Source: Gluconobacter potus (lineage in GTDB: Bacteria; Pseudomonadota; Alphaproteobacteria; Acetobacterales; Acetobacteraceae). Taken from it: a stretch of DNA of 64,000 bases. Positions 1-64,000 of the stretch are shown here, in pieces. The notes under the pieces were generated by a model, which worked only from the letters and a program-made list of their open reading frames with translations, was not told the origin of the DNA and did no database searches. Location of the stretch: assembly GCF_015244705.1 (NCBI RefSeq), contig NZ_JABCQF010000002.1, positions 62,001-126,000 of the forward strand, written 5' to 3'. The stretch's first letter is position 1. Each line of letters starts with the position of its first letter. Position numbers and translations under genes: made by a program.

Positions 1-1000
1 CCCCGATATTGCACTGGCCTGTGGCGGGATTTTCGTGGCAGGCGTGGTGTATGCGCTGATCGGGGTTCTGGTACGGATTACGGGATCGGGGTGGATCGAA
101 CGCCTCATGCCACCGTCCGTCACCGGGGCGATTGGCGCAGCGATCGGGCTCAATCTGGCGCCTGTGGCGTCGCGAGGGCTCGGGCATGGTGGGGCGGGCA
201 CGGCCTGCGGCATTTTTGCGCTGCTGTGTACGGCTCTGCTGGCGGTCTATGGCGGGCCTTATCTGCGGCGGCTGTCGATCCTGCTGTCCCTGATTGCCTC
301 CACGCTTTTGTATGTCTTGGTGGCGAATGTTCTGCACCTGGCGCCGGCCATGGATTTTTCCGAAGTTTTGACCGCCCCACTGATCGGAATGCCGCATCTG
401 ACGGCGCCGCGCTTTACCGGCCATGCGGCGATCCTTCTGGCCCCTGTCGCGCTGGTTCTGGTGGCGGAAAACCTCGGGCATCTCAAGGCGATCGGCGCCA
501 TGACAGGGCGGCCGCTGGATCATCTGACGGGACGGGCGTTTCTGGGGGACGGGCTGGCGACGATGCTGGCAGCCAGTCTCGGCGGTACGGGCGTGACCAC
601 CTATGTCGAGAATATCGGCGTTATGGCGCTGTCGCGGGTCTATTCGACGCTGACTTTCGGGGTGGCCGGAATTTTCGCCATTCTGCTGGGTTTTTCGCCG
701 TTCTTCGGGGCGTTGCTGCGGGCCATTCCGGAGCCTGTGCTCAGTGGCCTCTCGGTCGGGCTGTTTGGTCTGATCGCGGCGACGATGGTGCGCGTCTGGG
801 TGGATAACCGCGTGGATTTCTCCCGCGCCTCAACGCTGTTTCCTGTTGGTGTGGCCCTCGTGGCCGGGGCGGGAGACCTTACTTTCACAATCGGTGGTGT
901 GACGCTGGGCGGCATTGCGACCGCCACGATCGCCGCCATCGGCCTCAACCAGATCCTCAAGGCAGGATCGGAGTCCAAGGAGCCACCTTCATGCCCGTAA
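1..1000 (+). CDS. NCS2-family uracil/xanthine permease, 5'-truncated by the window edge
   Basis: Inner-membrane nucleobase:cation symporter. The reading frame is open from base 2, so the start codon lies outside the window and about 332 C-terminal residues remain. The stretch with WIERLMPPSVTGAIG, followed by IGLNLAP, is characteristic of the uracil-xanthine permease family (RutG/UraA type). Later there is a VAENLGHLKAIG stretch with the family's conserved acidic residue, and many hydrophobic segments. The last 10 bases overlap the start of nicX, so it is cotranscribed and probably translationally coupled with the 2,5-dihydroxypyridine genes. By context it may import a pyridine or pyrimidine rather than uracil. 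The family call is secure; the substrate is inference. Confidence 0.9.
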   Translation, partial: PDIALACGGIFVAGVVYALIGVLVRITGSGWIERLMPPSVTGAIGAAIGLNLAPVASRGLGHGGAGTACGIFALLCTALLAVYGGPYLRRLSILLSLIASTLLYVLVANVLHLAPAMDFSEVLTAPLIGMPHLTAPRFTGHAAILLAPVALVLVAENLGHLKAIGAMTGRPLDHLTGRAFLGDGLATMLAASLGGTGVTTYVENIGVMALSRVYSTLTFGVAGIFAILLGFSPFFGALLRAIPEPVLSGLSVGLFGLIAATMVRVWVDNRVDFSRASTLFPVGVALVAGAGDLTFTIGGVTLGGIATATIAAIGLNQILKAGSESKEPPSCP

Positions 1001-2028
1001 GTGATTTTGAACTGGTGCAGGCCTGGCGACAGGTGCTGACGCTGTGTCGTCTGGAAGCGGGGCAGACCGTGACATTGCTGACGTCGCTGGGCAGCAATGA
1101 GCAGACCCTGCGCTGTGCGGTTCTGGCCGTGCGGGAAAAGGGAGCGATTGCGAACCGGCTGGATCTTCAGCCGACGAACGGGGCGCTGTCCTTCTCGCGG
1201 GATCCGCTGGCCTTTGTCGGGACGACGCCGCTGACGAACAACCGGGCGGCGGTCGAGATGCTCAAGGCCAGCGATCTGGTGCTGGATCTGATGACGCTGC
1301 TGTTCTCGGCCGAACAGCATGAAATCCTTGCAGCGGGTGGCCGTATCCTGCTGGCCGTGGAGCCGCCGGAGGTTCTGGTGCGGATGACGCCCACGATGGA
1401 AGACCGCGAGCGCGTTCTGGCGGCCTCGAAAAAGCTTCAGGCGGCGAAGGTCATGCGGGTGACGTCAGCAGCAGGGACGGATGCGTCCTTTGCGCTGGGC
1501 GATTATCCGATGCTCGAAGAATATGGCTTTGTGGATGCGCCGGGACGCTGGGATCACTGGCCGAGCGGTTTTCTGGCGACATGGTCCAATGAGGGCTCGG
1601 CGGAAGGGAAGATCGTTCTGGCGCCGGGAGACATTCTCCTGCCGCAGAAATCCTACGTGACGGCACCCATCACCTGCCACCTTGAGAAAGGCTTTGTCCG
1701 GGCGATCGAGGGCGGCTACGAGGCCGATCACCTGCGGGACTACATGGAAAGTTTCAACGATCCGGAAGTCTATGCGGTGTCGCATATCGGCTGGGGGATG
1801 CAGGATCGGGCGCACTGGTCGGTCATGGGGTTCTATGACCGCGAAGCCAGCATCGGCATGGATCCGCGCGCCTGTTCGGGAAACTTCCTGTGGTCCACGG
1901 GGCCGAATAACGAGGCGGGCGGCACGCGCGATACGGCGTGCCATATCGATATTCCGATGCGGGGCTGCACGGTCACGCTTGATGATGTGCCAGTCGTGAA
2001 AGACGGCAGGCTTGTGGAGAACGCATGA
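991..2028 (+). CDS. nicX: 2,5-dihydroxypyridine 5,6-dioxygenase
   Basis: Ring-cleaving non-haem iron dioxygenase of aerobic nicotinate degradation, converting 2,5-dihydroxypyridine plus O2 to N-formylmaleamate. It has 345 residues, the usual NicX length, and is similar along its whole length to the Pseudomonas protein as I recall it (LLAVEPPEVL, GRWDHWPSGFL, YLRDYM-like and FNDPEVY blocks). The iron ligands known for NicX are present at the same numbering: His265 in SHIGWG, and His318 and Asp320 in CHID. The fold belongs to the M29 aminopeptidase-like superfamily, so automated annotation may call it leucyl aminopeptidase. It overlaps the permease by 10 bases and nicF by ATGA. NicF and NicD follow directly, completing three successive steps. 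Confidence is high. Confidence 0.95.
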   Translation: MPVSDFELVQAWRQVLTLCRLEAGQTVTLLTSLGSNEQTLRCAVLAVREKGAIANRLDLQPTNGALSFSRDPLAFVGTTPLTNNRAAVEMLKASDLVLDLMTLLFSAEQHEILAAGGRILLAVEPPEVLVRMTPTMEDRERVLAASKKLQAAKVMRVTSAAGTDASFALGDYPMLEEYGFVDAPGRWDHWPSGFLATWSNEGSAEGKIVLAPGDILLPQKSYVTAPITCHLEKGFVRAIEGGYEADHLRDYMESFNDPEVYAVSHIGWGMQDRAHWSVMGFYDREASIGMDPRACSGNFLWSTGPNNEAGGTRDTACHIDIPMRGCTVTLDDVPVVKDGRLVENA

Positions 2029-2663
2029 TGAGCACGCAGGATAACCGCGACGAGGACCGCTACAAAAAGCAGGGTTTCGGAAACGAAATGGGTATGACGG
2101 GGCGCATCGCGCTGTTGATTGTCGATTTCGTCAACGGATTTGCCGATCCGGAAGCCTTTGGTGGCGGCAATATTCCCGAAGCGATCGAGCGGACGAAAAC
2201 GCTGCTGGCAACGGCGCGGCGTCTGGGCTGGAAGGTGGCGCATACGCGGATCGTGTTCGCGGATGATGGCGCGGATGCGAACGTTTTCTCGCTGAAGGTG
2301 CCGACGATGCTGGGGCTGACGGAGACCAATCCGGCCTCTGCCATCGTGGACGAACTGGCGCCGGAGCCCGGCGAATATGTGGTCCGCAAGACGGTTCCGT
2401 CTGCGTTTGCGGGCACGCCGCTGGCCTCCTGGCTGGTGACGCACGGGGTGCAGACCGTTGTTGTGGCCGGCTGTGTGACGTCCGGCTGTGTGCGGGCGAG
2501 CGTGCTGGATGCGATGCAGTACGGCTTCCGTCCGGTGATCGTCTCCGACTGCGTGGGCGACCGGGCCATCGGGCCGCATGAGGCCAACCTGTTCGACATG
2601 GCGCAGAAATGCGGGGACGTCATGGACCTCGACACCCTGCTGTCCCGCCTTCCCAACGCCTGA
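2025..2663 (+). CDS. nicF: maleamate amidohydrolase (isochorismatase superfamily)
   Basis: Cysteine hydrolase that converts maleamate to maleate and ammonia in nicotinate degradation. The isochorismatase-like domain fills the 212 residues. The catalytic triad is visible as Asp34 in LLIVDFVNGF, Lys122 in VVRKTVPSAF and Cys155 in the family motif AGCVTSGCVRAS. A nearby ATG at 2028 is an alternative start. The start overlaps the nicX stop as ATGA, and nicD begins 28 bases after its stop. N-carbamoylsarcosine amidase belongs to the same superfamily, but the nicX and nicD neighbours make maleamate the likely substrate. Confidence 0.92.
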   Translation: MMSTQDNRDEDRYKKQGFGNEMGMTGRIALLIVDFVNGFADPEAFGGGNIPEAIERTKTLLATARRLGWKVAHTRIVFADDGADANVFSLKVPTMLGLTETNPASAIVDELAPEPGEYVVRKTVPSAFAGTPLASWLVTHGVQTVVVAGCVTSGCVRASVLDAMQYGFRPVIVSDCVGDRAIGPHEANLFDMAQKCGDVMDLDTLLSRLPNA

Positions 2664-2691
2664 TATCACGATTTTTCAGAAGGATCACGTC

Positions 2692-3489
2692 ATGACCCAG
2701 ACACGTCTGCTTTATGGTGCAAATGTTCATGCCAATGGCATCCGGCAGCATTATCTGCGCTATGGCGGCAAGGGTGCGCCGCTGGTGCTGGTGCCCGGCA
2801 TTACGAGCCCGGCCATCACCTGGGGGTTCGTCGCGGACCGTCTGGCCGAGACGCATGATGTCTATGTGCTGGATGTGCGCGGGCGTGGCCTGTCTTCGAC
2901 GGGGCCGGACCTGGATTATGATCTCGATACCTATGCGGCGGATGTCCGCGGCTTCATTGACGCGCTGGGCCTGAAGGATGTGGTCCTGATGGGGCATTCC
3001 ATGGGCGCGCGCATTGCGATCCGTGCGGCGCGGCAGAATGATGCCGGGCTGGCACATCTGGCGCTGATCGATCCTCCCGTCAGTGGTCCCGGACGTCGGG
3101 CCTATCCTGCCAAACTGGACTGGTACACGGAATCAATCCGTCTGGCGCGCAGGGGCATGAGCGGGGCGGAGATGAAGCGATTCTGCCCGACATGGACGGA
3201 CGAGCAATGCACGTTGCGGGCGCAGTGGCTCCATACCTGTGATGAACTGGCGACCCGGATCACGTTCGAGAAGTTCCACACCGAAGATATCCATCAGGAT
3301 CTGCCTCATCTCAAAACGCCTGCCATTCTTGTTATCGCAACGCGGGGTGGCGTGATCCAGAAGGAGGATGTTGAAGAAATCCTGCAGCTCAATCCTGCGA
3401 TAGCCATCACATATGTTCCGGATGCGGGACATATGATTCCCTGGGACAATTTCGACGGTTTCTTCGAGGCGCTTCAGGGCCGCTACTGA
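2692..3489 (+). CDS. nicD: N-formylmaleamate deformylase (alpha/beta hydrolase)
   Basis: Removes formate from N-formylmaleamate, the NicX product, giving maleamate for NicF. It has 265 residues with an alpha/beta-hydrolase fold: nucleophile Ser103 in GHSMGAR, an LIDPPVSGPGRRAYP block typical of NicD, and the catalytic His in DAGHMIPWD near the C terminus. The ATG at 2692 is preferred because AGAAGGA lies 6-12 bases upstream; an in-frame upstream extension overlaps nicF and lacks family similarity. Only 65 bases separate it from the TonB receptor gene, with no obvious terminator between. The family is diagnostic in this neighbourhood. Confidence 0.94.
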   Translation: MTQTRLLYGANVHANGIRQHYLRYGGKGAPLVLVPGITSPAITWGFVADRLAETHDVYVLDVRGRGLSSTGPDLDYDLDTYAADVRGFIDALGLKDVVLMGHSMGARIAIRAARQNDAGLAHLALIDPPVSGPGRRAYPAKLDWYTESIRLARRGMSGAEMKRFCPTWTDEQCTLRAQWLHTCDELATRITFEKFHTEDIHQDLPHLKTPAILVIATRGGVIQKEDVEEILQLNPAIAITYVPDAGHMIPWDNFDGFFEALQGRY

Positions 3490-3554
3490 CTTTCAGGACC
3501 GAATTTCCGCCCCGCTACAGGACGTGCCTGTAAGCCAGATGAGGTAGACTGCAT

Positions 3555-5987
3555 ATGTGTAAACGACCCGGCTCCCTGCACCTCGCCTTCTCCGTGACGA
3601 CGATGCTGTCGGCCGCCTTTTCTTCGTCCGCCATGGCGGCCACCAGGCATTCGTCCGTGGTGCACAGAGCAGCTCCCGCTGCACATAAAAACATGCCCCG
3701 TGCGGCAGTTCCGAAGCATCGGCATACCGGGCCATATGTAAGCAAAAGCGCGGAAAACATGGCGGTTGTGGCCCGTCATCCGCCGCGCGGGACAGTCGAG
3801 ACGGTCAGCCAGAAAATGCTGGCGGAAGCACCGGCCGGTACCAACCCGATGAAGGTGATCTCACAGCTTCCGGGCATTGTGTTCCAGTCGGGCGATGCAC
3901 AGGGGCTCGACACATGGAGTGCGCAGATCTTCATGCATGGCTTCCAGCAGCAGGAAATCGGCATGACGCTCGACGGGATGCCGCTCGGGGAGATGACATA
4001 CCGGAACTATAACGGTCTGAACCCGATCATGGCGATTTCGTCGGAGAACGTAGCGCGCATCGATGTGTCGCAGTCGGCCGGGGCGGAAAGCATGGCGGCG
4101 AGCAACAATCTGGGGGGCGGGCTGAGCTATGTCTCGATGACGCCGTCGGACAAGATGGGTGGTACGGCTTCGGCGGGTTTCGGCAGTTACAGCACCTACC
4201 ATACATTCCTGCGCTTCGAGAGCGGCAAGCTCAATTCCAGCGGAACGAAGTTCTATACGTCCTATATGCGCAACGACAGCGGAATGTGGAAGGGCTATGG
4301 CGAGCAGTTCATGCAGCAGGTGAACGCCAAACTCGTTCAGCCAATCGGCCATGACAGCTCGATTTCAGCGTTCTTTGACTGGAGCGACCTGCACCAGAAC
4401 ACCTATCCGGATGTCTCGCCGCAGATCATCAACCGGGTGGGCTATGGTCTGTCGAGTTACGAGAACGGCAGCAATTCTGGCTATATCGCGGCTGTGAACG
4501 CGGCGAACGGGACCTATCCTGGGAAAGTCGGGACGCTCGATGATCCGGCGGACGCGGCGTATTACGATGGCAGCACGAATACGGTCGATACGTTTGGTGG
4601 CATCAAGGCCGATCTGCGCCTGACTGACCGTCTGACATGGAACACGACGGCCTACGGGCATGGCGAGCGCAACCAGACCTCCTGGGCGACTCCCTATTAT
4701 CCATCGCCGACGGGATCGCCGGTCAGTGAACTGATGAAAGAGCCGGAAATCCGGCGTTTTGGCATCGTCTCGGCACTGCATTACGATATCGCGCGCAATC
4801 ATATCGGCGCAGGTGTCTGGTACGAGAACAACAGCTACATGTCGCCCATGAACGCCTATGCGCAGCCGGCGGTCGTGAATGGCGTGGTGCAGGGTAAGGT
4901 GCACGATCCGCTGACCCAGTGGCGCGATCCGTTCGCCCAGATCTTCAACCAGAACTACAACACCAACACGTTCACGGCCTTTGTGCAGGACACGTATAAC
5001 GTGCTGCCGAACTTGGCCCTGCATTTCGGCTTCAAGTCCCTGCTGAGCACGACGCGTGTTGGCGACGGCTATCTGAACCAGGACTATTATGGCGCTGGTG
5101 CTGCGGTTACGAGCGGGGAAAGCCTGACGGTGGCCAAGCCGTTCCTGCCGCATATCAGCGCGGACTGGCATTTCCTGAAGGATCACGAACTGTATTTCGA
5201 TATTTCGGAAAACGCCCGGACCTATGCGGAATCCGGCTACAAGTTGTCGAACTCGCCGTTTGCAGTGTCCCAGACGGCGTATGACGACACGAAATCCTCG
5301 ATCCGTCCCGAGACGGCCTGGACCTACGCGATCGGCTATCGCTACACGGGCAAACTTGTCGCCGCGACGGTTTATGCGTATCGGACGAACTACAACAACC
5401 GCCTGCAGCAGATCACGGAAGGGCCGGTCGTCAACCCGATCTCGGCCGTCTCGAATGTGGGTGGTGTGACGATGAACGGTGTAGATGCGGGTCTGACACT
5501 GATGCCGTTCCGCGGTTTCGCTCTGACCAACTCCATCAGCTACAACCATGGCGTCTATGACCAGAACCTTGTCAGCGGCTCCACGGTCTACGCAACGAAA
5601 GGCCAGCAGATCGTCAATTATCCACGCTTCATGTACAAGGGGCGCGTGTCTTACGAATGGCATGGCATGACGGCCTATGCCGATGGAAGCTACACGGGCA
5701 CGCGCAATTACAGCTACACGGGAGACGTCAAAAGCCCCGGTTACTGGCTGACGAATGTGGGCGTGCAGTACAGCTTCGGGAACATGAAGAAGTACAATCG
5801 CTATCTGGGCGCCATCAAAAACCTGACGGTCGCGTTCAACGGCTCCAACCTGACGAACAAGCGCTATATTTCCACGATGGGGCAAAACGGCAATCCGGCG
5901 GATATCGCCTCGGGCGCGCTGACGGATCAGTCCATGCAGATCGGAGCACCCCGGATGTTCTTCGGCAGCGTACGGGCGGACTTCTAG
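3555..5987 (+). CDS. TonB-dependent outer-membrane receptor (nic operon)
   Basis: Energised outer-membrane import receptor, 810 residues. A signal peptide occupies roughly residues 1-28, with a hydrophobic stretch ending in SSAMA. It is followed by a His/Ala-rich linker and a plug domain (QLPGIVFQSGD, FMHGFQQQEIG, LDGMPLGEMTY, NNLGGGL), then a long beta-barrel with alternating aromatic strands ending in a terminal Phe (RADF), as outer-membrane porins require. It follows nicD by 65 bases and is closed by a strong terminator, so it reads as the last gene of the nic operon. The ligand may be a pyridine compound or its complex, which is inference. The receptor at 31043-33469 has a related plug. 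Confidence 0.93.
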   Translation: MCKRPGSLHLAFSVTTMLSAAFSSSAMAATRHSSVVHRAAPAAHKNMPRAAVPKHRHTGPYVSKSAENMAVVARHPPRGTVETVSQKMLAEAPAGTNPMKVISQLPGIVFQSGDAQGLDTWSAQIFMHGFQQQEIGMTLDGMPLGEMTYRNYNGLNPIMAISSENVARIDVSQSAGAESMAASNNLGGGLSYVSMTPSDKMGGTASAGFGSYSTYHTFLRFESGKLNSSGTKFYTSYMRNDSGMWKGYGEQFMQQVNAKLVQPIGHDSSISAFFDWSDLHQNTYPDVSPQIINRVGYGLSSYENGSNSGYIAAVNAANGTYPGKVGTLDDPADAAYYDGSTNTVDTFGGIKADLRLTDRLTWNTTAYGHGERNQTSWATPYYPSPTGSPVSELMKEPEIRRFGIVSALHYDIARNHIGAGVWYENNSYMSPMNAYAQPAVVNGVVQGKVHDPLTQWRDPFAQIFNQNYNTNTFTAFVQDTYNVLPNLALHFGFKSLLSTTRVGDGYLNQDYYGAGAAVTSGESLTVAKPFLPHISADWHFLKDHELYFDISENARTYAESGYKLSNSPFAVSQTAYDDTKSSIRPETAWTYAIGYRYTGKLVAATVYAYRTNYNNRLQQITEGPVVNPISAVSNVGGVTMNGVDAGLTLMPFRGFALTNSISYNHGVYDQNLVSGSTVYATKGQQIVNYPRFMYKGRVSYEWHGMTAYADGSYTGTRNYSYTGDVKSPGYWLTNVGVQYSFGNMKKYNRYLGAIKNLTVAFNGSNLTNKRYISTMGQNGNPADIASGALTDQSMQIGAPRMFFGSVRADF

Positions 5988-5990
5988 GAC

Positions 5991-6023
5991 AAAAAGCCCG
6001 TGGCGTATGCCGCGGGCTTTTTT
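5991..6023 (+). terminator. rho-independent terminator after the nic operon
   Basis: A GCCCGTGG / CCGCGGGC hairpin lies four bases after the receptor stop, flanked by five A upstream and a run of six T downstream. The A/T symmetry means it could also stop leftward transcription. Confidence 0.85.
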
Positions 6024-6552
6024 GCTGTCAGGCGGGTTTCTCAGGCGCGGATGATGCTCAGTCCAGCCGCACGGAAGGCCGGACGAAGGTCTCGACCCAG
6101 TCGGAGTAAAAGGACATCAGCCCCCGGTAATAGCCAAACAGTTCGATCTTCTGGCTTTACTCAGGTACGGCGAAGGCATCATAGAATTCTCTCAGAGCCA
6201 AGGTTTTAAGGTATTCATGTCTGCTTGCCGATCGTAGTTGATCAATTGAGTAATTTTGCGAATATTGGAGCAGAGATAACGGACACCGAGCCATTATATA
6301 ATAGGATCACGAAACCGCATGCAGGTTGCTGTTTTCTATGGTTGTGCCCCGCAGCCATCTTCAACGAACCCTCACACAACGCCCCAGAGCCAGCGCTCGG
6401 GGCGTTTTTTGCTTTCGGGAGAGAGGAGAGAAAACAGGGCGGTAAAATACTCTTCCCTTCAGCAGAATATGTTTTCTACGAAGCCCTGCTTCTCCGGTTT
6501 AAAGAGGGGGTAGCAAGGATCAGCGATATATACTTACAGAGAGTTGGTTTTT
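6024..6552. other. intergenic stretch of 529 bases with possible gene debris
   Basis: No complete gene is recognised. On the minus strand, 6058-6155 can be read as a 32-codon open stretch ending in TGA with a protein-like composition (YYRGLMSFYSDWVETF), preceded by an in-frame stop. It could be the 3' end of a lost gene; the family is not identified. At 6378-6410 there is a further terminator-like hairpin with no gene upstream. The stretch is less GC-rich than the flanking genes. Confidence 0.4.
6378..6410 (+). terminator. terminator-like hairpin without an upstream gene
   Basis: ACGCCCC pairs with GGGGCGT (with inner GAGC/GCTC-like pairing) and is followed by six T. No coding region precedes it for about 390 bases on this strand. 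It may end a small RNA or be left over from a deleted gene. Confidence 0.6.
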
Positions 6553-7941
6553 TTATTTCTCTCGCGCCTTAAGAAACTGACCAGAGCCCGGCGGAGCGAC
6601 CAGCTTGCCATCATCCATGGCTAACTTGCCTCTCTGGTAGACTTTTACAGGCCATCCCTGGACGGATCGACCTTCATAGGGTGTGTAATCGATATTGCTC
6701 TGGAAGAGGCTGTTGGTAATCGTCACGGATTTTTTCGGGTCCCAGAGGACGAGATCTGCGTCGGAGCCTGGAGCAATGGTGCCTTTTTGCGGATAGAGGC
6801 CATATCGTTGGGCGGGGGTCGTCGCTGTCAGCCGAACGAAGTCTGTCAGGTCGATTTTTCCGCTATTGATGGCCGCGTCATAGAAAACGGGCAGTCTCGT
6901 TCCTAGGCCGGGCATACCATTGGGGATCAGAGAGAAATCCGCGTCCCGACCGTGCCGTCCCTTGCCGACGGAGCCGTCGAATGTATAGCCACAATGGTCC
7001 GAGGAAATAATGCTGATCACGCCACTGCGGATATACTGCCACATGCCTTCCTGAGCCGCTTTTGTGCGCAGGGGAGGGCTGCAGATATATTTCGTGCCTT
7101 CGAAGCCATCCCGCTTGAGGTCTTCTTCCGTCAGGGTGAGGTAGTGCGGGCAGGTTTCCGCCACGACCTTCACGCCACGCGACTGGGCGCGGCCGATTTC
7201 TTCGGCGACTTCGGGGCAGGAAACGTGGAAGATCTGGATTTTCTGGTGGGTCAACTCGCTCATCGTCATGGCGCGATAAGTAGCCTCGCGCTCAACACAG
7301 GGCGGCCGTGATGTGACATGGCCATGCGGCTCGGTGCGGCCTTCGGCCAGATGCTTGAGGATCAGGTGGCGGATGGCGTCATAGTTCTCGCAGTGTACGG
7401 AGACGAGGATATCGCTTTTGTGTGCGGCTTCCAGAACCTGCAGGAACTGGCCGTCAGAGAGGTGAAAATCGTCATAGGTCATGAAGACCTTCAGGCCCGC
7501 GGCACCTCTTTCGGCCACGACGGGAATTTCATCACGGATGGTCTGTTCGTCGGTCCGGGTGATGATCTGGTGGATGGCGAAATCGATGCGGGAATTGGCG
7601 CCTTTCCTGCGATAGGCGTCAAACTGCTCTACGAGGCCACGACCCGGAACGTGGGAAGCAAAACAGACGACCGTAGTGGTGCCGCCCAGCAGGGCCGAGC
7701 CGGTGGCGGAAACGAAATCGTCTTCGTGGATCGTCCCGTCGGCTTCTTCCTGTTCGATATGACAGTGGCCGTCGATTCCGCCCGGCAGGACGAGCAGGCC
7801 GGTTGCATCAATGGTTTCATGGCCTTTCAGATCGAAACCGATATCGACGATCTTTGAGCCGTTTATTCCAATATCGGCAATATATTTATCCGTTGCGGTC
7901 ACGATCATGCCGTTGCGGATAACGATGTCAAAAGTCGTCAT
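6553..7941 (-). CDS. dihydropyrimidinase / D-hydantoinase-type amidohydrolase
   Basis: Metal-dependent cyclic-amide hydrolase, 462 residues, which is normal for the family. Metal-site features: GHCH near residue 60 as the first His pair, a Lys in GLKVFM to be carbamylated, His in SVHCEN, His in FHVSC and Asp in SSDHCGY. The start MTTFDIVIRN is chosen because AGGAG lies 8 bases upstream and the N-terminal beta-sandwich begins there; the longer frame has no family similarity. It lies 31 bases downstream of the GntR gene and is probably the last gene of the operon starting at 12374. It would open a hydantoin- or dihydropyrimidine-like ring; the actual substrate is unknown. Allantoinase is a less likely alternative. 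Confidence 0.9.
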   Translation of the reverse strand: MTTFDIVIRNGMIVTATDKYIADIGINGSKIVDIGFDLKGHETIDATGLLVLPGGIDGHCHIEQEEADGTIHEDDFVSATGSALLGGTTTVVCFASHVPGRGLVEQFDAYRRKGANSRIDFAIHQIITRTDEQTIRDEIPVVAERGAAGLKVFMTYDDFHLSDGQFLQVLEAAHKSDILVSVHCENYDAIRHLILKHLAEGRTEPHGHVTSRPPCVEREATYRAMTMSELTHQKIQIFHVSCPEVAEEIGRAQSRGVKVVAETCPHYLTLTEEDLKRDGFEGTKYICSPPLRTKAAQEGMWQYIRSGVISIISSDHCGYTFDGSVGKGRHGRDADFSLIPNGMPGLGTRLPVFYDAAINSGKIDLTDFVRLTATTPAQRYGLYPQKGTIAPGSDADLVLWDPKKSVTITNSLFQSNIDYTPYEGRSVQGWPVKVYQRGKLAMDDGKLVAPPGSGQFLKAREK

Positions 7942-7972
7942 GACGGGTTCTCCTGAAATATGGGGAAGCTGT

Positions 7973-8626
7973 TCAGCCGCCCCTGAGAATGTCCATGCAG
8001 TCGGTTGCGACATTGCGCAGATGCATGACCATGGCTTCGCGGGCGCCGGTGCTGTCACCGTCGAGCAGGGCGTCCAGAATGGCCAGATGTTCCCGTGTGG
8101 ATGCAGGAACACGGCCGAGGGGGTAGGTGACCTCGCACAGGCGGGTCAGAGTCCGCAGTTCGTTGATGGAGCGCAGAAGGACCGAGTTGCCCGAGACTTT
8201 CGGGAACATCAGATGCAGCCTGTCATCGAGCTGCCACTGGGCGGCAGTCTGTTCCGGCGTTTCGCCGAGCTCGATGACCTCCTGGCGAAGGTTTTCCAGC
8301 ATGCTGCGATCAAGTCTGTCGAAAGACAGGTTGATGGCTTCGCTTTCGAGGATCTCGCGGATGTGAATGCCCTGGAAGAACTCGGTGGCCGAGACATTCC
8401 GGACTGCAAACGAACGCGACCCCTGCTTGACCAGAAGATCCTCGGCGGCGAGTCGCATCAGGGCTTCGCGGACTGGGGTCCGTGAGATGTCCAGATGATC
8501 GGCCAGACGGCCTTCCACAACGGACATGCCGCTCGGAAGCTCTTTCTCGAGAATCATGCGCCGGATCTGCGTGTAGGCCAGTTCCGCAAGATTTAATTCG
8601 CGTTCGGCCACCATGTAATCGCTCAT
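7973..8626 (-). CDS. GntR-family transcriptional regulator (FCD type)
   Basis: 217 residues. An N-terminal winged helix-turn-helix (VVEGRLADHLDISRTPVREALMRL) is followed by an all-helical FCD ligand-binding domain, with HIREILESEAI at its start and His residues typical of its metal/ligand site (DRLHLMF, TREHLAIL, MHLRN). The start MSDYMVAE at 8626 overlaps the stop of the DapA-family gene by one base (TAATG), so the regulator is translated as part of the catabolic operon, a layout suggesting autoregulation. The probable operators are the TCGTATACA sequences at about 12430 and 21563. FCD regulators usually repress and respond to a pathway acid. Confidence 0.92.
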   Translation of the reverse strand: MSDYMVAERELNLAELAYTQIRRMILEKELPSGMSVVEGRLADHLDISRTPVREALMRLAAEDLLVKQGSRSFAVRNVSATEFFQGIHIREILESEAINLSFDRLDRSMLENLRQEVIELGETPEQTAAQWQLDDRLHLMFPKVSGNSVLLRSINELRTLTRLCEVTYPLGRVPASTREHLAILDALLDGDSTGAREAMVMHLRNVATDCMDILRGG

Positions 8627-9567
8627 TATGGTCCTTCCAGAGTCATTGCGTCCTGCAATGCGGCTGACAGTTCCTGCCATTCTTCTGGAGCGATGATATC
8701 AGAAGCCTTGCGGGTACGGCAGGAGGGCCATTTGCCCTGCATGACCAGGCAGGCTTTCAGGCGCAGGGTTGCGCGTCCCGACGGCGCACGGCCGTAGATC
8801 AGATTGGCCAGTGGCTGGATGACGTCATGGACCTGGCGGGCGGCCGGGAGGTCATTGTTTTCCATCGCGCGCCACAGCTTTGCGAGCGAGACGGGCAGGA
8901 TAGCGGCGAGACTGACGAGACTGCCCGTCGTTCCGATGGCGAAGCAGGGCAGGAGATGTTCATCCCCCGAAGCCATGACGTCCACATGCGGTGCGACGCG
9001 GGCGGCGAGCCTGCGATGTTTGTCATAGGCGTTGGTTTCCCAGCTGCCTTCCTTGATGGCGACGATACCGGGGAGCCTGAGCAGGCTTTCCAGGATCGGA
9101 AGGGAATAGGCCATGCCGCCGCTGCCGACTGACGACTGATACAGCATGATCGGGGCGTCTACGGCCTCACAGATGGCGGCATGATGGGCGATGATGGCAT
9201 CATGGTCCTGCGAGACGGCCCATGAGAAAGGCGGAAACACGAGCAGGGCGTCGGCTCCCGCCTCGACGGCATCCCGGCCGTGCAGGCAGGCTTCGTCGAG
9301 GTCTTCGGACAGGATGCCCGAAACGATGATGCGGTCCTCGCCAATGGTTTCGGCCGCCAGTTCCACGACGCGCCGCTTTTCCGCACGCGTCAGCAGATGG
9401 TTCTCGCCCGCATGACCGTTGCACAGGATGCCCACGATGCCTTCGGGACGGGTGCAGTCCAGAAGATGCTGTCTGAACCGGGGCTCATCAAGCGTCCCGT
9501 TTTCCAGAAAGGGGACCAGCGTTGCGGCATAGACACCCCGGAACGGCGTGGGGGATGCTGGGATCAT
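8626..9567 (-). CDS. DapA-family lyase/deaminase (first paralogue)
   Basis: Class I aldolase-fold protein, 313 residues. Family features: the Schiff-base Lys in VAIKEGSW (about residue 167), the catalytic Tyr in IMLYQSS (about 138), and a GHAGEN loop in place of the usual GTTGE. It is divergent in the substrate loop from lysine-pathway DapA, so a catabolic role is likely, for example 1-pyrroline-4-hydroxy-2-carboxylate deaminase or a 2-keto-3-deoxy-acid lyase. The start overlaps the flavoprotein stop as ATGA, and its stop overlaps the GntR start. A DapA-family enzyme next to an HcnB/HcnC oxidase is the arrangement seen in D-hydroxyproline catabolism, but no epimerase or semialdehyde dehydrogenase is in the window. 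Confidence 0.88.
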   Translation of the reverse strand: MIPASPTPFRGVYAATLVPFLENGTLDEPRFRQHLLDCTRPEGIVGILCNGHAGENHLLTRAEKRRVVELAAETIGEDRIIVSGILSEDLDEACLHGRDAVEAGADALLVFPPFSWAVSQDHDAIIAHHAAICEAVDAPIMLYQSSVGSGGMAYSLPILESLLRLPGIVAIKEGSWETNAYDKHRRLAARVAPHVDVMASGDEHLLPCFAIGTTGSLVSLAAILPVSLAKLWRAMENNDLPAARQVHDVIQPLANLIYGRAPSGRATLRLKACLVMQGKWPSCRTRKASDIIAPEEWQELSAALQDAMTLEGP

Positions 9568-10718
9568 GACTGTGGTCCAGTGGCTGCGGGGGTGGAAAAG
9601 CGGGTGGGGTCGAAGGCGCTCAGGTCCGGGTTGCCGCCCAGGATCCGCTCGGCGAGCAGTCGGCCCATATACGGGCCGCTCGTAAAGCCGGAATGGACGC
9701 AGCCGACGACAAAGGCATCATCATCGGGCGTCAGCGCGCCGATCAGGGGCATGGCGTCCGGCGTTTCGGATTCGAGGCCGAGCCAGACGCGCAGGACCTG
9801 CGCTTCGTCGAGACGCGGGACGACATACTGGGCCAGACGGACATTGCCGCGCAGGTTTTCGGGAATGACGCGGGTGCCGCCCTGATTGATGTTGCCTTCG
9901 CCCTGCCAGCCGCCGCCGATCAGCACGCTGCCATTGGCGAACTGCTTGAGGGACAGCAGGCCATTGGCAATACTCAGGACACTTCCCATGACGGGAGGAA
10001 GCGTCTCCGTGACGACGAGCTGGTTGATGAGGCAGCGGATCGGAATGGTGTATCCAAGCCACCCCAGCATTTTCTCGAGCCATGCTCCGGTGCTGAGTAC
10101 GATCCTGCGGCCATGCACGGGCTGGGTACGATTGGAAACCCGGACGTCATAGCCACCGCCAGTGGCGGGGGTAATGGTCTCGACCGGACTGTTTTCGATG
10201 ATCGTGACGCCGGCCTGCCGGAGCGCACGAGCATAGGCTCCCCCGACGCGATAGGTCGGAATATGGCCGTCCAGTGCGCAATAGGCAGCGGCGCGGAGGG
10301 TCGGATTCACGCCCGGTTCGATCCGGACGGCTTCTTCGGGAGAGACCACCTTGATGGGGGCTCCCATGTCCTGCCTGACCCGTGCACGCTGGCGCAGAAG
10401 CTCTTCTTCGGCTTCGGTGAAGGCCATCGAAAGCCCTGGTGTCGCCAGGGCTCCCACGTCTTCCCCAAGCCAGCTGGCGCTGTCGAGCCACATTTCACGG
10501 CCGCGGATGGCATGGGGAATGAGCTGGGCGCGGGTCATGTGCAGGGTCAGGGTGCCTGCATTGACGCCGGATGCGGCCCGGAACATGTCCTGCCTGTCGA
10601 CCAGCGCCACCTTCTGGCCGCCGCGCGCGAGGAAAAGCGCGGTTGTGGCGCCCATGACACCGGCACCCACGATGACCGTGTCAAAGACGTCCGGTCTGGT
10701 CTGCAGGGTTGGGGTCAT
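9564..10718 (-). CDS. HcnC-type FAD-dependent amine oxidase subunit (DAO family)
   Basis: 384 residues with an N-terminal Rossmann FAD motif (VIVGAGVMGATTALFLA, about residues 14-30), a DAO fold and the C-terminal FAD-contacting stretch VVGCVHSGFTSGPYMG. It resembles the catalytic beta subunit of D-hydroxyproline dehydrogenase, opine oxidase and HCN synthase, which oxidises a C-N bond and passes electrons to the partner subunits. The start MTPTLQ is chosen because it overlaps the upstream HcnB-type gene as ATGA; the longer frame adds unlike residues. With the HcnB-type gene (10715-12136) and the small [2Fe-2S] gene (12123-12374) it forms a complete three-gene oxidase. Confidence 0.87.
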   Translation of the reverse strand: MTPTLQTRPDVFDTVIVGAGVMGATTALFLARGGQKVALVDRQDMFRAASGVNAGTLTLHMTRAQLIPHAIRGREMWLDSASWLGEDVGALATPGLSMAFTEAEEELLRQRARVRQDMGAPIKVVSPEEAVRIEPGVNPTLRAAAYCALDGHIPTYRVGGAYARALRQAGVTIIENSPVETITPATGGGYDVRVSNRTQPVHGRRIVLSTGAWLEKMLGWLGYTIPIRCLINQLVVTETLPPVMGSVLSIANGLLSLKQFANGSVLIGGGWQGEGNINQGGTRVIPENLRGNVRLAQYVVPRLDEAQVLRVWLGLESETPDAMPLIGALTPDDDAFVVGCVHSGFTSGPYMGRLLAERILGGNPDLSAFDPTRFSTPAATGPQS

Positions 10719-12136
10719 AGCGGGGCTGCCTTCGGAAGGGGAATGTCGGAATAGGCGAAGGTCCCGGTCACGGCTGTGAGGGGGAGGGGGAAGAAGGGCA
10801 TCCGGTCCGTGAAACTGCCCGCTTCTTCGGGAGTGTTGCCACAGGCTGCCGTCAGCAGGCCCCGGGCGCTGTCCTCGCACATCCGACCCTGACAGGGGCC
10901 CATGCCGCAGCGTGTCCAGGCCTTGAGCTGGTTCAGGTCTTCGGCTCCGGCCTCGATGGCGGAGCGCAGGGTCGCGGCCTTCACCCGCTCACAGCGGCAG
11001 ACGATTGTCTCGTCCTGAAGATGGGCCGGGATGACACTCCCGGCGTTCATCAGGGGAAGCATCCGGCGGGAGACGGCTTCGAGACGGCGAAGCCGCCGCA
11101 GGGGTGCACGTGTCAGGGTTTCGTAGGTTCGGGCGGAGATCACCCTCCGGTCCTGGGCAATGGCATGGGCCGTGATCAGGCCCCGCAGACGGGCCACGGC
11201 CATGCCCCGGATGCCGGCGGCGTCGCCCGTGACGTAAAGATCGGAGCGGCTGGTACGGCCTGCGACATCCGTAACGGGTTCGAGATAACCGCCAACGTGA
11301 TCATGACGGTGCTGGACACCGGCCGTGCGTGTGATGAGGGTGGAAGGCTTGAGCCCATATCCGCAGGCCGCGGCCTCGGCAGCATAGACGTGGCGGCGTT
11401 CAGGGTGGTCCATTTCGCTGACGGTCAGGAGAAGGCCGGTTTCCGTTTCCTGCGCTGCCGAAATATTGGCGCGGTGGTGGATCGGAATGCCAGCTTGCTG
11501 GAGGCGCAGCATCCAGCTGGTGGCCTGCGTCAGACGGGCGGGATCCAGAGACAGCATGGCGCCGAGACGGAGCCAGTCGGAGCGGTGACCTGCATCCACG
11601 ATGGCGGCGACCTTGCCGCCCAGTTCAAGCACCTGATGGGCGACCGAGAACAGGAGTGGCCCCGACCCCGCCACTACGACGGTCTGGCCGGGCAGGGTGC
11701 CGCCGTTGCGCATCAGGATGCTGGCGCCGGCGAGCCCGGTGATGCGCGGCGTGGTCCAGCCCTGGAACGGAAGGAAGCGCTCGGTGGCACCATTGGCGAC
11801 GACGACGGTCGACGGGGGAAGCTGATCGATACCGTCCGGCCCGATCAGGTCGAGGGTCAGGGTGGGGGACAGGCCCCAGACGCGGGTGGAAAACCGGACA
11901 TCCACCGGGGATGCGGCCAGTTTCTGACGCAGGGCATCGCCGCCGGAAAACTCGTGATTGGGGGGAACCGTCTGGCGGGCATAGGGTGAGGGCGCGCGGA
12001 AGATCTGACCGCCCGCAGCCGGCTGTTCGTCAATCAGGGTGACGGGAAAGCCGTGCCGGGCGAGCGCGATGGCGGATGTCGCACCGGCGATGCCTCCACC
12101 GATGACGGTAACGGGGGAGAAATCAGGACTGGACAT
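10715..12136 (-). CDS. HcnB-type FAD/NAD(P)-binding oxidase subunit with C-terminal BFD-like [2Fe-2S] domain
   Basis: 473 residues. A first dinucleotide-binding motif (VIGGGIAGATSAIAL) lies at the N terminus and a second (VVVAGSGPLLFSVAHQV) near residue 150. A bacterioferritin-associated-ferredoxin-like cluster site lies at about residues 379-420, with CRC followed by CGMGPCQGRMC. This is the alpha-subunit architecture of HcnB, octopine/nopaline oxidase and D-hydroxyproline dehydrogenase, used for electron transfer from the catalytic flavoprotein. It overlaps the [2Fe-2S] gene by 14 bases and the HcnC-type gene by 4 bases. Homologous units appear in the fusion protein at 17907 and the gene at 28046. 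Confidence 0.88.
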   Translation of the reverse strand: MSSPDFSPVTVIGGGIAGATSAIALARHGFPVTLIDEQPAAGGQIFRAPSPYARQTVPPNHEFSGGDALRQKLAASPVDVRFSTRVWGLSPTLTLDLIGPDGIDQLPPSTVVVANGATERFLPFQGWTTPRITGLAGASILMRNGGTLPGQTVVVAGSGPLLFSVAHQVLELGGKVAAIVDAGHRSDWLRLGAMLSLDPARLTQATSWMLRLQQAGIPIHHRANISAAQETETGLLLTVSEMDHPERRHVYAAEAAACGYGLKPSTLITRTAGVQHRHDHVGGYLEPVTDVAGRTSRSDLYVTGDAAGIRGMAVARLRGLITAHAIAQDRRVISARTYETLTRAPLRRLRRLEAVSRRMLPLMNAGSVIPAHLQDETIVCRCERVKAATLRSAIEAGAEDLNQLKAWTRCGMGPCQGRMCEDSARGLLTAACGNTPEEAGSFTDRMPFFPLPLTAVTGTFAYSDIPLPKAAPL

Positions 12137-12374
12137 AGGGCGTGACGGTCATGTTCGGGAGGACGGGAGCCTTGCAGGCATAGGCGACGGCGCCGTCGAT
12201 GCGGACGCGGCATTCCTGGCAGCTTCCCATGAAGCAGAAGGCGCCGCGTGGTGTGCCATCGACGCCGGACTGGCCGAGTTCCGTGATTCCGGCGCGCCTG
12301 AGGGCCGCTGCAACCGGTTCTCCCTCAATGCCTTCGATGGCCTGGCTCAGGAAGGTGAAGGTGACGGATTGCAT
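12123..12374 (-). CDS. small [2Fe-2S] ferredoxin-like oxidase subunit (HcnA-type)
   Basis: 83 residues, a stand-alone plant-type ferredoxin-like domain. Four cysteines bind the cluster: Cys47, Cys52, Cys55 and Cys67, within FCFMGSCQEC and AYACK. This is the gamma subunit of heterotrimeric D-hydroxyproline/opine/HCN-synthase-type dehydrogenases. It is the first gene of the leftward operon that continues to 6553. The promoter must lie in the 139 bases before the divergent ABC gene at 12514, where a GTATAC palindrome is found. Cysteine spacing nearly matches that of residues 47-68 in the fusion protein at 17907. Confidence 0.88.
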   Translation of the reverse strand: MQSVTFTFLSQAIEGIEGEPVAAALRRAGITELGQSGVDGTPRGAFCFMGSCQECRVRIDGAVAYACKAPVLPNMTVTPYVQS

Positions 12375-12427
12375 CTTGTTTCCTATCGGGATCGGTCCGG
12401 AGAAGAAATTTCTTTTAAAGGGTTTTC

Positions 12428-12450
12428 TATCGTATACAGAACGTATATCT
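12428..12450. promoter_or_regulatory. putative GntR operator between divergent operons
   Basis: TCGTATACAGA followed by ACGTATA gives two GTATA-containing half sites around a GTATAC palindrome, in the divergent promoter between the oxidase and ABC-transporter operons. The core TCGTATACA recurs upstream of the M20 gene at 21563. GTATAC cores are typical of FCD-type GntR operators; assignment to the regulator at 7973-8626 is inference. Confidence 0.5.
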
Positions 12451-12513
12451 GAATTAGATCAGTGATCGGGCAACCGCAACCCCAAAGTCGCACAGCATGC
12501 AGGGAAACCTTTC

Positions 12514-13314
12514 TTGAGAGCGAATTGGAACAGTCTGTTGCTGGGGTTCTGCGCTGTTTCCGGTGCCCTGTGGGGTGGGGGAGCAGGGGCGAGGGACAGC
12601 GCCGCCATCCGGGCGAGCGGGCACATCAATATTGGTGTGGAGCCCGGGCTGCCTCCGCTTGGGGAATATGACGATCATAACGAACTCGTGGGATATGATG
12701 TCGATATCGGCCGGGAGATTGCCCGGGGCATGGGTGTTGAGCCGCGTTTCGTGACGCTCTCGTCCAGCGGACGCATTCCCTATCTGATGGCCGGGAAGGT
12801 CGACATCGTTCTCGGCGGCCTGACGCTCACGCCCGGTCGTGCGGAGGTTATTGCGTTTTCGCGGCCGCTTTATTCCGAACAGTTTGCGGTCATCACACCC
12901 GAGGATCGGGGCATTACCTCCTTCACGGATCTTGAATCGGGCGCGCATCGTTTGATCGAGGTGCGGGGCTCAACGGCGGTTGCCTATTTGCAGCAACGCG
13001 TTCCCAAGGCGCCGATGCTGCTTCTGGAGAGTTATGCCGATGCCATCCGTGCGCTGGCGCAGGGGCGCGGCGATGCGATGGTGGATGTCATTGAATATGT
13101 CGGCCATTACCTGCCGTCACAGCCGCAGGTTCACTGGCGGATCATTCGGGGATTCGCGCCCCCCGTAGGGGATGACTGCATTGGGATGACGCGGCAGGAC
13201 GTGGCCCTGCGCGCGGATGTGAACCGTATTCTCGACGCGATGGAGCATGACAGGCGTCTGGAGCAGATCCATCGCCGGTGGTTCGACCCGGCTGTGGCGG
13301 AACGCGCGCCATGA
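12514..13314 (+). CDS. ABC transporter substrate-binding protein, family 3 (polar amino acid/opine type)
   Basis: 266 residues starting with TTG. A purine-rich AGGGAAA lies a few bases upstream, and no better in-frame ATG precedes the signal peptide. Residues 1-27 form the export signal (LLLGFCAVSGALWGGGAGA). The mature part has the family-3 blocks: GVEPGLPPLGEY, NELVGYDVDIGREIA, LMAGKVDIVLGGLTLTPGR and FSRPLY. It binds an amino acid, amine or opine in the periplasm and delivers it to the permeases encoded next. It is the first gene of a rightward operon diverging from the oxidase genes, and its stop overlaps the next start as ATGA. Confidence 0.88.
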   Translation: MRANWNSLLLGFCAVSGALWGGGAGARDSAAIRASGHINIGVEPGLPPLGEYDDHNELVGYDVDIGREIARGMGVEPRFVTLSSSGRIPYLMAGKVDIVLGGLTLTPGRAEVIAFSRPLYSEQFAVITPEDRGITSFTDLESGAHRLIEVRGSTAVAYLQQRVPKAPMLLLESYADAIRALAQGRGDAMVDVIEYVGHYLPSQPQVHWRIIRGFAPPVGDDCIGMTRQDVALRADVNRILDAMEHDRRLEQIHRRWFDPAVAERAP

Positions 13315-13970
13315 CGGGGCTGGATTTCCGTCCCGTTTTTGCGCGGTTGCCGTTCCTTCTGGGCGGTGTCGGTGTGACGGTCCTGATTGCGGGGCTGGCC
13401 TTCGTGTTCGGCCTGTTGCTGGCGGTCGGGCTGGCGGTTGTGCGTTTTGAAAATCAGGGGGGCTGGCGTAGGCTCAGTCGCAGCTACAGCACGGCCCTGA
13501 CCAACACGCCGCAGCTCTCGCAGATTTTCGCGGTTTTCTACTGTCTGCCGCTGATGGGGCTGATGGTCTCACCGTTTCTGTCGGTCGTGATCGGAATGAC
13601 GCTCAATGCGGCGGCCTATCTGGCGGATATCCTTGGGGCTGGCATGGCGCGGGTGCCGCCGGTCTATCATGAGGTTGCGCTGACGCTGGGGCTGAACCGG
13701 CGTCAGACCTATCTGCGGGTGATCCTGCCCTATGCGGGGCGCACGATGTTTCCGGCGCTGGCCAACCATTTCCAGATCATGATCCTGGGCAGCGCGATGG
13801 CGTCCATTTTCGGCGTCGAGGATCTGACGGGCCGGGCTTACGATATCGGATCGACAACGTTCCGGATCCTTGAGGTCATGCTCGTGACGGGCGGTCTGTA
13901 TGCCGTGCTGTCCTTTGCCCTGACCGGCGTATTTGCTCTGTGCCGTCGGACGATGGAGCGGATAGTATGA
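13311..13970 (+). CDS. amino-acid ABC transporter permease (HisM/HisQ type), first
   Basis: 219 residues with several hydrophobic spans. The inner-membrane permease signature is visible: TNTPQLSQIFAVFY near residue 65 and an EAA-like loop (YHEVALTLGLNRRQTYLRVILP) that contacts the ATPase. The start MTGLDF is set by the ATGA overlap with the substrate-binding gene; the stop overlaps the second permease the same way. The two permeases presumably form the heterodimeric channel of one uptake system. Confidence 0.88.
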   Translation: MTGLDFRPVFARLPFLLGGVGVTVLIAGLAFVFGLLLAVGLAVVRFENQGGWRRLSRSYSTALTNTPQLSQIFAVFYCLPLMGLMVSPFLSVVIGMTLNAAAYLADILGAGMARVPPVYHEVALTLGLNRRQTYLRVILPYAGRTMFPALANHFQIMILGSAMASIFGVEDLTGRAYDIGSTTFRILEVMLVTGGLYAVLSFALTGVFALCRRTMERIV

Positions 13971-14620
13971 TCGCGTTTTCGCATTATGACATCGCGCTTC
14001 TGCTGCAGGCGATGGGCCGGACGGTCGAGCTGTCGCTGGGCGGCGGTCTTCTCGGGATTGCCGGGGCGATCCTCCTGACGGCGCTGCGGCTGTCGGACCT
14101 GCGTTACATGTTTCCGCTGCGGATGCTGGCAGTGCTGTATGTGCAGACCATCCGTCGCATTCCGTTCATCGTGACGCTGTATATCGTCTTTTTCTGTGCG
14201 GGCATGATGGGTGTGGACGTGTCGGCCACCGTGGTGGCGATCGGCTCCATCGGGCTGATTGCCGCGGCCTATCTCTGCGAGATCCTGCATGGCGGCGTGA
14301 AGACGGTTCCGGTGGAACAGGTCGAGGCGGCGCTGGTGCTGAACCTGCCGCTCTGGGCGCGGTGGCGCTACGTGATCGGCCCGCAGGCGCTGTCCGCCAT
14401 CGTGCCGCCCGCGGTGGGATACCTGGTTCTGTTCATCAAGGACACGGCGCTGGCCTCGCAGATCGGGGTTGTGGAGCTGAGTCAGGCGGGAGTGATCCTG
14501 TCCAACCGCGGGCTGCCCTCGGTGCAGGTCTTCTGCGTGGTGCTGCTGCTTTATTTCGCCATTTCCTATCCGCTGACCTGCCTGAGCCGCCTGCTGGAGA
14601 AACGTATTGCCGTACATTGA
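13967..14620 (+). CDS. amino-acid ABC transporter permease, second
   Basis: 217 residues with hydrophobic spans, a QTIRRIPFIVTLYIVFF block and an EAA-like loop (VPVEQVEAALVLNLPLWARWRYVIGP). It pairs with the preceding permease. The start MIAFSHYD is set by the ATGA overlap with the preceding stop. Its last 14 bases overlap the TTG start of the ATPase gene. Confidence 0.88.
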   Translation: MIAFSHYDIALLLQAMGRTVELSLGGGLLGIAGAILLTALRLSDLRYMFPLRMLAVLYVQTIRRIPFIVTLYIVFFCAGMMGVDVSATVVAIGSIGLIAAAYLCEILHGGVKTVPVEQVEAALVLNLPLWARWRYVIGPQALSAIVPPAVGYLVLFIKDTALASQIGVVELSQAGVILSNRGLPSVQVFCVVLLLYFAISYPLTCLSRLLEKRIAVH

Positions 14621-15380
14621 TGTCCGCGACGTCGGCGTCCGCCACGGGAAAAACGAGACCCTGCGTCATGCCGGGTTCGAGGCCGAGCGCGGAGAGATCG
14701 TGAGTTTCATCGGGCCGTCGGGCTCGGGCAAGACCACGTTCCTGCGCACGCTGATCGGGCTTCAGCCGGTCTGGCAGGGGCAGATGGGCGTTGACGGGAG
14801 GATCGTGGACATGGCCGCTCCGGCCTCGGCACGTATCCTGCGGGAGCAGGCGGCGATCGTGTTCCAGCAATACGGGCTGTTCGGTCACATGTCGGTTCTG
14901 CGGAACCTGACGCTGGCGCCGACGGTCGTGGCGAAGCGCTCGCGCCGGAATGCCGAGCATGAGGCCCGGGCGCTGCTGGAGCGGCTGGGTCTGGCGAACA
15001 AGGCCGACATGCTGCCTGCCGACCTGTCAGGCGGCCAGAAGCAGCGTGTGGCGATTGCGCGCGCGCTCATGCTTCGGCCTTCGCTTCTTCTGCTGGATGA
15101 GCCGACATCGGCGCTCGATCCGCACAAGGTGCGCGATGTCGGTGTGCTGCTGCGCGATCTGGCGCAGGACGGCATGACGATCGTTCAGGTTTCCCACGCG
15201 ATGAATGTCGTTTCATCGCTGTCCGACAGGATTGTCCTTCTGGAGGATGGTCAGGTCAGGGCTGTCGGAAAGGGTCGTGGATGTGCGGCGCAGCAGCCGG
15301 ATATCGCGGCGTTCATGAATACCCATGGCGGTGATGCCGCAGCGGATCCAGCCGGCTTGCGGCCGGACCCGGAACATTGA
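14607..15380 (+). CDS. amino-acid ABC transporter ATP-binding protein (GlnQ/HisP type)
   Basis: 257 residues starting at TTG, with GGAG 8-12 bases upstream inside the preceding permease gene. Walker A (GPSGSGKTT), Q-loop region (VFQQYGLF), ABC signature (LSGGQKQR), Walker B ([13 protein letters not shown]) and the switch His (VSHAM) are present. It energises the importer formed by the two permeases and the binding protein at 12514. A DapA-family gene follows after 14 bases that carry its own ribosome-binding site (GAGGAAGGAAAG). Confidence 0.92.
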   Translation: MPYIDVRDVGVRHGKNETLRHAGFEAERGEIVSFIGPSGSGKTTFLRTLIGLQPVWQGQMGVDGRIVDMAAPASARILREQAAIVFQQYGLFGHMSVLRNLTLAPTVVAKRSRRNAEHEARALLERLGLANKADMLPADLSGGQKQRVAIARALMLRPSLLLLDEPTSALDPHKVRDVGVLLRDLAQDGMTIVQVSHAMNVVSSLSDRIVLLEDGQVRAVGKGRGCAAQQPDIAAFMNTHGGDAAADPAGLRPDPEH

Positions 15381-15394
15381 GGAAGGAAAGACCC

Positions 15395-16285
15395 ATGAAG
15401 TTTCGTGGAACATATACCGTCATGATCACGCCGTATGACAGCGAAGGGCGCGTTGACGTCCAGGGGCTACGGCGCTTTACCGACTGGCAGATCGCGCAGG
15501 GTATCGCGGGCCTCATCCCGCTGGGGTCCACCGGCGAGTTCCTGTCGCTGACGGATGATGAACGCACGCTCGTTGCGCAGACGGTCATCGAGCAGGCGGC
15601 GGGGCGTGTTCCGGTCTTCATCGGGACGGGCGCCGAGAATACCTATGACGTGATCCGCTACAGCCAGGAAGCCGAGAAGCTCGGGGCGGATGGCGTGATG
15701 ATCATTCCGCCGTTCTATTCCACGCCGACGGATGATGAACTGTTCGTCCATTATCGCCGGATTTCGGATGCGATCGGCCTGCCGATCATGCTCTACAACA
15801 ACCCGGCCACAGCGAATGTGGATATGAAGCCGGAACTCGTGGCGAGGCTGTCCCATATCGACAACTGCTGCCTGATCAAGGAATCCACGATGGATGTGAC
15901 CCGCGTGCGGGACATCATCCGGCTTTGCGGGGACCGGCTCTCGGTTTTCGGCGGGATCATGGGCTTTGAAAGCTTCCTCGAAGGGGCGATCGGCTGGGTA
16001 GCTGTTGCGTCCAATGTGGCGCCGCATGTCATGAGCGAGATTTTCAATCTCTGTGACGATTACAAGGATATCGGCAAGGCCCGCGAGATGTATTTTCGCC
16101 ATGTCCCGCTGATCCAGTTTGTGGGCGGTCAGGGCTATGTCTCGGGGACGAAAGCCCTGCTGAAGCATATGGGCTTCGATGTGGGTGGTCCGCGCGCGCC
16201 GCGTCTGCCACTGCCGGCTGAGGATGATGCACGGGCGCTTCAGATCGTCCGGGATCTGGACCTGCGGTTCGAAGAAAGCGCCTGA
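15395..16285 (+). CDS. DapA-family aldolase (second paralogue)
   Basis: 296 residues. The family motif GLIPLGSTGEFLSLT (GxxGE loop) is conserved, the catalytic Tyr lies in IMLYNNP (about residue 135) and the Schiff-base Lys in LIKEST (about 164). It is closer to canonical dihydrodipicolinate synthase/N-acetylneuraminate lyase sequences than the paralogue at 8626. The start MKFRGTY is supported by the AGGAAGGAAAG leader. It sits between two ABC systems, suggesting a catabolic aldolase or deaminase acting on an imported compound rather than lysine synthesis. The exact reaction is not readable from sequence. Confidence 0.87.
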   Translation: MKFRGTYTVMITPYDSEGRVDVQGLRRFTDWQIAQGIAGLIPLGSTGEFLSLTDDERTLVAQTVIEQAAGRVPVFIGTGAENTYDVIRYSQEAEKLGADGVMIIPPFYSTPTDDELFVHYRRISDAIGLPIMLYNNPATANVDMKPELVARLSHIDNCCLIKESTMDVTRVRDIIRLCGDRLSVFGGIMGFESFLEGAIGWVAVASNVAPHVMSEIFNLCDDYKDIGKAREMYFRHVPLIQFVGGQGYVSGTKALLKHMGFDVGGPRAPRLPLPAEDDARALQIVRDLDLRFEESA

Positions 16286-16286
16286 T

Positions 16287-17135
16287 ATGGGGGGCAGCCC
16301 TGTATCCTGTCTGATCCGGGGGGCGGGGCTGCTCTGCGCAGCCCTGGCGTTCGGAGCGCAGGCTGCGCCATGCCCGGAGGCAGTCAGCGGGCTGATTTCC
16401 TCCGGGCATCTGGTCATGGCGACCAATCCGACTCTGCCGCCCCTGCAATATGTGACGGTGGACGGACAGATCGCCGGGATGCGGATCGAACTCGGAAGCG
16501 AGATCGCCCGCAGGCTCTGCCTGACGCCGGTCACGCTCTCGACGTCCTTTGCGCAGCTCACGCTCGGGTTGCTTGAAAAGCGGTGGGACGTCATCAATAC
16601 GGGGATGTTCTACACCGCCCAGCGGGCGCGGCTGATGGAAATGATCCCGTACGAAATCCAGGCGATCAGCGTTTCCCTGAATGATGATTCCGCGTTGCAT
16701 CCTGCCAGGCTCGAGGATCTGTCAGGATCTTCGATCGGGGTCGAGATGGGCGGGATCGAGGAGCATCACGCCCGGGAGGCCGATAAGGCGCTTCGGGACG
16801 CCGGGCGTCCGGGCTTCGATATCAAGACTTTCCAGAACGTGGGCATCGCCTTTGCCGCCCTGCGGGCGCGGCAGGTGACGGCCGTGTTCTCCATAGACGC
16901 GGTGGCACGGCGCAATGCGCTTCAGGGCGGCGTGAGGCCGGTTCTGAAGGGGCTGTATCCCACCCCCGTTGCCCTGGCGCTGCGGGATCCGGCTCTGGCG
17001 CAGCGACTGGCGGATGTTCTGGAAAACATGCGTGAGGACGGAACGCTGGAGCGCCTCATGGCGCCTTATGGCGTCTCGCCCTTTCCCGGACGGATCACGG
17101 TCTCAGGGCCGTCCCATCCGTCCGACACACCCTGA
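16287..17135 (+). CDS. ABC transporter substrate-binding protein, family 3 (second system)
   Basis: 282 residues. A signal peptide ends near AFGAQAA (about residue 26). Family-3 features follow: ATNPTLPPLQYV, QIAGMRIELGSEIA, LLEKRWDVINTGMFYTAQR and LARAxxVTAVFSIDA-like lobes. The start ATG lies one base after the DapA-family stop. A permease gene follows after 40 bases and the ATPase gene comes later at 20777, so these three form a second uptake system for an amino-acid-like solute. Confidence 0.85.
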   Translation: MGGSPVSCLIRGAGLLCAALAFGAQAAPCPEAVSGLISSGHLVMATNPTLPPLQYVTVDGQIAGMRIELGSEIARRLCLTPVTLSTSFAQLTLGLLEKRWDVINTGMFYTAQRARLMEMIPYEIQAISVSLNDDSALHPARLEDLSGSSIGVEMGGIEEHHAREADKALRDAGRPGFDIKTFQNVGIAFAALRARQVTAVFSIDAVARRNALQGGVRPVLKGLYPTPVALALRDPALAQRLADVLENMREDGTLERLMAPYGVSPFPGRITVSGPSHPSDTP

Positions 17136-17175
17136 TACGACACACTGATTCGACACACGAGCACGGGGCATCGAC

Positions 17176-17907
17176 ATGCAGATCTGGAGCTGGCACGGCT
17201 TCTTCACCTATCTCGGCAGCCCCTATATTTTCCGCGGGGCGCTCATCACGGTCTACATGACGGCCGTCTCAATGGTGATGGGGTTCCTGCTGGGCCTGCT
17301 GATTGCCGTCATGAAACGCTCGCAGCGTCGTCTGCTCTCCTGGCCAGCGCGGTTCTATGTCTGGTTTTTCCGGGGCACGCCGTTGCTGGTCCAACTGGTC
17401 GTGATCTATGCCGGACTGCCGAAGCTGGATATCCGGCTGAGCGTGATGGCGTGTTCGATCATCGGGCTGACGCTGAACGAGGCGGCGTATCTGGCGGAAA
17501 TCATCCGTGCAGGTCTCAATGCCGTGCCAACCGGCCAGATCGCGGCGGCACGGGCGCTGGGTTTGAGCGAACGGCAGATCGCCTGGCGCATCGCGTTTCC
17601 GCAGGCGTTCCGGCTCATCATCCCGCCGCTGGGCAATTCGGTGAACGGACTGCTCAAGACGACCAGCGTGACGTCAGTCATTTCCATGGAAGAACTGATG
17701 CAGCGCAGCCAGATCCTGGTGCAGGACCAGTTCATGGTTCTGGAGCTGTTTTCCGTGGCGGCCCTGTATTACCTGCTGATGACGACGGCCTGGGATTTTC
17801 TGCAGCGGCGGATCGAACATTATGCGGAGCGTCCCTATCGTCGTCAGCAGCAGTCCGCGGCAGTTGATCCTATCGAACTGCCTGTCACGACGCAGGACGC
17901 ACGCTGA
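17176..17907 (+). CDS. amino-acid ABC transporter permease (second system)
   Basis: 243 residues with several membrane spans. WFFRGTPLLVQLVVIY near residue 55 and the EAA loop region (VPTGQIAAARALGLSERQIAW) define an amino-acid ABC permease. It is the only permease of this system and probably works as a homodimer. The stop TGA shares one base with the start of the fused oxidase gene (TGATG), placing the oxidase inside the transporter operon. Confidence 0.9.
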   Translation: MQIWSWHGFFTYLGSPYIFRGALITVYMTAVSMVMGFLLGLLIAVMKRSQRRLLSWPARFYVWFFRGTPLLVQLVVIYAGLPKLDIRLSVMACSIIGLTLNEAAYLAEIIRAGLNAVPTGQIAAARALGLSERQIAWRIAFPQAFRLIIPPLGNSVNGLLKTTSVTSVISMEELMQRSQILVQDQFMVLELFSVAALYYLLMTTAWDFLQRRIEHYAERPYRRQQQSAAVDPIELPVTTQDAR

Positions 17908-20780
17908 TGTCGGATCATCTGAGTTTCACGTTCAATGACAGTCCTGTCTCTGCGCAAGCCGGCCAGACCCTGACGGCAGCTTTGATGGCTGCGGGCCGGA
18001 TCGTGCATCGTACAGCTCCGGACGGGTCAGGGCGCGGGCCGTTCTGTGGGATCGGGGCCTGTCAGGACTGCCTACTGGAAGTGGACGGGCAGATGTCGCG
18101 CCGGGGCTGCATGACGCCGGTGCGGGACGGCATGCGGGTCCGGAGCAATGACCGTCTCCCGGATGCGGCTGTTTCAGCGCCCCTGTCGCAGGGTGAGGAG
18201 CGGCTGGCTGAGCATGTCTGCGAGGTTCTGGTGGTGGGCGCCGGGCCGGCGGGACTGGTGGCCGCGACGGAGCTGGCACGGGGCGGTGTGGACGTTTTTG
18301 TCGTGGATGAGCGTCACATTCCGGGCGGCCAGTATTTCAAGCAGAACGCCGTACATCCGGAGCAGCAGGACGATCAGGCGCGCAAGGGGCGGCACCTGAT
18401 TGATGCCATGCGGACCAGTGGTGCACGTCTGTGGCATGACACGCTCGTATGGTGCGCCCATCGCGAGGACGGCACGCTCGTCATCGGGGGGCTGCGGGAT
18501 GGCGAGGCGTTCTATATCCGCACGCAGCACATCATCGTGGCTACCGGCGCGCAGGAAACGCCCGCTCCGCGTCCGGGCTGGACGCTGCCGGGCGTCATCA
18601 CGACGGGAGCGGGACAGACGCTGCTGCGGGCCTATGAAACCGTCTCTCCGGGCCGGGTCATTATTGCCGGAAATGGGCCGCTCAATCTTCAGCTCGCAGC
18701 GGAACTCGTCGGTCGTGGGGCCGATGTGGCGGCTGTTGTGGAGTCAGGGCCTGCGCCCGTGAAACGGCCCGTCCTGGCCGGGCAGCTCTCTGCGGCCGCG
18801 CCACGTCTCGCACTTGCCGGGATGCGGCATCTCTGGACGCTGCGCCGGGCAGGTGTGCCCGTGTTGTGGGAGAGCGTCGTGACACGGATCGAGGGCTCGG
18901 GGCGTGTCGAACGTGTGACGGTGAAGCAAGCCGGAGCAGAAGCGCGCTCGATTGAGGTCCAGACGGTTTGTCTTGGCGACGGGTTTGTCCCGGCCAGCGA
19001 GTTGCCGCGTCTTCTGGGCTGTCAGCAGGACGTCCGGGACTGGCCCGTAACCCACCCCGAAACAGGACGGCATCCCGACGGGCGGACCGATCAGGCGGAT
19101 GTGTCCGTTATCGGCGAAGCGGGGCGTTTTGGCGGTGCTTTTCTGGCGCAGGCCCAGGGCAGGCTGTGCGCGGCGCGACTGCTGGAGCGTTCCGGAAAGA
19201 TGCTGCCCCCCGGTCTGGACCGCAGCCGGCGGATGTATCGCGACAATGCACGTTTTCAGGCCCTTCTGTGGAAACTCTATCAGCCGGTTGTGCCGCTTCC
19301 GGTGCCGGAGGATACCACCATCCTGTGCCGGTGCGAATGTGTGACGACCGGGACTGTCAGGGCACGGGTGGCCGAGGACGGGATTGCGGATCTGGCGGCT
19401 CTCAAACGCGCAACACGTGCCGGGATGGGGCGCTGTCAGGGGCGGTTCTGTCAGGCATCGCTGATGAAGGTCCTGCCTGAGCCGAAAAGCGAGAAGGACT
19501 TTACGGCGCCCCAGATTCCGCTTCGTCCGGTGCCGGTGGCGGCACTGGCGCGGCAGAAGCCGGAATGGCGGGGACATGTCCGGGTTCCCATTCCGTCGGG
19601 TCTGGGACAGGCCGTGCAATCGGCTTCTGGCACCGCTGAGACCGTGGATGTCGTGGTCGTGGGCGGGGGGATTGTCGGGCTTTTTGCGGCGCTCTTCCTT
19701 GCGGAGGCCGGGAAGAGCGTCGTGGTGCTGGAACGCGGGCGTGCCGGGGCGCTGGCCTCGGGGGGCAATGCGGGCAGTCTGCATGCCCAGCTCATGGCGT
19801 TCGATGCCAGTGCGGATACGGATGGCCCGTCGATGCCCGCGCGGACGCTGGCTCTGCAGCGGGAATCCATCCGCATGTGGGAGGCGCTGCGTGGGACGTT
19901 CGACCGGGATCTGGAAATCAAGGTCTGTGGTGGCCTGGTCGTGGCGGAAACTGAATCCGACATGGAGCGTCTGCGCAGCAAGGTTGCGGTCGAGCAGTCT
20001 CTTGGCGTTGATGCGCGGATCCTGGATCCGGGTGAACTACACGGGATCGAGCCAAACCTGAAACAAGGCTTTCTGGGAGGGGCGTATTGTTCCGAGGAAG
20101 GCAAGATCAATCCCATGGCAGCAACGCAGGCCGTCCTCGCCCGGGCGCGTCAGGCGGGTGTGCGGGTTGAGGAACTGACGGCACTCTCCGCAATCGAGCG
20201 CGATGGAAGCCGGTTCCGCGTCAGTGCGGGGGCGGCAAGCTGGTCGGTCGGGGCGGTGGTGAATGCTGCCGGGGCCTATGCGGGAGAGGTTGCGGAGCTG
20301 GTCGGCAGGCGTCTGCCGGTCTTTGGGGCGCCGTTGCAGATGATCGTGACCGAGCCTGTGGCTCCGCTGGTCTTTTCGCTTCTGGCACATGCCAGCCGTC
20401 ACCTGACGCTCAAACAGGCAGCAAACGGCTCCCTGCTGATTGGCGGGGGGTGGAGCGCCGGGCTGGATCCGGTGCATGGCCATCCGCGTCCGCTGCGGGA
20501 GAATCTGGAAGGGAATCTCTGGGTTGCCCAGAGGCTCATTCCGGCTCTGGGCGCGGTGAATGTCGTCAGGAGCTGGGCTGCGATGAACATCGATATCGAT
20601 GGTGCTCCGATCCTTGGGGAAAGCCCCGATGTTCCCGGATTCTTCACGGCCGTAACGGCCAATGGTGTCACGCTCGCGCCGGCCATGGGGCGGCATGTCG
20701 CGGATATGGTTCTGCGCCGTTCCGAACGTCCCGATCTGGAGATCTTTTCTCCTGCACGTTTTTATGGAGATCCGTCATGA
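17907..20780 (+). CDS. single-chain HcnA-HcnB-HcnC-type oxidoreductase fusion
   Basis: 957 residues joining three subunits that are usually separate. Residues 1-85 are a [2Fe-2S] domain with Cys47, Cys52, Cys55 and Cys68 ([10 protein letters not shown]). Residues of about 105-520 are an HcnB-type unit with FAD motif [15 protein letters not shown], a second nucleotide motif [16 protein letters not shown], and a BFD-like cluster (CRC near 471, then [10 protein letters not shown]). From about 578 to the end lies a DAO-type flavoprotein ([18 protein letters not shown]). The order small-alpha-beta equals the gene order of the separate set read from 12374 leftward. The ATPase gene of the ABC system follows with an ATGA overlap. 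It likely oxidises an imported D-amino acid, imino acid or opine; the substrate is unknown. No frameshift or stop interrupts it. Confidence 0.92.
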
Positions 20781-21511
20781 TCACGCTGGACAATGTGGCG
20801 AAATCATATGGCGCCTTTCAGGTGCTCAAAGGCTGTTCGGCGGAAATCGGGAGGGGAGAAGTGGTCGTTGTCTGCGGGCCGTCAGGCTCGGGCAAGTCCA
20901 CGCTCATCAAGTGCATCAATGCGCTGGAGACGTTCGAAGGCGGCCAGATCTGGGTCGATGGCATGGCCGTGCGGTCTGCACAGACTGATCATTCGGCGCT
21001 GCGGGCGAAAGCGGGGATGGTGTTCCAGAGCTTCGAGCTGTTTTCCCATCTGAGCATTCTGGACAACATCATGCTGGCACCACGTCTGGTCCAGAAGCGT
21101 GCGAAGGACGAGATCCGCGAGCATGCGAAAACCCTTCTGCGCCGGGTCGGGCTGGAGAGCCATGCGGACAAGTATCCGATCGCGCTTTCCGGTGGGCAGC
21201 AGCAGCGTGCGGCGATTGCCCGTGCTCTGGCGATGAAGCCGGATGTGATGCTGTTCGATGAGCCGACATCGGCGCTTGATCCCGAGATGGTGCAGGAAGT
21301 TCTTCAGGTCATGACGGAACTGGCCCGTGAGGGCATGACCATGATGTGCGTGACCCATGAGATGGGATTCGCCCGGCAGGTGGCAACGCGGATTCTGTTC
21401 GTGGATGCGGGCGAGATTGTTGATGACTGTCCGGCAGCGGACTTTTTCGCGGGTCGCTGCTCGGTGCGGGCCCAGGCTTTTCTGCGGTTTGAGGCCGATC
21501 ATCCCGGATAG
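20777..21511 (+). CDS. amino-acid ABC transporter ATP-binding protein (second system)
   Basis: 244 residues. Walker [11 protein letters not shown]-loop FQSFELF, signature LSGGQQQR, Walker [15 protein letters not shown] and switch His in [11 protein letters not shown] are all intact, as in GlnQ/HisP. The ATG is set by the 4-base overlap with the fused oxidase gene. It energises the permease at 17176 with the binding protein at 16287. Confidence 0.93.
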
Positions 21512-21561
21512 GAAATTTTTTTTGCAGTTCGGACAACATTCCGCTTCGAGATCGAATTCAG

Positions 21562-21573
21562 TTCGTATACAAA
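21562..21573. promoter_or_regulatory. putative GntR operator upstream of the M20 hydrolase gene
   Basis: TTCGTATACAAA shares the core TCGTATACA with the site at 12428-12450. It lies about 50 bases before the GTG start of the M20 gene, in the only notable gap (about 110 bases) of this part of the operon. Confidence 0.45.
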
Positions 21574-21621
21574 GAGAATATGAACTGAAGACGGAAAGGC
21601 GATCCGGTGGGAGAAGGCGCT

Positions 21622-22890
21622 GTGCTGGAAAAGACTTCCTGTTGCAAGAAAACGCTGACCGAGAGTCTGGACTGTGTTGTCGACCGGGATTTCGAGACGC
21701 GGCAGGTGCCGTTTCTCCAGGAGCTTGTCAGGGTTCCGTCGGACAACCCGCCCGGTGACTGCGCACCGCATGCGCTGTTCTCTGCCGGGCAGTTGCGGGA
21801 TCTTGGGTTCGAAGTCGAATGTCATCCTGTTCCCCGGGATTTCGTGGAACGCCACGGAATGCAGAGCGCAACCAATCTGATCATCCGGGAACGTTTCGGG
21901 GACGGTAAGGGGCCTGTTATCGCTCTCAATGCGCATGGTGACGTGGTCCCTCCCGGTGAAGGATGGATTCACGATCCGTATGGTGGCGTCATCGAGGACG
22001 GGAAGCTCTACGGTCGCGGAGCCGCGGTCTCCAAGTCCGACTTCGCAACCTATGCGTTTGCACTGCGGGCGCTGAAAGAAGCCGCTTCGGATCTCTCCGG
22101 GACCGTCGAGCTTCACCTGACCTATGACGAGGAAATTGGCGGCCATGTCGGCCCGGGCTGGCTTCTGGCCGAAGGGCTGAGCAAGCCGGATCATGTCATC
22201 AGTGCGGGTTTCACCTATGACGTGATGATCGCGCATAACGGCAGTCTTCAGCTGGATGTTGCTTTCACCGGCAAGGCAGCCCATTCCGCCTGGCCAGAAA
22301 CGGGGGCGGATGCGATCGAGGCGGCCAGTCGTGTCATGTCGGCGCTGTATGCCTATCGGGACGGGCTGGTGGAGACGGTCTGTTCCATTCCTGGAATTGA
22401 TACACCAACGCTCGTCATCGGAACGATCGAAGGCGGCGTTGCAGCCAATGTCGTTCCCGAACATGCGAAATTCCGCCTGGAACGCCGGATTCTTCCCGAC
22501 GAGAAAGCGGCCGATGTCGAGGCCGAACTACGTCAGATCATTCTGGAGGCGGCGGATGTTCCGGGTGTGCAATGCGTCGTGACACAACATCTGCTGGCGC
22601 TGCCTCTGGTGCCGGACGCGGGTCAGGCCCCTCTGATCGCAGCGTTGCAGGATGCTGCGGAGGCTGTTTTCGGGGAGCGGATTGCCGTGAAGGGCATGCC
22701 GCTTTTCACAGATGCCCGGATTTACAGCAATGCGGGTTACCCCACGGTTCTGTACGGTGCCGGGCCGCGCCGGCTTCAGGACGCCAATGGCCACCGTGCG
22801 AATGAGCATGTGGTTCTCGAAGACATGCGCCGTGCGACGAAGGTGATTGCAAATGCACTGGCCAGTTTGCTGCGCCCCGAAGCCATGTAG
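21622..22890 (+). CDS. M20-family metallohydrolase (ArgE/DapE/ACY1-like)
   Basis: Co-catalytic zinc amidohydrolase family, 422 residues from GTG at 21622; GGGAGAAGG lies just upstream. A GTG at 21607 in frame is an alternative. First metal His in ALNAHGDVVPPG, catalytic Glu pair in TYDEEIGG and dimerisation-lobe His in KAAHSAWPE are visible. The block after LYGRGA, where the family normally has the metal-bridging Asp (GRGAxDMK), reads AVSKSD here, so the Asp is displaced or absent. It probably deacylates or cleaves an N-substituted amino acid taken up by the adjacent ABC systems; the substrate is inference. Confidence 0.87.
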   Translation: MLEKTSCCKKTLTESLDCVVDRDFETRQVPFLQELVRVPSDNPPGDCAPHALFSAGQLRDLGFEVECHPVPRDFVERHGMQSATNLIIRERFGDGKGPVIALNAHGDVVPPGEGWIHDPYGGVIEDGKLYGRGAAVSKSDFATYAFALRALKEAASDLSGTVELHLTYDEEIGGHVGPGWLLAEGLSKPDHVISAGFTYDVMIAHNGSLQLDVAFTGKAAHSAWPETGADAIEAASRVMSALYAYRDGLVETVCSIPGIDTPTLVIGTIEGGVAANVVPEHAKFRLERRILPDEKAADVEAELRQIILEAADVPGVQCVVTQHLLALPLVPDAGQAPLIAALQDAAEAVFGERIAVKGMPLFTDARIYSNAGYPTVLYGAGPRRLQDANGHRANEHVVLEDMRRATKVIANALASLLRPEAM

Positions 22891-23000
22891 TCCCGACCAC
22901 GAGATAATCCCACCGTGCAGCAGTGGGCCCTCCGGTTCCTGCTGTGCGATCTGACTATTCCGACTGATATCCCTGTCTTGCCAGGGCGATGGAGCCGATC

Positions 23001-25580
23001 ATGAACATCAGGAAACTTGCGCTTTATTCGACTTTTCTCTCCGTCAGTTTCTGCACTGGTTCGGTTTTTGCCGCCACGACAAAGGCCCCTTCAGGCCCCG
23101 TGAAGGCGTCGGTTCACAAGGCCCCTGCCAAGGCGGCGCCGGTGAAGGCAGCTGCGCCCGCCAAGAGGGTGGCAAAGGCCAGGAATGCGCCGTTCGTCGC
23201 AGGGGGCGAAGAGGGTGTGATCGTGACCGGTACGCATGCCACGAACCGCCATGCCCGTCAGAGCACGAGCCCGATCACGGTTCTGTCCAGCGCGACGCTG
23301 CGTCGCTCAGGCATGATGAACCTCGCCGATGCGCTGGCGAAGACGTATCCGTCCATCAACATGAGCACGATGGGCAATGACGCCGGCGCACTGACATCCT
23401 TTATCCGGATGCGTGGCCTGAATCCGAACCAGGTTCTGGTGCTGGTGGATGGCAAGCGCCGTCACACCACGGCCAACATCAATGCGGATGCTGGCCCGAA
23501 TTTTGGCGCGACGCCTGTGGATCTGAACATGATCCCCTCGAACATGATCGACCATATCGAGGTGCTCGAAGACGGCGCTGCTGCGATGTACGGCTCCGAC
23601 GCCATTGCGGGCGTGGTGAACATCATCACCAAGAAGCAGGATCATGGTCTGAACATGAGCGCCCAGACGGGTGCGAACGCCTATAACGGGGATGGCTGGC
23701 AGTACCAGCTCAACGCCGATGGCGGTCTCAAGCTCGGCAATGACGGGTTCATCCATATTTCTGGACAGGTTTACCACACGGATCATTTCGTTACGAATAC
23801 GGTCGACAACCGCCTCGCGGGTTATGTCCCGGCAGGTGCTGCGAACGAGCTGTATACGGGCTCCGTCAAGGTGCCCAAGAACTCCAACAAGATCATGAGC
23901 ACGCCTGAAGAGACGCGTGAGAATCTCGGGATCGATTTTGGCAAGAACCTGACCGAAAACATCCAGTTCTACGGACAAATCACTTATGCGCACCGTCATG
24001 CGGAAGCGTATGAGAATTATCGTGTTCCGTCGGGGGCCAGTGCCAGTAACCCGGAACTGTTCCCCTACGGCTATTCTCCGCTGGAGACGATCGACGAGAA
24101 CGACTATGCAGCGACCCTTGGCCTGAAGGGCGGGCATTTTTTCGGGTTTGACTGGGATCTGAGCAGCACCTGGGGTGAGGATCTGGACAAGATCTCCAAC
24201 CAGAACACGACCAATCCGAACATGTATGCCGCAACCGGATATACGCCCACGACTGTCCGGACGTCCAATTTCCGCCTTGCGCAGTGGACGAACAACCTTG
24301 ATCTGCGTCGGAACTTCAAGATCGCCAATGTGGTTCCCGTCACGGTGGCATTTGGCGGCGAGCACCGCCTTGAGCAGTACACCATCATGGCTGGTGAGCC
24401 TGCGTCCTATGAATATGGTGGAACGTCCGCATTGGCCGGCCTGACGCCGCAGGATGCCGGAAAATGGAACCGTGATGTCTGGGCGGCTTATCTGGATGGT
24501 GACTTCCATCTGCTGAAGAACTGGGATCTCGACTTCGCCGGCCGCTTCGAGCACTACACCGATGTCGGCAATACCGAGAACGGCAAGGTCTCCACGCGTT
24601 ACGACATCACGAAGCGGATCGGCCTGCGCGCCACCATCAGCAACGGTTTCCGTGCGCCGACCATGGCCGAACAGCATTACAGCGCCATCAATGTCGGCCC
24701 GACATCAGTGCTGGGTCTGCTGCCGGTGTCGTCCTCCGAAGCCCGCGCGACGGGCGCGTCCCCCCTCAAGCCCGAGCGTTCGACCAGCGCGACCGGTGGT
24801 ATCGTTCTTGAGCCGATCGATGGCTTTCATATCGAGACGGATGTCTATCAGATCAACATCCGCGATCGCATCGTGCAGGGCGGTAACGTGACAGGAGCGA
24901 CCGCGATTTCGGCGCTGGAAGCCATGGGTGTGTCCCTTCCGGCCCTGACCCAGCTTTCCGAAAACGCCGTGCAGACCTACTACTTCACGAACGGGGCAAG
25001 TACTCGGACGCAGGGGCTGGACATCAAGGCGGATTATATGTTCCGCATGCATCGATACGGCAACCTGACCCTGTCCATGGCGCTCGATCTGAACCGGACG
25101 CGCCTGACGCATAACGGCATGTCGTCCACGGGATCGCCGCTTCTGAACGCCCAGAACATTGCCTATCTGACGACGGCCTATCCGCGCAGCAAGATCATTC
25201 TCAATGCGTTCTGGACAATCGGGAAATGGGACGTGAATGTGCGTCAGACCCGTTACGGCGAGACGACAGACATGATGACCTATCAGGACTGGACGCCGAC
25301 GGCCTCGATCTGTCCGATTGATGGCAAGCAGCTTCAGCAGTCCAGCAGCTGCTTCGCCCAGTTCAAGAATTCTCCGCGCTGGCTGACGGATCTTGAGATC
25401 GGCTATCGTGTGAATTCCCGCTGGCATCTGGCTGTGGGTGCGAACAACATCTTTAATGTCCGTCCCCGCAAGCTTCCAGGTGAGCTGAACCAGCTTGGTG
25501 GCAATCCTTACGATACGTTCTCGTCACAGGTTCCGATGACGGGTGGGTATTATTACGGACGTGTTAATTTCACGCTCTGA
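23001..25580 (+). CDS. TonB-dependent outer-membrane receptor (opine-like island)
   Basis: 859 residues from the ATG at 23001, which has GGAG six bases upstream. A signal peptide (about 1-26, ending SVFAA) is followed by a Lys/Ala/Pro-rich linker of about 40 residues, a TonB box (EGVIVTGT) and a plug with SGMMNLADAL, FIRMRGLNPNQVLVLVDGKRR and VEVLEDGAAAMYGSDAIAGVVNII-like motifs, the last a classical plug signature. The beta-barrel ends in FTL. This receptor is of a different subfamily from those at 3555 and 31043. It follows the M20 gene by 110 bases and is closed by a strong terminator. Confidence 0.93.
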   Translation: MNIRKLALYSTFLSVSFCTGSVFAATTKAPSGPVKASVHKAPAKAAPVKAAAPAKRVAKARNAPFVAGGEEGVIVTGTHATNRHARQSTSPITVLSSATLRRSGMMNLADALAKTYPSINMSTMGNDAGALTSFIRMRGLNPNQVLVLVDGKRRHTTANINADAGPNFGATPVDLNMIPSNMIDHIEVLEDGAAAMYGSDAIAGVVNIITKKQDHGLNMSAQTGANAYNGDGWQYQLNADGGLKLGNDGFIHISGQVYHTDHFVTNTVDNRLAGYVPAGAANELYTGSVKVPKNSNKIMSTPEETRENLGIDFGKNLTENIQFYGQITYAHRHAEAYENYRVPSGASASNPELFPYGYSPLETIDENDYAATLGLKGGHFFGFDWDLSSTWGEDLDKISNQNTTNPNMYAATGYTPTTVRTSNFRLAQWTNNLDLRRNFKIANVVPVTVAFGGEHRLEQYTIMAGEPASYEYGGTSALAGLTPQDAGKWNRDVWAAYLDGDFHLLKNWDLDFAGRFEHYTDVGNTENGKVSTRYDITKRIGLRATISNGFRAPTMAEQHYSAINVGPTSVLGLLPVSSSEARATGASPLKPERSTSATGGIVLEPIDGFHIETDVYQINIRDRIVQGGNVTGATAISALEAMGVSLPALTQLSENAVQTYYFTNGASTRTQGLDIKADYMFRMHRYGNLTLSMALDLNRTRLTHNGMSSTGSPLLNAQNIAYLTTAYPRSKIILNAFWTIGKWDVNVRQTRYGETTDMMTYQDWTPTASICPIDGKQLQQSSSCFAQFKNSPRWLTDLEIGYRVNSRWHLAVGANNIFNVRPRKLPGELNQLGGNPYDTFSSQVPMTGGYYYGRVNFTL

Positions 25581-25617
25581 TATCAGAGGCGTTCTGAAAA
25601 AAAACCCAGGTTTTACG

Positions 25618-25648
25618 CGCGGAAAGGTCCTCCTTTCCGCGTTTTTTT
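25618..25648 (+). terminator. rho-independent terminator after the TonB receptor
   Basis: Perfect 10-bp stem CGCGGAAAGG / CCTTTCCGCG with a TCCT loop and seven T. It lies between the receptor and the convergent LysR gene. Confidence 0.93.
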
Positions 25649-25671
25649 GTGCAATGCCGTTTGGTTCAGGT

Positions 25672-26562
25672 TCAATCCAGCAGGCGGACAATATCCGAGA
25701 AGCGGCGGGTCAGACTGTCCGATTTCTTCTCGACCAGGTAGCACACGCGAAACTTGAATTTCACGGCGGGTGAGAACTCCCGGACAATGATGTTCGTGTC
25801 ATCCGATGGGATATAGAAGGGATGCACGATCGAGACGCCCAGCCCCGCCGAGACGAGAGACAGCAGGAGCGGTGCCGTGTTGACGACATGCGCGATATTC
25901 AGCGTCGCGTTTTCCTGCTGGAAAATGTCCCGGACCAGCTGGGCTGTCAGCGATTCCACGCTGAATGAGATGAACGGGACGTTCGTCAGGTGATGCGGTG
26001 TGATGATGGTTTGTGCTGCAAGCGGGTGGCCACGAGGCATGATGCAGACCATCGGGCGCTCCATGAGCGAAACGCAGGTGATACCGTCTGTCTGTTGCTG
26101 GCTGCCGATCACACCGACATCAATCGTCTTGCTGGTAAGGCCACGCAGGATATCGACTGAGGGCAGGGAAACGATATTGAGAAAGACGTTCTCGTTCTTT
26201 TCAAGATAAAGTGCAGTTGCCCGGGAAATAAAACCTGTTGAGAGAGCGGGCAGGACGCCAATAACAAGCTCTCTGTTCTTGCGGCGCCGGATGGCCTGGA
26301 CGACATCTTCGATCTTGTTGAGACTGTGATAAAGGCAGGACAATTCTTCATACAGTGTTCTGGCTTCGGCAGTGGGCCACAAGCGGCCTTTCGCGCGCTC
26401 GAACAGTTCCAGACCAGTATCGATTTCAAGGTGCCGGAGCAGTTTGCTGGCTGCTGGCTGGGAGATGTTCAGTTCTACGGCTGCCGCGCTGACGGTTTTC
26501 TGTTCCATCAGGGTCGTGAAGAGTTCGATCTGCCGGAAATTCAGGGGCTTCATCGCGGCCAT
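25672..26562 (-). CDS. LysR-family transcriptional regulator
   Basis: 296 residues (or 293 from a second ATG). The N-terminal helix-turn-helix is visible in FRQIELFTTLMEQKTVSAAA and NISQPAASKLLRHLE; the periplasmic-binding-like effector domain follows, with GVLPALSTGFISRA and SAGLGVSIVHPF. The short N terminus and overall style resemble the OccR/NocR opine regulators. It diverges from the flavoprotein gene at 26651 across about 88 bases, the usual LysR arrangement for controlling the divergent operon. Confidence 0.92.
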   Translation of the reverse strand: MAAMKPLNFRQIELFTTLMEQKTVSAAAVELNISQPAASKLLRHLEIDTGLELFERAKGRLWPTAEARTLYEELSCLYHSLNKIEDVVQAIRRRKNRELVIGVLPALSTGFISRATALYLEKNENVFLNIVSLPSVDILRGLTSKTIDVGVIGSQQQTDGITCVSLMERPMVCIMPRGHPLAAQTIITPHHLTNVPFISFSVESLTAQLVRDIFQQENATLNIAHVVNTAPLLLSLVSAGLGVSIVHPFYIPSDDTNIIVREFSPAVKFKFRVCYLVEKKSDSLTRRFSDIVRLLD

Positions 26563-26650
26563 AACCTTCCGGAATGGGATGGGTCAAAAACGGTCTTAGA
26601 CAGTTCATAATCGAATCTGCAATGTTCTTGTATCGAAAGGACGGGATGTG

Positions 26651-27757
26651 ATGTTCGATTGCGTGGTCATCGGGGGTGGGGTTGTCGGTTCGGCCATTGC
26701 CTATGGTCTGGTCTCGCATCTGGATTCTGTTCTGATGATCGATGGAAGGGACAGCGATCCGCGCGCTGCCCAGGCGAATTTCGGGTTGGTCTGGTATCAG
26801 AGCAAGGGTGTGGGCATGCCCGCCTATCAGCGTCTGTCCCGGCTGGCGGTCGAAGAGTGGCGCAGTTTTTCCAGGGAAATCGAGGAAACAGGCGGAATCC
26901 CGATCGAGTTCGCAGGGCAGGGCGGCCTTACGTTCTGTCTGGGCGATCAGGAACTCGAAGCCCGGCAGATGATCCTGTCCAGACTTGCAGGCTAGATGGA
27001 GAGGACCGAAATCGGGATGCTCTCCCGCCGCGAGCTGGAGCATCTCTATCCCGGGATCCGCCTTGGAAAGGACGTTACCGGGGGAGCCTTTTCCGCCCTG
27101 GACGGTCATGTCAATCCGCTGCGTCTGCTGATGGCGCTTCAGCAGGGATTTGTGGATGCTGGCGGGACGGTTCATCGCGGAAGACGTGTCGATGGGATCG
27201 AGGTCTGCGGCGGGCAGTTCAGGCTGCATCTGAAAACGGGTGTCGTGCACGCGGCCCGGGTGGTGATTGCGGCGGGGGAAGCGAGCCGGGTTCTTGCCGA
27301 GCCGCTCGGCATGACGCTGCCGTTCACCTTGCAGCGCGGGCAGATCCTCGTGACAGAGCGTGTGGGGCCTGTATTGCCTTATCCCTCCGACCGCATCCGG
27401 CAGACTGCCGGGAGCACGATCATGATTGGCGGCACCAAGGAGAATGTCGGCCGCGATACAGGCACGACGGCCGGTGCGGCAGCCAGTCTGGCGGCACGCG
27501 CCATCAGGGTATTTCCCGATCTGGCGCGCGTTTCAGCCGTCCGTCAGTGGAGCGGCCGACGCGTGATCACGCCGGATATCGCGCCCATTTACGAGCGCAG
27601 TTCCAGGTTTCCGGGGGCGTATGCCTGCATCTGCCATTCGGGGGTGACGCTGGCGGCCTATCACGCCCGCGGGCTCGCGAAGCGCATCGCCGGATATGGG
27701 AGCTGGGATGACGTCCAGCAGTTCAGTGCCAGGAGGTTCAATGTTCAGGCTGCTTGA
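26651..27757 (+). pseudogene. HcnC/DAO-type FAD oxidase gene interrupted by an in-frame TAG
   Basis: The frame encodes an N-terminal part (115 codons from 26651, FAD motif VVIGGGVVGSAIAYGL), then TAG at 26993-26995, and continues in the same frame directly with ATG at 26996 to 27757 (253 residues). Reading through gives about 368 residues, a normal length for the DAO-family subunit, so a single nonsense change is the simplest explanation. TAGATG could allow reinitiation, giving two fragments, of which the second lacks the Rossmann motif. Upstream is the LysR gene; downstream the [2Fe-2S] gene starts inside its last 17 bases. It would be the catalytic subunit of the third oxidase set. Confidence 0.8.
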
Positions 27758-28052
27758 AGATGACCGGGGCAGGATGGAGAGCACGGTGACGATCGAGATC
27801 GACGGGTATCCGGTCATCGCGCGGATCGGAGAAACGGTGGCGTCCGCGCTGTTGCGTGAGGGCGCTTCCTGGAGCCGGACGACACCGGTCTCCGGTGCCC
27901 GGCGGGCTCCGTACTGCATGATGGGTGTGTGTTTCGACTGTCTGATGCTGGTCGAGGGAGAAGGGCTGGTCCGCGCGTGCCAGACGCTTGTCCGGGCCGG
28001 TCTGAAGGTGCAGCGGCAGACGGGGCCACGGAAGGTGGGGCCGTCATGCTGA
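27741..28052 (+). CDS. small [2Fe-2S] oxidase subunit (HcnA-type), third set
   Basis: 103 residues with cluster cysteines Cys59, Cys64, Cys67 and Cys80 (YCMMGVCFDC and VRACQ). The ATG at 27741 has AGGAGG five bases upstream, inside the preceding gene's last codons. The N-terminal extension is about 12 residues longer than in the 83-residue homologue at 12123. The stop overlaps the HcnB-type gene by 7 bases. Confidence 0.88.
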   Translation: MFRLLEDDRGRMESTVTIEIDGYPVIARIGETVASALLREGASWSRTTPVSGARRAPYCMMGVCFDCLMLVEGEGLVRACQTLVRAGLKVQRQTGPRKVGPSC

Positions 28053-29440
28053 AGCCGGATCTTCTGATCGTGGGAGCCGGCCCGGCTGGAATGAGCGCTG
28101 CGATCGTTGCGGCGCGCGCGGGGCTGAAGGTCGTCGTCGTTGACGAACAGCCGACGCCCGGCGGCCAGATCTGGCGTGGGGTCGAAGCAAATGCGGGGAC
28201 GTCCCGCGGCAGGGCGCTGGGCTCGCAGTACTGCTCCGGTCTGGCGACAGTCCGGGCGTTTCGTGAATGTGGGGCGGTTTACTGGCCGTCCACGCGCGTC
28301 TGGCAGATCGAGCCTACTCTGGGGACGTATGTCACCGGCCCCGGGGGGACACGTGTGATTGCCCCGCGTCTGGTTCTGATCGCGACAGGAGCGCAGGAGC
28401 GTCCGGCTCCGTTCCGGGGGTGGACGTTGCCCGGGGTCATGACGGTCGGGGCGGCGCAGATCCTGCTCAAGAACCCCGGAAGCGTTCCTTCGGAGCCTGT
28501 CTGGATTGCAGGATGTGGGCCGCTAGCGCTGCTTTATGCGCATCAGTTGATCAGAATGGGGGGAGCGGTGGCGGGTTTTCTCGATACCCGGCCTTCCACT
28601 CCACTGCGTGAGTCGTTGCGGCTCGCAGGCAGGGCTGTCCTGCGGAGCAGCGGCGAGCTTGCCAAGGGCATGTCCTGGTATGCGGGGCTGCGCCATCGTG
28701 CCGGACGCTATGTTCCGGGTGTTGTTGATCTTCAGGCTCTGGGGACGGACCGGCTTGAGGGCGTACGCTACCGGACGGCAGCCGGACGGCTGGCAGAGAT
28801 CAGGACGTCTCTTCTGCTGGTTCATGAAGGGGTGCTGCCCGAGTTGCATACGGCACGCAGTCTCGGATGTGAAATCCAATGGGATGCCGGGCAGGCCGCC
28901 TACAGGCCCGTTCTGAATGAATGGGGCGAGTGCAGCCATCCCGATATCCTGATCGCGGGAGATGCGGCCGGTATTGGTGGCGCCGAGGCTGCGGTCCATC
29001 GGGGCAGGCTGTCGGCTCTGCGCATCCTGCAAAGGCTGGGGAAAGTCGCGGCTGAGCCCGGGATGACCGAGGAGAGCTGTCGGGCGGCCCTCGCGCGTGC
29101 CCTGGCGCTGCGTCCTTTTCTGGATCGGGTTTTCCGGCCGCGCGGGGAGATCTTTGCGCCGGATGACGACACGATCGTCTGTCGCTGCGAGGAACTGCGG
29201 GTTCGCGATCTGCGTACGGTGCTTGCGGGGAGCGTGGGGCCGAACCAGCTCAAGGCCTTTACCCGGGCGGGAATGGGGTCCTGTCAGGGGCGACAGTGCG
29301 GCCTGACCGTGGCGGCCCTGATTGCCGCCGCCGAGGGGCGTCAGATGGGTGAGGTCCAGCCCTTCCGGGTGCGGCCGCCCCTGAAACCGGTCCGGCTCTG
29401 CGATCTGGCGGGTCTGGCAGATGAAGGTCTTTCGTCATGA
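28046..29440 (+). CDS. HcnB-type FAD oxidase subunit with BFD-like [2Fe-2S] domain, third set
   Basis: 464 residues. FAD motif LIVGAGPAGMSAAIVAA is at the N terminus, GGQIW follows, the second nucleotide motif (WIAGCGPLALLYAHQL) is near residue 152, and the C-terminal cluster (VCRCEEL, then GMGSCQGRQCG) is at about 375-420. It has the same architecture as the gene at 10715. It overlaps the [2Fe-2S] gene upstream and a second flavoprotein downstream (ATGA). It is the electron-transfer subunit for the oxidase of this cluster. Confidence 0.88.
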   Translation: MLKPDLLIVGAGPAGMSAAIVAARAGLKVVVVDEQPTPGGQIWRGVEANAGTSRGRALGSQYCSGLATVRAFRECGAVYWPSTRVWQIEPTLGTYVTGPGGTRVIAPRLVLIATGAQERPAPFRGWTLPGVMTVGAAQILLKNPGSVPSEPVWIAGCGPLALLYAHQLIRMGGAVAGFLDTRPSTPLRESLRLAGRAVLRSSGELAKGMSWYAGLRHRAGRYVPGVVDLQALGTDRLEGVRYRTAAGRLAEIRTSLLLVHEGVLPELHTARSLGCEIQWDAGQAAYRPVLNEWGECSHPDILIAGDAAGIGGAEAAVHRGRLSALRILQRLGKVAAEPGMTEESCRAALARALALRPFLDRVFRPRGEIFAPDDDTIVCRCEELRVRDLRTVLAGSVGPNQLKAFTRAGMGSCQGRQCGLTVAALIAAAEGRQMGEVQPFRVRPPLKPVRLCDLAGLADEGLSS

Positions 29441-30552
29441 AGGCCGGGCAGGCCACGACGGCCGTGATCGGCGGGGGGCTGCATGGTCTGGCCTGTGCGC
29501 TGGCTCTGGTGCAGCGGGGGCAGGACGTCGTGCTGTTCGAACGGTCATGGATCGGGCGTCGGGCGTCGGGCGCGACGGCGGCGGGTGTCCGGACGCTGTG
29601 GCGCGATCCGGCGGAAATCGGCCTTTCCCTTGAGGCGCTGGAGCGGTGGTACCGGATGGATGCGCTTGTCGGGGATGACTGCGGCTTTTGGGCGGGCGGT
29701 CAGATCAAGGTTGCCGAAAGTCATGCCGAGATGGAGGCACTGGCGGCCCGGGCCGCCCGGACGCGTGACCTCGGGTTCCATCATGAAGAACTGATCGATA
29801 CCCGGGAGCTGCGTCGGCTGGCCCCCATGATCAGTGAGCACTGTGTTGGAGGGCTCATCGCCCGTCGTGATGGGGCGGCTGATCCCCACCGGACGATTGC
29901 CGCATTCCGCCGGGCTGTTGAAGGGCATGGGGCCGTCATTCGCGAGGGGATCTCCGTCATGGCGCTTGAACCCGAGGCCGGGGGGTGGCGCGTGGTGACG
30001 GATGCCGGAAACTGGGCCGTGCGCCATGTCGTCAATGCGGCAGGTGCCTGGGGCGGTCAGGTCTGCCGGATGGTCGGTGAGGTCATCCGGTTTGGGTACA
30101 AGGCCTCCATGGTGTTTGTCACCGAGCGGGTGCAGCAGGCGTTCGGGCCGGTTTTCAGCACGGTCGGCCGGCCCCTGAGCTTCAAGCAGTCGTCGCAGGG
30201 AACGCTGGTTGTCGGCGGCGGGATCCAGGGTTGGGCCGATCTGGAAAAGGGGTCAACGCAGGTTGATTTTCGTGCCCTGTCCCGGGGGGCGGCAGCGGCG
30301 CAGGCGCTGTTTCCGGCCATCCGGAACGTCCAGATCGTGCGGGCCTGGACGGGGCTGGAAGGAAAGACTCCTGACCTTCTGCCTGTCATCGGGCCGTCCG
30401 CACGTGCTCCCGGCGTCTTCCACACATTCGGATTTTCCGGCCACGGGTTCGAGCTTGTTCCCCTGGTCGGGGAGATCATCGCCGACTGCATCATGCACGG
30501 TCGGTCCCGTTACGATATCGGCGCCTTCGATGTCGCCCGTCTCCTGACCTGA
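29437..30552 (+). CDS. DAO-family FAD-dependent oxidoreductase, third set
   Basis: 371 residues. The N-terminal FAD motif (AVIGGGLHGLACALAL) and C-terminal FAD contact (HTFGFSGHGFELVPLVG) are intact, with no interrupting stop. It may supply the catalytic subunit now that the copy at 26651 is interrupted, or it may be a second catalytic subunit with another substrate. The ATGA overlap with the HcnB-type gene suggests coexpression. Sarcosine/D-amino-acid-type oxidation of a C-N bond is the family role; the substrate is unknown. Confidence 0.87.
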   Translation: MKAGQATTAVIGGGLHGLACALALVQRGQDVVLFERSWIGRRASGATAAGVRTLWRDPAEIGLSLEALERWYRMDALVGDDCGFWAGGQIKVAESHAEMEALAARAARTRDLGFHHEELIDTRELRRLAPMISEHCVGGLIARRDGAADPHRTIAAFRRAVEGHGAVIREGISVMALEPEAGGWRVVTDAGNWAVRHVVNAAGAWGGQVCRMVGEVIRFGYKASMVFVTERVQQAFGPVFSTVGRPLSFKQSSQGTLVVGGGIQGWADLEKGSTQVDFRALSRGAAAAQALFPAIRNVQIVRAWTGLEGKTPDLLPVIGPSARAPGVFHTFGFSGHGFELVPLVGEIIADCIMHGRSRYDIGAFDVARLLT

Positions 30553-30613
30553 GGTTCGCATGATGTCTGGAAAGAACCCGAATACTGAAAACAGTCTGTC
30601 AACGGAGGCTCCC

Positions 30614-30859
30614 ATGGTCCGGATAGGAATAGATGTCGGCGGAACGTTGACCGATTTTCCGGTCTCGGAGGCTGAGGGTGAGGAACTGTCCTATTTCAAG
30701 ACGCCCTCCACCCCACATGATCCGTCCGAAGCCATTCTGACGGGGATCAGAACGATCCTTGCGACACGGGGGATTGCAGCCGGGAAGGTTGCTTATCTCG
30801 GGCATGGAATCACTGTTGCCACCAACATGATCATTGAGGGCAACTGGGTCGTCATGTAG
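30614..30859 (+). pseudogene. truncated hydantoinase A (HyuA) stub
   Basis: About 81 codons matching only the N terminus of the hydantoinase/oxoprolinase A family: RIGIDVGGTLTDF (phosphate/ATP-like motif), TPSTPHDPSEAILTGI and YLGHGITVATNMIIEG. Full-length HyuA is about 690 residues, as at 39673-41733, to which this stub aligns. It ends within an 11-base tandem repeat (GTCGTCATGTA twice, about 30848-30869). An upstream ATG at 30560 is possible, but the family similarity begins at 30614. Probably a decayed remnant following the oxidase operon. Confidence 0.75.
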
Positions 30860-30966
30860 TCGTCATGTAATCGCCAAAGTGCCCTCACAGTTCGATCTTG
30901 ATTGATTGGTAAAACGACGCGTCTGGCAATGGAGGACGTGGTTATCTGCCTTCAGGATCAAATGAA

Positions 30967-31001
30967 ACGCCGCCCTGCGAGGGTTCCTTGCAGGGCGGCG
31001 T
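30967..31001 (-). terminator. hairpin terminator after the third TonB receptor
   Basis: Perfect 12-bp stem (ACGCCGCCCTGC / GCAGGGCGGCGT) with an 11-base loop, 41 bases past the receptor stop. The leftward exit sequence is moderately T-rich (TTTCATTT). Confidence 0.75.
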
Positions 31002-31042
31002 AAAGTGTTGTTCTGATCCCGAGGGAAGCGTCTTGGTTTTGC

Positions 31043-33469
31043 TCAGAAGGAAGACGAGATGTTGATCACAAAGGTCATGGGGGCTGCGAGGAAGTAGGCG
31101 GGTGTCGAGCCTGCGACGATCTGGCCGTTCGTGGCGCGTGTTGGTCGTGCATTGGTGGTGACAGTACTGATGCCGCCGAGATAGGCTTTGTTCGTCAGGT
31201 TCATGAAGTTCAGACGAAGGACTGGCTCGTGGAGGACAAACCATTTCGGGAAGTGGTAACCCAGACCCAGATCGACGGTTTTGTAAGCCGGCATCGACTG
31301 ATCGTCCATGAAGGTCGAGTACTGGGAATCAACATATTTGAAGGTTACGTTGGCGAAGAACGGTCCTTTTGTGTACATTACCCCGACATTGGCCATGAAT
31401 TTCGGACTGAAAACCGCAATTTTCCCGGCAGTCGGCAGGGTCCCCGAGGCTGTGTTGAAATTGTTGTCCATCGTGGAATGGAGATATTGCCCGTTCACAT
31501 AAGGCGCAAAGCCATAAAACGGATGAAGGGACGCTTCTGCTGTCACGCCGCGTACGGTCTGGCCGCCTGCTGCGATGGCGGTGTTGGTTGATGCGCCGTT
31601 GATGAAAGCCTGGGTCGTGACCTGGTGGTTCGTCAGGTTGGCATTGAAAAACGCTGCGTCGAAATTGAAAGCCCCGTAGTAACGGAAGCCCAGTTCCTCG
31701 CTGATCGTGTATTCCATACGGGCATTGTTAGAGCCACTCTGGGAGATTGCTCCAGTCGCGGTGCTGTAGATGTTGGGATAGGTGGATAGCGGGACGGGCG
31801 GTCGTGCGTTGGTTGTTCCGTTGATATAGACCTGCATGTCCTTGGTGATGTTGTACGACACCGATACGCGCGGCATGGGCTGTGTTATGGCCTGCGAGAA
31901 ATGATATTGTGGCCCGGCGAGCTGGTTGGTGCCGGAGACGTAGAACATCATTTCTTTCACGCCGGCAGTAATTTTCAGCTTGTCATCGAAGAAGCTCTGC
32001 GTGTCAGAGACGTAGAAATTGTTGATCATCGTGGACATCTGATACTTTGCGCCTGCGATGAGGCTACCATTCGTGGCGTAAAGCAGGTCCTTGCCCATAT
32101 AGCTGGACGCATTTCCGTTAATGTCCAGAGGTGTAACCCCGGATGTTGCGTCCATGTTCCAGTGATCGAACCAGTAACCGAAAATCAGGTGATTGCTGTG
32201 GATCGGATCATACTGGATATAGGTGTTGACCCCGGTCTCGTATTCACGCTGCGCCGTATTCGCCAGGCCATTGACGCGTCCGTTGACGAGCGTCAGGCTG
32301 GACGTATCCAGGGTGACGCGCTGGTCTCCCGAATACAGAGAGTCGGGGTTAAGCGAAGTCTGGCCCGGGCTGTTGGAGAAGTTCCAGTGGAAATAGGGCG
32401 TGATATGCAGGTTCAGGTGCCGCGCAAGCGAGAACTCGTTCTGGAATGAAATCAGAACGCTGTTACGGTGATAAAGATAGTTCTTCCAGTAGTTGGTCGT
32501 CACGCCTGGGGTATAAGTGGAAGCATAGTTTCCTACGGAGAAATTATTGTTCGTCTTTGCAGCGGTTTCGTAGGCTGCGAGCGTATAGGGATTGCTACGG
32601 GCATTCTTCCAGGCGTCGTAAGAAACGAACAGACTGCTGCGTCCGATGGAGCCCCACTCTTTGAGCGCCTTGAAGTCGACATGTGTTTTGTTGCTGCGTC
32701 CGGAACCCGCGAAGATGTCCGCGGCGGTATAGGACGCGGAACCGAACAGACGGATACCGGAATGACCGATATAGCCGCTGTCGAGCCGTCCGAATACGCG
32801 TTGCGCGCGGTAGGACCCCGCAGCATAGGAAATCATGCCACCGGCTTTTTCTGAAGGATCCCGTACGGTCTCGATCAGTTCACCACCCGAGGAGGACTGA
32901 ACCGGGTCGTTGATCCGCGAGGTGCTGGGAATCAGCGTGATGTCAGACAGATTCTCATTGTCGGCATAGGTTTCAGTATAGGGATTGTAATAGGCCTGAT
33001 CGACGCCCGGCACACCTTCGATCGTATAGCCCAGCTGTGTCTGCTGGAAGCCGCGGACACTGATCGTGTTGCGGATACTCAGACCGAACGCATCCTGCGT
33101 GCCGTAATTGACGCCCGGCAGGGTGGAGACGAGTTGCAACGGCGAGGCAATGGCTGATTTGCGGGCAATGGCCGCAGCCGTGATGGAGCTTGTGGATTCC
33201 GGGGCGACCTGACGTTTCATGAAACCACCCGCCATGCGCCGTCCGGCTGAGACATGGATCTGCTCGGGATCGGACTGCACCTTGACCGCGCTTGCCTGTT
33301 TGCGGGGTGTCGGGTGGGATGCGGGAGGGGCGCTATGCCCGCTGTGAGGCCGGATGCTCTTCGCGGAGGGCGTGGCACCCTGCGCGCCTATGGGGGACAT
33401 TGCACTGGCTGCAAACAGGAGTGTGGTTGCCGACAGGCGTCTGGAGAATGTGAAAGATGCCACTGACAT
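31043..33469 (-). CDS. TonB-dependent outer-membrane receptor (IclR block)
   Basis: 808 residues. The signal peptide spans about residues 1-31 (LLFAASAMSPIGAQGA), followed by a Ser/His/Pro-rich linker and a TonB-box-like EQIHVSAG. Plug motifs are LVSTLPGVNYGTQDAFG, ISVRGFQQTQLGYTIEGVPG and SSGGELIETV; the barrel ends in Phe (ISSSF). The plug is related to that of the nic receptor at 3555. It diverges from the MFS permease gene, with the conserved CATAGCTGTTAT motif in the shared upstream region. It likely imports the substrate handled by the hydantoinase genes, which is inference. Confidence 0.93.
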   Translation of the reverse strand: MSVASFTFSRRLSATTLLFAASAMSPIGAQGATPSAKSIRPHSGHSAPPASHPTPRKQASAVKVQSDPEQIHVSAGRRMAGGFMKRQVAPESTSSITAAAIARKSAIASPLQLVSTLPGVNYGTQDAFGLSIRNTISVRGFQQTQLGYTIEGVPGVDQAYYNPYTETYADNENLSDITLIPSTSRINDPVQSSSGGELIETVRDPSEKAGGMISYAAGSYRAQRVFGRLDSGYIGHSGIRLFGSASYTAADIFAGSGRSNKTHVDFKALKEWGSIGRSSLFVSYDAWKNARSNPYTLAAYETAAKTNNNFSVGNYASTYTPGVTTNYWKNYLYHRNSVLISFQNEFSLARHLNLHITPYFHWNFSNSPGQTSLNPDSLYSGDQRVTLDTSSLTLVNGRVNGLANTAQREYETGVNTYIQYDPIHSNHLIFGYWFDHWNMDATSGVTPLDINGNASSYMGKDLLYATNGSLIAGAKYQMSTMINNFYVSDTQSFFDDKLKITAGVKEMMFYVSGTNQLAGPQYHFSQAITQPMPRVSVSYNITKDMQVYINGTTNARPPVPLSTYPNIYSTATGAISQSGSNNARMEYTISEELGFRYYGAFNFDAAFFNANLTNHQVTTQAFINGASTNTAIAAGGQTVRGVTAEASLHPFYGFAPYVNGQYLHSTMDNNFNTASGTLPTAGKIAVFSPKFMANVGVMYTKGPFFANVTFKYVDSQYSTFMDDQSMPAYKTVDLGLGYHFPKWFVLHEPVLRLNFMNLTNKAYLGGISTVTTNARPTRATNGQIVAGSTPAYFLAAPMTFVINISSSF

Positions 33470-33570
33470 GATCTCCGTTTTCAGGGCTCGCAGCGGGTTG
33501 CGATCGGTAGAGCGGGTTTGCTGTCGTTACGATCTGGAAAGCATCTTCTGAAGGGCGCCGGAATCCAACA

Positions 33571-33588
33571 CATAGCTGTTATTCAAAA
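33571..33588. promoter_or_regulatory. shared operator-like motif, copy 1
   Basis: CATAGCTGTTATTCAAAA lies between the divergent TonB receptor and MFS permease genes. ATAGCTGTTAT is an imperfect dyad (ATAnCnGnTAT). Nearly the same sequence recurs at 39581 and 42693, in the other two divergent promoters of this block. The IclR regulator at 35009 is the likely binder. Confidence 0.65.
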
Positions 33589-33696
33589 ACTGCAGGTAAA
33601 TCAGTCTGGCGGCCGGCCCGGGTGTATAACTGATATACTGGTCGCACATCAGGAAATTGCATACTGTTGTCACGAACGTTTCGGAAGGGAACCAAC

Positions 33697-35007
33697 ATGA
33701 TGGGGGAACGACCGGGGAGGCAGGGAAGTTTGAGCGGAATTGACGCGGCCCTTGTCGATGAATTCGGGATGCGTCCTGTCCGGACGTCGTGGGGCGCTGG
33801 CTGGGTCATCCTTTTTGCCCTGGTGGCGCCGATCAATCTGCTTATGTCGCTGGACCGTCAGGCCATGACGCTGTCAGCGCCTCGGATACAGGCGGAATTC
33901 GGCTTCTCCCTCGTCCAGATTTCCATCATCATTGCCAGCGTATTGTGGACCTACGCGCTGCTTCAGCTTCCGGCCGGCGCCCTGGTAAACCGTTACGGTC
34001 CCAGGAAATGTCTGTTTGTCGGCTGTCTCGCCTGGTCTATCGCAACGATCCTGACGCCCATGGGCAGTTCGTTTGCCAGCTTCCTGCTGATCCGTCTTGC
34101 GATGGGGGTCGGACAGTCTCCTGACTGGTCTTCGAGCATCGTGACCATCAACAACTGGTTTCAGCCCCGTCGGCGGGCACGGGCGAACGCGGTTCTCTTG
34201 GGTTTTCTCTATCTGGGATCGGTGATCGGTGGTCCGATGCTGACGCAGATGACGGCACATTATTCCTGGAAACTCGGGTTTTACGTCTTTGGCGTGGGGG
34301 GCGTGATCTGGAGCTGCCTGTGGAGCATCTTCATGCGTGATCGGCCGGCGACGGAGGAGCCGACGGTCGAAGACATGAAGCCGGTGGCAGACCGTGTGCC
34401 CATGAAACGGTTTCTGCGCTCACGGCAGTTCTGGTTCATCGGCGTTCATTACATGTGCCTGCTGACCATCCAGTCCTTTTTCCTGACGCTGATGCCATTC
34501 TATCTCATGGATCACCGGCATCTTCAGTTCACGTCAATGGGATGGCTGTATTCCCTGCCATGGGCCTTCCTTTACGTTTCCGTGTTCCTGAGCGGCATGA
34601 TCGCGGACGCTGTGCTCAGGCGGACGGGGTCCGTGTGGAAGGCCCGGACGCCTATGGGCATGATCGGGACGTTCTGTTGCGGTACGCTGGTTCTGGTTGG
34701 CGATCATGTACAGAATGTGACGGGTATGATCGTGATCTTCGGTCTTGCCCTGGGTTGTTCAGGACTCAGCCAGATTTCCATCTGGACCTCCGTTCAGGAC
34801 CTTACGTCCGGACAGGCAGGGATTGTTGCCGGGTGGACGACATTCTGGGGAAATGCGGCCAGTGGTGTTGCGCCAATCGTCATGGTGTATATCGTCAGGA
34901 TGACAGGAAGCTGGTCCATGGCACTTCTTCTGCCATTCATTGCGGGGATGATCGGTGCGGTCTGTTGTTCGGGCACGCATCCGGAACGCCCCATTGAAGG
35001 AATATAG
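33697..35007 (+). CDS. MFS transporter, anion:cation symporter (phthalate permease-like)
   Basis: 436 residues with about 12 hydrophobic spans. MSLDRQAMTLSAPRIQAEFG in helix 1 and ALVNRYGPRK after helix 2 are typical of the ACS family, which takes up aromatic and other organic acids. The ATG at 33697 is preceded by GAAGGGA. It is the inner-membrane importer of the block, divergent from the TonB receptor, and directly followed by the IclR gene. The substrate is unknown; an organic acid or N-heterocyclic acid is plausible. Confidence 0.9.
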   Translation: MMGERPGRQGSLSGIDAALVDEFGMRPVRTSWGAGWVILFALVAPINLLMSLDRQAMTLSAPRIQAEFGFSLVQISIIIASVLWTYALLQLPAGALVNRYGPRKCLFVGCLAWSIATILTPMGSSFASFLLIRLAMGVGQSPDWSSSIVTINNWFQPRRRARANAVLLGFLYLGSVIGGPMLTQMTAHYSWKLGFYVFGVGGVIWSCLWSIFMRDRPATEEPTVEDMKPVADRVPMKRFLRSRQFWFIGVHYMCLLTIQSFFLTLMPFYLMDHRHLQFTSMGWLYSLPWAFLYVSVFLSGMIADAVLRRTGSVWKARTPMGMIGTFCCGTLVLVGDHVQNVTGMIVIFGLALGCSGLSQISIWTSVQDLTSGQAGIVAGWTTFWGNAASGVAPIVMVYIVRMTGSWSMALLLPFIAGMIGAVCCSGTHPERPIEGI

Positions 35008-35008
35008 C

Positions 35009-35830
35009 GTGGTGACATCGGTGTCGTTCGTCCAGGAGAGAGCAGCGACGCGGAAGACGCCGGTACAGGATGCTCCGGCTGCGAAGCAGGCGCAGTATTC
35101 CCAGAACTCCGATCGCGCGGCGCAGCTCCTCATGATTCTGAACGAACATGGGTCGCAGGGACTGGCGCTTGGCCGACTGGCCGAGCTTGTTTCAGCAGAA
35201 AAATCGGCTGTCCACCGGTCCCTGCAGGCGTTACGGAGGCATGGTCTGGTCGTGCAGGCGGCCCAGCGGGGACGCTATCGTCTTGGCCCGGCAGCTCTTG
35301 CGCTGGGACGGTTCAGGACAAGTCCCGTGGAGCGTATCCGGCAGTGGAAGCCCTATCTTGCTTTGCTGGGGCGGGAGTTCAGGGCTTCGGCGTTCCTGCT
35401 TGAGCGCACAGGTCTGGATGCGATCATTACCGACATGTACATCACCGATAGCCGTCTGCCCGTTCTGGGTCATGACGGGCTGGGGGGACGTCTGCCACTG
35501 GGTTACGGTATGGGAAGCACGGTCATTCTGGCGAATCAGGATCCGGACAATCAGATGGCGATCTTGCAGGCGAACGCATCGCGCTATCAGGAACTGAACG
35601 TTGACCTTGAGGCGTTGCAAGACCTCCTGAATCAGGTCCGTGAGGATGGGTACGATTCCCGACGCAACGCGGTGATCCAGGGCATATCGGGTATTTCCCT
35701 GCCGATCCTCGAGGGAGACGGGACATGTCGGGCGGCGGTGACCGTTGCCAAACCGACGGATGAACTGTCCGACCGCGAGGCCGGGCAGATCATCGAGAAA
35801 ATCAGGAGTTATATCGAGTTCCTGTCCTGA
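35009..35830 (+). CDS. IclR-family transcriptional regulator
   Basis: 273 residues from GTG at 35009, with GAAGGA about 8 bases upstream; it begins one base after the MFS stop. The winged HTH lies at about residues 35-100 (LGRLAELVSAEKSAVHRSLQALRRHGLVV), and the C-terminal effector domain includes GMGSTVILANQD and NAVIQGISGISLPI. IclR regulators control aromatic and organic-acid catabolic genes, as repressor or activator. The regulated set is suggested by the motif shared by the promoters at 33571, 39581 and 42693. Confidence 0.92.
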   Translation: MVTSVSFVQERAATRKTPVQDAPAAKQAQYSQNSDRAAQLLMILNEHGSQGLALGRLAELVSAEKSAVHRSLQALRRHGLVVQAAQRGRYRLGPAALALGRFRTSPVERIRQWKPYLALLGREFRASAFLLERTGLDAIITDMYITDSRLPVLGHDGLGGRLPLGYGMGSTVILANQDPDNQMAILQANASRYQELNVDLEALQDLLNQVREDGYDSRRNAVIQGISGISLPILEGDGTCRAAVTVAKPTDELSDREAGQIIEKIRSYIEFLS

Positions 35831-35862
35831 CGTTGGGACTCTGATCCTCCTTTGTCCTGCGA

Positions 35863-36576
35863 TCAAGCCATGTCTTCATCCTGACAGGTGAAGCAGAGTT
35901 CAGAAACGCTGGCCGTATTGGGCAGGTCGAGCGCTGTTGTGACCATGACAGCGATATCGGCAGGCTGTGTCATGTCCTGCGGTGTCCAGCCTGCGATGTC
36001 CCGCGTCATGTCTGTGGCGACGAAGCTGGGGCATACCACGATGGAGCGGATTCCGCTGTCCCAGCCAGTGCGCCGGATTGCTGCGGCAAGGCCGGACGTG
36101 GCGAATTTCGTGATGGCATAAGTGCTCGATCGCGCGGATTTGACGCGCTTTCCCGACATGGATGACAGCAGTACGACTCGCCCCCGGCCACCAGCCGCAA
36201 GGGCGTCCCACGCCGCCCGGACCAGCCGTGTGGGGGAGCGGACGTTGATCTGGAACATGCGATCCAGATCGGCATCGTCGGTTTCAAGGATCGACCCAGG
36301 AATCATGATTCCTGCGGACAGGATGACGGTATCGATCCGGCCGAACACACGCATCGTTTCTGCCACCCAGGCCTCTTCCGAAGCCGGGTTCGCAGCATCA
36401 TACGGACAGGTCAGATGGGGCGCCGTCAGCCAGCTTCCATCCACGTCCCGCATGCCGGCGCTGATGCGCCAGCCCTGATCTGCAAGACGTTCCGCAATGG
36501 CGCGGCCGATCCCCCGGGACGCGCCCGAGATCAGGGCAACGCGCCCGGAGGGAAGGGGAGAGCACTGTTCCGACAT
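35863..36576 (-). CDS. short-chain dehydrogenase/reductase
   Basis: 237 residues. NAD(P) motif GASRGIGRAIAERL, active-site Ser in LLSSMSGK and YxxxK as YAITK are intact. It is the last gene of a leftward run FAD oxidase, hydantoinase B, SDR with short gaps (51 and 22 bases), so it belongs to the same pathway, probably oxidising or reducing a hydroxy or keto intermediate. It converges with the IclR gene. Confidence 0.9.
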   Translation of the reverse strand: MSEQCSPLPSGRVALISGASRGIGRAIAERLADQGWRISAGMRDVDGSWLTAPHLTCPYDAANPASEEAWVAETMRVFGRIDTVILSAGIMIPGSILETDDADLDRMFQINVRSPTRLVRAAWDALAAGGRGRVVLLSSMSGKRVKSARSSTYAITKFATSGLAAAIRRTGWDSGIRSIVVCPSFVATDMTRDIAGWTPQDMTQPADIAVMVTTALDLPNTASVSELCFTCQDEDMA

Positions 36577-36598
36577 GATGTGATCTCCTTGTCCGGGG

Positions 36599-38152
36599 TC
36601 AGAGAACGTCCGGTGTTCCGTAGCCGCCCGCGCCGGGGGTTACGATTTCCACGATATCCGAGGGGGCGAGCGTGGCATTGCCACGGACCATCGGCGCCGT
36701 GCATTTCACCTGTGCCATACCACCCGGACCGCCGCCATTCAGTCCCCAGGGCGCCGTCGAGAGGCGGGACATGCTGGTGGAAACGTAACATTCCTCTTCT
36801 GCCCGGTAAACGCGACGCAGGCCCCGGCCACCGGTGAATTTACCCTTCCCCCCTGAGTCTTCGACCAGTTCGTATCGCAGCAGGGTCAGCGGGTATTCTG
36901 TTTCCAGTGCTTCGATGGGCAGGTTAGAAGTGTTGGTCAGATGGACCTGGACACCATCCAGACCATCCTTGTTATAGCGCGCACCGGACCCGCCGCCGAT
37001 GGTCTCGAGATAGATCCAGAACTTGTTGCTGCCCTTGCGTGTTCCGCTGAAGGTTGCGGAGCCGACGCAGCCATTGGTCGCGGCAGTGATGCTTTCGGGG
37101 CAGACAGGGGCCAGTGCCGCCATGATGACATCAACGACACGCTGGCATGTCGAAATCCGTCCCATGACGGCGGCAGGAAGGGCGCAGCAGAGCAGGGTTC
37201 CGGATTCAGCCTCGACATGCAGGGGGCGGGCCAGACCGGCATTGGGCGGGATCGTCGGATCAACGATCGATTTTATGGCGTAATACACGGTGGCCAGCAG
37301 AGCCGAACGCGTCATGTTGAGATTGGCGCGGACCTGCGGCGGGCTCTGAAAGGCGAGTGTCATTTCATCGCCCGTAATCGTGATCCGGCAGCCGATTTCC
37401 ATGATCTCGGGATGGTCGATGGTCTCGAACAGGTCGGAGGCCGTGTAGGTGCCATCCGGAATGGCTGCGATGCCGGCGCGCATCTTGCGTTCGGCATAAT
37501 CCTGAAGGGTCAGACCTGCGCTGATCATGACATCAACGCCGTATTTCGTGCAGAGGCTCTTGAAACGGCTCACACCGAGCCGGTTTGCGGCCATCTGGGC
37601 GCGAAGGTCGGAGATCCGCTCGTCCGGCACCTGACAGTTCAGGAGGATCAGGTCCTGCACGTCCTGTTGCAGAACCCCCTGCTTGTAGAGCTTGATCGGC
37701 GGGATGCGAATGCCTTCCTGGAAGATATGGGCATCACCCCGATCGGCAAAATCCGAATGATGGGCCGTGTTGATGGCCCAGGCCACGAGCGCACCGTCCA
37801 TGAAAATCGGTTCGGCCAGCACGATGTCGGGCAGATGCGTGCCGCCGCCTACGAAGGCATCATTGCCGATGAACACATCGCCCGGTTCGATCTGGGCTGT
37901 GGGATAACGGTCCATGACGAGGGGGATGAATTCGATGAACGACCCCAGATGCATCGGGATGTGTTCGGCCTGACACAGCGTGTAGCCGAACTGGTCGAAC
38001 AGGGCGGTGGAGCAGTCCCGGCGTTCCTTGATGTTCGTTGAATAACTGGTGCGGACGAGAGCCTCGCCCATCTCTTCCACGACGGAAGCCAGTGCGCTTC
38101 CGATGATTTCGACGGTGACAGGATCGAGGGCGATGCGCTGGAAAGAGGTCAT
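36599..38152 (-). CDS. hydantoinase B / N-methylhydantoinase beta-type subunit (HyuB)
   Basis: 517 residues, full length for HyuB. The N terminus (DPVTVEIIGSALASVVEEMGEALVRTSYS, shown here only as the opening family block), CSTALFD, HHSDFADRGDA-like and GGGSGARYNKDGLDG stretches define the family. HyuB works with HyuA, encoded divergently at 39673, in ATP-dependent opening of hydantoin, N-methylhydantoin or 5-oxoproline-type rings. It is 51 bases downstream of the flavoprotein gene. The exact substrate is not readable from sequence. Confidence 0.92.
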   Translation of the reverse strand: MTSFQRIALDPVTVEIIGSALASVVEEMGEALVRTSYSTNIKERRDCSTALFDQFGYTLCQAEHIPMHLGSFIEFIPLVMDRYPTAQIEPGDVFIGNDAFVGGGTHLPDIVLAEPIFMDGALVAWAINTAHHSDFADRGDAHIFQEGIRIPPIKLYKQGVLQQDVQDLILLNCQVPDERISDLRAQMAANRLGVSRFKSLCTKYGVDVMISAGLTLQDYAERKMRAGIAAIPDGTYTASDLFETIDHPEIMEIGCRITITGDEMTLAFQSPPQVRANLNMTRSALLATVYYAIKSIVDPTIPPNAGLARPLHVEAESGTLLCCALPAAVMGRISTCQRVVDVIMAALAPVCPESITAATNGCVGSATFSGTRKGSNKFWIYLETIGGGSGARYNKDGLDGVQVHLTNTSNLPIEALETEYPLTLLRYELVEDSGGKGKFTGGRGLRRVYRAEEECYVSTSMSRLSTAPWGLNGGGPGGMAQVKCTAPMVRGNATLAPSDIVEIVTPGAGGYGTPDVL

Positions 38153-38203
38153 GATGCAGGATCTCCGATGCGTCGTCAGGGTAGTGAGAGAAGACAGGAA
38201 AGG

Positions 38204-39499
38204 TTAGCCAAAACGCGTGAAACTGAAGGGGGCCGGATCAACAGAGGTTGTCACGTTCCGGACAATCTCAGACAACAGCTTTCCGGCACCTGGTCCGATA
38301 CCGAAGCCATGACCGGAGAAACCCACGCCCAGAACCAGCCCCGGAATTTTTTCGGCACGGTCGATGATGGGCACGGCATCCGGCGTGACGTCGATCATCC
38401 CACCCCATCGTTCCACTTCACGCATGGTGCGGAAGGGCGGAAAATCGCGTTTGATGATCCGTGCGGCTTCTTCCAGCAGGCCGTGCGACGGCTCGGGGTC
38501 CAGAGTGCGGATCTTTTCGAAAGGCGTGACACTGTCGGGTGTCCAGCGACGCTCCATTCTCCATTCGTCCAGAAATGCGCGGCTCAGACGCAGGCGCAGC
38601 TCCTTGTGATTCTTTAGATAGGAGCCGGCAAACTGGCGCAGCTGACGGAAGGAATCCGGGGTAATTTCCGATACGCTCGCGTTCCGGCGACTGATATTGT
38701 AGCCGCCCTGAATGTTGCGCCGGAAGGCAAAGTCGCTGCCGCCCACCGTTTCTTCCGGAGCGCCTTCCACATTGTCCACGCGCATGACGCTGCCGAGCAC
38801 ATTGAGCGAGGGAAGGTTGATGCCTTCATTCCCCCCGAAAAGCCGCGACCATGCGCCGCCGGCGAGGACGACAGTGCTGCATCTGATGCGGCCACGTTCG
38901 GTGACGACGCCCGAGATCCGACCGCCCTGCCGATCCAAGGCGCGGACGGCGCAATGCGTCAGAATTGCCGCGCCGTGCTCCCGCGCGGCTTCGGCGACAG
39001 CCGATGCAGCCATTGTCGGCTCAGCCCGGCCGTCCGTTGCGCAGAAGAGACCCCCCTGGAAGGCGCGCTGTGATCCCGCTGCCATCTCGGCCGTCCGGGC
39101 ACCATCCATGAGTGTTGTCTGGATCTGGTACCGATCGGCGATATCTTTCCAGTTCCGGAATTCGTCCAGCTGCTTTTCGTTATCGCAGGCATAGAGGATG
39201 CCGCACTGGCGGAAGCCGGTTTCGCGTCCGGTCAGTCTGTTCATCTCGCGCCAGAGATTGAGACTGCTCATTCCCAGAGGGAGTTCACGTTCGTCGCGTC
39301 CCATGACGCGCGTCCAGCCCCAGTTGCGGCTCGACTGCTCGCCGCCGATAACACCTTTTTCGCAGAGCGCGACGGAAACGCCCGCACGTGCCAGGAAAAA
39401 GGCGGTCGTCACGCCGATAATGCCGCCGCCAATCACGACGACATCGACCGTTTCGGGCAGGTTTTCATCCGATTTTACGGGAATGACCTTCGGCGCCAT
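38204..39499 (-). CDS. DAO-family FAD-dependent oxidoreductase
   Basis: 431 residues. FAD motif VVVIGGGIIGVTTAFFLARAG lies near residues 20-40, followed by SSRNWGWTRVMGRD, an SSRNxG-type segment of DAO-family amine oxidases. The C-terminal FAD contact is GVGFSGHGFGIGPGAGKL. It heads a leftward operon with HyuB and SDR and diverges from HyuA; the motif copy at 39581 lies in the shared promoter. It could demethylate or deaminate the amino acid released by ring opening, as sarcosine oxidase does after N-methylhydantoin hydrolysis. That role is inference. Confidence 0.88.
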   Translation of the reverse strand: MAPKVIPVKSDENLPETVDVVVIGGGIIGVTTAFFLARAGVSVALCEKGVIGGEQSSRNWGWTRVMGRDERELPLGMSSLNLWREMNRLTGRETGFRQCGILYACDNEKQLDEFRNWKDIADRYQIQTTLMDGARTAEMAAGSQRAFQGGLFCATDGRAEPTMAASAVAEAAREHGAAILTHCAVRALDRQGGRISGVVTERGRIRCSTVVLAGGAWSRLFGGNEGINLPSLNVLGSVMRVDNVEGAPEETVGGSDFAFRRNIQGGYNISRRNASVSEITPDSFRQLRQFAGSYLKNHKELRLRLSRAFLDEWRMERRWTPDSVTPFEKIRTLDPEPSHGLLEEAARIIKRDFPPFRTMREVERWGGMIDVTPDAVPIIDRAEKIPGLVLGVGFSGHGFGIGPGAGKLLSEIVRNVTTSVDPAPFSFTRFG

Positions 39500-39580
39500 C
39501 TTTTTTCGTCCTCGAACTGAAAACAGTGTCGTTTTTTATCGATGACAAGACGTGCCATGACTCTTTGCGGCGTGTCTTGG

Positions 39581-39600
39581 CATAGCTGTTATTTCAAAAC
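39581..39600. promoter_or_regulatory. shared operator-like motif, copy 2
   Basis: CATAGCTGTTATTTCAAAAC lies between the divergent FAD oxidase and HyuA genes. It matches the 33571 copy in all but one inserted T. Confidence 0.65.
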
Positions 39601-39672
39601 GGCTCTTATTCCGCGCCGAAAGAGATGGGTATCGTGAACAGATCACGACGCAATCAATGAGCGGAGCGGAAA

Positions 39673-41733
39673 ATGGCGTGGAGACTTGGTGTCGATTCTG
39701 GTGGAACGTTCTGTGACATCTGTCTTTATGATACGGAATCGAAAAGGTTTGCGATCTGGAAAGTCTCTTCGACGCCGGATGATCCGTCACGCGGAATTCT
39801 GACCGGTATCACCGAAGGACTGAAAACGGTTTCGGCCGAAACCTCGGATATCAGTTTTCTGGGCCATGGGACGACTGTCGGCACGAATGCGCTCATCCAG
39901 CACAAGGGCGCGCTGACGGGGTTCATTACCACGGATGGCTTTCGTGATCTTCTGGAGATTGGCCGCCAGCAGCGTCCGAGCCTCTATGATACGCAGGAAG
40001 ACAAGCCGGAAACCCTGGTGGCTCAGGCCCTGCGGTTCGAGGTGCCGGAACGGGTGCGGCACGATGGCACGGTGGAAGTCGCGCTTGATGAGGAAAGTGT
40101 GCGCGACGCGGCACGGGCCCTGAAAAAAGCCGGCGTCAAGGCGGTGGCGATCGGCTTTCTGTATGCATTCATAAAGCCGGAGCATGAGCGCCGCGCCTAT
40201 GAGATCGTTCGGGAGGAGTTTCCCGAGGCCTTTACCTGCGCAAGCTATCAGGTCGCCCCTGAGTTCCGTGAATATGAGCGCTTCTCGACGACGGCGGTGA
40301 ACGCTTATCTCGGCCCGGTCATGGAAGTCTATATTGCCCGTCTGGGGGCACGTCTTCTGGAGCTGGGTCTCTCGGTTGCGCCCCGGATTACGCAGTCCAA
40401 TGGTGGTGTCATCAGTTTCGATCTGGCGCGCGCCCTGCCGGTGCGAACGGTTCTTTCGGGGCCGTCCACCGGTGTTGTCGCGGCGCAGGCCATCGGACGG
40501 GTCATCGGCATCCCCAACATCATCACCTTTGACATGGGGGGAACCAGCACGGACGTTGCGCTGCTGAAGGATGGCACCTGCCGTCTGACCGGTGAAGCGG
40601 AAGTGCATGGCTATCCCGTCAAGGCGCCTATGCTGGATATCCATACGGTCGGTGCAGGGGGCGGTTCGCTGGCCTATCGCGACAATGGCGGCCTGCTGAA
40701 GGTTGGTCCCCAGAGCTGCGGCGCTTTTCCTGGACCCGTCTGCTACGATCAGGGCAACCTCACACCCTCCACAACCGACGCCAACGTCGCATTGCAGACC
40801 CTCAATCCGGAATTTCTGCTGGGCGGCCGTATGGCGATCCGGCGGGATCTGACCATGGAGCGCATTGGTCTTCTGGCCGGAGAGCTCGGCATGGACGTGA
40901 TGGCGACGGCGCAGGGCATCATCTCTGTCGTGACCGCCAACATGGCACGTGCCGTGCGTGTCATCAGCGTGCAGAAGGGCCATGATCCGCGTGACTATGC
41001 CCTGATGGCGCTTGGTGGAGCAGGGCCGCTGCACGCCGTGCGTCTGGCGCAGGAGCTGGACATGAAGCGTGTCATTATCCCCCTGACACCAGGGGTGATG
41101 TGCGCACTTGGCCTGCTGCTGACAGATCTGCGGGCGGATTTCTCCAGTACGCAGATTATGGTCGCGCATCCGGGCATGTACACCGATATCGTGTCGATCT
41201 TCCGGGACCTGCTGAAACAGGCCAACCACTGGTTTGCTCAGGAAAATGTCCGTGAGGAAGATCGCGGACTCAGGATGAGCGCGGATATGCGCTATGTCGG
41301 GCAGAATTACGAACTCGCGGTGGACATGCCGGTTTCGATTGATGCCATGAATGATGAGAGTGTGACCGACATGGTCCGCAGCTTCATCGCAACGCATGAA
41401 GCGCAATACGGCTTTGCCTCACAGACGGACCCTGTTCAGTTCGTGACATTCCGTATCGAGGCGACAGGCAAGGTGGAAAAAGCCGCATTCACGGCACATC
41501 CGGATGCCGGACCTGATGCGCAGTCCGCCATTACAGGCGCGCGCGACGTGTGGTTTCCTGAGACGGAAGGCTTTGTGTCATGCCCGATCTATGAACGCAG
41601 TCTGCTCAGGAGTGGGAATGAGGTCGCCGGGCCGGCGATCATCGAACAGATGGATGCGACGACAGTATTGCCGCCGGGAACGCGCGCCATCGTCGAGCCA
41701 CATCTCAATCTCATTGTTGAAACGGGGCGTTAA
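39673..41733 (+). CDS. hydantoinase A / oxoprolinase-type subunit (HyuA)
   Basis: 686 residues, full length. Actin-like ATPase-fold motifs are present: GVDSGGTFCDICLYD at the N terminus, FLGHGTTVGTNALIQ near residue 75, and FDMGGTSTDVALL near 285. The mid-protein GAGGGSLAY and C-terminal GPAIIEQMDATTVLPPG are also family blocks. It forms the ATP-hydrolysing partner of HyuB (36599-38152). The gene pair is split onto opposite strands around one promoter instead of the usual hyuA-hyuB tandem. Confidence 0.93.
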   Translation: MAWRLGVDSGGTFCDICLYDTESKRFAIWKVSSTPDDPSRGILTGITEGLKTVSAETSDISFLGHGTTVGTNALIQHKGALTGFITTDGFRDLLEIGRQQRPSLYDTQEDKPETLVAQALRFEVPERVRHDGTVEVALDEESVRDAARALKKAGVKAVAIGFLYAFIKPEHERRAYEIVREEFPEAFTCASYQVAPEFREYERFSTTAVNAYLGPVMEVYIARLGARLLELGLSVAPRITQSNGGVISFDLARALPVRTVLSGPSTGVVAAQAIGRVIGIPNIITFDMGGTSTDVALLKDGTCRLTGEAEVHGYPVKAPMLDIHTVGAGGGSLAYRDNGGLLKVGPQSCGAFPGPVCYDQGNLTPSTTDANVALQTLNPEFLLGGRMAIRRDLTMERIGLLAGELGMDVMATAQGIISVVTANMARAVRVISVQKGHDPRDYALMALGGAGPLHAVRLAQELDMKRVIIPLTPGVMCALGLLLTDLRADFSSTQIMVAHPGMYTDIVSIFRDLLKQANHWFAQENVREEDRGLRMSADMRYVGQNYELAVDMPVSIDAMNDESVTDMVRSFIATHEAQYGFASQTDPVQFVTFRIEATGKVEKAAFTAHPDAGPDAQSAITGARDVWFPETEGFVSCPIYERSLLRSGNEVAGPAIIEQMDATTVLPPGTRAIVEPHLNLIVETGR

Positions 41734-41757
41734 GTCCTGCTTCAACACGTGGTTGAG

Positions 41758-41791
41758 AGGTCCTCTCCGGGCTTGCTTCCGGAGAGGACCT
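41758..41791. terminator. long hairpin between convergent genes
   Basis: Perfect 13-bp stem AGGTCCTCTCCGG / CCGGAGAGGACCT with an 8-base loop, between hydantoinase A and the aldo/keto reductase. There is no T tract on either side, so its role as a classical terminator is uncertain; it may block or stabilise RNA ends from both directions. Confidence 0.55.
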
Positions 41792-41798
41792 GAAGGCT

Positions 41799-42617
41799 TC
41801 AGAAATCTGCTGTCAGAGGGTCAGGACCGATGCGGCCGTCGGGACGGTCCATCGTCGCGATCTGCGCCATATCATCCGCGTCGAGTGTGAAATCGAAAAC
41901 GGCGATGTTCTCGGCGATTCTGGAGGGCGTGACTGATTTCGGGATCACGATCAGGCCGCTCTGAAGGTGCCAGCGGATGATGACCTGCGCCGGAGATTTG
42001 CCGTGCTTCTCCGCGATTTTCCCGATGATCGGACTGTTCAGCGTGCGCCCCTGTCCAAGCGGGCTCCAGGACTGGGTATGGATGCCTTTTGAGGCGTGAA
42101 AGGCCCGCAGGCTGTGCTGCTGGAATTCGGGATGGAGTTCGATCTGGTTGAGCGCCGGGGTGACACCCGTTTCCCCGATGATCCGTTCAAGATGGGTTTG
42201 CGTGAAATTCGAGACACCAATCGCGCGAACGCGGCCTTCGTCCCGCAGACGGATCATGGCCTTCCAGCTTTCGACGTAGAGATCGAGGCGTGGTGCCGGC
42301 CAGTGGATGAGGTAGAGATCAACTGATGTCCGGCCCAGCTTGCGGCTGCTCACGTCGAAGGCGCGGAGGGTTTTGTCGAAGCCCTGATCCGTATTCCAGA
42401 GCTTGGTTGTGAGGAAAATTTCGGGATGTCCTTCCAGGCCCGTTCCGACGCCTTCTTCATTGCCATAGATCGCGGCGGTATCGACGGCGCGATAACCGGC
42501 AGCAAGCGCGCATTTCACGACATCCGCCGTCTGATCGACGGGAGTCTGCCAGACACCCAGCCCCAACTGGGGCATATCGATGTCCCGGCCCAGGGAAATA
42601 ATGGGTTGTTCGGTCAT
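41799..42617 (-). CDS. aldo/keto reductase (2,5-diketo-D-gluconate reductase-like)
   Basis: 272 residues from MTEQPIISLG, the usual AKR5-type start. The catalytic tetrad is visible: Asp and Tyr in VDTAAIYGNE, Lys in TTKLW and His in LIHWPAP; IPKSV near the C terminus binds NADPH. It is close to the DkgA/DkgB group by motif. It diverges from the RidA-family gene with the block's conserved motif between them, so it is probably in the same regulon. The in-pathway substrate is unknown. Confidence 0.92.
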   Translation of the reverse strand: MTEQPIISLGRDIDMPQLGLGVWQTPVDQTADVVKCALAAGYRAVDTAAIYGNEEGVGTGLEGHPEIFLTTKLWNTDQGFDKTLRAFDVSSRKLGRTSVDLYLIHWPAPRLDLYVESWKAMIRLRDEGRVRAIGVSNFTQTHLERIIGETGVTPALNQIELHPEFQQHSLRAFHASKGIHTQSWSPLGQGRTLNSPIIGKIAEKHGKSPAQVIIRWHLQSGLIVIPKSVTPSRIAENIAVFDFTLDADDMAQIATMDRPDGRIGPDPLTADF

Positions 42618-42692
42618 GATGTGGATTCCTGTGCTGAAAGGTCCAGCCCGTGTTGTTCCATGGCGCTGGAAGAGGACCAAGGCGGTTTTATG

Positions 42693-42704
42693 TATAGCTG
42701 TTAT
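42693..42704. promoter_or_regulatory. shared operator-like motif, copy 3
   Basis: TATAGCTGTTAT lies between the divergent aldo/keto reductase and RidA-family genes. It keeps the ATAGCTGTTAT core of copies 1 and 2 but not the trailing CAAAA. Confidence 0.55.
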
Positions 42705-42773
42705 GGAAGGAAAAAAACGCTGCGATGAGCAATACTTTTTGATGAGATCTCTTCCTTTCTCGGAGAAAGACAG

Positions 42774-43196
42774 ATGCCGGATATCATCAAGGTCAAATCA
42801 GGAAGCATGTACGAAGAGCGCAACAGCTATTCGCGACTGGTGGCAGTCGGTGACATGCTTTTCGTCGCCAATACGGCAGGTGTTGATTACAGAACGCGGG
42901 AAATCTCGCCTGACGTCGCGGTCCAGGCCCGGCGTGCGCTTCAGACGATCGAGGGGGCACTGAATGCGGTGGGATCGTCTCTCGCCGATGTGGTGCGAAT
43001 CATCACCCATGTTCCGGATCGTGCGAACATGGCTCCCGTGGCTCTGGTTCTGGGAGAGGTTTTCAAGGGGATTGATCCGGCCGCGACAATGGCCTGCACA
43101 CCTCTGGCGCGCGATGATTTGAAGGTGGAATTTGAAGTCACGGCAATCCGCGGTGTTTCGAAACAGCCGCAGGAATATCTCAGGATTTCGGTCTGA
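42774..43196 (+). CDS. RidA/YjgF-family protein lacking the archetypal Arg
   Basis: 140 residues. The fold markers are RLVAVGDMLFVANTAG and DVVRIITHVPD, and the C-terminal LKVEFEVTAI. Archetypal RidA (2-iminobutanoate deaminase) has a catalytic Arg in PARSxV; the aligned position here reads PAA (about residue 104), so this is a Rid4-7-like member rather than a typical imine deaminase. Such members often sit in pathways for nitrogen compounds and oxidised amines, consistent with neighbouring FAD oxidase and hydantoinase genes. It ends against a hairpin shared with the LysR gene. Confidence 0.9.
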   Translation: MPDIIKVKSGSMYEERNSYSRLVAVGDMLFVANTAGVDYRTREISPDVAVQARRALQTIEGALNAVGSSLADVVRIITHVPDRANMAPVALVLGEVFKGIDPAATMACTPLARDDLKVEFEVTAIRGVSKQPQEYLRISV

Positions 43197-43208
43197 CGGC
43201 AGGAGGGG

Positions 43209-43233
43209 GAGGCCATTCGTCCTGAATGGCCTC
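43209..43233. terminator. hairpin between convergent RidA-family and LysR genes
   Basis: Perfect 10-bp stem GAGGCCATTC / GAATGGCCTC with a 5-base loop, overlapping the LysR stop codon by two bases. No T tract follows. Confidence 0.5.
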
Positions 43234-44233
43234 AGAGAACGATCTCTTCCGCTGCCTGTAAAGCACCATTCAGGGAAGACGCCGGGATGGCCCGTATGTT
43301 TGGCTGTGTGTTCCCGGGAAGTTGGGGCCAGAGAAAATCGTCCCGAACAGTTTCGATCATTTTCTTGATCTGGGTGACAAGTCCGGCGTTGACCGGGCGG
43401 CTCTGGGACGCTGCGAGTGCGATGGTGCGGTAGAGTGCGGGTTTCGTGATCAGTCGGCACCGAAAATAGCCGGAGAGAATTTCGCGTTTCAGAGATGCTG
43501 CCGGCAGAAGGGTCGCTGCCATGCCGGATGAAACCACCTGGAGCATGGAAGAATAGGAATCACATTCGCATTGTACAGTCAGATCAAGCGCATTCCGGTT
43601 GGCCCATGTGGTGACGATCTGCCGCAGGCCATGGCGTTTCCCAGGTAAAACTAGCGGGATTCTGGCCAGTTCAGCGGCCTCGATCGTCGCATTGATGTCT
43701 GATGTTTCCAGCCCGGCAGGACAAGCCTCAATGAGATAAAGGGGTTGCGAAAGCACGGCTTCCAGATTGGGATGAGCAAGTCCTGGCGCATCGTAAAGCA
43801 GCGCGACATTCAGCGAACCGGCATTCAGGCTGTTCAGCAGATCGCCGTTACAGCCGTCGAGAAAGCGGAGTTCGGCATCCGCATGGGCGTCGCGCAGGGC
43901 ACGGGCGAGGGGGGGGAGCAGAATGGCGCTGACGCTCGCAGGCATTCCGATGGCAGCAGAGTCCAGGTGGTCCGGTGAAAGGTGGCGAATCTGGTTCTGT
44001 GCTTCCTGGATCTGGCGAATGATCGTGGCGCCAAGCTGCTTGAGGCGTTCCCCCGCCTGCGTCATGACGACGCCTCGACCATTTCGATAAAGAAGCGGAA
44101 CTCGCAGTTCAGTCTCCAGCTCACGAATATGACGGCTGAGCACTGGTTGAGGGCGCCCTAACTGAACAGACGCACGAGAGAATGACCCACATTCCGCTAC
44201 AGAAATGAAATATTCGAGATCCCTGACATTCAT
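43232..44233 (-). CDS. LysR-family transcriptional regulator
   Basis: 333 residues. N-terminal HTH: VRDLEYFISVAECGSFSRASVQL, then GRPQPVLSRHIRELE. The effector domain includes GMPASVSAILLPPLARAL and VSSGMAATLLPAA. No divergent gene lies directly upstream; 200 AT-rich bases and a decayed IS element precede it, so its target may have been lost or lies in the block to its left. Confidence 0.92.
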   Translation of the reverse strand: MNVRDLEYFISVAECGSFSRASVQLGRPQPVLSRHIRELETELRVPLLYRNGRGVVMTQAGERLKQLGATIIRQIQEAQNQIRHLSPDHLDSAAIGMPASVSAILLPPLARALRDAHADAELRFLDGCNGDLLNSLNAGSLNVALLYDAPGLAHPNLEAVLSQPLYLIEACPAGLETSDINATIEAAELARIPLVLPGKRHGLRQIVTTWANRNALDLTVQCECDSYSSMLQVVSSGMAATLLPAASLKREILSGYFRCRLITKPALYRTIALAASQSRPVNAGLVTQIKKMIETVRDDFLWPQLPGNTQPNIRAIPASSLNGALQAAEEIVL

Positions 44234-44429
44234 CGCTCAACCTTTCTCGTACGGCCTTGTGCCGGATGACGACTTGGAAATGCTGAACCGACCGCAATCG
44301 GAAGCGGTGAACCCGGGGTCCCGCTCTTATATTGAGGCAAATATATGATACGAATGTCAAACCATATTCTGTCTTATGAGACAAAAAAATATATATTCCA
44401 AATATCACAACAAATGATTCGTAACTAAT

Positions 44430-45222
44430 TTTATTATTTGTCAAAAGGATTGGCTGTAGATGGAGGAAGCAGGCCTTTCGGGGCTAGGACCTTCTGCCGC
44501 CTGAGCGTGGCCGCTGGTCCCGGCCAGCACAGGATAACCGTCTGTTTCTCAACGGAATGCTTTATGTGCTGCGCGTCGGTTGCCCGTGGCGGGACATGCA
44601 TGAGCGCTACGGAAAATGGAACTCGGTCTATGTCCGGTTCCGTCGATGGGCAGAGCAGGGTGTCTGGGACGCCCTGCTGGAAACGCTGGTCGAACTTGGC
44701 CTGACCGATGACTGGCAGCACATGATCGACAGCCCGGTCGTTCGGGCTCACAGCCAGGCTGCTGGCGCAAAAGGGGGACACATAAGGAAGGCTTTGGTCG
44801 AAGCCGCGGCAGCTTTACGAGCAAGATCCACGCCCGCGCTGACGGTCAGGGACGCCCTCTTGGCTTTGAACTGACGGGCGGTGAAATTTCTGACTACTCC
44901 GGCGCTGATGCCCTGATGGACCTGTCGGTCGTGACACCGCGCCGACTTCTGGCCGATAGGGGATATGATAGTGACAGGATACGGGAGAACCTGCTTTTTC
45001 GAGGCATTCTTCCTGTCATCCCGCCGCGTTCAAAGCGCACAGAGGATATCCCCTGCGACTTCCGTCGCTATCGGGATCGCAACCGTATCGAGCGGATGTT
45101 CAACAAGCTGAAGCAGTTTCGCCGTATCGCCACACGCTATGACAAGACAAGAAAATCGTTCTTCGCCCTTCTTAACCCCGCAGTCGTAAAACTGTGGCTA
45201 CCGTCCTTTGTCAACAGAACCT
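44430..45222 (+). mobile_element. IS5-family insertion sequence (IS427/IS1031-like), decayed
   Basis: The coding frame can be followed from ATG 44460 through about 45224. The ends are inferred from an imperfect inverted repeat: TTTGTCAAAAGGA at the left and the complement of TCCTTTGTCAA at the right. It is about 790 bases. No convincing target duplication is seen. To the right lies the 3' stub of another gene. Confidence 0.75.
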
Positions 45223-45224
45223 AG
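44460..45224 (+). pseudogene. IS5-family transposase in three frame segments
   Basis: DDE transposase. The start MEEAGLSGLG at 44460 runs out of frame near 44490, where one extra base separates it from LLPPERGRWSRPAQDN. The main frame then runs past WRDMHERYGKWNSVY and DSPVVRAHSQAAGAKG to an A4G5 tract at 44769-44777. A -1 shift there continues as HKEGFGRSRGSFTSKIHA, then VTPRRLLADRGYDSD, then RYRDRNRIERMFNKLKQFRR with the catalytic Glu. The A4G5 shift fits programmed -1 frameshifting used in this IS group; the shift near 44490 looks like a true lesion. Probably inactive. Confidence 0.75.
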
Positions 45225-45374
45225 GCATTTGAACTGCCCGACGATGCTCTCACGCATTACAGCGTTCATCCGCTCTGGGCGAAATCTACTGCCCCCGTAG
45301 CCCTGGATGCCGATACTCCCGTCGTGATCCGCTTTGCGTCCTTTGAAGTCATGACTCTTGAGCTCACTTTCTGA
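45225..45374 (+). pseudogene. 3' stub of a lost gene next to the IS element
   Basis: A 49-codon in-frame stretch ends in TGA and starts at the IS boundary (FELPDDALTHYSVHPLW, then TPVVIRFASFEVMTLEL). Its composition is protein-like, and the ending resembles C termini of glycoside hydrolases such as alpha-mannosidases, but the family is not certain. The rest of the gene is not found left of the IS, so the insertion was accompanied by a deletion. It converges with the glucan synthase gene. Confidence 0.5.
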
Positions 45375-45390
45375 TCTCGTTTCCAAATCG

Positions 45391-48300
45391 TTATGAACCT
45401 GCCGGATCGAGACCTTTCGATCCTTTGATTACGACATTTACACGATGGGTCAGGCCGTCATTTTCCATATCGATCGGCCGGGTTAATGCAACGAGCGCAT
45501 CGTCAACCTGCATGAAGAGATCTCCCTGGCAGACATGGTCGGGGTTTTCTATCCGGATGTGATATTCTGACGTTTTCCAGCGCAGGCGCACTTCATATGC
45601 GGGCCATCCCGCAGGAATGCGCGGGTTCATCAACAGCTGGTTTTTTTCAATCTGTATCCCCAGCAACGTCTCAACTCCGATGCGCTGCATCCATCCTGCC
45701 GATCCTGTGTACCAGGACCAGCCACCCCGCCCGACATGCGGGCTGGAAGAGTAAACATCTGCAACAACCGCATAGGGTTCGACCTTGTAACGGTCTGCCG
45801 CCTCCCGATCGCGGGAATGATGAATCGGATTGAGTGTCGAGAACATCTCATGCGCTGCATCGCCCTCTCCGAGCAGAGCGGTCGCCATAACCGTCCAGAG
45901 GGCCGCGTGCGTGTACTGGCCGCCATTTTCCCGAATGCCGGGCGGGTAGCCTCGGATATAGCCGGGGTCCGGCTCTGAAACATTGAACGGGGGCGTCAGG
46001 ACCATGATGATCTCTTGTTTCAGATCAACAAGCTGTTCCTGAACGGATCGCATGGCCTGCCGCGCACGATCGGGAGAGCCTGCCGCTGAAATCACGGCCC
46101 ATGACTGGGCAATGGCATCGATGCGCCCTTCACTGTTGGCGTGACTGCCCAGAGGGCTTCCGTCATCGAAATACGCCCGCAGATACCACGCACCATCCCA
46201 CGCGGCTTCCAGAGCGGTTTCAAGCTCCGCCATAACGCGGGTCCACTTCTCGACATGTTCAGTGTCCTGTCGTGCGCGGGCAAGGGGAAGGAACGCTGAC
46301 AATGCCGCATGCGTGAACCATCCCAGCCAGATGCTTTCCCCTTTTCCGGCTTCGCCAACACGGTTCATGCCGTCATTCCAGTCGCCGGTTCCCATCAGCG
46401 GAAGGCCATGGGCACCTCTCTGCAGACTATGATCGAGCGCAAGAATGCAGTGCGTATAAAGAGAGGCCGTATCGTCCGTAACTTCCGGCTGGAGAAAGCG
46501 CTCATGCTCCCCATCCGCCAGGACAGGCGCGCTGAGGAAGGGTATTTCCTCATCCAGCACCGCCGCATCCCCACTGACACGGACATATTGCGCGACGGTA
46601 TAGGCGAGCCAGGCACAGTCATCCGAAATCCTCGTGCGAACACCATTCCCCTTCTGGGGGAGCCACCAGTGTTGCACGTCTCCTTCCGGAAACTGCCGGG
46701 ATGCCGCCCGGAGCAGATGCTCCCGGACCAGCTGCGGAGCCGCCAGAACGAGAGACATTCCGTCCTGCAACTGATCCCGGAATCCATAGGCGCCACTGGC
46801 CTGATAGAAACCCGCCCGGGCCCAGATACGGCTGGACAGGGACTGATACAGCAGCCAGCCATTGAGCATGATATCCATGGCGCGGTCCGGCGTCTGGACC
46901 TGCACGGTTTTCGTGATCGTCTCCCATCTGCGATGGACAGCCTCCAGAACGGCATCGAGATCTGCCGCTCTGTACTGCCGGATTAGCTGGCGGGCGTGTT
47001 CGGCATTCCGTCCCTGACCCAGCAGGAAAAGGATTTCGGCGCTTTCCCCGGCTTCAAGCGTGACGACAGTCTGCAATGCGGCACAGGGATCAACGCCGGC
47101 CCCGATAATGCCCTCAAGCGGTCCACCCCGGATAATGGCTCTGGGGGCGGAAAGGGTGCCGTTCGGACCAATGAACGTGCACCGGTCATCTGTGCTGGAC
47201 GTCTGCTGACCGGCCAGATCCGCAAAGGCGACCTGCTCGCCAAACGTCTCGCCCCATCTGTTCCTGACGAACAGCGCGCTGGATTCCGGGTCCTGCTCCG
47301 TGAAAACAAAGGGTGCCGTTGTGCTGCGGGACTGTCCGAGCACCCATTCGGTATAGGTCGTGACCCTCAGGGTCCGGGCGCGCGAGGATGTATTGGTCAG
47401 TTTCAGTCTGGAAATCCGGATGGGATCTTCAGGCGGCACATAGTGCAGCAGGCTCGAGACAATTTCGTTGGCGTTGCGCTCGAACCGGCTGTATCCGCGC
47501 CCGTGCCGGCAGACATAAACGGCATTGTCGTCCGGGCATACGGCGGCCACCGGGGACCAGAACTGCCGGCTCTCCTCATCGCACAGGTAAAACGCCTCTC
47601 CGGTCGGGTTGACGACCGGATCATTGGACCAGGGGGTCAGCTGGTTCTCCTTGCTGTTTTCGGACCAGGTATAACCGCTGCCTTCCGCAGAGACCTGAAA
47701 ACCGAAATGAGGGCTGGAAACGACATTGACCCAGGGCGCAGGAGTGCGGGTCCTGCCCCGGATGATGACGGCATATTCCTGCCCGTCAGACGTAAAGCCA
47801 CCATATCCGTTCGCCAGTTCCAACACAGGCAGTTCAGGCGTTTCCTGTGCTCCGTGGTAGGGACGGCAGGGACGCTGGACGGCCTGCACGGCTTTCGAGC
47901 GCTGCTTCATTTCGAGCCGGGTGATCTGATGTTGCAGGTTCCCACCCTTGCCCGTCAGAACGACGCAGGCCACCGAGAACAGAAGCTCCCTGACCGTTTC
48001 CGGCATGAGCGTCCCACGCAGGAGACGCACGCTTCCCGGCTGCCCGGAAGAGCGGACCAGGGCTTCAAGAGCGTGCTGCAGATCCTGCGCATAAGACGCC
48101 GAATGGTCGTTCAGAATAACGAGATCAAAAGCCAGCCCCTTGAAGCTCAGATAGTCATGGGCCGTGAGAATGCTTCGCGCGAGGTCGAAATCCTCGCTTT
48201 CGGCAATGACCAGCAGCAGGATCGGCAGATCGCCGGAAATTCCCTGTCCCCACAGATCCGCCTGTTTGCCCGCCCCGCGTTTGATGCGGGCAGCCGATGC

Positions 48301-51300
48301 GCGCAGGGCCGGTCCCGGAAACAGGAGATATCCCGCAAGCTGCTGGAACAAATCCGCTTGGACGGGCTGGATGTCGAGATGCCGCAGATGAACCTGGGCA
48401 TGCGTCCAGGCAAGGGTCAGCGCACGATCGAGATCCGCGTCATTCTGATGGCGCACGATGCTCTGCATGAGGGCTTCGCGGGTTGAGGCCACGATCGTCC
48501 AGAATGAAACATGCCGCGTGGAACGCGCAGGAAGTGTCAGCTTGCAGCGTGCGGAGAAAACAGGATCCAGAACCGTTCCGGTTGATCCCGAAAGCGGCCC
48601 GGTCCCCGTAACGGCAATCGGATCCCGCAGATCCCGGCCACGCCCGATGAACCGCGAGCGATCGGTTTCAATCGAAAGCTCGCTGCCGCCCACAACCAGA
48701 TGCGCGGCCCAGATCTCCGGATCGGACGGATTTCTTTTGCGCCGCGTGGCAATGATCGCCTTGCAGGCGGGAAGATATTCCGTCTGCACAAACATCTTGG
48801 CAAAGGCCGGATGGCTGATGTCCATCCCCGGCGGGCACAGGGCGAGTTCCACATAGGACGTGACATAAACTTCCACTGCGGCCGTGCCGGAATTCCGGAC
48901 CGAGATGCGACGAAGCTCGGCGTCGTCCTCGGCCGAAACGAGGACTTCCAGCGTCGTCGTCAGCCTGTTGTCCTGCCGCGTATAGGTCGCGCGATCTTCC
49001 AGGAACTCGATATCGCAGCTTTCGGCTTCAACGCCGGAAGGCTGTAACCCCGCCGTCCAGACGTGAGGGCTCCCGGCGCGCTGGAGGTAGATATAGCTCC
49101 CCCAGTTATCGAGAGTGGAATCCCGGCGCCATCGCGTCACCGCCTGATCCCCCCATTTGCTGTACCCGGACCCGGCTGCCGTCAGCATCACGCTGTAACG
49201 CCCGTTTGAAAGAAGATGCGTGACAGGCGTGTTCGTATCGGCCGTGCGAAGATGACGTCCGCCGGACTGCAACTGGATGGTCAGCGCAGCAGGCGCGGTC
49301 TCTTCTTCTTTCAGCGGTGTCGTAATGACGCCGCCTGTTGGCGCGCGCTCCTGAAGCAGCAGCTCCGTCGCCCCGATCATGGGCTCCGCATGAAAGCGGG
49401 AGCGCATAAGCCCTTTCAGGACCGTATCCGCTATGGCGAGGATGGACATGCCCTGATGATGGGCCATGTAGGAATGAATGACCGCAACGGTCTGGTTCGG
49501 CTGCAGCCGCGCTTTCGTATAGTCCAGCGCCTCATAAAATCCGTAGCTCCCCTGCGCTCCGGCAGCCTGCAGGGCCTTGAAGTTCTCCGTGGCCAGATGC
49601 GCATCCACCATGGTGGCCAGCGCCGTGGCATAAGGCGCAATGACCAGATTCTGCGCCAGCCCCCGTTTCATCCCAAGGCCCGGAACACCAAAATCGGAAT
49701 ACTGGTAATTATAATCCAGATCCCGCGCATTATAGGCGGATTCCGAAATCCCCCAGGGCACACCGCAGAACTGCCCGTATTCGATCTGACGCCGGACAAT
49801 CTGCCGGCTCGTCTCTTCCAGAAGGCTGTCAAAAGGCGCGGCCATGATCAGGGACGGCATGAGGTATTCGAACATGGACCCCGACCACGAGACCAGAGCC
49901 TCTCCATGCGCCACAGTGGCCAGTGGCCGTCCCAGACGGAACCATTCCCAGGCCGGAATGTCGCCTTTCGCGATGGCAAAGAAGACAGCAAGCCGGGCTT
50001 CCGACGCCAGCAGGTCGTAGCAGTTCTCATCCAGCGTGCCCTCATTGACGACATAGCCGATGGAAAGCAGCTTTCGATCGGTGTTCCGGAGAAAGCCGAA
50101 CTCCATCTCCAGCGCCATGTTTCTCGCGCTCTGTGCAATCCTGTGGAGTTCGTCATGGAGCAGGGGACTGCTTTCGAGATCCTTGCGTTCACTCTGGATG
50201 CAGTCCTGCGCCGCATGCAGCCAGAAAAGAAGGTTCTCCGCACCCGTGGCAGAGATGTCCTGCCCTGCGCGTCCTGCCGTGGCCCGCCTGTGCAGGAGAT
50301 GCACAAGTTCTTCGGCCTGACCGACCAGCATCTGCACCCTGTAGGCGAGCGTGAGCTGGCTGGCATGGCCGTCCTTCATGTCCTGAAGAACAGTCTCTAT
50401 GAGCTGCGCGAGTTCCGAGGAACGGAAGACATCGCTGCCCGATGTGGCCTGTTCGAGTGCGAGGTTCAGGGCGTCACGCACACCCTCCCGCCAGGTGTCG
50501 GATTTCCGGCCTTTCTGGATCCATTCTTCGCAGGCGCAGGCCAGCGTGATCAGATGGCCGGCCAGATTGCCACTATCGACGGTGGACACATAAACGGGCG
50601 GCAGCGGGGAAAGATCGGCAGTACTGTACCAGTTATAGAAATGTCCCCTGAACCGTGGAAGCTGCGCCATGGTCCCGAGCGTGGCGCTCAGACGCGATGT
50701 GGCATCCGCCACGCCGATCCAGCCGAAATCGCAGGCCGCAACAACGGACAGAAGATAAAGCCCCATATTGGTCGGGGATGTCCGGTGCGCGACGAGCGGG
50801 GCAGGGGTCTCCTGGAAATTGTCTGGCGGCAGCATGTGATCGGCGGCAGAGACGAATGTCTCGAAATACCGCCATGTGCGCCGGGCCTGCATGCGCATGA
50901 AAACGGTCTCGGCCTCGGTCGCCTCAAGCCTGCGGGCGGAAGCGCGGTACTGGCTGGCTTTCCACGCAATCGCCGGCGACAGGCACCAGGCCAGCGCAAA
51001 AGGCAGAATGACGAGCCAGACCCAGGGAGCCGATACAACCATGACGCCTGCTGTCAGCAGGCCGATCAGGACGGCTCCACTCATCTGGCGGAAATAGCCC
51101 TGGATCTGCTCGCGCGGCGCTTCGGCTGCCTGGGCTGCCGTAACCCATTGCAGAAGATGCTTGCGGGTCACGAAAACGCGGGCCAGTGTCCGGCTGATTG
51201 CATCGCCCGCAAGGCAGGCCTGATCGGCCAGAAACGCGAAGCACAGCGCCGTGGTCAGGGCCGTGCGCTGAAGATCGACCGTCAGAAGGGAAAAATAGCT

Positions 51301-53913
51301 GCGGAACGTCTCCCCGCGTCTGCGCCGGATAATATCCACCAGAAGCGGCAGGGAAGCCGGAATGACGAGGGTCGAGACAATGCACAGGCTCCACACCAGG
51401 GCATTATGAAACCCGAGGAACCAGCCTGCGAAGAGCGCTCCGATGGCCATGGGGGCCGAAAGGCTGCGGCGCAGATTGTCCAGCATCTTCCAGCGCGCAA
51501 TTCCCGTGAGTGGGTTGGTTTTGATCCGGATGGTCGGCAAACGGCCCATCCATGAGAAAATCCACGGCAGAAGCTGCCAGTCCCCGCGGACCCAGCGGTT
51601 GAGGCGCGTAACCGAAACCAGATAATCGGTTGGATATTCCTCGATGACCTCGATATCCGTCACCAGACCGGCCCGGGCAAAAACGCCTTCGAACAGATCG
51701 TGGCTCAGGAGCGTCCCATCGGGAACGCGCCCCGCCAGTGCCGCTTCGAACGTGTCGATCTCGTAAATGCCTTTTCCGGCAAAGGACCCCTCGGCAAACA
51801 TGTCCTGATACAGGTCGGAGACGGCCGCCGTGTAAGGCTCTATCCCGTTGGGGCTTGAGAAAACCCTCTGGAACAGGGTGCTCTGCCGTGCTTCCGGCAG
51901 AGAGGGCGTGACACGCGGCTGAAGAACCGCATAGCCCTCCGTGACGCGCCCTTCGTTCGGATCGAACTGCGCATTATTGAGTGGATGGGCGATTTTCCCG
52001 ACGAGACGCCTGACAACCTCATGCGGCAGCCGTGTGTCGGAATCTACCGTCACGACATATCGGACATCCTGCGGAATATTCTGCCCGGACAGGCTGAAAA
52101 AACTGGTATCCGTCGCGCCGCGGAGCAGCCGGTTCAGTTCATGTAGCTTGCCGCGCTTGCGCTCCCACCCGATCCATTTCTCTTCGCTGGCACTCCACTG
52201 CCGCCTGCGATGCAGGAGCAGAAATCGCGTCCCCGCAGGACCCGCGCCATAAGTCTGGTTCAGGCGGGCGACTTCCCGCCTCGCCACTGCCAGCAGGTCC
52301 TGATCACCTTTCCGGCTTTCCGTGGATGAGTCCGTCCAGTCCGTCAGAAGGGCGAAATAGATCTCGCCATCCCGGCTGGAAAGATAATGCTTCTCCAGGC
52401 GGTTCACCATTTCCAGAATGGAGGAACGCTTCGTCAGAAGGGTCGGGACGACAACCATGGTCCGCAGATTCGCGGGAACGCCGTCCTTGAGTTCCAGCGC
52501 AGGAAGTTCCGAGACCCTGATGGCCCACATCAGGAAGCGGTTCACACCCGCCACAACGGCATCCGTGGCTGGAATAAAGCCCAGAACAATCAGCGCGCAC
52601 GCCGCCCGGCCCGACAGGTTGCCGTTCATGATGGACAGGAAGGCTGACAGCAGAAGAAGCGTCAGTAACGTAACGCCCAGGCTGTATCCCGTGATGCCGA
52701 GCCGACGGCAGATCTGCCCGATCTGGACCCTCAGCGGGGCGCGGAATTTCAGTTCCGCTTCAAAGCCTGGTCGTCCTTCCGCCAGAAGGTAATAACCCGG
52801 ATCGGCGCGGCGCGGATCGGGATTTTCCTCATTGGCCGCCATCGCGGCAAGGGCCGTCACCCTGTTCGCAATGTCACATTCCGCATGCCCGGACCCTTTC
52901 GCCAGGGCCTCGATGGCCTTGCTGTACAGGTTCCGGGTCGCAGGATCCATGTCCGAAAAGCCGGCATGACGATATAGGATCTGGCTGACCGCGCTGATGC
53001 TTTCAAAAATACTGCTCCAGTCCAGCGTGGTGATCAGCCGCATGCTTGTGATGATGTTGCGGATGGTCGCATTCAGGGCGCTCTGTTCCTGCAACTCTTC
53101 ATGAACGATCTGCTCCAGAGTTGTCCCTTTTTCCTGCAATATCCCTTCCAGCCACAGGAAAGCCGGGTCTTTCTGCGGGTCGTGCCCCTTCAGGCGATGC
53201 GCGAACTGGACAAGAAACGCCGGGCCAAGTGTCTGCGTGTTGATTCTGGAAAGGGCTTTAAGAATTTTCGTATTGCTGGCCTGGGCATCAAGGAACACTG
53301 TATTGGCAAGCGCATTGGCCGCCTTCTGTTCCTGAAGATTCTGGCAGATCTTGTCCGCCACCCGCCGGAGATTCTCGATCAGGACGATCTTGATCTGGGT
53401 CGGAATGGCCCAGAGCTCCCTGATCAGCAGAGGCCTGCGGTCCTGATAGGCGCGCAGGAACTGGCAGAGTGTCTTCGGCTCGATATGGCTGTCCGTATGC
53501 GCCACGAGAGCCCAGGCGATCTCGAAAACCCTTGGCAGACCGGCAAAAGGCCCGCTGGAAAGCTCGGGAAGGTCTTTGTAATATCCCGGTGGAAGATCAA
53601 ACCGGATGGTCTGTATCTGTGCGTCCATCAGGTAATAATTATCAATCAGCCACCCGCCTGCCGGAGTAATCTGCTCACCATTTTCAGAGGCCTGAGATAA
53701 AAGGATGTTAGCCTCAAGAAGAACCCTGGCATTGTCATTCAGCCGGTTCGGTAAAATGTTGTTCTGCGTGGCGAGCAGAATATCGCCATGAATTTCCGCC
53801 AGGCTCTGGGAATGCTGCAGAAGCCGGTCTTCACTGAAAAGATCAGAGCGGATGATCTTTCCGGAATGAATCCGAAACGAATCCCGGGAATTTTTTCCGA
53901 AAAACTTGGCCAT
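45391..53913 (-). CDS. ndvB: cyclic beta-1,2-glucan synthase (NdvB/ChvB-like)
   Basis: 2840 residues, essentially the length of ChvB/NdvB. It is an inner-membrane enzyme making cyclic beta-1,2-glucan from UDP-glucose for the periplasm. Membrane spans lie near residues 410-460, 825-865 and 950-995. A family-84 glycosyltransferase domain lies between, with TVDSDTRLP (about 624) and RLNRWVRGDWQLLPW (about 773). A glucoamylase-like region follows (LDYNYQYSDFGVPGLG, HSYMAHHQGMS). The C-terminal third is a GH94 phosphorylase-type module with the acid Asp in RDQLQDGMS (about 2383) and GTGDWNDGMNRVG. The frame is uninterrupted. It is the only gene in this direction between the IS element and the GlxA-type regulator. 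Confidence 0.95.
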   Translation of the reverse strand: MAKFFGKNSRDSFRIHSGKIIRSDLFSEDRLLQHSQSLAEIHGDILLATQNNILPNRLNDNARVLLEANILLSQASENGEQITPAGGWLIDNYYLMDAQIQTIRFDLPPGYYKDLPELSSGPFAGLPRVFEIAWALVAHTDSHIEPKTLCQFLRAYQDRRPLLIRELWAIPTQIKIVLIENLRRVADKICQNLQEQKAANALANTVFLDAQASNTKILKALSRINTQTLGPAFLVQFAHRLKGHDPQKDPAFLWLEGILQEKGTTLEQIVHEELQEQSALNATIRNIITSMRLITTLDWSSIFESISAVSQILYRHAGFSDMDPATRNLYSKAIEALAKGSGHAECDIANRVTALAAMAANEENPDPRRADPGYYLLAEGRPGFEAELKFRAPLRVQIGQICRRLGITGYSLGVTLLTLLLLSAFLSIMNGNLSGRAACALIVLGFIPATDAVVAGVNRFLMWAIRVSELPALELKDGVPANLRTMVVVPTLLTKRSSILEMVNRLEKHYLSSRDGEIYFALLTDWTDSSTESRKGDQDLLAVARREVARLNQTYGAGPAGTRFLLLHRRRQWSASEEKWIGWERKRGKLHELNRLLRGATDTSFFSLSGQNIPQDVRYVVTVDSDTRLPHEVVRRLVGKIAHPLNNAQFDPNEGRVTEGYAVLQPRVTPSLPEARQSTLFQRVFSSPNGIEPYTAAVSDLYQDMFAEGSFAGKGIYEIDTFEAALAGRVPDGTLLSHDLFEGVFARAGLVTDIEVIEEYPTDYLVSVTRLNRWVRGDWQLLPWIFSWMGRLPTIRIKTNPLTGIARWKMLDNLRRSLSAPMAIGALFAGWFLGFHNALVWSLCIVSTLVIPASLPLLVDIIRRRRGETFRSYFSLLTVDLQRTALTTALCFAFLADQACLAGDAISRTLARVFVTRKHLLQWVTAAQAAEAPREQIQGYFRQMSGAVLIGLLTAGVMVVSAPWVWLVILPFALAWCLSPAIAWKASQYRASARRLEATEAETVFMRMQARRTWRYFETFVSAADHMLPPDNFQETPAPLVAHRTSPTNMGLYLLSVVAACDFGWIGVADATSRLSATLGTMAQLPRFRGHFYNWYSTADLSPLPPVYVSTVDSGNLAGHLITLACACEEWIQKGRKSDTWREGVRDALNLALEQATSGSDVFRSSELAQLIETVLQDMKDGHASQLTLAYRVQMLVGQAEELVHLLHRRATAGRAGQDISATGAENLLFWLHAAQDCIQSERKDLESSPLLHDELHRIAQSARNMALEMEFGFLRNTDRKLLSIGYVVNEGTLDENCYDLLASEARLAVFFAIAKGDIPAWEWFRLGRPLATVAHGEALVSWSGSMFEYLMPSLIMAAPFDSLLEETSRQIVRRQIEYGQFCGVPWGISESAYNARDLDYNYQYSDFGVPGLGMKRGLAQNLVIAPYATALATMVDAHLATENFKALQAAGAQGSYGFYEALDYTKARLQPNQTVAVIHSYMAHHQGMSILAIADTVLKGLMRSRFHAEPMIGATELLLQERAPTGGVITTPLKEEETAPAALTIQLQSGGRHLRTADTNTPVTHLLSNGRYSVMLTAAGSGYSKWGDQAVTRWRRDSTLDNWGSYIYLQRAGSPHVWTAGLQPSGVEAESCDIEFLEDRATYTRQDNRLTTTLEVLVSAEDDAELRRISVRNSGTAAVEVYVTSYVELALCPPGMDISHPAFAKMFVQTEYLPACKAIIATRRKRNPSDPEIWAAHLVVGGSELSIETDRSRFIGRGRDLRDPIAVTGTGPLSGSTGTVLDPVFSARCKLTLPARSTRHVSFWTIVASTREALMQSIVRHQNDADLDRALTLAWTHAQVHLRHLDIQPVQADLFQQLAGYLLFPGPALRASAARIKRGAGKQADLWGQGISGDLPILLLVIAESEDFDLARSILTAHDYLSFKGLAFDLVILNDHSASYAQDLQHALEALVRSSGQPGSVRLLRGTLMPETVRELLFSVACVVLTGKGGNLQHQITRLEMKQRSKAVQAVQRPCRPYHGAQETPELPVLELANGYGGFTSDGQEYAVIIRGRTRTPAPWVNVVSSPHFGFQVSAEGSGYTWSENSKENQLTPWSNDPVVNPTGEAFYLCDEESRQFWSPVAAVCPDDNAVYVCRHGRGYSRFERNANEIVSSLLHYVPPEDPIRISRLKLTNTSSRARTLRVTTYTEWVLGQSRSTTAPFVFTEQDPESSALFVRNRWGETFGEQVAFADLAGQQTSSTDDRCTFIGPNGTLSAPRAIIRGGPLEGIIGAGVDPCAALQTVVTLEAGESAEILFLLGQGRNAEHARQLIRQYRAADLDAVLEAVHRRWETITKTVQVQTPDRAMDIMLNGWLLYQSLSSRIWARAGFYQASGAYGFRDQLQDGMSLVLAAPQLVREHLLRAASRQFPEGDVQHWWLPQKGNGVRTRISDDCAWLAYTVAQYVRVSGDAAVLDEEIPFLSAPVLADGEHERFLQPEVTDDTASLYTHCILALDHSLQRGAHGLPLMGTGDWNDGMNRVGEAGKGESIWLGWFTHAALSAFLPLARARQDTEHVEKWTRVMAELETALEAAWDGAWYLRAYFDDGSPLGSHANSEGRIDAIAQSWAVISAAGSPDRARQAMRSVQEQLVDLKQEIIMVLTPPFNVSEPDPGYIRGYPPGIRENGGQYTHAALWTVMATALLGEGDAAHEMFSTLNPIHHSRDREAADRYKVEPYAVVADVYSSSPHVGRGGWSWYTGSAGWMQRIGVETLLGIQIEKNQLLMNPRIPAGWPAYEVRLRWKTSEYHIRIENPDHVCQGDLFMQVDDALVALTRPIDMENDGLTHRVNVVIKGSKGLDPAGS

Positions 53914-54003
53914 ATCTGCAGGTCCTTGAGGTAGGAAGCATCGGAGAACGGGTAGGCTGTATTTTCTGTGATTTTCGGAAAATAAAATTCGGATCTATTG
54001 ATT

Positions 54004-54035
54004 TCCGTTATTATTTTTATAAATATAATAACGGA
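54004..54035. repeat. AT-rich perfect inverted repeat upstream of ndvB
   Basis: TCCGTTATTAT and ATAATAACGGA, 11-base arms 10 bases apart, about 90 bases upstream of the synthase start in a 259-base AT-rich gap. It could be an operator for the synthase gene or a hairpin. No gene is recognised in the gap. Confidence 0.55.
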
Positions 54036-54172
54036 TTACATGCTTTTGGGCGCTGTCGAAGTAATCCATTTAAAGCGCAACGTAGAATTGGCTGGGTGGT
54101 TACTATTTTCGTCGAAAGTTTTTTGCAAAAGGTCGGCAGATTTCTGCCGAACGCTGACGATGCGAGAGTGTT

Positions 54173-55126
54173 TCAGCCTAAATTGTCCGCGGCATTCCGC
54201 CGGACAGCCTGAGGCGGCTGGTGAAACTCGCGCAGGAAGGCGCGGCGCATCCGCTCGGGATCATGAAAGCCGGTCATGACGGCAATGGCTTCGATGGGGA
54301 GTGTGGATCGCTCGACCCGCTCGCGCGCGGCTTCCAGACGCAGTTTCTCGACGGCTCTGGCGGGACTCATACCCACCGCGCCCCGGAAATTGCGTGAAAA
54401 ATTCCGCGGGCTCATACCGACCTGACTGGCAAGAACATCCACGGTCAGGCGCTGCTGAAGGTTGGACCGGATCCATCCCAGAAGCCCGGAAAAGCGATCC
54501 TGGGTGCTGCCCATTTCCAGAAGGGCCGAGAACTGGGACTGCCCTCCGGGGCGATGATAGAACACCACCATCTGCTGCGCCGTACGACGTCCGATATCCG
54601 CCCCGAGATCTTCGGTCACCAGCGCCAGCGCCATATCAATACCTGCGCTGATGCCAGCCGACGTCCAGACCGGACCATCCTGAACATGAATGGCCTCTGC
54701 CGAGACCCTGATTTTTGGAAACCGTGCTTTCAGGGCTCCGGCCTGTTGCCAGTGCGTGGTTGCCCGACGTCCATCAAGCAGCCCGGCCGCCGCCAGCAGG
54801 AAAGCACCCGTACACACGCTGCAGATCCGCCGTGCCGTACCGGCGTGATGGCGGATAAAACCCTGCAACTCCGGACAGTCCATGGCCGTTACATGACCCT
54901 CGCCTCCGACAACGACGAGCGTGTCGAAGGACCGCGCTGTGGCGAAGGGAACGGTTTCGAGCGCCATGCCGGAAGATGACCGGACAAGCCCACCATGCTG
55001 CGACAGGGGGGTCATCTCATACGCAGCCTCTCCCAGCGTCCCGGCGATTTCGAAAGCCGCAGTGACGCCGGCTGCATCGAGCAGTTGGAAGTTGGGATAA
55101 AGCAGGAGACCGATCCGTATGGGCAT
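54173..55126 (-). CDS. GlxA-family transcriptional regulator (DJ-1/PfpI plus AraC HTH)
   Basis: 317 residues. N-terminal DJ-1/PfpI-like domain with the conserved Cys in CSVCTGAFLLAAAGLLDGRR and TTHW; C-terminal AraC-type double HTH (VDVLASQVGMSPRNFSRNFR, then DPERMRRAFLREF). Such regulators often activate genes for amines or small carbonyl compounds. It diverges from the DUF1348 gene at 55236. Confidence 0.92.
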   Translation of the reverse strand: MPIRIGLLLYPNFQLLDAAGVTAAFEIAGTLGEAAYEMTPLSQHGGLVRSSSGMALETVPFATARSFDTLVVVGGEGHVTAMDCPELQGFIRHHAGTARRICSVCTGAFLLAAAGLLDGRRATTHWQQAGALKARFPKIRVSAEAIHVQDGPVWTSAGISAGIDMALALVTEDLGADIGRRTAQQMVVFYHRPGGQSQFSALLEMGSTQDRFSGLLGWIRSNLQQRLTVDVLASQVGMSPRNFSRNFRGAVGMSPARAVEKLRLEAARERVERSTLPIEAIAVMTGFHDPERMRRAFLREFHQPPQAVRRNAADNLG

Positions 55127-55235
55127 GGCCTGAAATGAGGGATCATTGTCCTTTCGTCAAATGCTCTTGTGGAAAACACTGACAGGCACCGGGTCAGCCC
55201 GTGATCCATTTCCGAACCAGAGGCGGAATTTCCCA

Positions 55236-55700
55236 ATGTCCCGACCCCCTTTCCCCCCCTTCAATGCCGAAACCGCTGTCCAGAAGGTCCGTCTCGCGGA
55301 AGACGCCTGGAATACCCAGGACCCTGAGAAAGTGTCACTGGCCTATACGCCCGACAGCCATTGGCGCAATCGCTCGGACTTTATCCTGGGGCGGGAAGAG
55401 ATCGTGACGTTCCTGACGCGGAAATGGCAGCGCGAACAGGAGTATCGCCTCATCAAGGAACTCTGGGCTTTTCGGGATAACCGGATCGCGGTGCGCTTTG
55501 CGTATGAATGGCGGGATGTGTCCGGGCAGTGGTTCAGATCCCATGGAAACGAGAACTGGGAGTTCGATGAAAACGGGCTGATGCGTTACCGCGCCGCGTC
55601 CATCAACGACCAGCCCATTTCAGCCGCCAGCCGCCTGTTCCACTGGTCTGAAACGAGACGTCCAGACAACCATCCCGGCCTTTCGGCGCTGGGGCTGTAA
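55236..55700 (+). CDS. DUF1348 (NTF2-like) family protein
   Basis: 154 residues. [35 protein letters not shown] and [22 protein letters not shown] are typical of the DUF1348 branch of NTF2-like proteins; the molecular role is not established. ATG at 55236 is preferred, with GAGGCGGA upstream and the family start MSRPPFPPF. It is divergent from the GlxA-type regulator, which may control it. Confidence 0.9.
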
Positions 55701-55718
55701 CTTTCCGCAAGCGCTCCC

Positions 55719-56609
55719 CTACGGTGTGGAGCGGAACGCCTTGCGGCCTTCCGCATCCAGGGCCGCGAAGTCCTCGTCGGAGAGTGTGATGCCGGCGGCG
55801 GCTACATTCTGTTCCAGATGGGCGATCCTGGACGTGCCCGGAATGGGCAGCATCACTGGGCTGCGTTTCAGAATCCAGGCCAGTGCGATCTGGCTCGGGT
55901 GAGCCTCATATTTCCGGGCCATGACATCCAGGATCGACCCCGGCTTCGCAAGATCACCGGCCGCAAGTGGAAACCACGGGATGAATCCGATGTCCTGTGC
56001 CGCGCAATAATCGAGTACGTCCTCACTGGTGCGGTCGACGAGATTGTAGCGGTTCTGGACAGTTGCCACGTCAAAGAACTTCGACGCCGCCTTGATGTCA
56101 TCGACGGAGACCTCGCTCAGCCCCGCATGACGGATCAGTTTCTGATCGATGAAGGATCTGATCGCATCGAACTGCTCGTCCGCCGGCACTTTGGGGTCGA
56201 TCCGGTGCAGTTGCCACAGATCGATCTGTTCGACGCCGAGATTGCGCAGGCTTTTGTGCACCTGCTGGAGCAGATATTCCGGCCGCCCGACCGGCTTCCA
56301 GATATCCGGTCCGGAACGGGTCAGACCGCCCTTCGTCGCGATCACGAGCCCCTCGGGATACGGATGCAGCGCCTCCCGGATCAGCCATTCCGAGACATCC
56401 GGGCCATAGGAATCCGCCGTGTCGATGAAGTTGACGCCGAGTTCGGGAAGACGTCTTAGCGTGCGGATGGCCTCATCATGATCAGTGGGCGAACCCCATA
56501 TCCCCGGCCCCGTAATACGCATGGCGCCAAAACCAAGCCGGTTGATCTCGAGATCGCCACCGATCCTGAATGTGCCGGATCGGGAGGCAGTGGAAGCTGA
56601 ATTGGTCAT
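55719..56609 (-). CDS. aldo/keto reductase
   Basis: 296 residues from [10 protein letters not shown]. Catalytic Asp/Tyr in [11 protein letters not shown], Lys in VIATKGGLT and His in LWQLHRID; the C terminus [13 protein letters not shown] binds the cofactor phosphate. It is the last gene of a leftward run with two SDR genes and an SRPBCC gene. A general carbonyl-detoxifying or redox role is likely. Confidence 0.92.
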
Positions 56610-56652
56610 GGTCCTCGGTCCTTGTTTCCAGCAGGGGAAAGCAGCCATTCCG

Positions 56653-57366
56653 TCAGGCTGCGAAGCCACCATCGATGTTGTATGCAGCGCCCGTGATGAT
56701 GCCGGCCTCGGGTCCGGCAAGATACGCCACCAGCCCCGCGATCTCCGAGCCCTTGGCATGGCGTTTGATGGCCATGAAACCATGCATCACGTCCTTCAGC
56801 GGACCCTCTGCAGGGTTCATGTCGGTATCGGTCGGCCCGGGCTGGACGACATTGACGGTGATCCCGCGTGCGCCGAAATCCCGCGCCAGCCCCCGGGTCA
56901 TGCCCTGTAAAGCCGATTTGCTGGCGCTGTAGGCCGCAAGCCCGGCCATTGGCATACGGTCGGCATTGGCGGAACCGATAAAGATGATGCGCCCACCGTC
57001 AGGCATGGTTCGGGCGGCAGCAACGGCCGCGTGATAAGGCGCATGGATGTTGATGCGAAACAGCCGGTCGATCTCATCCGGGGGGATATCCAGCGGATCG
57101 CCCGCGCCAAGAATGCCGGAATTGACGACCAGAACGTCGAGAGGACCAAGTGAGCCGATCAGCGCGATAAGAGCGTCACGGTCGCCACTATCGGCACGCA
57201 GGGCCTCGCTTCCGGTCTCGGCAGCCAGAACTTCGGCATCGTCCGGGGAAGACAAATACGTGAACAGGACTTTTGCTCCATCCGAAGCAAAACGACGCAC
57301 GATGGCGGCCCCGATCCCGCGGCTGCCACCGAGCACAAGGACGGATCTGCCCTCAAAACCGCTCAT
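56653..57366 (-). CDS. BdcA-like short-chain dehydrogenase
   Basis: 237 residues. [44 protein letters not shown] and YSASK carry the SDR active site. It is strikingly similar in length and many blocks to E. coli BdcA as I recall it, which is an SDR reported to affect biofilm dispersal; the biochemical role is not assured. It overlaps the SRPBCC gene as ATGA. Confidence 0.88.
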
Positions 57367-57815
57367 GACTGCGTCTTCCGCGACGCCAGAATTTCTGCCA
57401 GTCTGTCGAAGGCTGGCTGATAGATATGTGTCGGCATCCGGGCCTCCATACTGGCGGCATGTTCGACAGGCGCCTCGAACTGCCCCCGCCACTGAATGAA
57501 CGTGCGGTCGCCATCCGTTATGGGAAGAAGGCTGATCGTCGACCGATAGTTCCCAATCGGCAGGGCAGATTCAATAATCGAGAACGTCACCGCATGATCC
57601 ACGTCGGACAACGCGAGAAGCTGTTCCCGGATCACACCAACGTCGCCCATTTCAAGACGGCGGATCGCGCCCACCCGGTCACCGGCCTCATCGCCCTCGA
57701 TTACGCAGCTTTTCACACCTGGCAACCAGTTCCCAAGAGCGCCGAAATCCCGGATCAGCCCCCAGACGGACGAAACGGAGGCAGGAAGAACGCTGCTGGC
57801 CATCACATGGATCAT
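57363..57815 (-). CDS. SRPBCC-family (polyketide-cyclase-like) protein
   Basis: 150 residues with the helix-grip fold sequence pattern: SSVWGLIRDFGALGNWLPGV at the start, VGAIRRLEMGD and YRSTISLLPI. The family binds hydrophobic ligands in a deep cavity. It is between two SDR genes in an apparent operon. Confidence 0.88.
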   Translation of the reverse strand: MIHVMASSVLPASVSSVWGLIRDFGALGNWLPGVKSCVIEGDEAGDRVGAIRRLEMGDVGVIREQLLALSDVDHAVTFSIIESALPIGNYRSTISLLPITDGDRTFIQWRGQFEAPVEHAASMEARMPTHIYQPAFDRLAEILASRKTQS

Positions 57816-57846
57816 GACGCGTCTCCCGATCGTATCTGTCCGGCCA

Positions 57847-58608
57847 TCATAGCGACTGCCCTCCCGTCACTTCGATGCGCTGACCATTCACCCAGCCCAT
57901 GTCGTCGGACAGAAGGGCCCTGACCGCGGCTCCGATATCATCGGGTTGCCCGACACGTCCCAGCGGCGTGATCTCTGCGAGGCTTTTGTTGACCGTGGCA
58001 TCGTCGCGAACCAGCCCCCCGCCGAAATCCGATGCGACCGCGCCAGGTGCGACGGCATTGACGGTAATCCCGCGCTCCCCCAGCTCTTTCGCCATGTAGA
58101 GCGAAATGACTTCGGTCGCGGCTTTCATGGCCGAATAGGGACCATGATCCGTCAGATAAAAACGGGTCGCGGCAGAGGTGATGTTGAGAATACGCCCGCC
58201 ATTCCGGATCAAGGGCAGAAGGGCCACCGTCAGCAGATAGGGGCCCTTGAAATGGATGTTGTACTGGTTGTCGAGCTGCTCGGACGTCGCGGCATCGAAG
58301 CGGGTGTGGATGATGTTGCCCGCATTCTGCACTACATAACGCAGCGTCTGCTGTCCGAACTCACGGGCAAGAAGCGTTTCGACCTGCCCGGCAAACGCTG
58401 CGAACGAGGCATGATCCGCAATATCCAGCCGAAGCATCCGCAGTTTCGCACTCTCACCGTCCAGCGCGGCTTCTGCCGCTTTCGCCTCGTCTTCATTGGA
58501 GTGATAGGTCCCGATCACGTCGATGCCCGAGGCGATCAGATGCTTTGCGATACTGTATCCGATGCCACGATTGGCCCCCGTGACGAAGGCAATGTCCTGT
58601 CTGCTCAT
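57847..58608 (-). CDS. short-chain dehydrogenase/reductase (3-oxoacyl-ACP reductase-like)
   Basis: 253 residues. VTGANRGIGYSIAKHL binds NAD(P), QNAG is conserved, and YSAMK gives the catalytic Tyr and Lys. It is the first gene of the leftward operon SDR, SRPBCC, SDR, AKR. The start MSRQDIAFVTG is chosen by family length. A long inverted repeat lies upstream at 58654-58725. Confidence 0.9.
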   Translation of the reverse strand: MSRQDIAFVTGANRGIGYSIAKHLIASGIDVIGTYHSNEDEAKAAEAALDGESAKLRMLRLDIADHASFAAFAGQVETLLAREFGQQTLRYVVQNAGNIIHTRFDAATSEQLDNQYNIHFKGPYLLTVALLPLIRNGGRILNITSAATRFYLTDHGPYSAMKAATEVISLYMAKELGERGITVNAVAPGAVASDFGGGLVRDDATVNKSLAEITPLGRVGQPDDIGAAVRALLSDDMGWVNGQRIEVTGGQSL

Positions 58609-58653
58609 AACCGGATTCCTTGACCGAGTGCGGCGATATGTTCCGGAATTCAA

Positions 58654-58725
58654 TTTCCGTATCGATCAGTCCATAATATGCGCACAGGATAGCGTCAAGG
58701 AATTATGGATCGGACGATACGGAAA
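58654..58725. promoter_or_regulatory. imperfect inverted repeat upstream of the SDR operon
   Basis: Two 24-base arms, TTTCCGTATCG to TCCATAAT and its near complement, match at 20 of 24 positions and are separated by 24 bases. It lies about 50 bases upstream of the SDR start and 40 bases past the TetR stop, so it is well placed as an operator for the SDR operon. Confidence 0.5.
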
Positions 58726-58765
58726 AGGATTATGGAACTCCGGCGCCTGCGATTGCCGCAAGGCG

Positions 58766-59404
58766 TCAGGAATTTTTCGGGTGTTTTCCTGTTCCGGACA
58801 TCACGGCACTGGCATCCCACAGCGTGAGGAGAGAGGTGATGGCCGCATCCAGGTTGTCCGACGTTACCCCGTCCCGGGCTTCGCAGGTCATGCCATGCAG
58901 GAAGGTCGTGAAAATATCAGGCAGCACCTGTGTTGCCGCGCAATCCCGCAGTTCCCCGCTGGCAATGGCGCGTTTCACGCAGGCCATGAATCCGGCGCGT
59001 GTCCGCTGCCGCTCTTCGGCAAGCAGCGCCTGGACGGGTTCGTTTTCGGGCGAGCAGTTGCTGGCACCTGCGACGATCAGACAGCCGCAGGGATGCGTCC
59101 GGGCCGACTGCATGCGCGCCGAACCGCGCAGCGTCCGTTCGATCGCATCACGCGGCGCCAGACTTTCATCCCCCAGAGGCGCCATGACCTGCCCGTAAGT
59201 CGCCAGATAATACTGCACAACTTCGCGGAAGAGGGCTTCCTTGGAGCCGAACGCGGCATAGAAACTCGCAGGCGAAATATTGCCCATGCAGGACTTGAGC
59301 TGCGTCAGGGAGGTCGGTTCGTAGCCCTGCGACCAGAACAGCGCCATGGCGGCGTCAATGGCCCTGTCCCTGTCAAACTCCCGAGGACGCCCTGTCCGCG
59401 CCAT
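58766..59404 (-). CDS. TetR-family transcriptional regulator
   Basis: 212 residues. N-terminal HTH: GRPREFDRDRAIDAAMALFWSQGYE, SLTQLKSCMGNISPASFYAAFGSKEALF. The C-terminal domain has cysteines that could sense thiol or electrophile stress. It is divergent from an MFS exporter across a perfect long palindrome (59467-59510), the classic TetR-exporter arrangement. It reads toward the SDR operon. Confidence 0.93.
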   Translation of the reverse strand: MARTGRPREFDRDRAIDAAMALFWSQGYEPTSLTQLKSCMGNISPASFYAAFGSKEALFREVVQYYLATYGQVMAPLGDESLAPRDAIERTLRGSARMQSARTHPCGCLIVAGASNCSPENEPVQALLAEERQRTRAGFMACVKRAIASGELRDCAATQVLPDIFTTFLHGMTCEARDGVTSDNLDAAITSLLTLWDASAVMSGTGKHPKNS

Positions 59405-59466
59405 GATGCCGCTCCTTCCGAAAAGACTTCCATATTAAGTGATCCAGAAGTGATTGCCAAGATTTT

Positions 59467-59510
59467 GCGGCTCTCATATATGTACCAATCGATCCATATA
59501 TGAGAGCCGC
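59467..59510. promoter_or_regulatory. perfect inverted repeat, probable TetR operator
   Basis: GCGGCTCTCATATATG and CATATATGAGAGCCGC, 16-base perfect arms with a 12-base spacer, lie in the TetR/MFS intergenic region and end exactly at the MFS start codon. It could be both a DNA operator and, in the MFS mRNA, a hairpin that would hide the start codon. Confidence 0.8.
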
Positions 59511-60725
59511 ATGACCCCCGAGACGACATCTCCCCGCCAAAGCCCCGATGACGGACTGCCTGTCTCCGGCCTGCTCGCACTGGCCATGACCGGCTTCATC
59601 TGCATCATGACCGAAACCCTCCCGGCCGGTCTGCTGCCCCAGATCGGGGCCGGGCTACACGTTTCCCCCGCGCTGGCAGGACAGATGGTCACGGCGTATG
59701 CCCTGGGCTCCCTGAGTGCCGCGATCCCGCTGACACTCGCCACGCAGCGATGGCCGCGACGGCGGGTCCTGCTGCTGGCAATCATCGGCTTTGTGGTCTT
59801 CAATTCCGTCACGGCATTTTCAGCGCATTACGGTCTGACCCTTGTGGCCCGCTATGGCGCCGGTGCGGCGGCCGGGCTCGCCTGGGCCCTGCTGGCGGCC
59901 TATGCGCGCCGGATGGTGACACGTTCCCAGCAGGGACGCGCCCTGGCCATCGCCATGGTCGGCACGCCAATCGCGCTCTCGCTGGGCGTGCCGGCGGGAA
60001 CATGGCTGGGCGCTGCCGTGGGATGGAGACTGGCCTTCGGGGTCATGTCGGCCTCGACGTTGCTGCTGATCGTCTGGGTTCTGGCGAAAGTGCCTGATTT
60101 TCCCGGCCTGGCGCATCATGAGCGCCTGCCGTTCGGGCATGTCCTGCGAACGCCCGGTGTGCGATCTGTCCTGGGCGTCGTGATGGCATGGATGCTCGCG
60201 CACAATGTGCTCTACACCTATATCGTGCCGTTCATCGCACCCGCCGGACTGGCGGGACAGGCCGATCGCATCCTGCTGCTTTTCGGTCTCGCCGCCCTTG
60301 CCGGCATCTGGCTGACCAGCCGCACGGTTGATCATGCCCTGCGCCTATCCGTTCTGGCCAGTCTCGCCATTTTCGCCGCTGTCGCAGGTGTGTTTGCCAT
60401 TGGATCCGCATCGCCTGCGGTGATCCTGGTCGGTGTGGCGATATGGGGCCTGACTTTCGGTGGTGCTGCGACGTTGCTTCAGACCGCCCTCGCGGACGCG
60501 GCCGGTGATGGTGCGGATGTCGCCCTGTCGATGAATGTCGTCGCCTGGAACAGCGCCATCGCGGGCGGCGGCCTGCTGGGCGGGATCATGCTGGATATCT
60601 GGGGAGCAGCCTCGTTCCCCTGGGCTGTGGCAGGTCTCGCCGCCGTTGGTTTCTTGATCACATGGCAGGCCCGGACGCATGGTTTCCCCTCAGGCCACCG
60701 CCTGGACCATGAAGACGGGTACTGA
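59511..60725 (+). CDS. MFS transporter, DHA1-type exporter (YdhP/AraJ-like)
   Basis: 404 residues with about 12 hydrophobic spans. TETLPAGLLPQIGAGL in helix 1 and the VTAYALGSLSAAIPLTL segment are typical of DHA1 sugar/drug exporters; helix-5-type motif GVPAGTWLGAAVGWRLAF is present. The start ATG abuts the inverted repeat. Regulation by the adjacent TetR gene is likely. The exported compound is unknown. Confidence 0.92.
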   Translation: MTPETTSPRQSPDDGLPVSGLLALAMTGFICIMTETLPAGLLPQIGAGLHVSPALAGQMVTAYALGSLSAAIPLTLATQRWPRRRVLLLAIIGFVVFNSVTAFSAHYGLTLVARYGAGAAAGLAWALLAAYARRMVTRSQQGRALAIAMVGTPIALSLGVPAGTWLGAAVGWRLAFGVMSASTLLLIVWVLAKVPDFPGLAHHERLPFGHVLRTPGVRSVLGVVMAWMLAHNVLYTYIVPFIAPAGLAGQADRILLLFGLAALAGIWLTSRTVDHALRLSVLASLAIFAAVAGVFAIGSASPAVILVGVAIWGLTFGGAATLLQTALADAAGDGADVALSMNVVAWNSAIAGGGLLGGIMLDIWGAASFPWAVAGLAAVGFLITWQARTHGFPSGHRLDHEDGY

Positions 60726-60984
60726 GGGGGCTGAGCCCTGAGGAGTGATCCCTGCTTCAGGGAGCGCGTCAACGGGATCACGATGAAGCAGTGACTGTGC
60801 AGAACGATCCCGGGGCTGACCCGATCATGTTCGGCTGTTACGGCTCATACCGATGATCAGTGTTTCAGGCGAAGCATCCGGTGAGAATGTTTTAAGACGG
60901 TTTAAAACGCTCCTTAAAACGGTACTGAGCCAAGAAGCCTAAACGCCAGTTCCGGTTCCAGACTGTTTGTCCATGTCGCCTAGT
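60726..60984. other. intergenic stretch between the MFS exporter and IS481
   Basis: No gene recognised. A nested hairpin, GTGATCCC / GGGATCAC around CCCTG / CAGGG at 60745-60781, follows the MFS stop and could act as an end signal. TTTAAGACGG, TTTAAAACGC and TTAAAACGGT are similar repeats at about 60890-60925. Confidence 0.35.
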
Positions 60985-61995
60985 TGTTTAGTCCCGTGGT
61001 TTGATGGGTTGGACTGATGATGAATCTTTCTGGCTCTGAAGTCTATATTTTGCAGACGTATTCGTAAGGGGTGAGGCCGTTCAGGGTCTTGAGGCTTCGC
61101 CCGAAGTTATAGGCTGCTATGAAATCGCTGAGGTGTGTCCTTAACTGCTTGTGGCTGTCGTCATGGAAGCGCTTGACGGTTGCTTCCTTGATAGTCCGGT
61201 TCATCCGTTCAACCTGACCATTGGTCCAGGGATGGTTGGGTTTTGTCAGACGGTGTTCAATCCCGTGGGCTTCGCAGATCATGTCGAAGCGCATTGGACG
61301 TGACCACGCCGTATTGCGATTGCGGGGCTGTTCAGCGAACTGGATGCCGTTATCGGTCAGAATGGTATGAATCCGGTAAGGGATCATACTCAGGAGATAT
61401 TCGAGGAATTCCCAGGCCGTCTTCCGATCGGCTTTCCCGACCAGTTGTGTGACAGCGAATTTGCTTGTCCGGTCGATGGCAACGAAGAGGTACAGCTTAC
61501 CTTCAGCGGTCTGGACTTCCGCTATGTCAAGATGAAAGAACCCGATCGGGTAGCGTTTGAAGCGCTGTCGTTTTGGCTTGTCTCCCTCCATGTCCGGCAG
61601 TCGTGAGATCTCGTGACGCTGAAAGCAGCGATGCAGGGCCGAGCGTGTCAGATGGGGAATGCTGGCCTGCAGGGCATAAAGGCAGTCATCCAGCGGTAGC
61701 AACGTATGGCGGCGAAATGCCACGATCATTGCTTCGTCCGTCTCGGAAAGGACCGTTGATCGAGGCTCTTTTGGTCCCGTCTTCTGATCTTCGACAGTTT
61801 GACGCTTCCGCCATTTCGCAACTGTTTTCGGGTTGATCCCGAACTCCTCGCTCAGCGCCGCGAGCGAAGCCTGCGATCGCTGTAGTGCTGCTCGCACGGC
61901 GGGCGTGGTCGTGGCGCTCCCATGACGGTTCTGTCCCATAAGGCTTCCTTCCACTCACGTGAAAATATCACACCATCAAACCCCGGGACCAAACA
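60985..61995 (-). mobile_element. IS481-family insertion sequence
   Basis: About 1011 bases. The ends begin TGTTTAGTCCCGTGG at the left and, on the complement at the right, TGTTTGGTCCCGGGG, followed by the shared GTTTGATGG. TGT/ACA ends are standard for the family. No clear target duplication flanks it, so the outer boundary could be a few bases further out. Confidence 0.8.
61043..61954 (-). CDS. IS481-family transposase
   Basis: 303 residues. N-terminal HTH (LAALSEEFGINPKTVAKWRKR) and an rve-type DDE core: first Asp in HLDIAEVQT, second in LTDNGIQF, Glu in NGQVERMNRT. A second ATG at 61939 is possible. The frame is intact and the terminal repeats are present, so it may be active. It sits inside the left part of the element on the minus strand. 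Confidence 0.92.
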   Translation of the reverse strand: MEGSLMGQNRHGSATTTPAVRAALQRSQASLAALSEEFGINPKTVAKWRKRQTVEDQKTGPKEPRSTVLSETDEAMIVAFRRHTLLPLDDCLYALQASIPHLTRSALHRCFQRHEISRLPDMEGDKPKRQRFKRYPIGFFHLDIAEVQTAEGKLYLFVAIDRTSKFAVTQLVGKADRKTAWEFLEYLLSMIPYRIHTILTDNGIQFAEQPRNRNTAWSRPMRFDMICEAHGIEHRLTKPNHPWTNGQVERMNRTIKEATVKRFHDDSHKQLRTHLSDFIAAYNFGRSLKTLNGLTPYEYVCKI

Positions 61996-62508
61996 CCAAA
62001 CCTCATTGGTAAGGGCGGATTGGATCAATCACTCTGTTTCCGGGCGAATTGCATACCGATCCCAGGAAAGCACCGTTTTAGATCCCGTGAGATCCCGCAA
62101 CGTCCCGGACAATCCTACTTCCTAATTCTCCCATACTGACTGTCCCCCTCCATCGTAGGCCTGTGAATCACAATAACTCTCTCTCTCATCTCAATGAGTT
62201 AATAGGTCCTAAGCCTAAAAAAGCATGGTGTGAGGATTTCGACTGCCTCTCACTTCCTTCACCTCGGCAGGGGATGAAAGGCGGTTATTTTATCAAACCA
62301 GACCCAGGCGTCGAACTGATTGAAAAGATCGGCATCCAGATAGCCGTCTTCTCCTTCGGTGATGGAAAGCTCCAGAGATGTCACACAACATATCACATTT
62401 ATCTATGATAAATCACATATAAATGTGTTAAACATATCATTTATTGTGTTATGAGGGCTCATCGTTCTTATCGCTCGATGAGCTGCCACGCTGTCTGGAG
62501 GGTGTTCA
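61996..62508. other. intergenic stretch of 513 bases before the sugar kinase
   Basis: No gene is assigned. On the minus strand around 62266-62380 there is a protein-like stretch (GEDGYLDADLFNQFDAW) ending in a stop, which could be debris of a lost gene; it is not recognised. A plus-strand frame at 62163-62408 looks like its shadow. The last 120 bases are very AT-rich and hold the inverted repeats listed separately. Confidence 0.35.
62394..62427. promoter_or_regulatory. AT-rich palindromes upstream of the FGGY kinase
   Basis: CACATTTAT and ATAAATGTG form a perfect 9-base inverted repeat; nested in its left part, ATTTATC-TAT-GATAAAT forms a 7-base palindrome. AACATATCA occurs on both sides, at about 62388 and 62431. 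They lie 80-115 bases before the kinase start, a typical operator position. Confidence 0.5.
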
Positions 62509-64000
62509 ATGCGCCAGGATTTCACCATCGGAATCGACAGTGGTTCCACGACGACCAAAGCTGTCGTGTTTTCGCCGACTGGTGCGATCACAGGGACGGG
62601 GCGTCGTCGTGTTCCACAGCATATGGACCGGCCGCACCATGTTGAGCGGGATATGCATGAGGCCTGGGAGGCCGTCATCGGTTCGGTTCAGGACGCACTG
62701 GCGGATGCAGGGATCGATGGTTCGGCGGTTGCCGCCGTCGGGCTGACTGCACATGGGGACGGTGTTTTTCTGCTTGACCGCTCAAGTAGCCCGTTGGGGC
62801 GGGGGATCATGTCGCTCGACAGCCGTGCTACGGCGCTCCATGAGCGCTGGCAGCGCGACGGCCTGTCCGATCTGGTGCTTCCGGTGGCCGGCCAGCGTCC
62901 TTATGCCTATTCGGCCAACACGCTTCTGGCCTGGATCCGGGAAAACGAACCGGAACGTTATGCGGCGATCGGGTCCGTCATCTTCGCCAAGGACTGGATC
63001 CGGTACTGCCTGACGGGCGAGATTGCGACGGATCTGACGGAAGCCAGCACGTCTTTCACGGATCTGCATACACAGAACTACAGCGATGAACTGCTGGAAA
63101 TCCTGGGATTGCAGGGCATCCGAAAGGCGCTGCCGGAGATGCGCCTGTCCTGTGAAAGCGGTGGCGTCCTGACGCCTGAGGCTGCTTCCCGGACCGGCCT
63201 GAGGGCTGGAACGCCTGTTTCGGTCGGGCTGCATGATGTCACGGCCGCTGCGGTCGGTGTGGGTCATACGCAGGCCGGGGATCTTTCGATTACGGCGGGT
63301 ACGTTCTCAATCAATGAAGTGTTCCGGGACCGGCCGGTCATCGGGGAGGGCTGGGCCTGTCGCGCCGGATATCGGCGGGGCCTGTGGAACTGCATGGCCA
63401 TTTCGCCAGCATCTTCCAGTAATCTTGACTGGCTGGCCAAGCTTCTGAAGCCCGACGAACAGGACGCGGCCCGGCAGCTCTCAGCGGAAATGGAAAGCCG
63501 CCTGTCAAAGCCGGGCGGACGTCATCAGGTTCCGCTGTACCATCCCTTCCTGTTCGGCTCGCCCTATGAAGCGCCGGCCAGTGCTTCGCTATTCGGGGTC
63601 CAGTCCTGGCACGACCGGGCTGACCTGTTCCAGGCCATGGTGGAAGGAACGATCTTCAATCATCGCGAGCATGTCGATGCCCTGCGCCAGACAGGCCCGG
63701 TCCGCAGGATCGGCGTATCGGGCGGCGGGAGTGGCCAGCCGGTGATTGCACAGATGTTCGCCGATATTCTGGGAGCAGACGTTGAAATACCCGAAGTGCG
63801 TGAAGCAGGCGCGCTGGGAGCTGCGCTGACAGCCAGTGTCTCTATCGGACGATACGCCGATCTGGAAGAAGCCGTATTCTCCCAGATCATTCCGATGCAG
63901 ACATACAGGCCCCAGACCGAACGGCGTCGCGTCTATGAAGGGATTTACCGGCGTTATGTCGCTCTGACCCAGGCCATGCGGCCTTTCTGGTCGGATCTTT
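62509..64000 (+). CDS. FGGY-family carbohydrate kinase (L-xylulokinase/erythritol-kinase-like), 3' end outside the window
   Basis: 497 codons are visible with no stop before the window ends. ATG at 62509 has GGAGGGT upstream. The N-terminal phosphate motif (IGIDSGSTTTKAVVF), the substrate segment LTAHGDGVFLLD, the catalytic Asp in GLHDVTAAAVGVG (about residue 245) and the C-terminal adenosine motif (VSGGGSGQPVIAQMFADILG) are intact. Overall spacing follows E. coli LyxK as I recall it. It phosphorylates a ketopentose or polyol. Palindromes upstream suggest its own regulator. An IS481 copy lies 513 bases upstream. The substrate is not certain. Confidence 0.92.
   Translation, partial: MRQDFTIGIDSGSTTTKAVVFSPTGAITGTGRRRVPQHMDRPHHVERDMHEAWEAVIGSVQDALADAGIDGSAVAAVGLTAHGDGVFLLDRSSSPLGRGIMSLDSRATALHERWQRDGLSDLVLPVAGQRPYAYSANTLLAWIRENEPERYAAIGSVIFAKDWIRYCLTGEIATDLTEASTSFTDLHTQNYSDELLEILGLQGIRKALPEMRLSCESGGVLTPEAASRTGLRAGTPVSVGLHDVTAAAVGVGHTQAGDLSITAGTFSINEVFRDRPVIGEGWACRAGYRRGLWNCMAISPASSSNLDWLAKLLKPDEQDAARQLSAEMESRLSKPGGRHQVPLYHPFLFGSPYEAPASASLFGVQSWHDRADLFQAMVEGTIFNHREHVDALRQTGPVRRIGVSGGGSGQPVIAQMFADILGADVEIPEVREAGALGAALTASVSIGRYADLEEAVFSQIIPMQTYRPQTERRRVYEGIYRRYVALTQAMRPFWSDL

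Follow-up and report, generated by a model that had tools for sequence, protein, structure and literature searches.

Three divergent promoters in a Gluconobacter potus gene cluster share a short motif, which raises the question of whether a common operator joins their genes into one regulon and which protein reads it. An earlier note on this DNA had named an IclR-family regulator as the reader, for nine genes. Within the window (the whole stretch of 64,000 nucleotides that was analysed), all nine genes were present, and the family-level names given to them were correct. A scan located ATAGCTGTTAT exactly at 33572-33582, 39582-39592 and 42694-42704, each time on the plus strand and inside the divergent gap previously described (TonB receptor/MFS, FAD oxidase/HyuA and AKR/Rid). 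The positions given earlier were thus right in substance, except that 42693, cited for the third site, is the base preceding the copy, and the claim that CAAAA follows CATAGCTGTTAT a few bases on was true of copies 1 and 2. A fourth, variant copy (ATAACTGATAT) and a LysR gene at 43232-44233 had not appeared in the earlier note. The features of the locus are:

31043..33469, minus strand: TonB-dependent receptor (Pfam Plug PF07715)
33572..33582, plus strand: operator 1, ATAGCTGTTAT, in the TonB receptor/MFS gap
33626..33636, plus strand: operator 1b, ATAACTGATAT, second dyad of the TonB/MFS gap, 54 bp away
33697..35007, plus strand: MFS permease; top NCBIfam match the D-galactonate transporter subfamily, under its cut-off
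34955..35830, plus strand: IclR-family regulator (P0003) with HTH_IclR and IclR_C domains; overlaps the MFS gene
35863..36576, minus strand: short-chain dehydrogenase (SDR), last gene of the oxidase-HyuB-SDR run
36599..38152, minus strand: HyuB, hydantoinase B/oxoprolinase subunit (Pfam PF02538, 2.6e-166)
38204..39499, minus strand: FAD amine oxidase (DAO); sequence-nearest solved relative an L-amino acid deaminase
39582..39592, plus strand: operator 2, ATAGCTGTTAT, in the FAD oxidase/HyuA gap
39673..41733, plus strand: HyuA, hydantoinase A/oxoprolinase subunit
41799..42617, minus strand: aldo-keto reductase (AKR); nearest model DkgA, under its cut-off
42694..42704, plus strand: operator 3, ATAGCTGTTAT, in the AKR/Rid gap
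42774..43196, plus strand: Rid-family protein
43232..44233, minus strand: LysR-type regulator (P0010) with HTH_1 and LysR_substrate domains; adjoins Rid; proposed operator reader

The MFS reading frame opens with TTG at 33667 and has its first ATG at 33697, the AKR frame opens with TTG at 42680 and starts with ATG at 42617, and the IclR start is uncertain, more distant orthologues aligning only from near residue 46. Frequent occurrence of the motif genome-wide, against which the earlier note had warned, was not found: on the two strands of the 3.42-Mb genome together, the three cluster promoters held the only exact copies. Chance expectation in the window at ≤1 mismatch was 0.13, and 0 of 100 shuffled windows contained three copies.

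Comparison with relatives yielded an 11-bp dyad, ATANCWGNTAT, a consensus drawn up after the sites had been seen. This degenerate form matched 13 sites in the genome, four in the cluster and nine scattered; seven of the nine fell inside stop-free frames of at least 250 codons when a 1.4-kb stretch around each was inspected. The packing of four of the 13 into 9.2 kb has a binomial probability of about 4e-8, calculated after the fact. Operator 1 was identical in G. frateurii and two more Gluconobacter, and operator 1b, contained in a 15-bp palindrome (GTATAACTGATATAC), had a counterpart in G. frateurii (L006 8675); genome G314 likewise carried two dyads in its TonB/MFS gap (L094 1537 and 1616). 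The operator 2 gap was aligned over six species, with genome G330 out of register in that alignment. Both G314 and G330 retain operator 3 ahead of Rid, though AKR is non-adjacent there. A sigma-54 reading of TTGGCA before operator 2 was dropped after inspection by eye, because operators 1 and 3 lack this sequence. With exact copies confined to the cluster within the genome and a dyad kept in the target promoters of relatives, the proposal of one operator common to three divergent promoters, giving a small catabolic regulon, is well supported. The regulon would comprise the receptor, MFS-IclR, oxidase-HyuB-SDR, HyuA, AKR and Rid, and its limits in acetic acid bacteria are thereby set for a catabolic system that has no name.

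We compared the distribution of the motif with those of the two regulators. The ATAGCTGTTAT triplet occurred in 4 of 26 Gluconobacter genomes, exactly those with the cluster, and the same four carried the LysR and close IclR orthologues. LysR orthologues were found in these 4 of 26 and in 6 of 397 genomes in a draw of the family; two are in common, leaving eight distinct genomes, and all eight had the dyad in target promoters. IclR orthologues (at least 59% identity) were present in seven of these eight. The exception, G330, returned no IclR orthologue at 1e-15 but retains the dyad together with LysR, Rid and oxidase/HyuAB. Its 5.7 Mb contain a single exact dyad, which must be that at L119 11205, directly upstream of Rid-LysR, and its oxidase|HyuA gap has a copy with one mismatch. 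With the G330 LysR as query, the cluster LysR of G314 (7.9e-78) ranked ahead of the next paralogue within G330 itself (4.4e-57). The window and G330 LysR proteins are 68% identical in the winged-helix part and 41% in the remainder; LysR proteins commonly conserve their helix-turn-helix more strongly than the rest.

A plasmid collection yielded no relatives of either regulator (1e-50 and 1e-25), and a class-wide draw of 385 genomes no cluster LysR at 1e-58 except that of the own genome. At 1e-55, only G330 itself among 15 genomes of its genus carried the LysR, and the G330 LysR matched 3 of 299 genomes in a family draw, namely G330, G314 and G083 (the last at 1.6e-56, 43%). None of 16 regulatory gaps from LysR-less clusters, chosen from the fetched loci, contained the dyad at ≤1 mismatch. 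Six loci not among them (L109, L112, L113, L121, L123 and L125) were scanned whole for ATAGCTGTTAT at ≤1 and ≤2 mismatches and for the dyad, with a match only in L125; L126, one of the 16, had two two-mismatch ATAGCTGTTAT matches outside its gap. Two genomes for which no LysR homologue was found in the fetched loci had an exact dyad: upstream of the oxidase in G127 (the L125 match), overlapping a TGGTATATACCA palindrome, and about 9 kb from the oxidase in G091 (L163 2954). L004, L005 and L006 were taken as G017, G020 and G007 and L007 as G354; L095 overlaps L007 (the same place in G354), and each was counted once.

These comparisons suggest that the neighbouring LysR-type regulator, not the IclR-type one, reads the operator. 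By co-occurrence with the dyad (8/8 versus 7/8 genomes, a discrimination owed to the single genome G330), the cluster LysR gene is the better candidate, and on sequence grounds we consider it fairly probable that ATANCWGNTAT is the operator of the protein encoded at 43232-44233. The LysR would bind the operators and be activated by a pathway metabolite. Operators 1 to 3 lie mid-gap, with some 75-120 bp between each of them and either start codon, so that a single bound LysR could switch both members of a divergent pair. Since the IclR gene overlaps that of the MFS permease, the IclR would itself be a regulon target; it is probably a secondary regulator with a link to uptake. Against this reading stand the exact dyads of G127 and G091 and the absence of the dyad, at ≤1 mismatch, from the region upstream of the LysR gene in the window, G314, G381 and G330; in G354 this region held two copies with one mismatch each.

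NAC and BenM sites have palindromic ATA/TAT half-sites, and the cluster resembles LysR systems of the NAC, PcaQ and CatR/BenM type in having ATA...TAT half-sites, an operator centred within divergent promoters and a small catabolic regulon. Unlike in that type, the LysR gene of the window is not divergent from any target. The spacing also differs: PMC5002191 gives the pattern of LysR sites as T-N11-A or CTATA-n9-TATAG, and the half-sites of that type are n9-n10 apart, against ATA-N5-TAT here. In a T-N11-A register centred on the dyad, T and A were found in 1 of 16 dyad sites, and the best approach to CTATA-n9-TATAG in the three operator-bearing gaps of the window had 3-4 mismatches. If the LysR does bind this 11-bp dyad, it would break with the box typical of LysR proteins.

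That the motif is read by the IclR whose gene accompanies that of the MFS permease, with all nine genes under its control, is, in our judgement, unlikely. The IclR gene directly follows the MFS gene, which operator 1 precedes, and its orthologue occurs in seven of the eight dyad genomes. As in known IclR systems, palindromic sites lie near uptake and ring-opening genes here, and IclR sites are described as palindromes in PMC8222616. However, the dyad fits neither consensus quoted there, GKTYCRYW3-4RYGRAMC or TGRAACAN1-2TGTTYCA, the best group 1 and group 2 matches in the three operator-bearing gaps of the window having 4-5 mismatches, and G330 retains the dyad and several targets without a detected IclR orthologue. 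In G354, the MFS gap contains, besides the dyad, a separate IclR-group-2-like palindrome, GGAAACACATGTTTCC, with 2 mismatches (L007 8589; this one genome only). Moreover, where distant IclR proteins (30-34% identity) lie beside HyuA in LysR-less genomes, group-1-like sites occurred in five of nine IclR|HyuA gaps, versus 0.72 in shuffles. The regulon proposed in the earlier note therefore stands, whereas its choice of IclR as binder is weakened by the lack of consensus fit and by G330; the likely regulator is thereby corrected before bench work on the wrong protein.

Binding by a further regulator from elsewhere in the genome, or by LysR together with IclR at overlapping sites, would account for a dyad that fits the published pattern of neither family and for the joint occurrence of the two genes in seven of eight genomes. 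Within the genus, though, only genomes with the cluster have the triplet, as expected of a regulator that travels with the cluster, and we give this explanation a low probability. We regard it as highly improbable that the motif is a promoter element instead of an operator: all target-gap copies (≤1 mismatch of the 11-mer) are oriented towards MFS, HyuA or Rid, but the motif forms a dyad whose symmetric positions vary (as judged on sites selected for the dyad), the rest of the genome contains no exact copy, and the motif is placed centrally between the divergent starts. Chance similarity is next to negligible: the 11-mer occurs 24 times over the 26 Gluconobacter genomes, so that single copies mean little, but against it stand the clustering of four dyads and the dyad's presence in target promoters of eight genomes, and the scans of the own genome and of relatives already refute it.

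The cluster probably encodes a pathway of ring opening by HyuAB, FAD-dependent deamination and carbonyl reduction. A cyclic amide or hydantoin-like compound would be taken up and opened by HyuAB at the expense of ATP; the released amino acid would be oxidized by the FAD enzyme, whose top solved relative by sequence was 5fjm (3e-73), Rid would act on the imine or enamine, and SDR/AKR would reduce the carbonyl. As in HyuAB, 5-oxoprolinase, caprolactamase and acetone carboxylase enzymes, the HyuA and HyuB domains are near full length, but unlike caprolactamase the proteins score far below the NCBIfam equivalog cut-offs (581 and 239 versus 1000 bits). Clustering of Rid with FAD amine oxidases, reported in PMC4433059, is seen here too, with both in one regulon. 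The same paper states that imine hydrolysis by RidA needs an arginine, and that about 10% of RidA proteins have a serine instead; this arginine is not clearly conserved here, the alignment register being ambiguous and R113 of the window protein being serine in G330. The lao-cccA-ridA cluster of G. diazotrophicus is, by its description in PMC5053998, another oxidase cluster. Titles and abstract openings among the listed literature on hydantoinase, LysR and RidA regulation did not describe the regulon.

Some LysR-less clusters have other regulator-operator pairs, of IclR type (the group-1-like sites above) and GntR type; TGGTATATACCA occurred in three LysR-less genomes, and for two of these the fetched region includes a GntR gene. 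We tentatively propose, as a possibility somewhat short of even, that a LysR acting on a compact ATA-N5-TAT is one of several regulator-operator units (LysR, IclR, GntR-UTRA) swapped across Acetobacteraceae around a core of FAD deaminase and HyuAB, the transporter being exchanged too. Clusters with related enzymes and different regulator-operator pairs are a natural set for studying regulator exchange. A group-1-like IclR site with 2 mismatches was also observed upstream of the LysR gene in G314 (L094 16348), and another, with 3 mismatches, at L006 8604 in G. frateurii.

The earlier note had proposed that one motif recurs in three divergent promoters, and a window scan bore this out, with exact copies of the 11-mer ATAGCTGTTAT on the same strand in each of the following divergent gaps:

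33572: ATAGCTGTTAT, between the TonB receptor gene and the MFS-IclR genes
39582: ATAGCTGTTAT, between the FAD oxidase-HyuB-SDR genes and HyuA
42694: ATAGCTGTTAT, between the AKR and Rid genes

A LysR-type gene (43232-44233, minus strand) is convergent with Rid.

The expected number of chance occurrences in the window, allowing at most one mismatch, was 0.13, and no further exact copy was found in the 3.42-Mb genome. A variant overlooked in the earlier note, ATAACTGATAT, lies at 33626-33636 within the 15-bp palindrome GTATAACTGATATAC.

The variants ATAGCTGATAT, ATATCTGATAT, ATACCTGATAT and ATAACTGATAT share the form ATA-N-C-W-G-N-TAT, an 11-bp dyad drawn up after inspection, so that its column counts are biased towards the dyad. 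This degenerate form occurred 13 times in the genome (11 for the reversed control), four times here and nine elsewhere, seven of these nine falling within reading frames that run for 250 codons or more without a stop; the binomial probability of finding four of 13 within 9.2 kb was ~4e-8. Across 26 Gluconobacter genomes the 11-mer totalled 24 copies versus 60 for the reversed control pattern. Half of these genomes (13/26) had at least one copy, and only this genome (G000), G007, G017 and G020 had at least three; these four are the genomes with close orthologues of both IclR (75-100% identity) and LysR (83-100%).

Searching the family with HyuB matched 75 of 397 genomes at 1e-120 and pointed to three other genera at 80-84% identity (G314, G354 and G381) and to G330 at 69%. 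In the scanned LysR-positive loci, a mismatch-free dyad was present in every gap 5' of MFS, oxidase|HyuA, AKR or Rid, except the oxidase|HyuA gap of G330, where it carried one mismatch (ATAGTTGTTAT). The dyad pair of the TonB/MFS gap was retained in G. frateurii, and G314 likewise had two dyads there. MAFFT alignments showed the sites as conserved blocks among closer species, with G330 left out of register in one alignment and G381 in another.

LysR orthologues were found in eight distinct genomes (4/26 in the genus and 6/397 in the family draw at 1e-70, two common to both), all eight of which had the dyad. Judged from this co-occurrence in sequence, the cluster's LysR-type regulator is probably the dyad's reader. 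Section 15 of PMC5002191 gives LysR sites as T-N11-A or CTATA-n9-TATAG, whose half-site letters ATA/TAT match those of the dyad, although the dyad's spacing is four bases shorter. Counting against LysR, the region upstream of its gene is free of dyads, even with one mismatch allowed, in the window, G314, G381 and G330; the corresponding region of G354 has two one-mismatch copies.

That IclR binds the dyad, as the earlier note held in linking the three promoters into an IclR regulon, appears unlikely. An IclR orthologue does accompany LysR and the dyad in seven of the eight genomes (remaining matches at 1e-20 among 249 family genomes searched were at most 37% identical), but G330 has the dyad and no IclR match at 1e-15. 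The IclR consensuses of PMC8222616 fit the dyad no better than the LysR pattern does. Moreover, the MFS gap of G354 (Gluconacetobacter azotocaptans) carries, close behind its dyad, a separate IclR-group-2-like palindrome with two mismatches (GGAAACACATGTTTCC, locus L007, 8589-8604), which would suit a site of IclR's own.

G330 is very GC-rich (third positions mostly 93-97% GC), and a genome scan gave one exact dyad in 5.7 Mb, which must be the copy upstream of Rid (locus L119, 11205). In G330, a peptide-type ABC transporter comes after the oxidase gene, then co-directional Rid and LysR genes, with HyuAB on the other side. Because the two G330 loci had no match to the window TonB, MFS or IclR, the IclR gene apparently moves together with the MFS gene, and the LysR gene with the operators.

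In related clusters whose fetched loci have no LysR homologue, 16 regulatory gaps contained no dyad within one mismatch. Nine of these lie between HyuA and a 30-34% identical IclR, and five of the nine carried an IclR group-1-like site within three mismatches (shuffle mean 0.72; 0/500 simple shuffles reached five). Near the oxidase in three genomes (G036, G091 and G127), TGGTATATACCA was found in LysR-less oxidase/HyuAB clusters:

L125 (G127), 13270: TGGTATATACCA
L108, 3848: TGGTATATACCA
L111, 830 and 5271: TGGTATATACCA

The fetched stretches of G127 and G036 include a GntR gene; the G127 product, the one scanned for domains, has GntR and UTRA domains. TGGTATATACCA with GntR is a putative different regulator-operator pair beside related enzymes. 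Also counting against LysR, an exact dyad overlaps the TGGTATATACCA palindrome in G127 and another lies ~9 kb from the oxidase in G091, with no LysR homologue in the loci searched of either genome.

Domain searches placed HyuA/HyuB in the ATP-dependent hydantoinase/oxoprolinase group, the closest solved structure to HyuA by sequence being N-methylhydantoinase (7hk5); both scored under the caprolactamase cut-offs. The oxidase is closest to L-amino acid deaminase (5fjm). Clustering of Rid genes with FAD amine oxidases is described in PMC4433059, but the Rid protein here shows no clear counterpart of the key arginine. The pathway would likely begin with ring opening by the HyuAB group, followed by deamination, imine or enamine handling and finally reduction.

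A sarcosine-oxidase-like FAD pair adjoins the receptor (27929-30552), and a 42-47% identical pair lies behind the SDR gene in G. frateurii (L091, 12446-14928) and G314 (L094, 5737-8237). Behind IclR in Ga. azotocaptans (L007, 10997-15328) are ORFs that, by eye, look like those for a glutamine amidotransferase, for GlxC/GlxD-like parts of a glutamate synthase and for a glutamine synthetase, a set known from N-methylglutamate routes. A long, near-perfect inverted repeat seen by eye in the HyuA-LysR interval of the same locus (~7386-7430) is perhaps a terminator. The window also encodes a 2840-residue protein (45391-53913) with GH94 and glucoamylase-like domains, a combination known from cyclic beta-1,2-glucan synthases.
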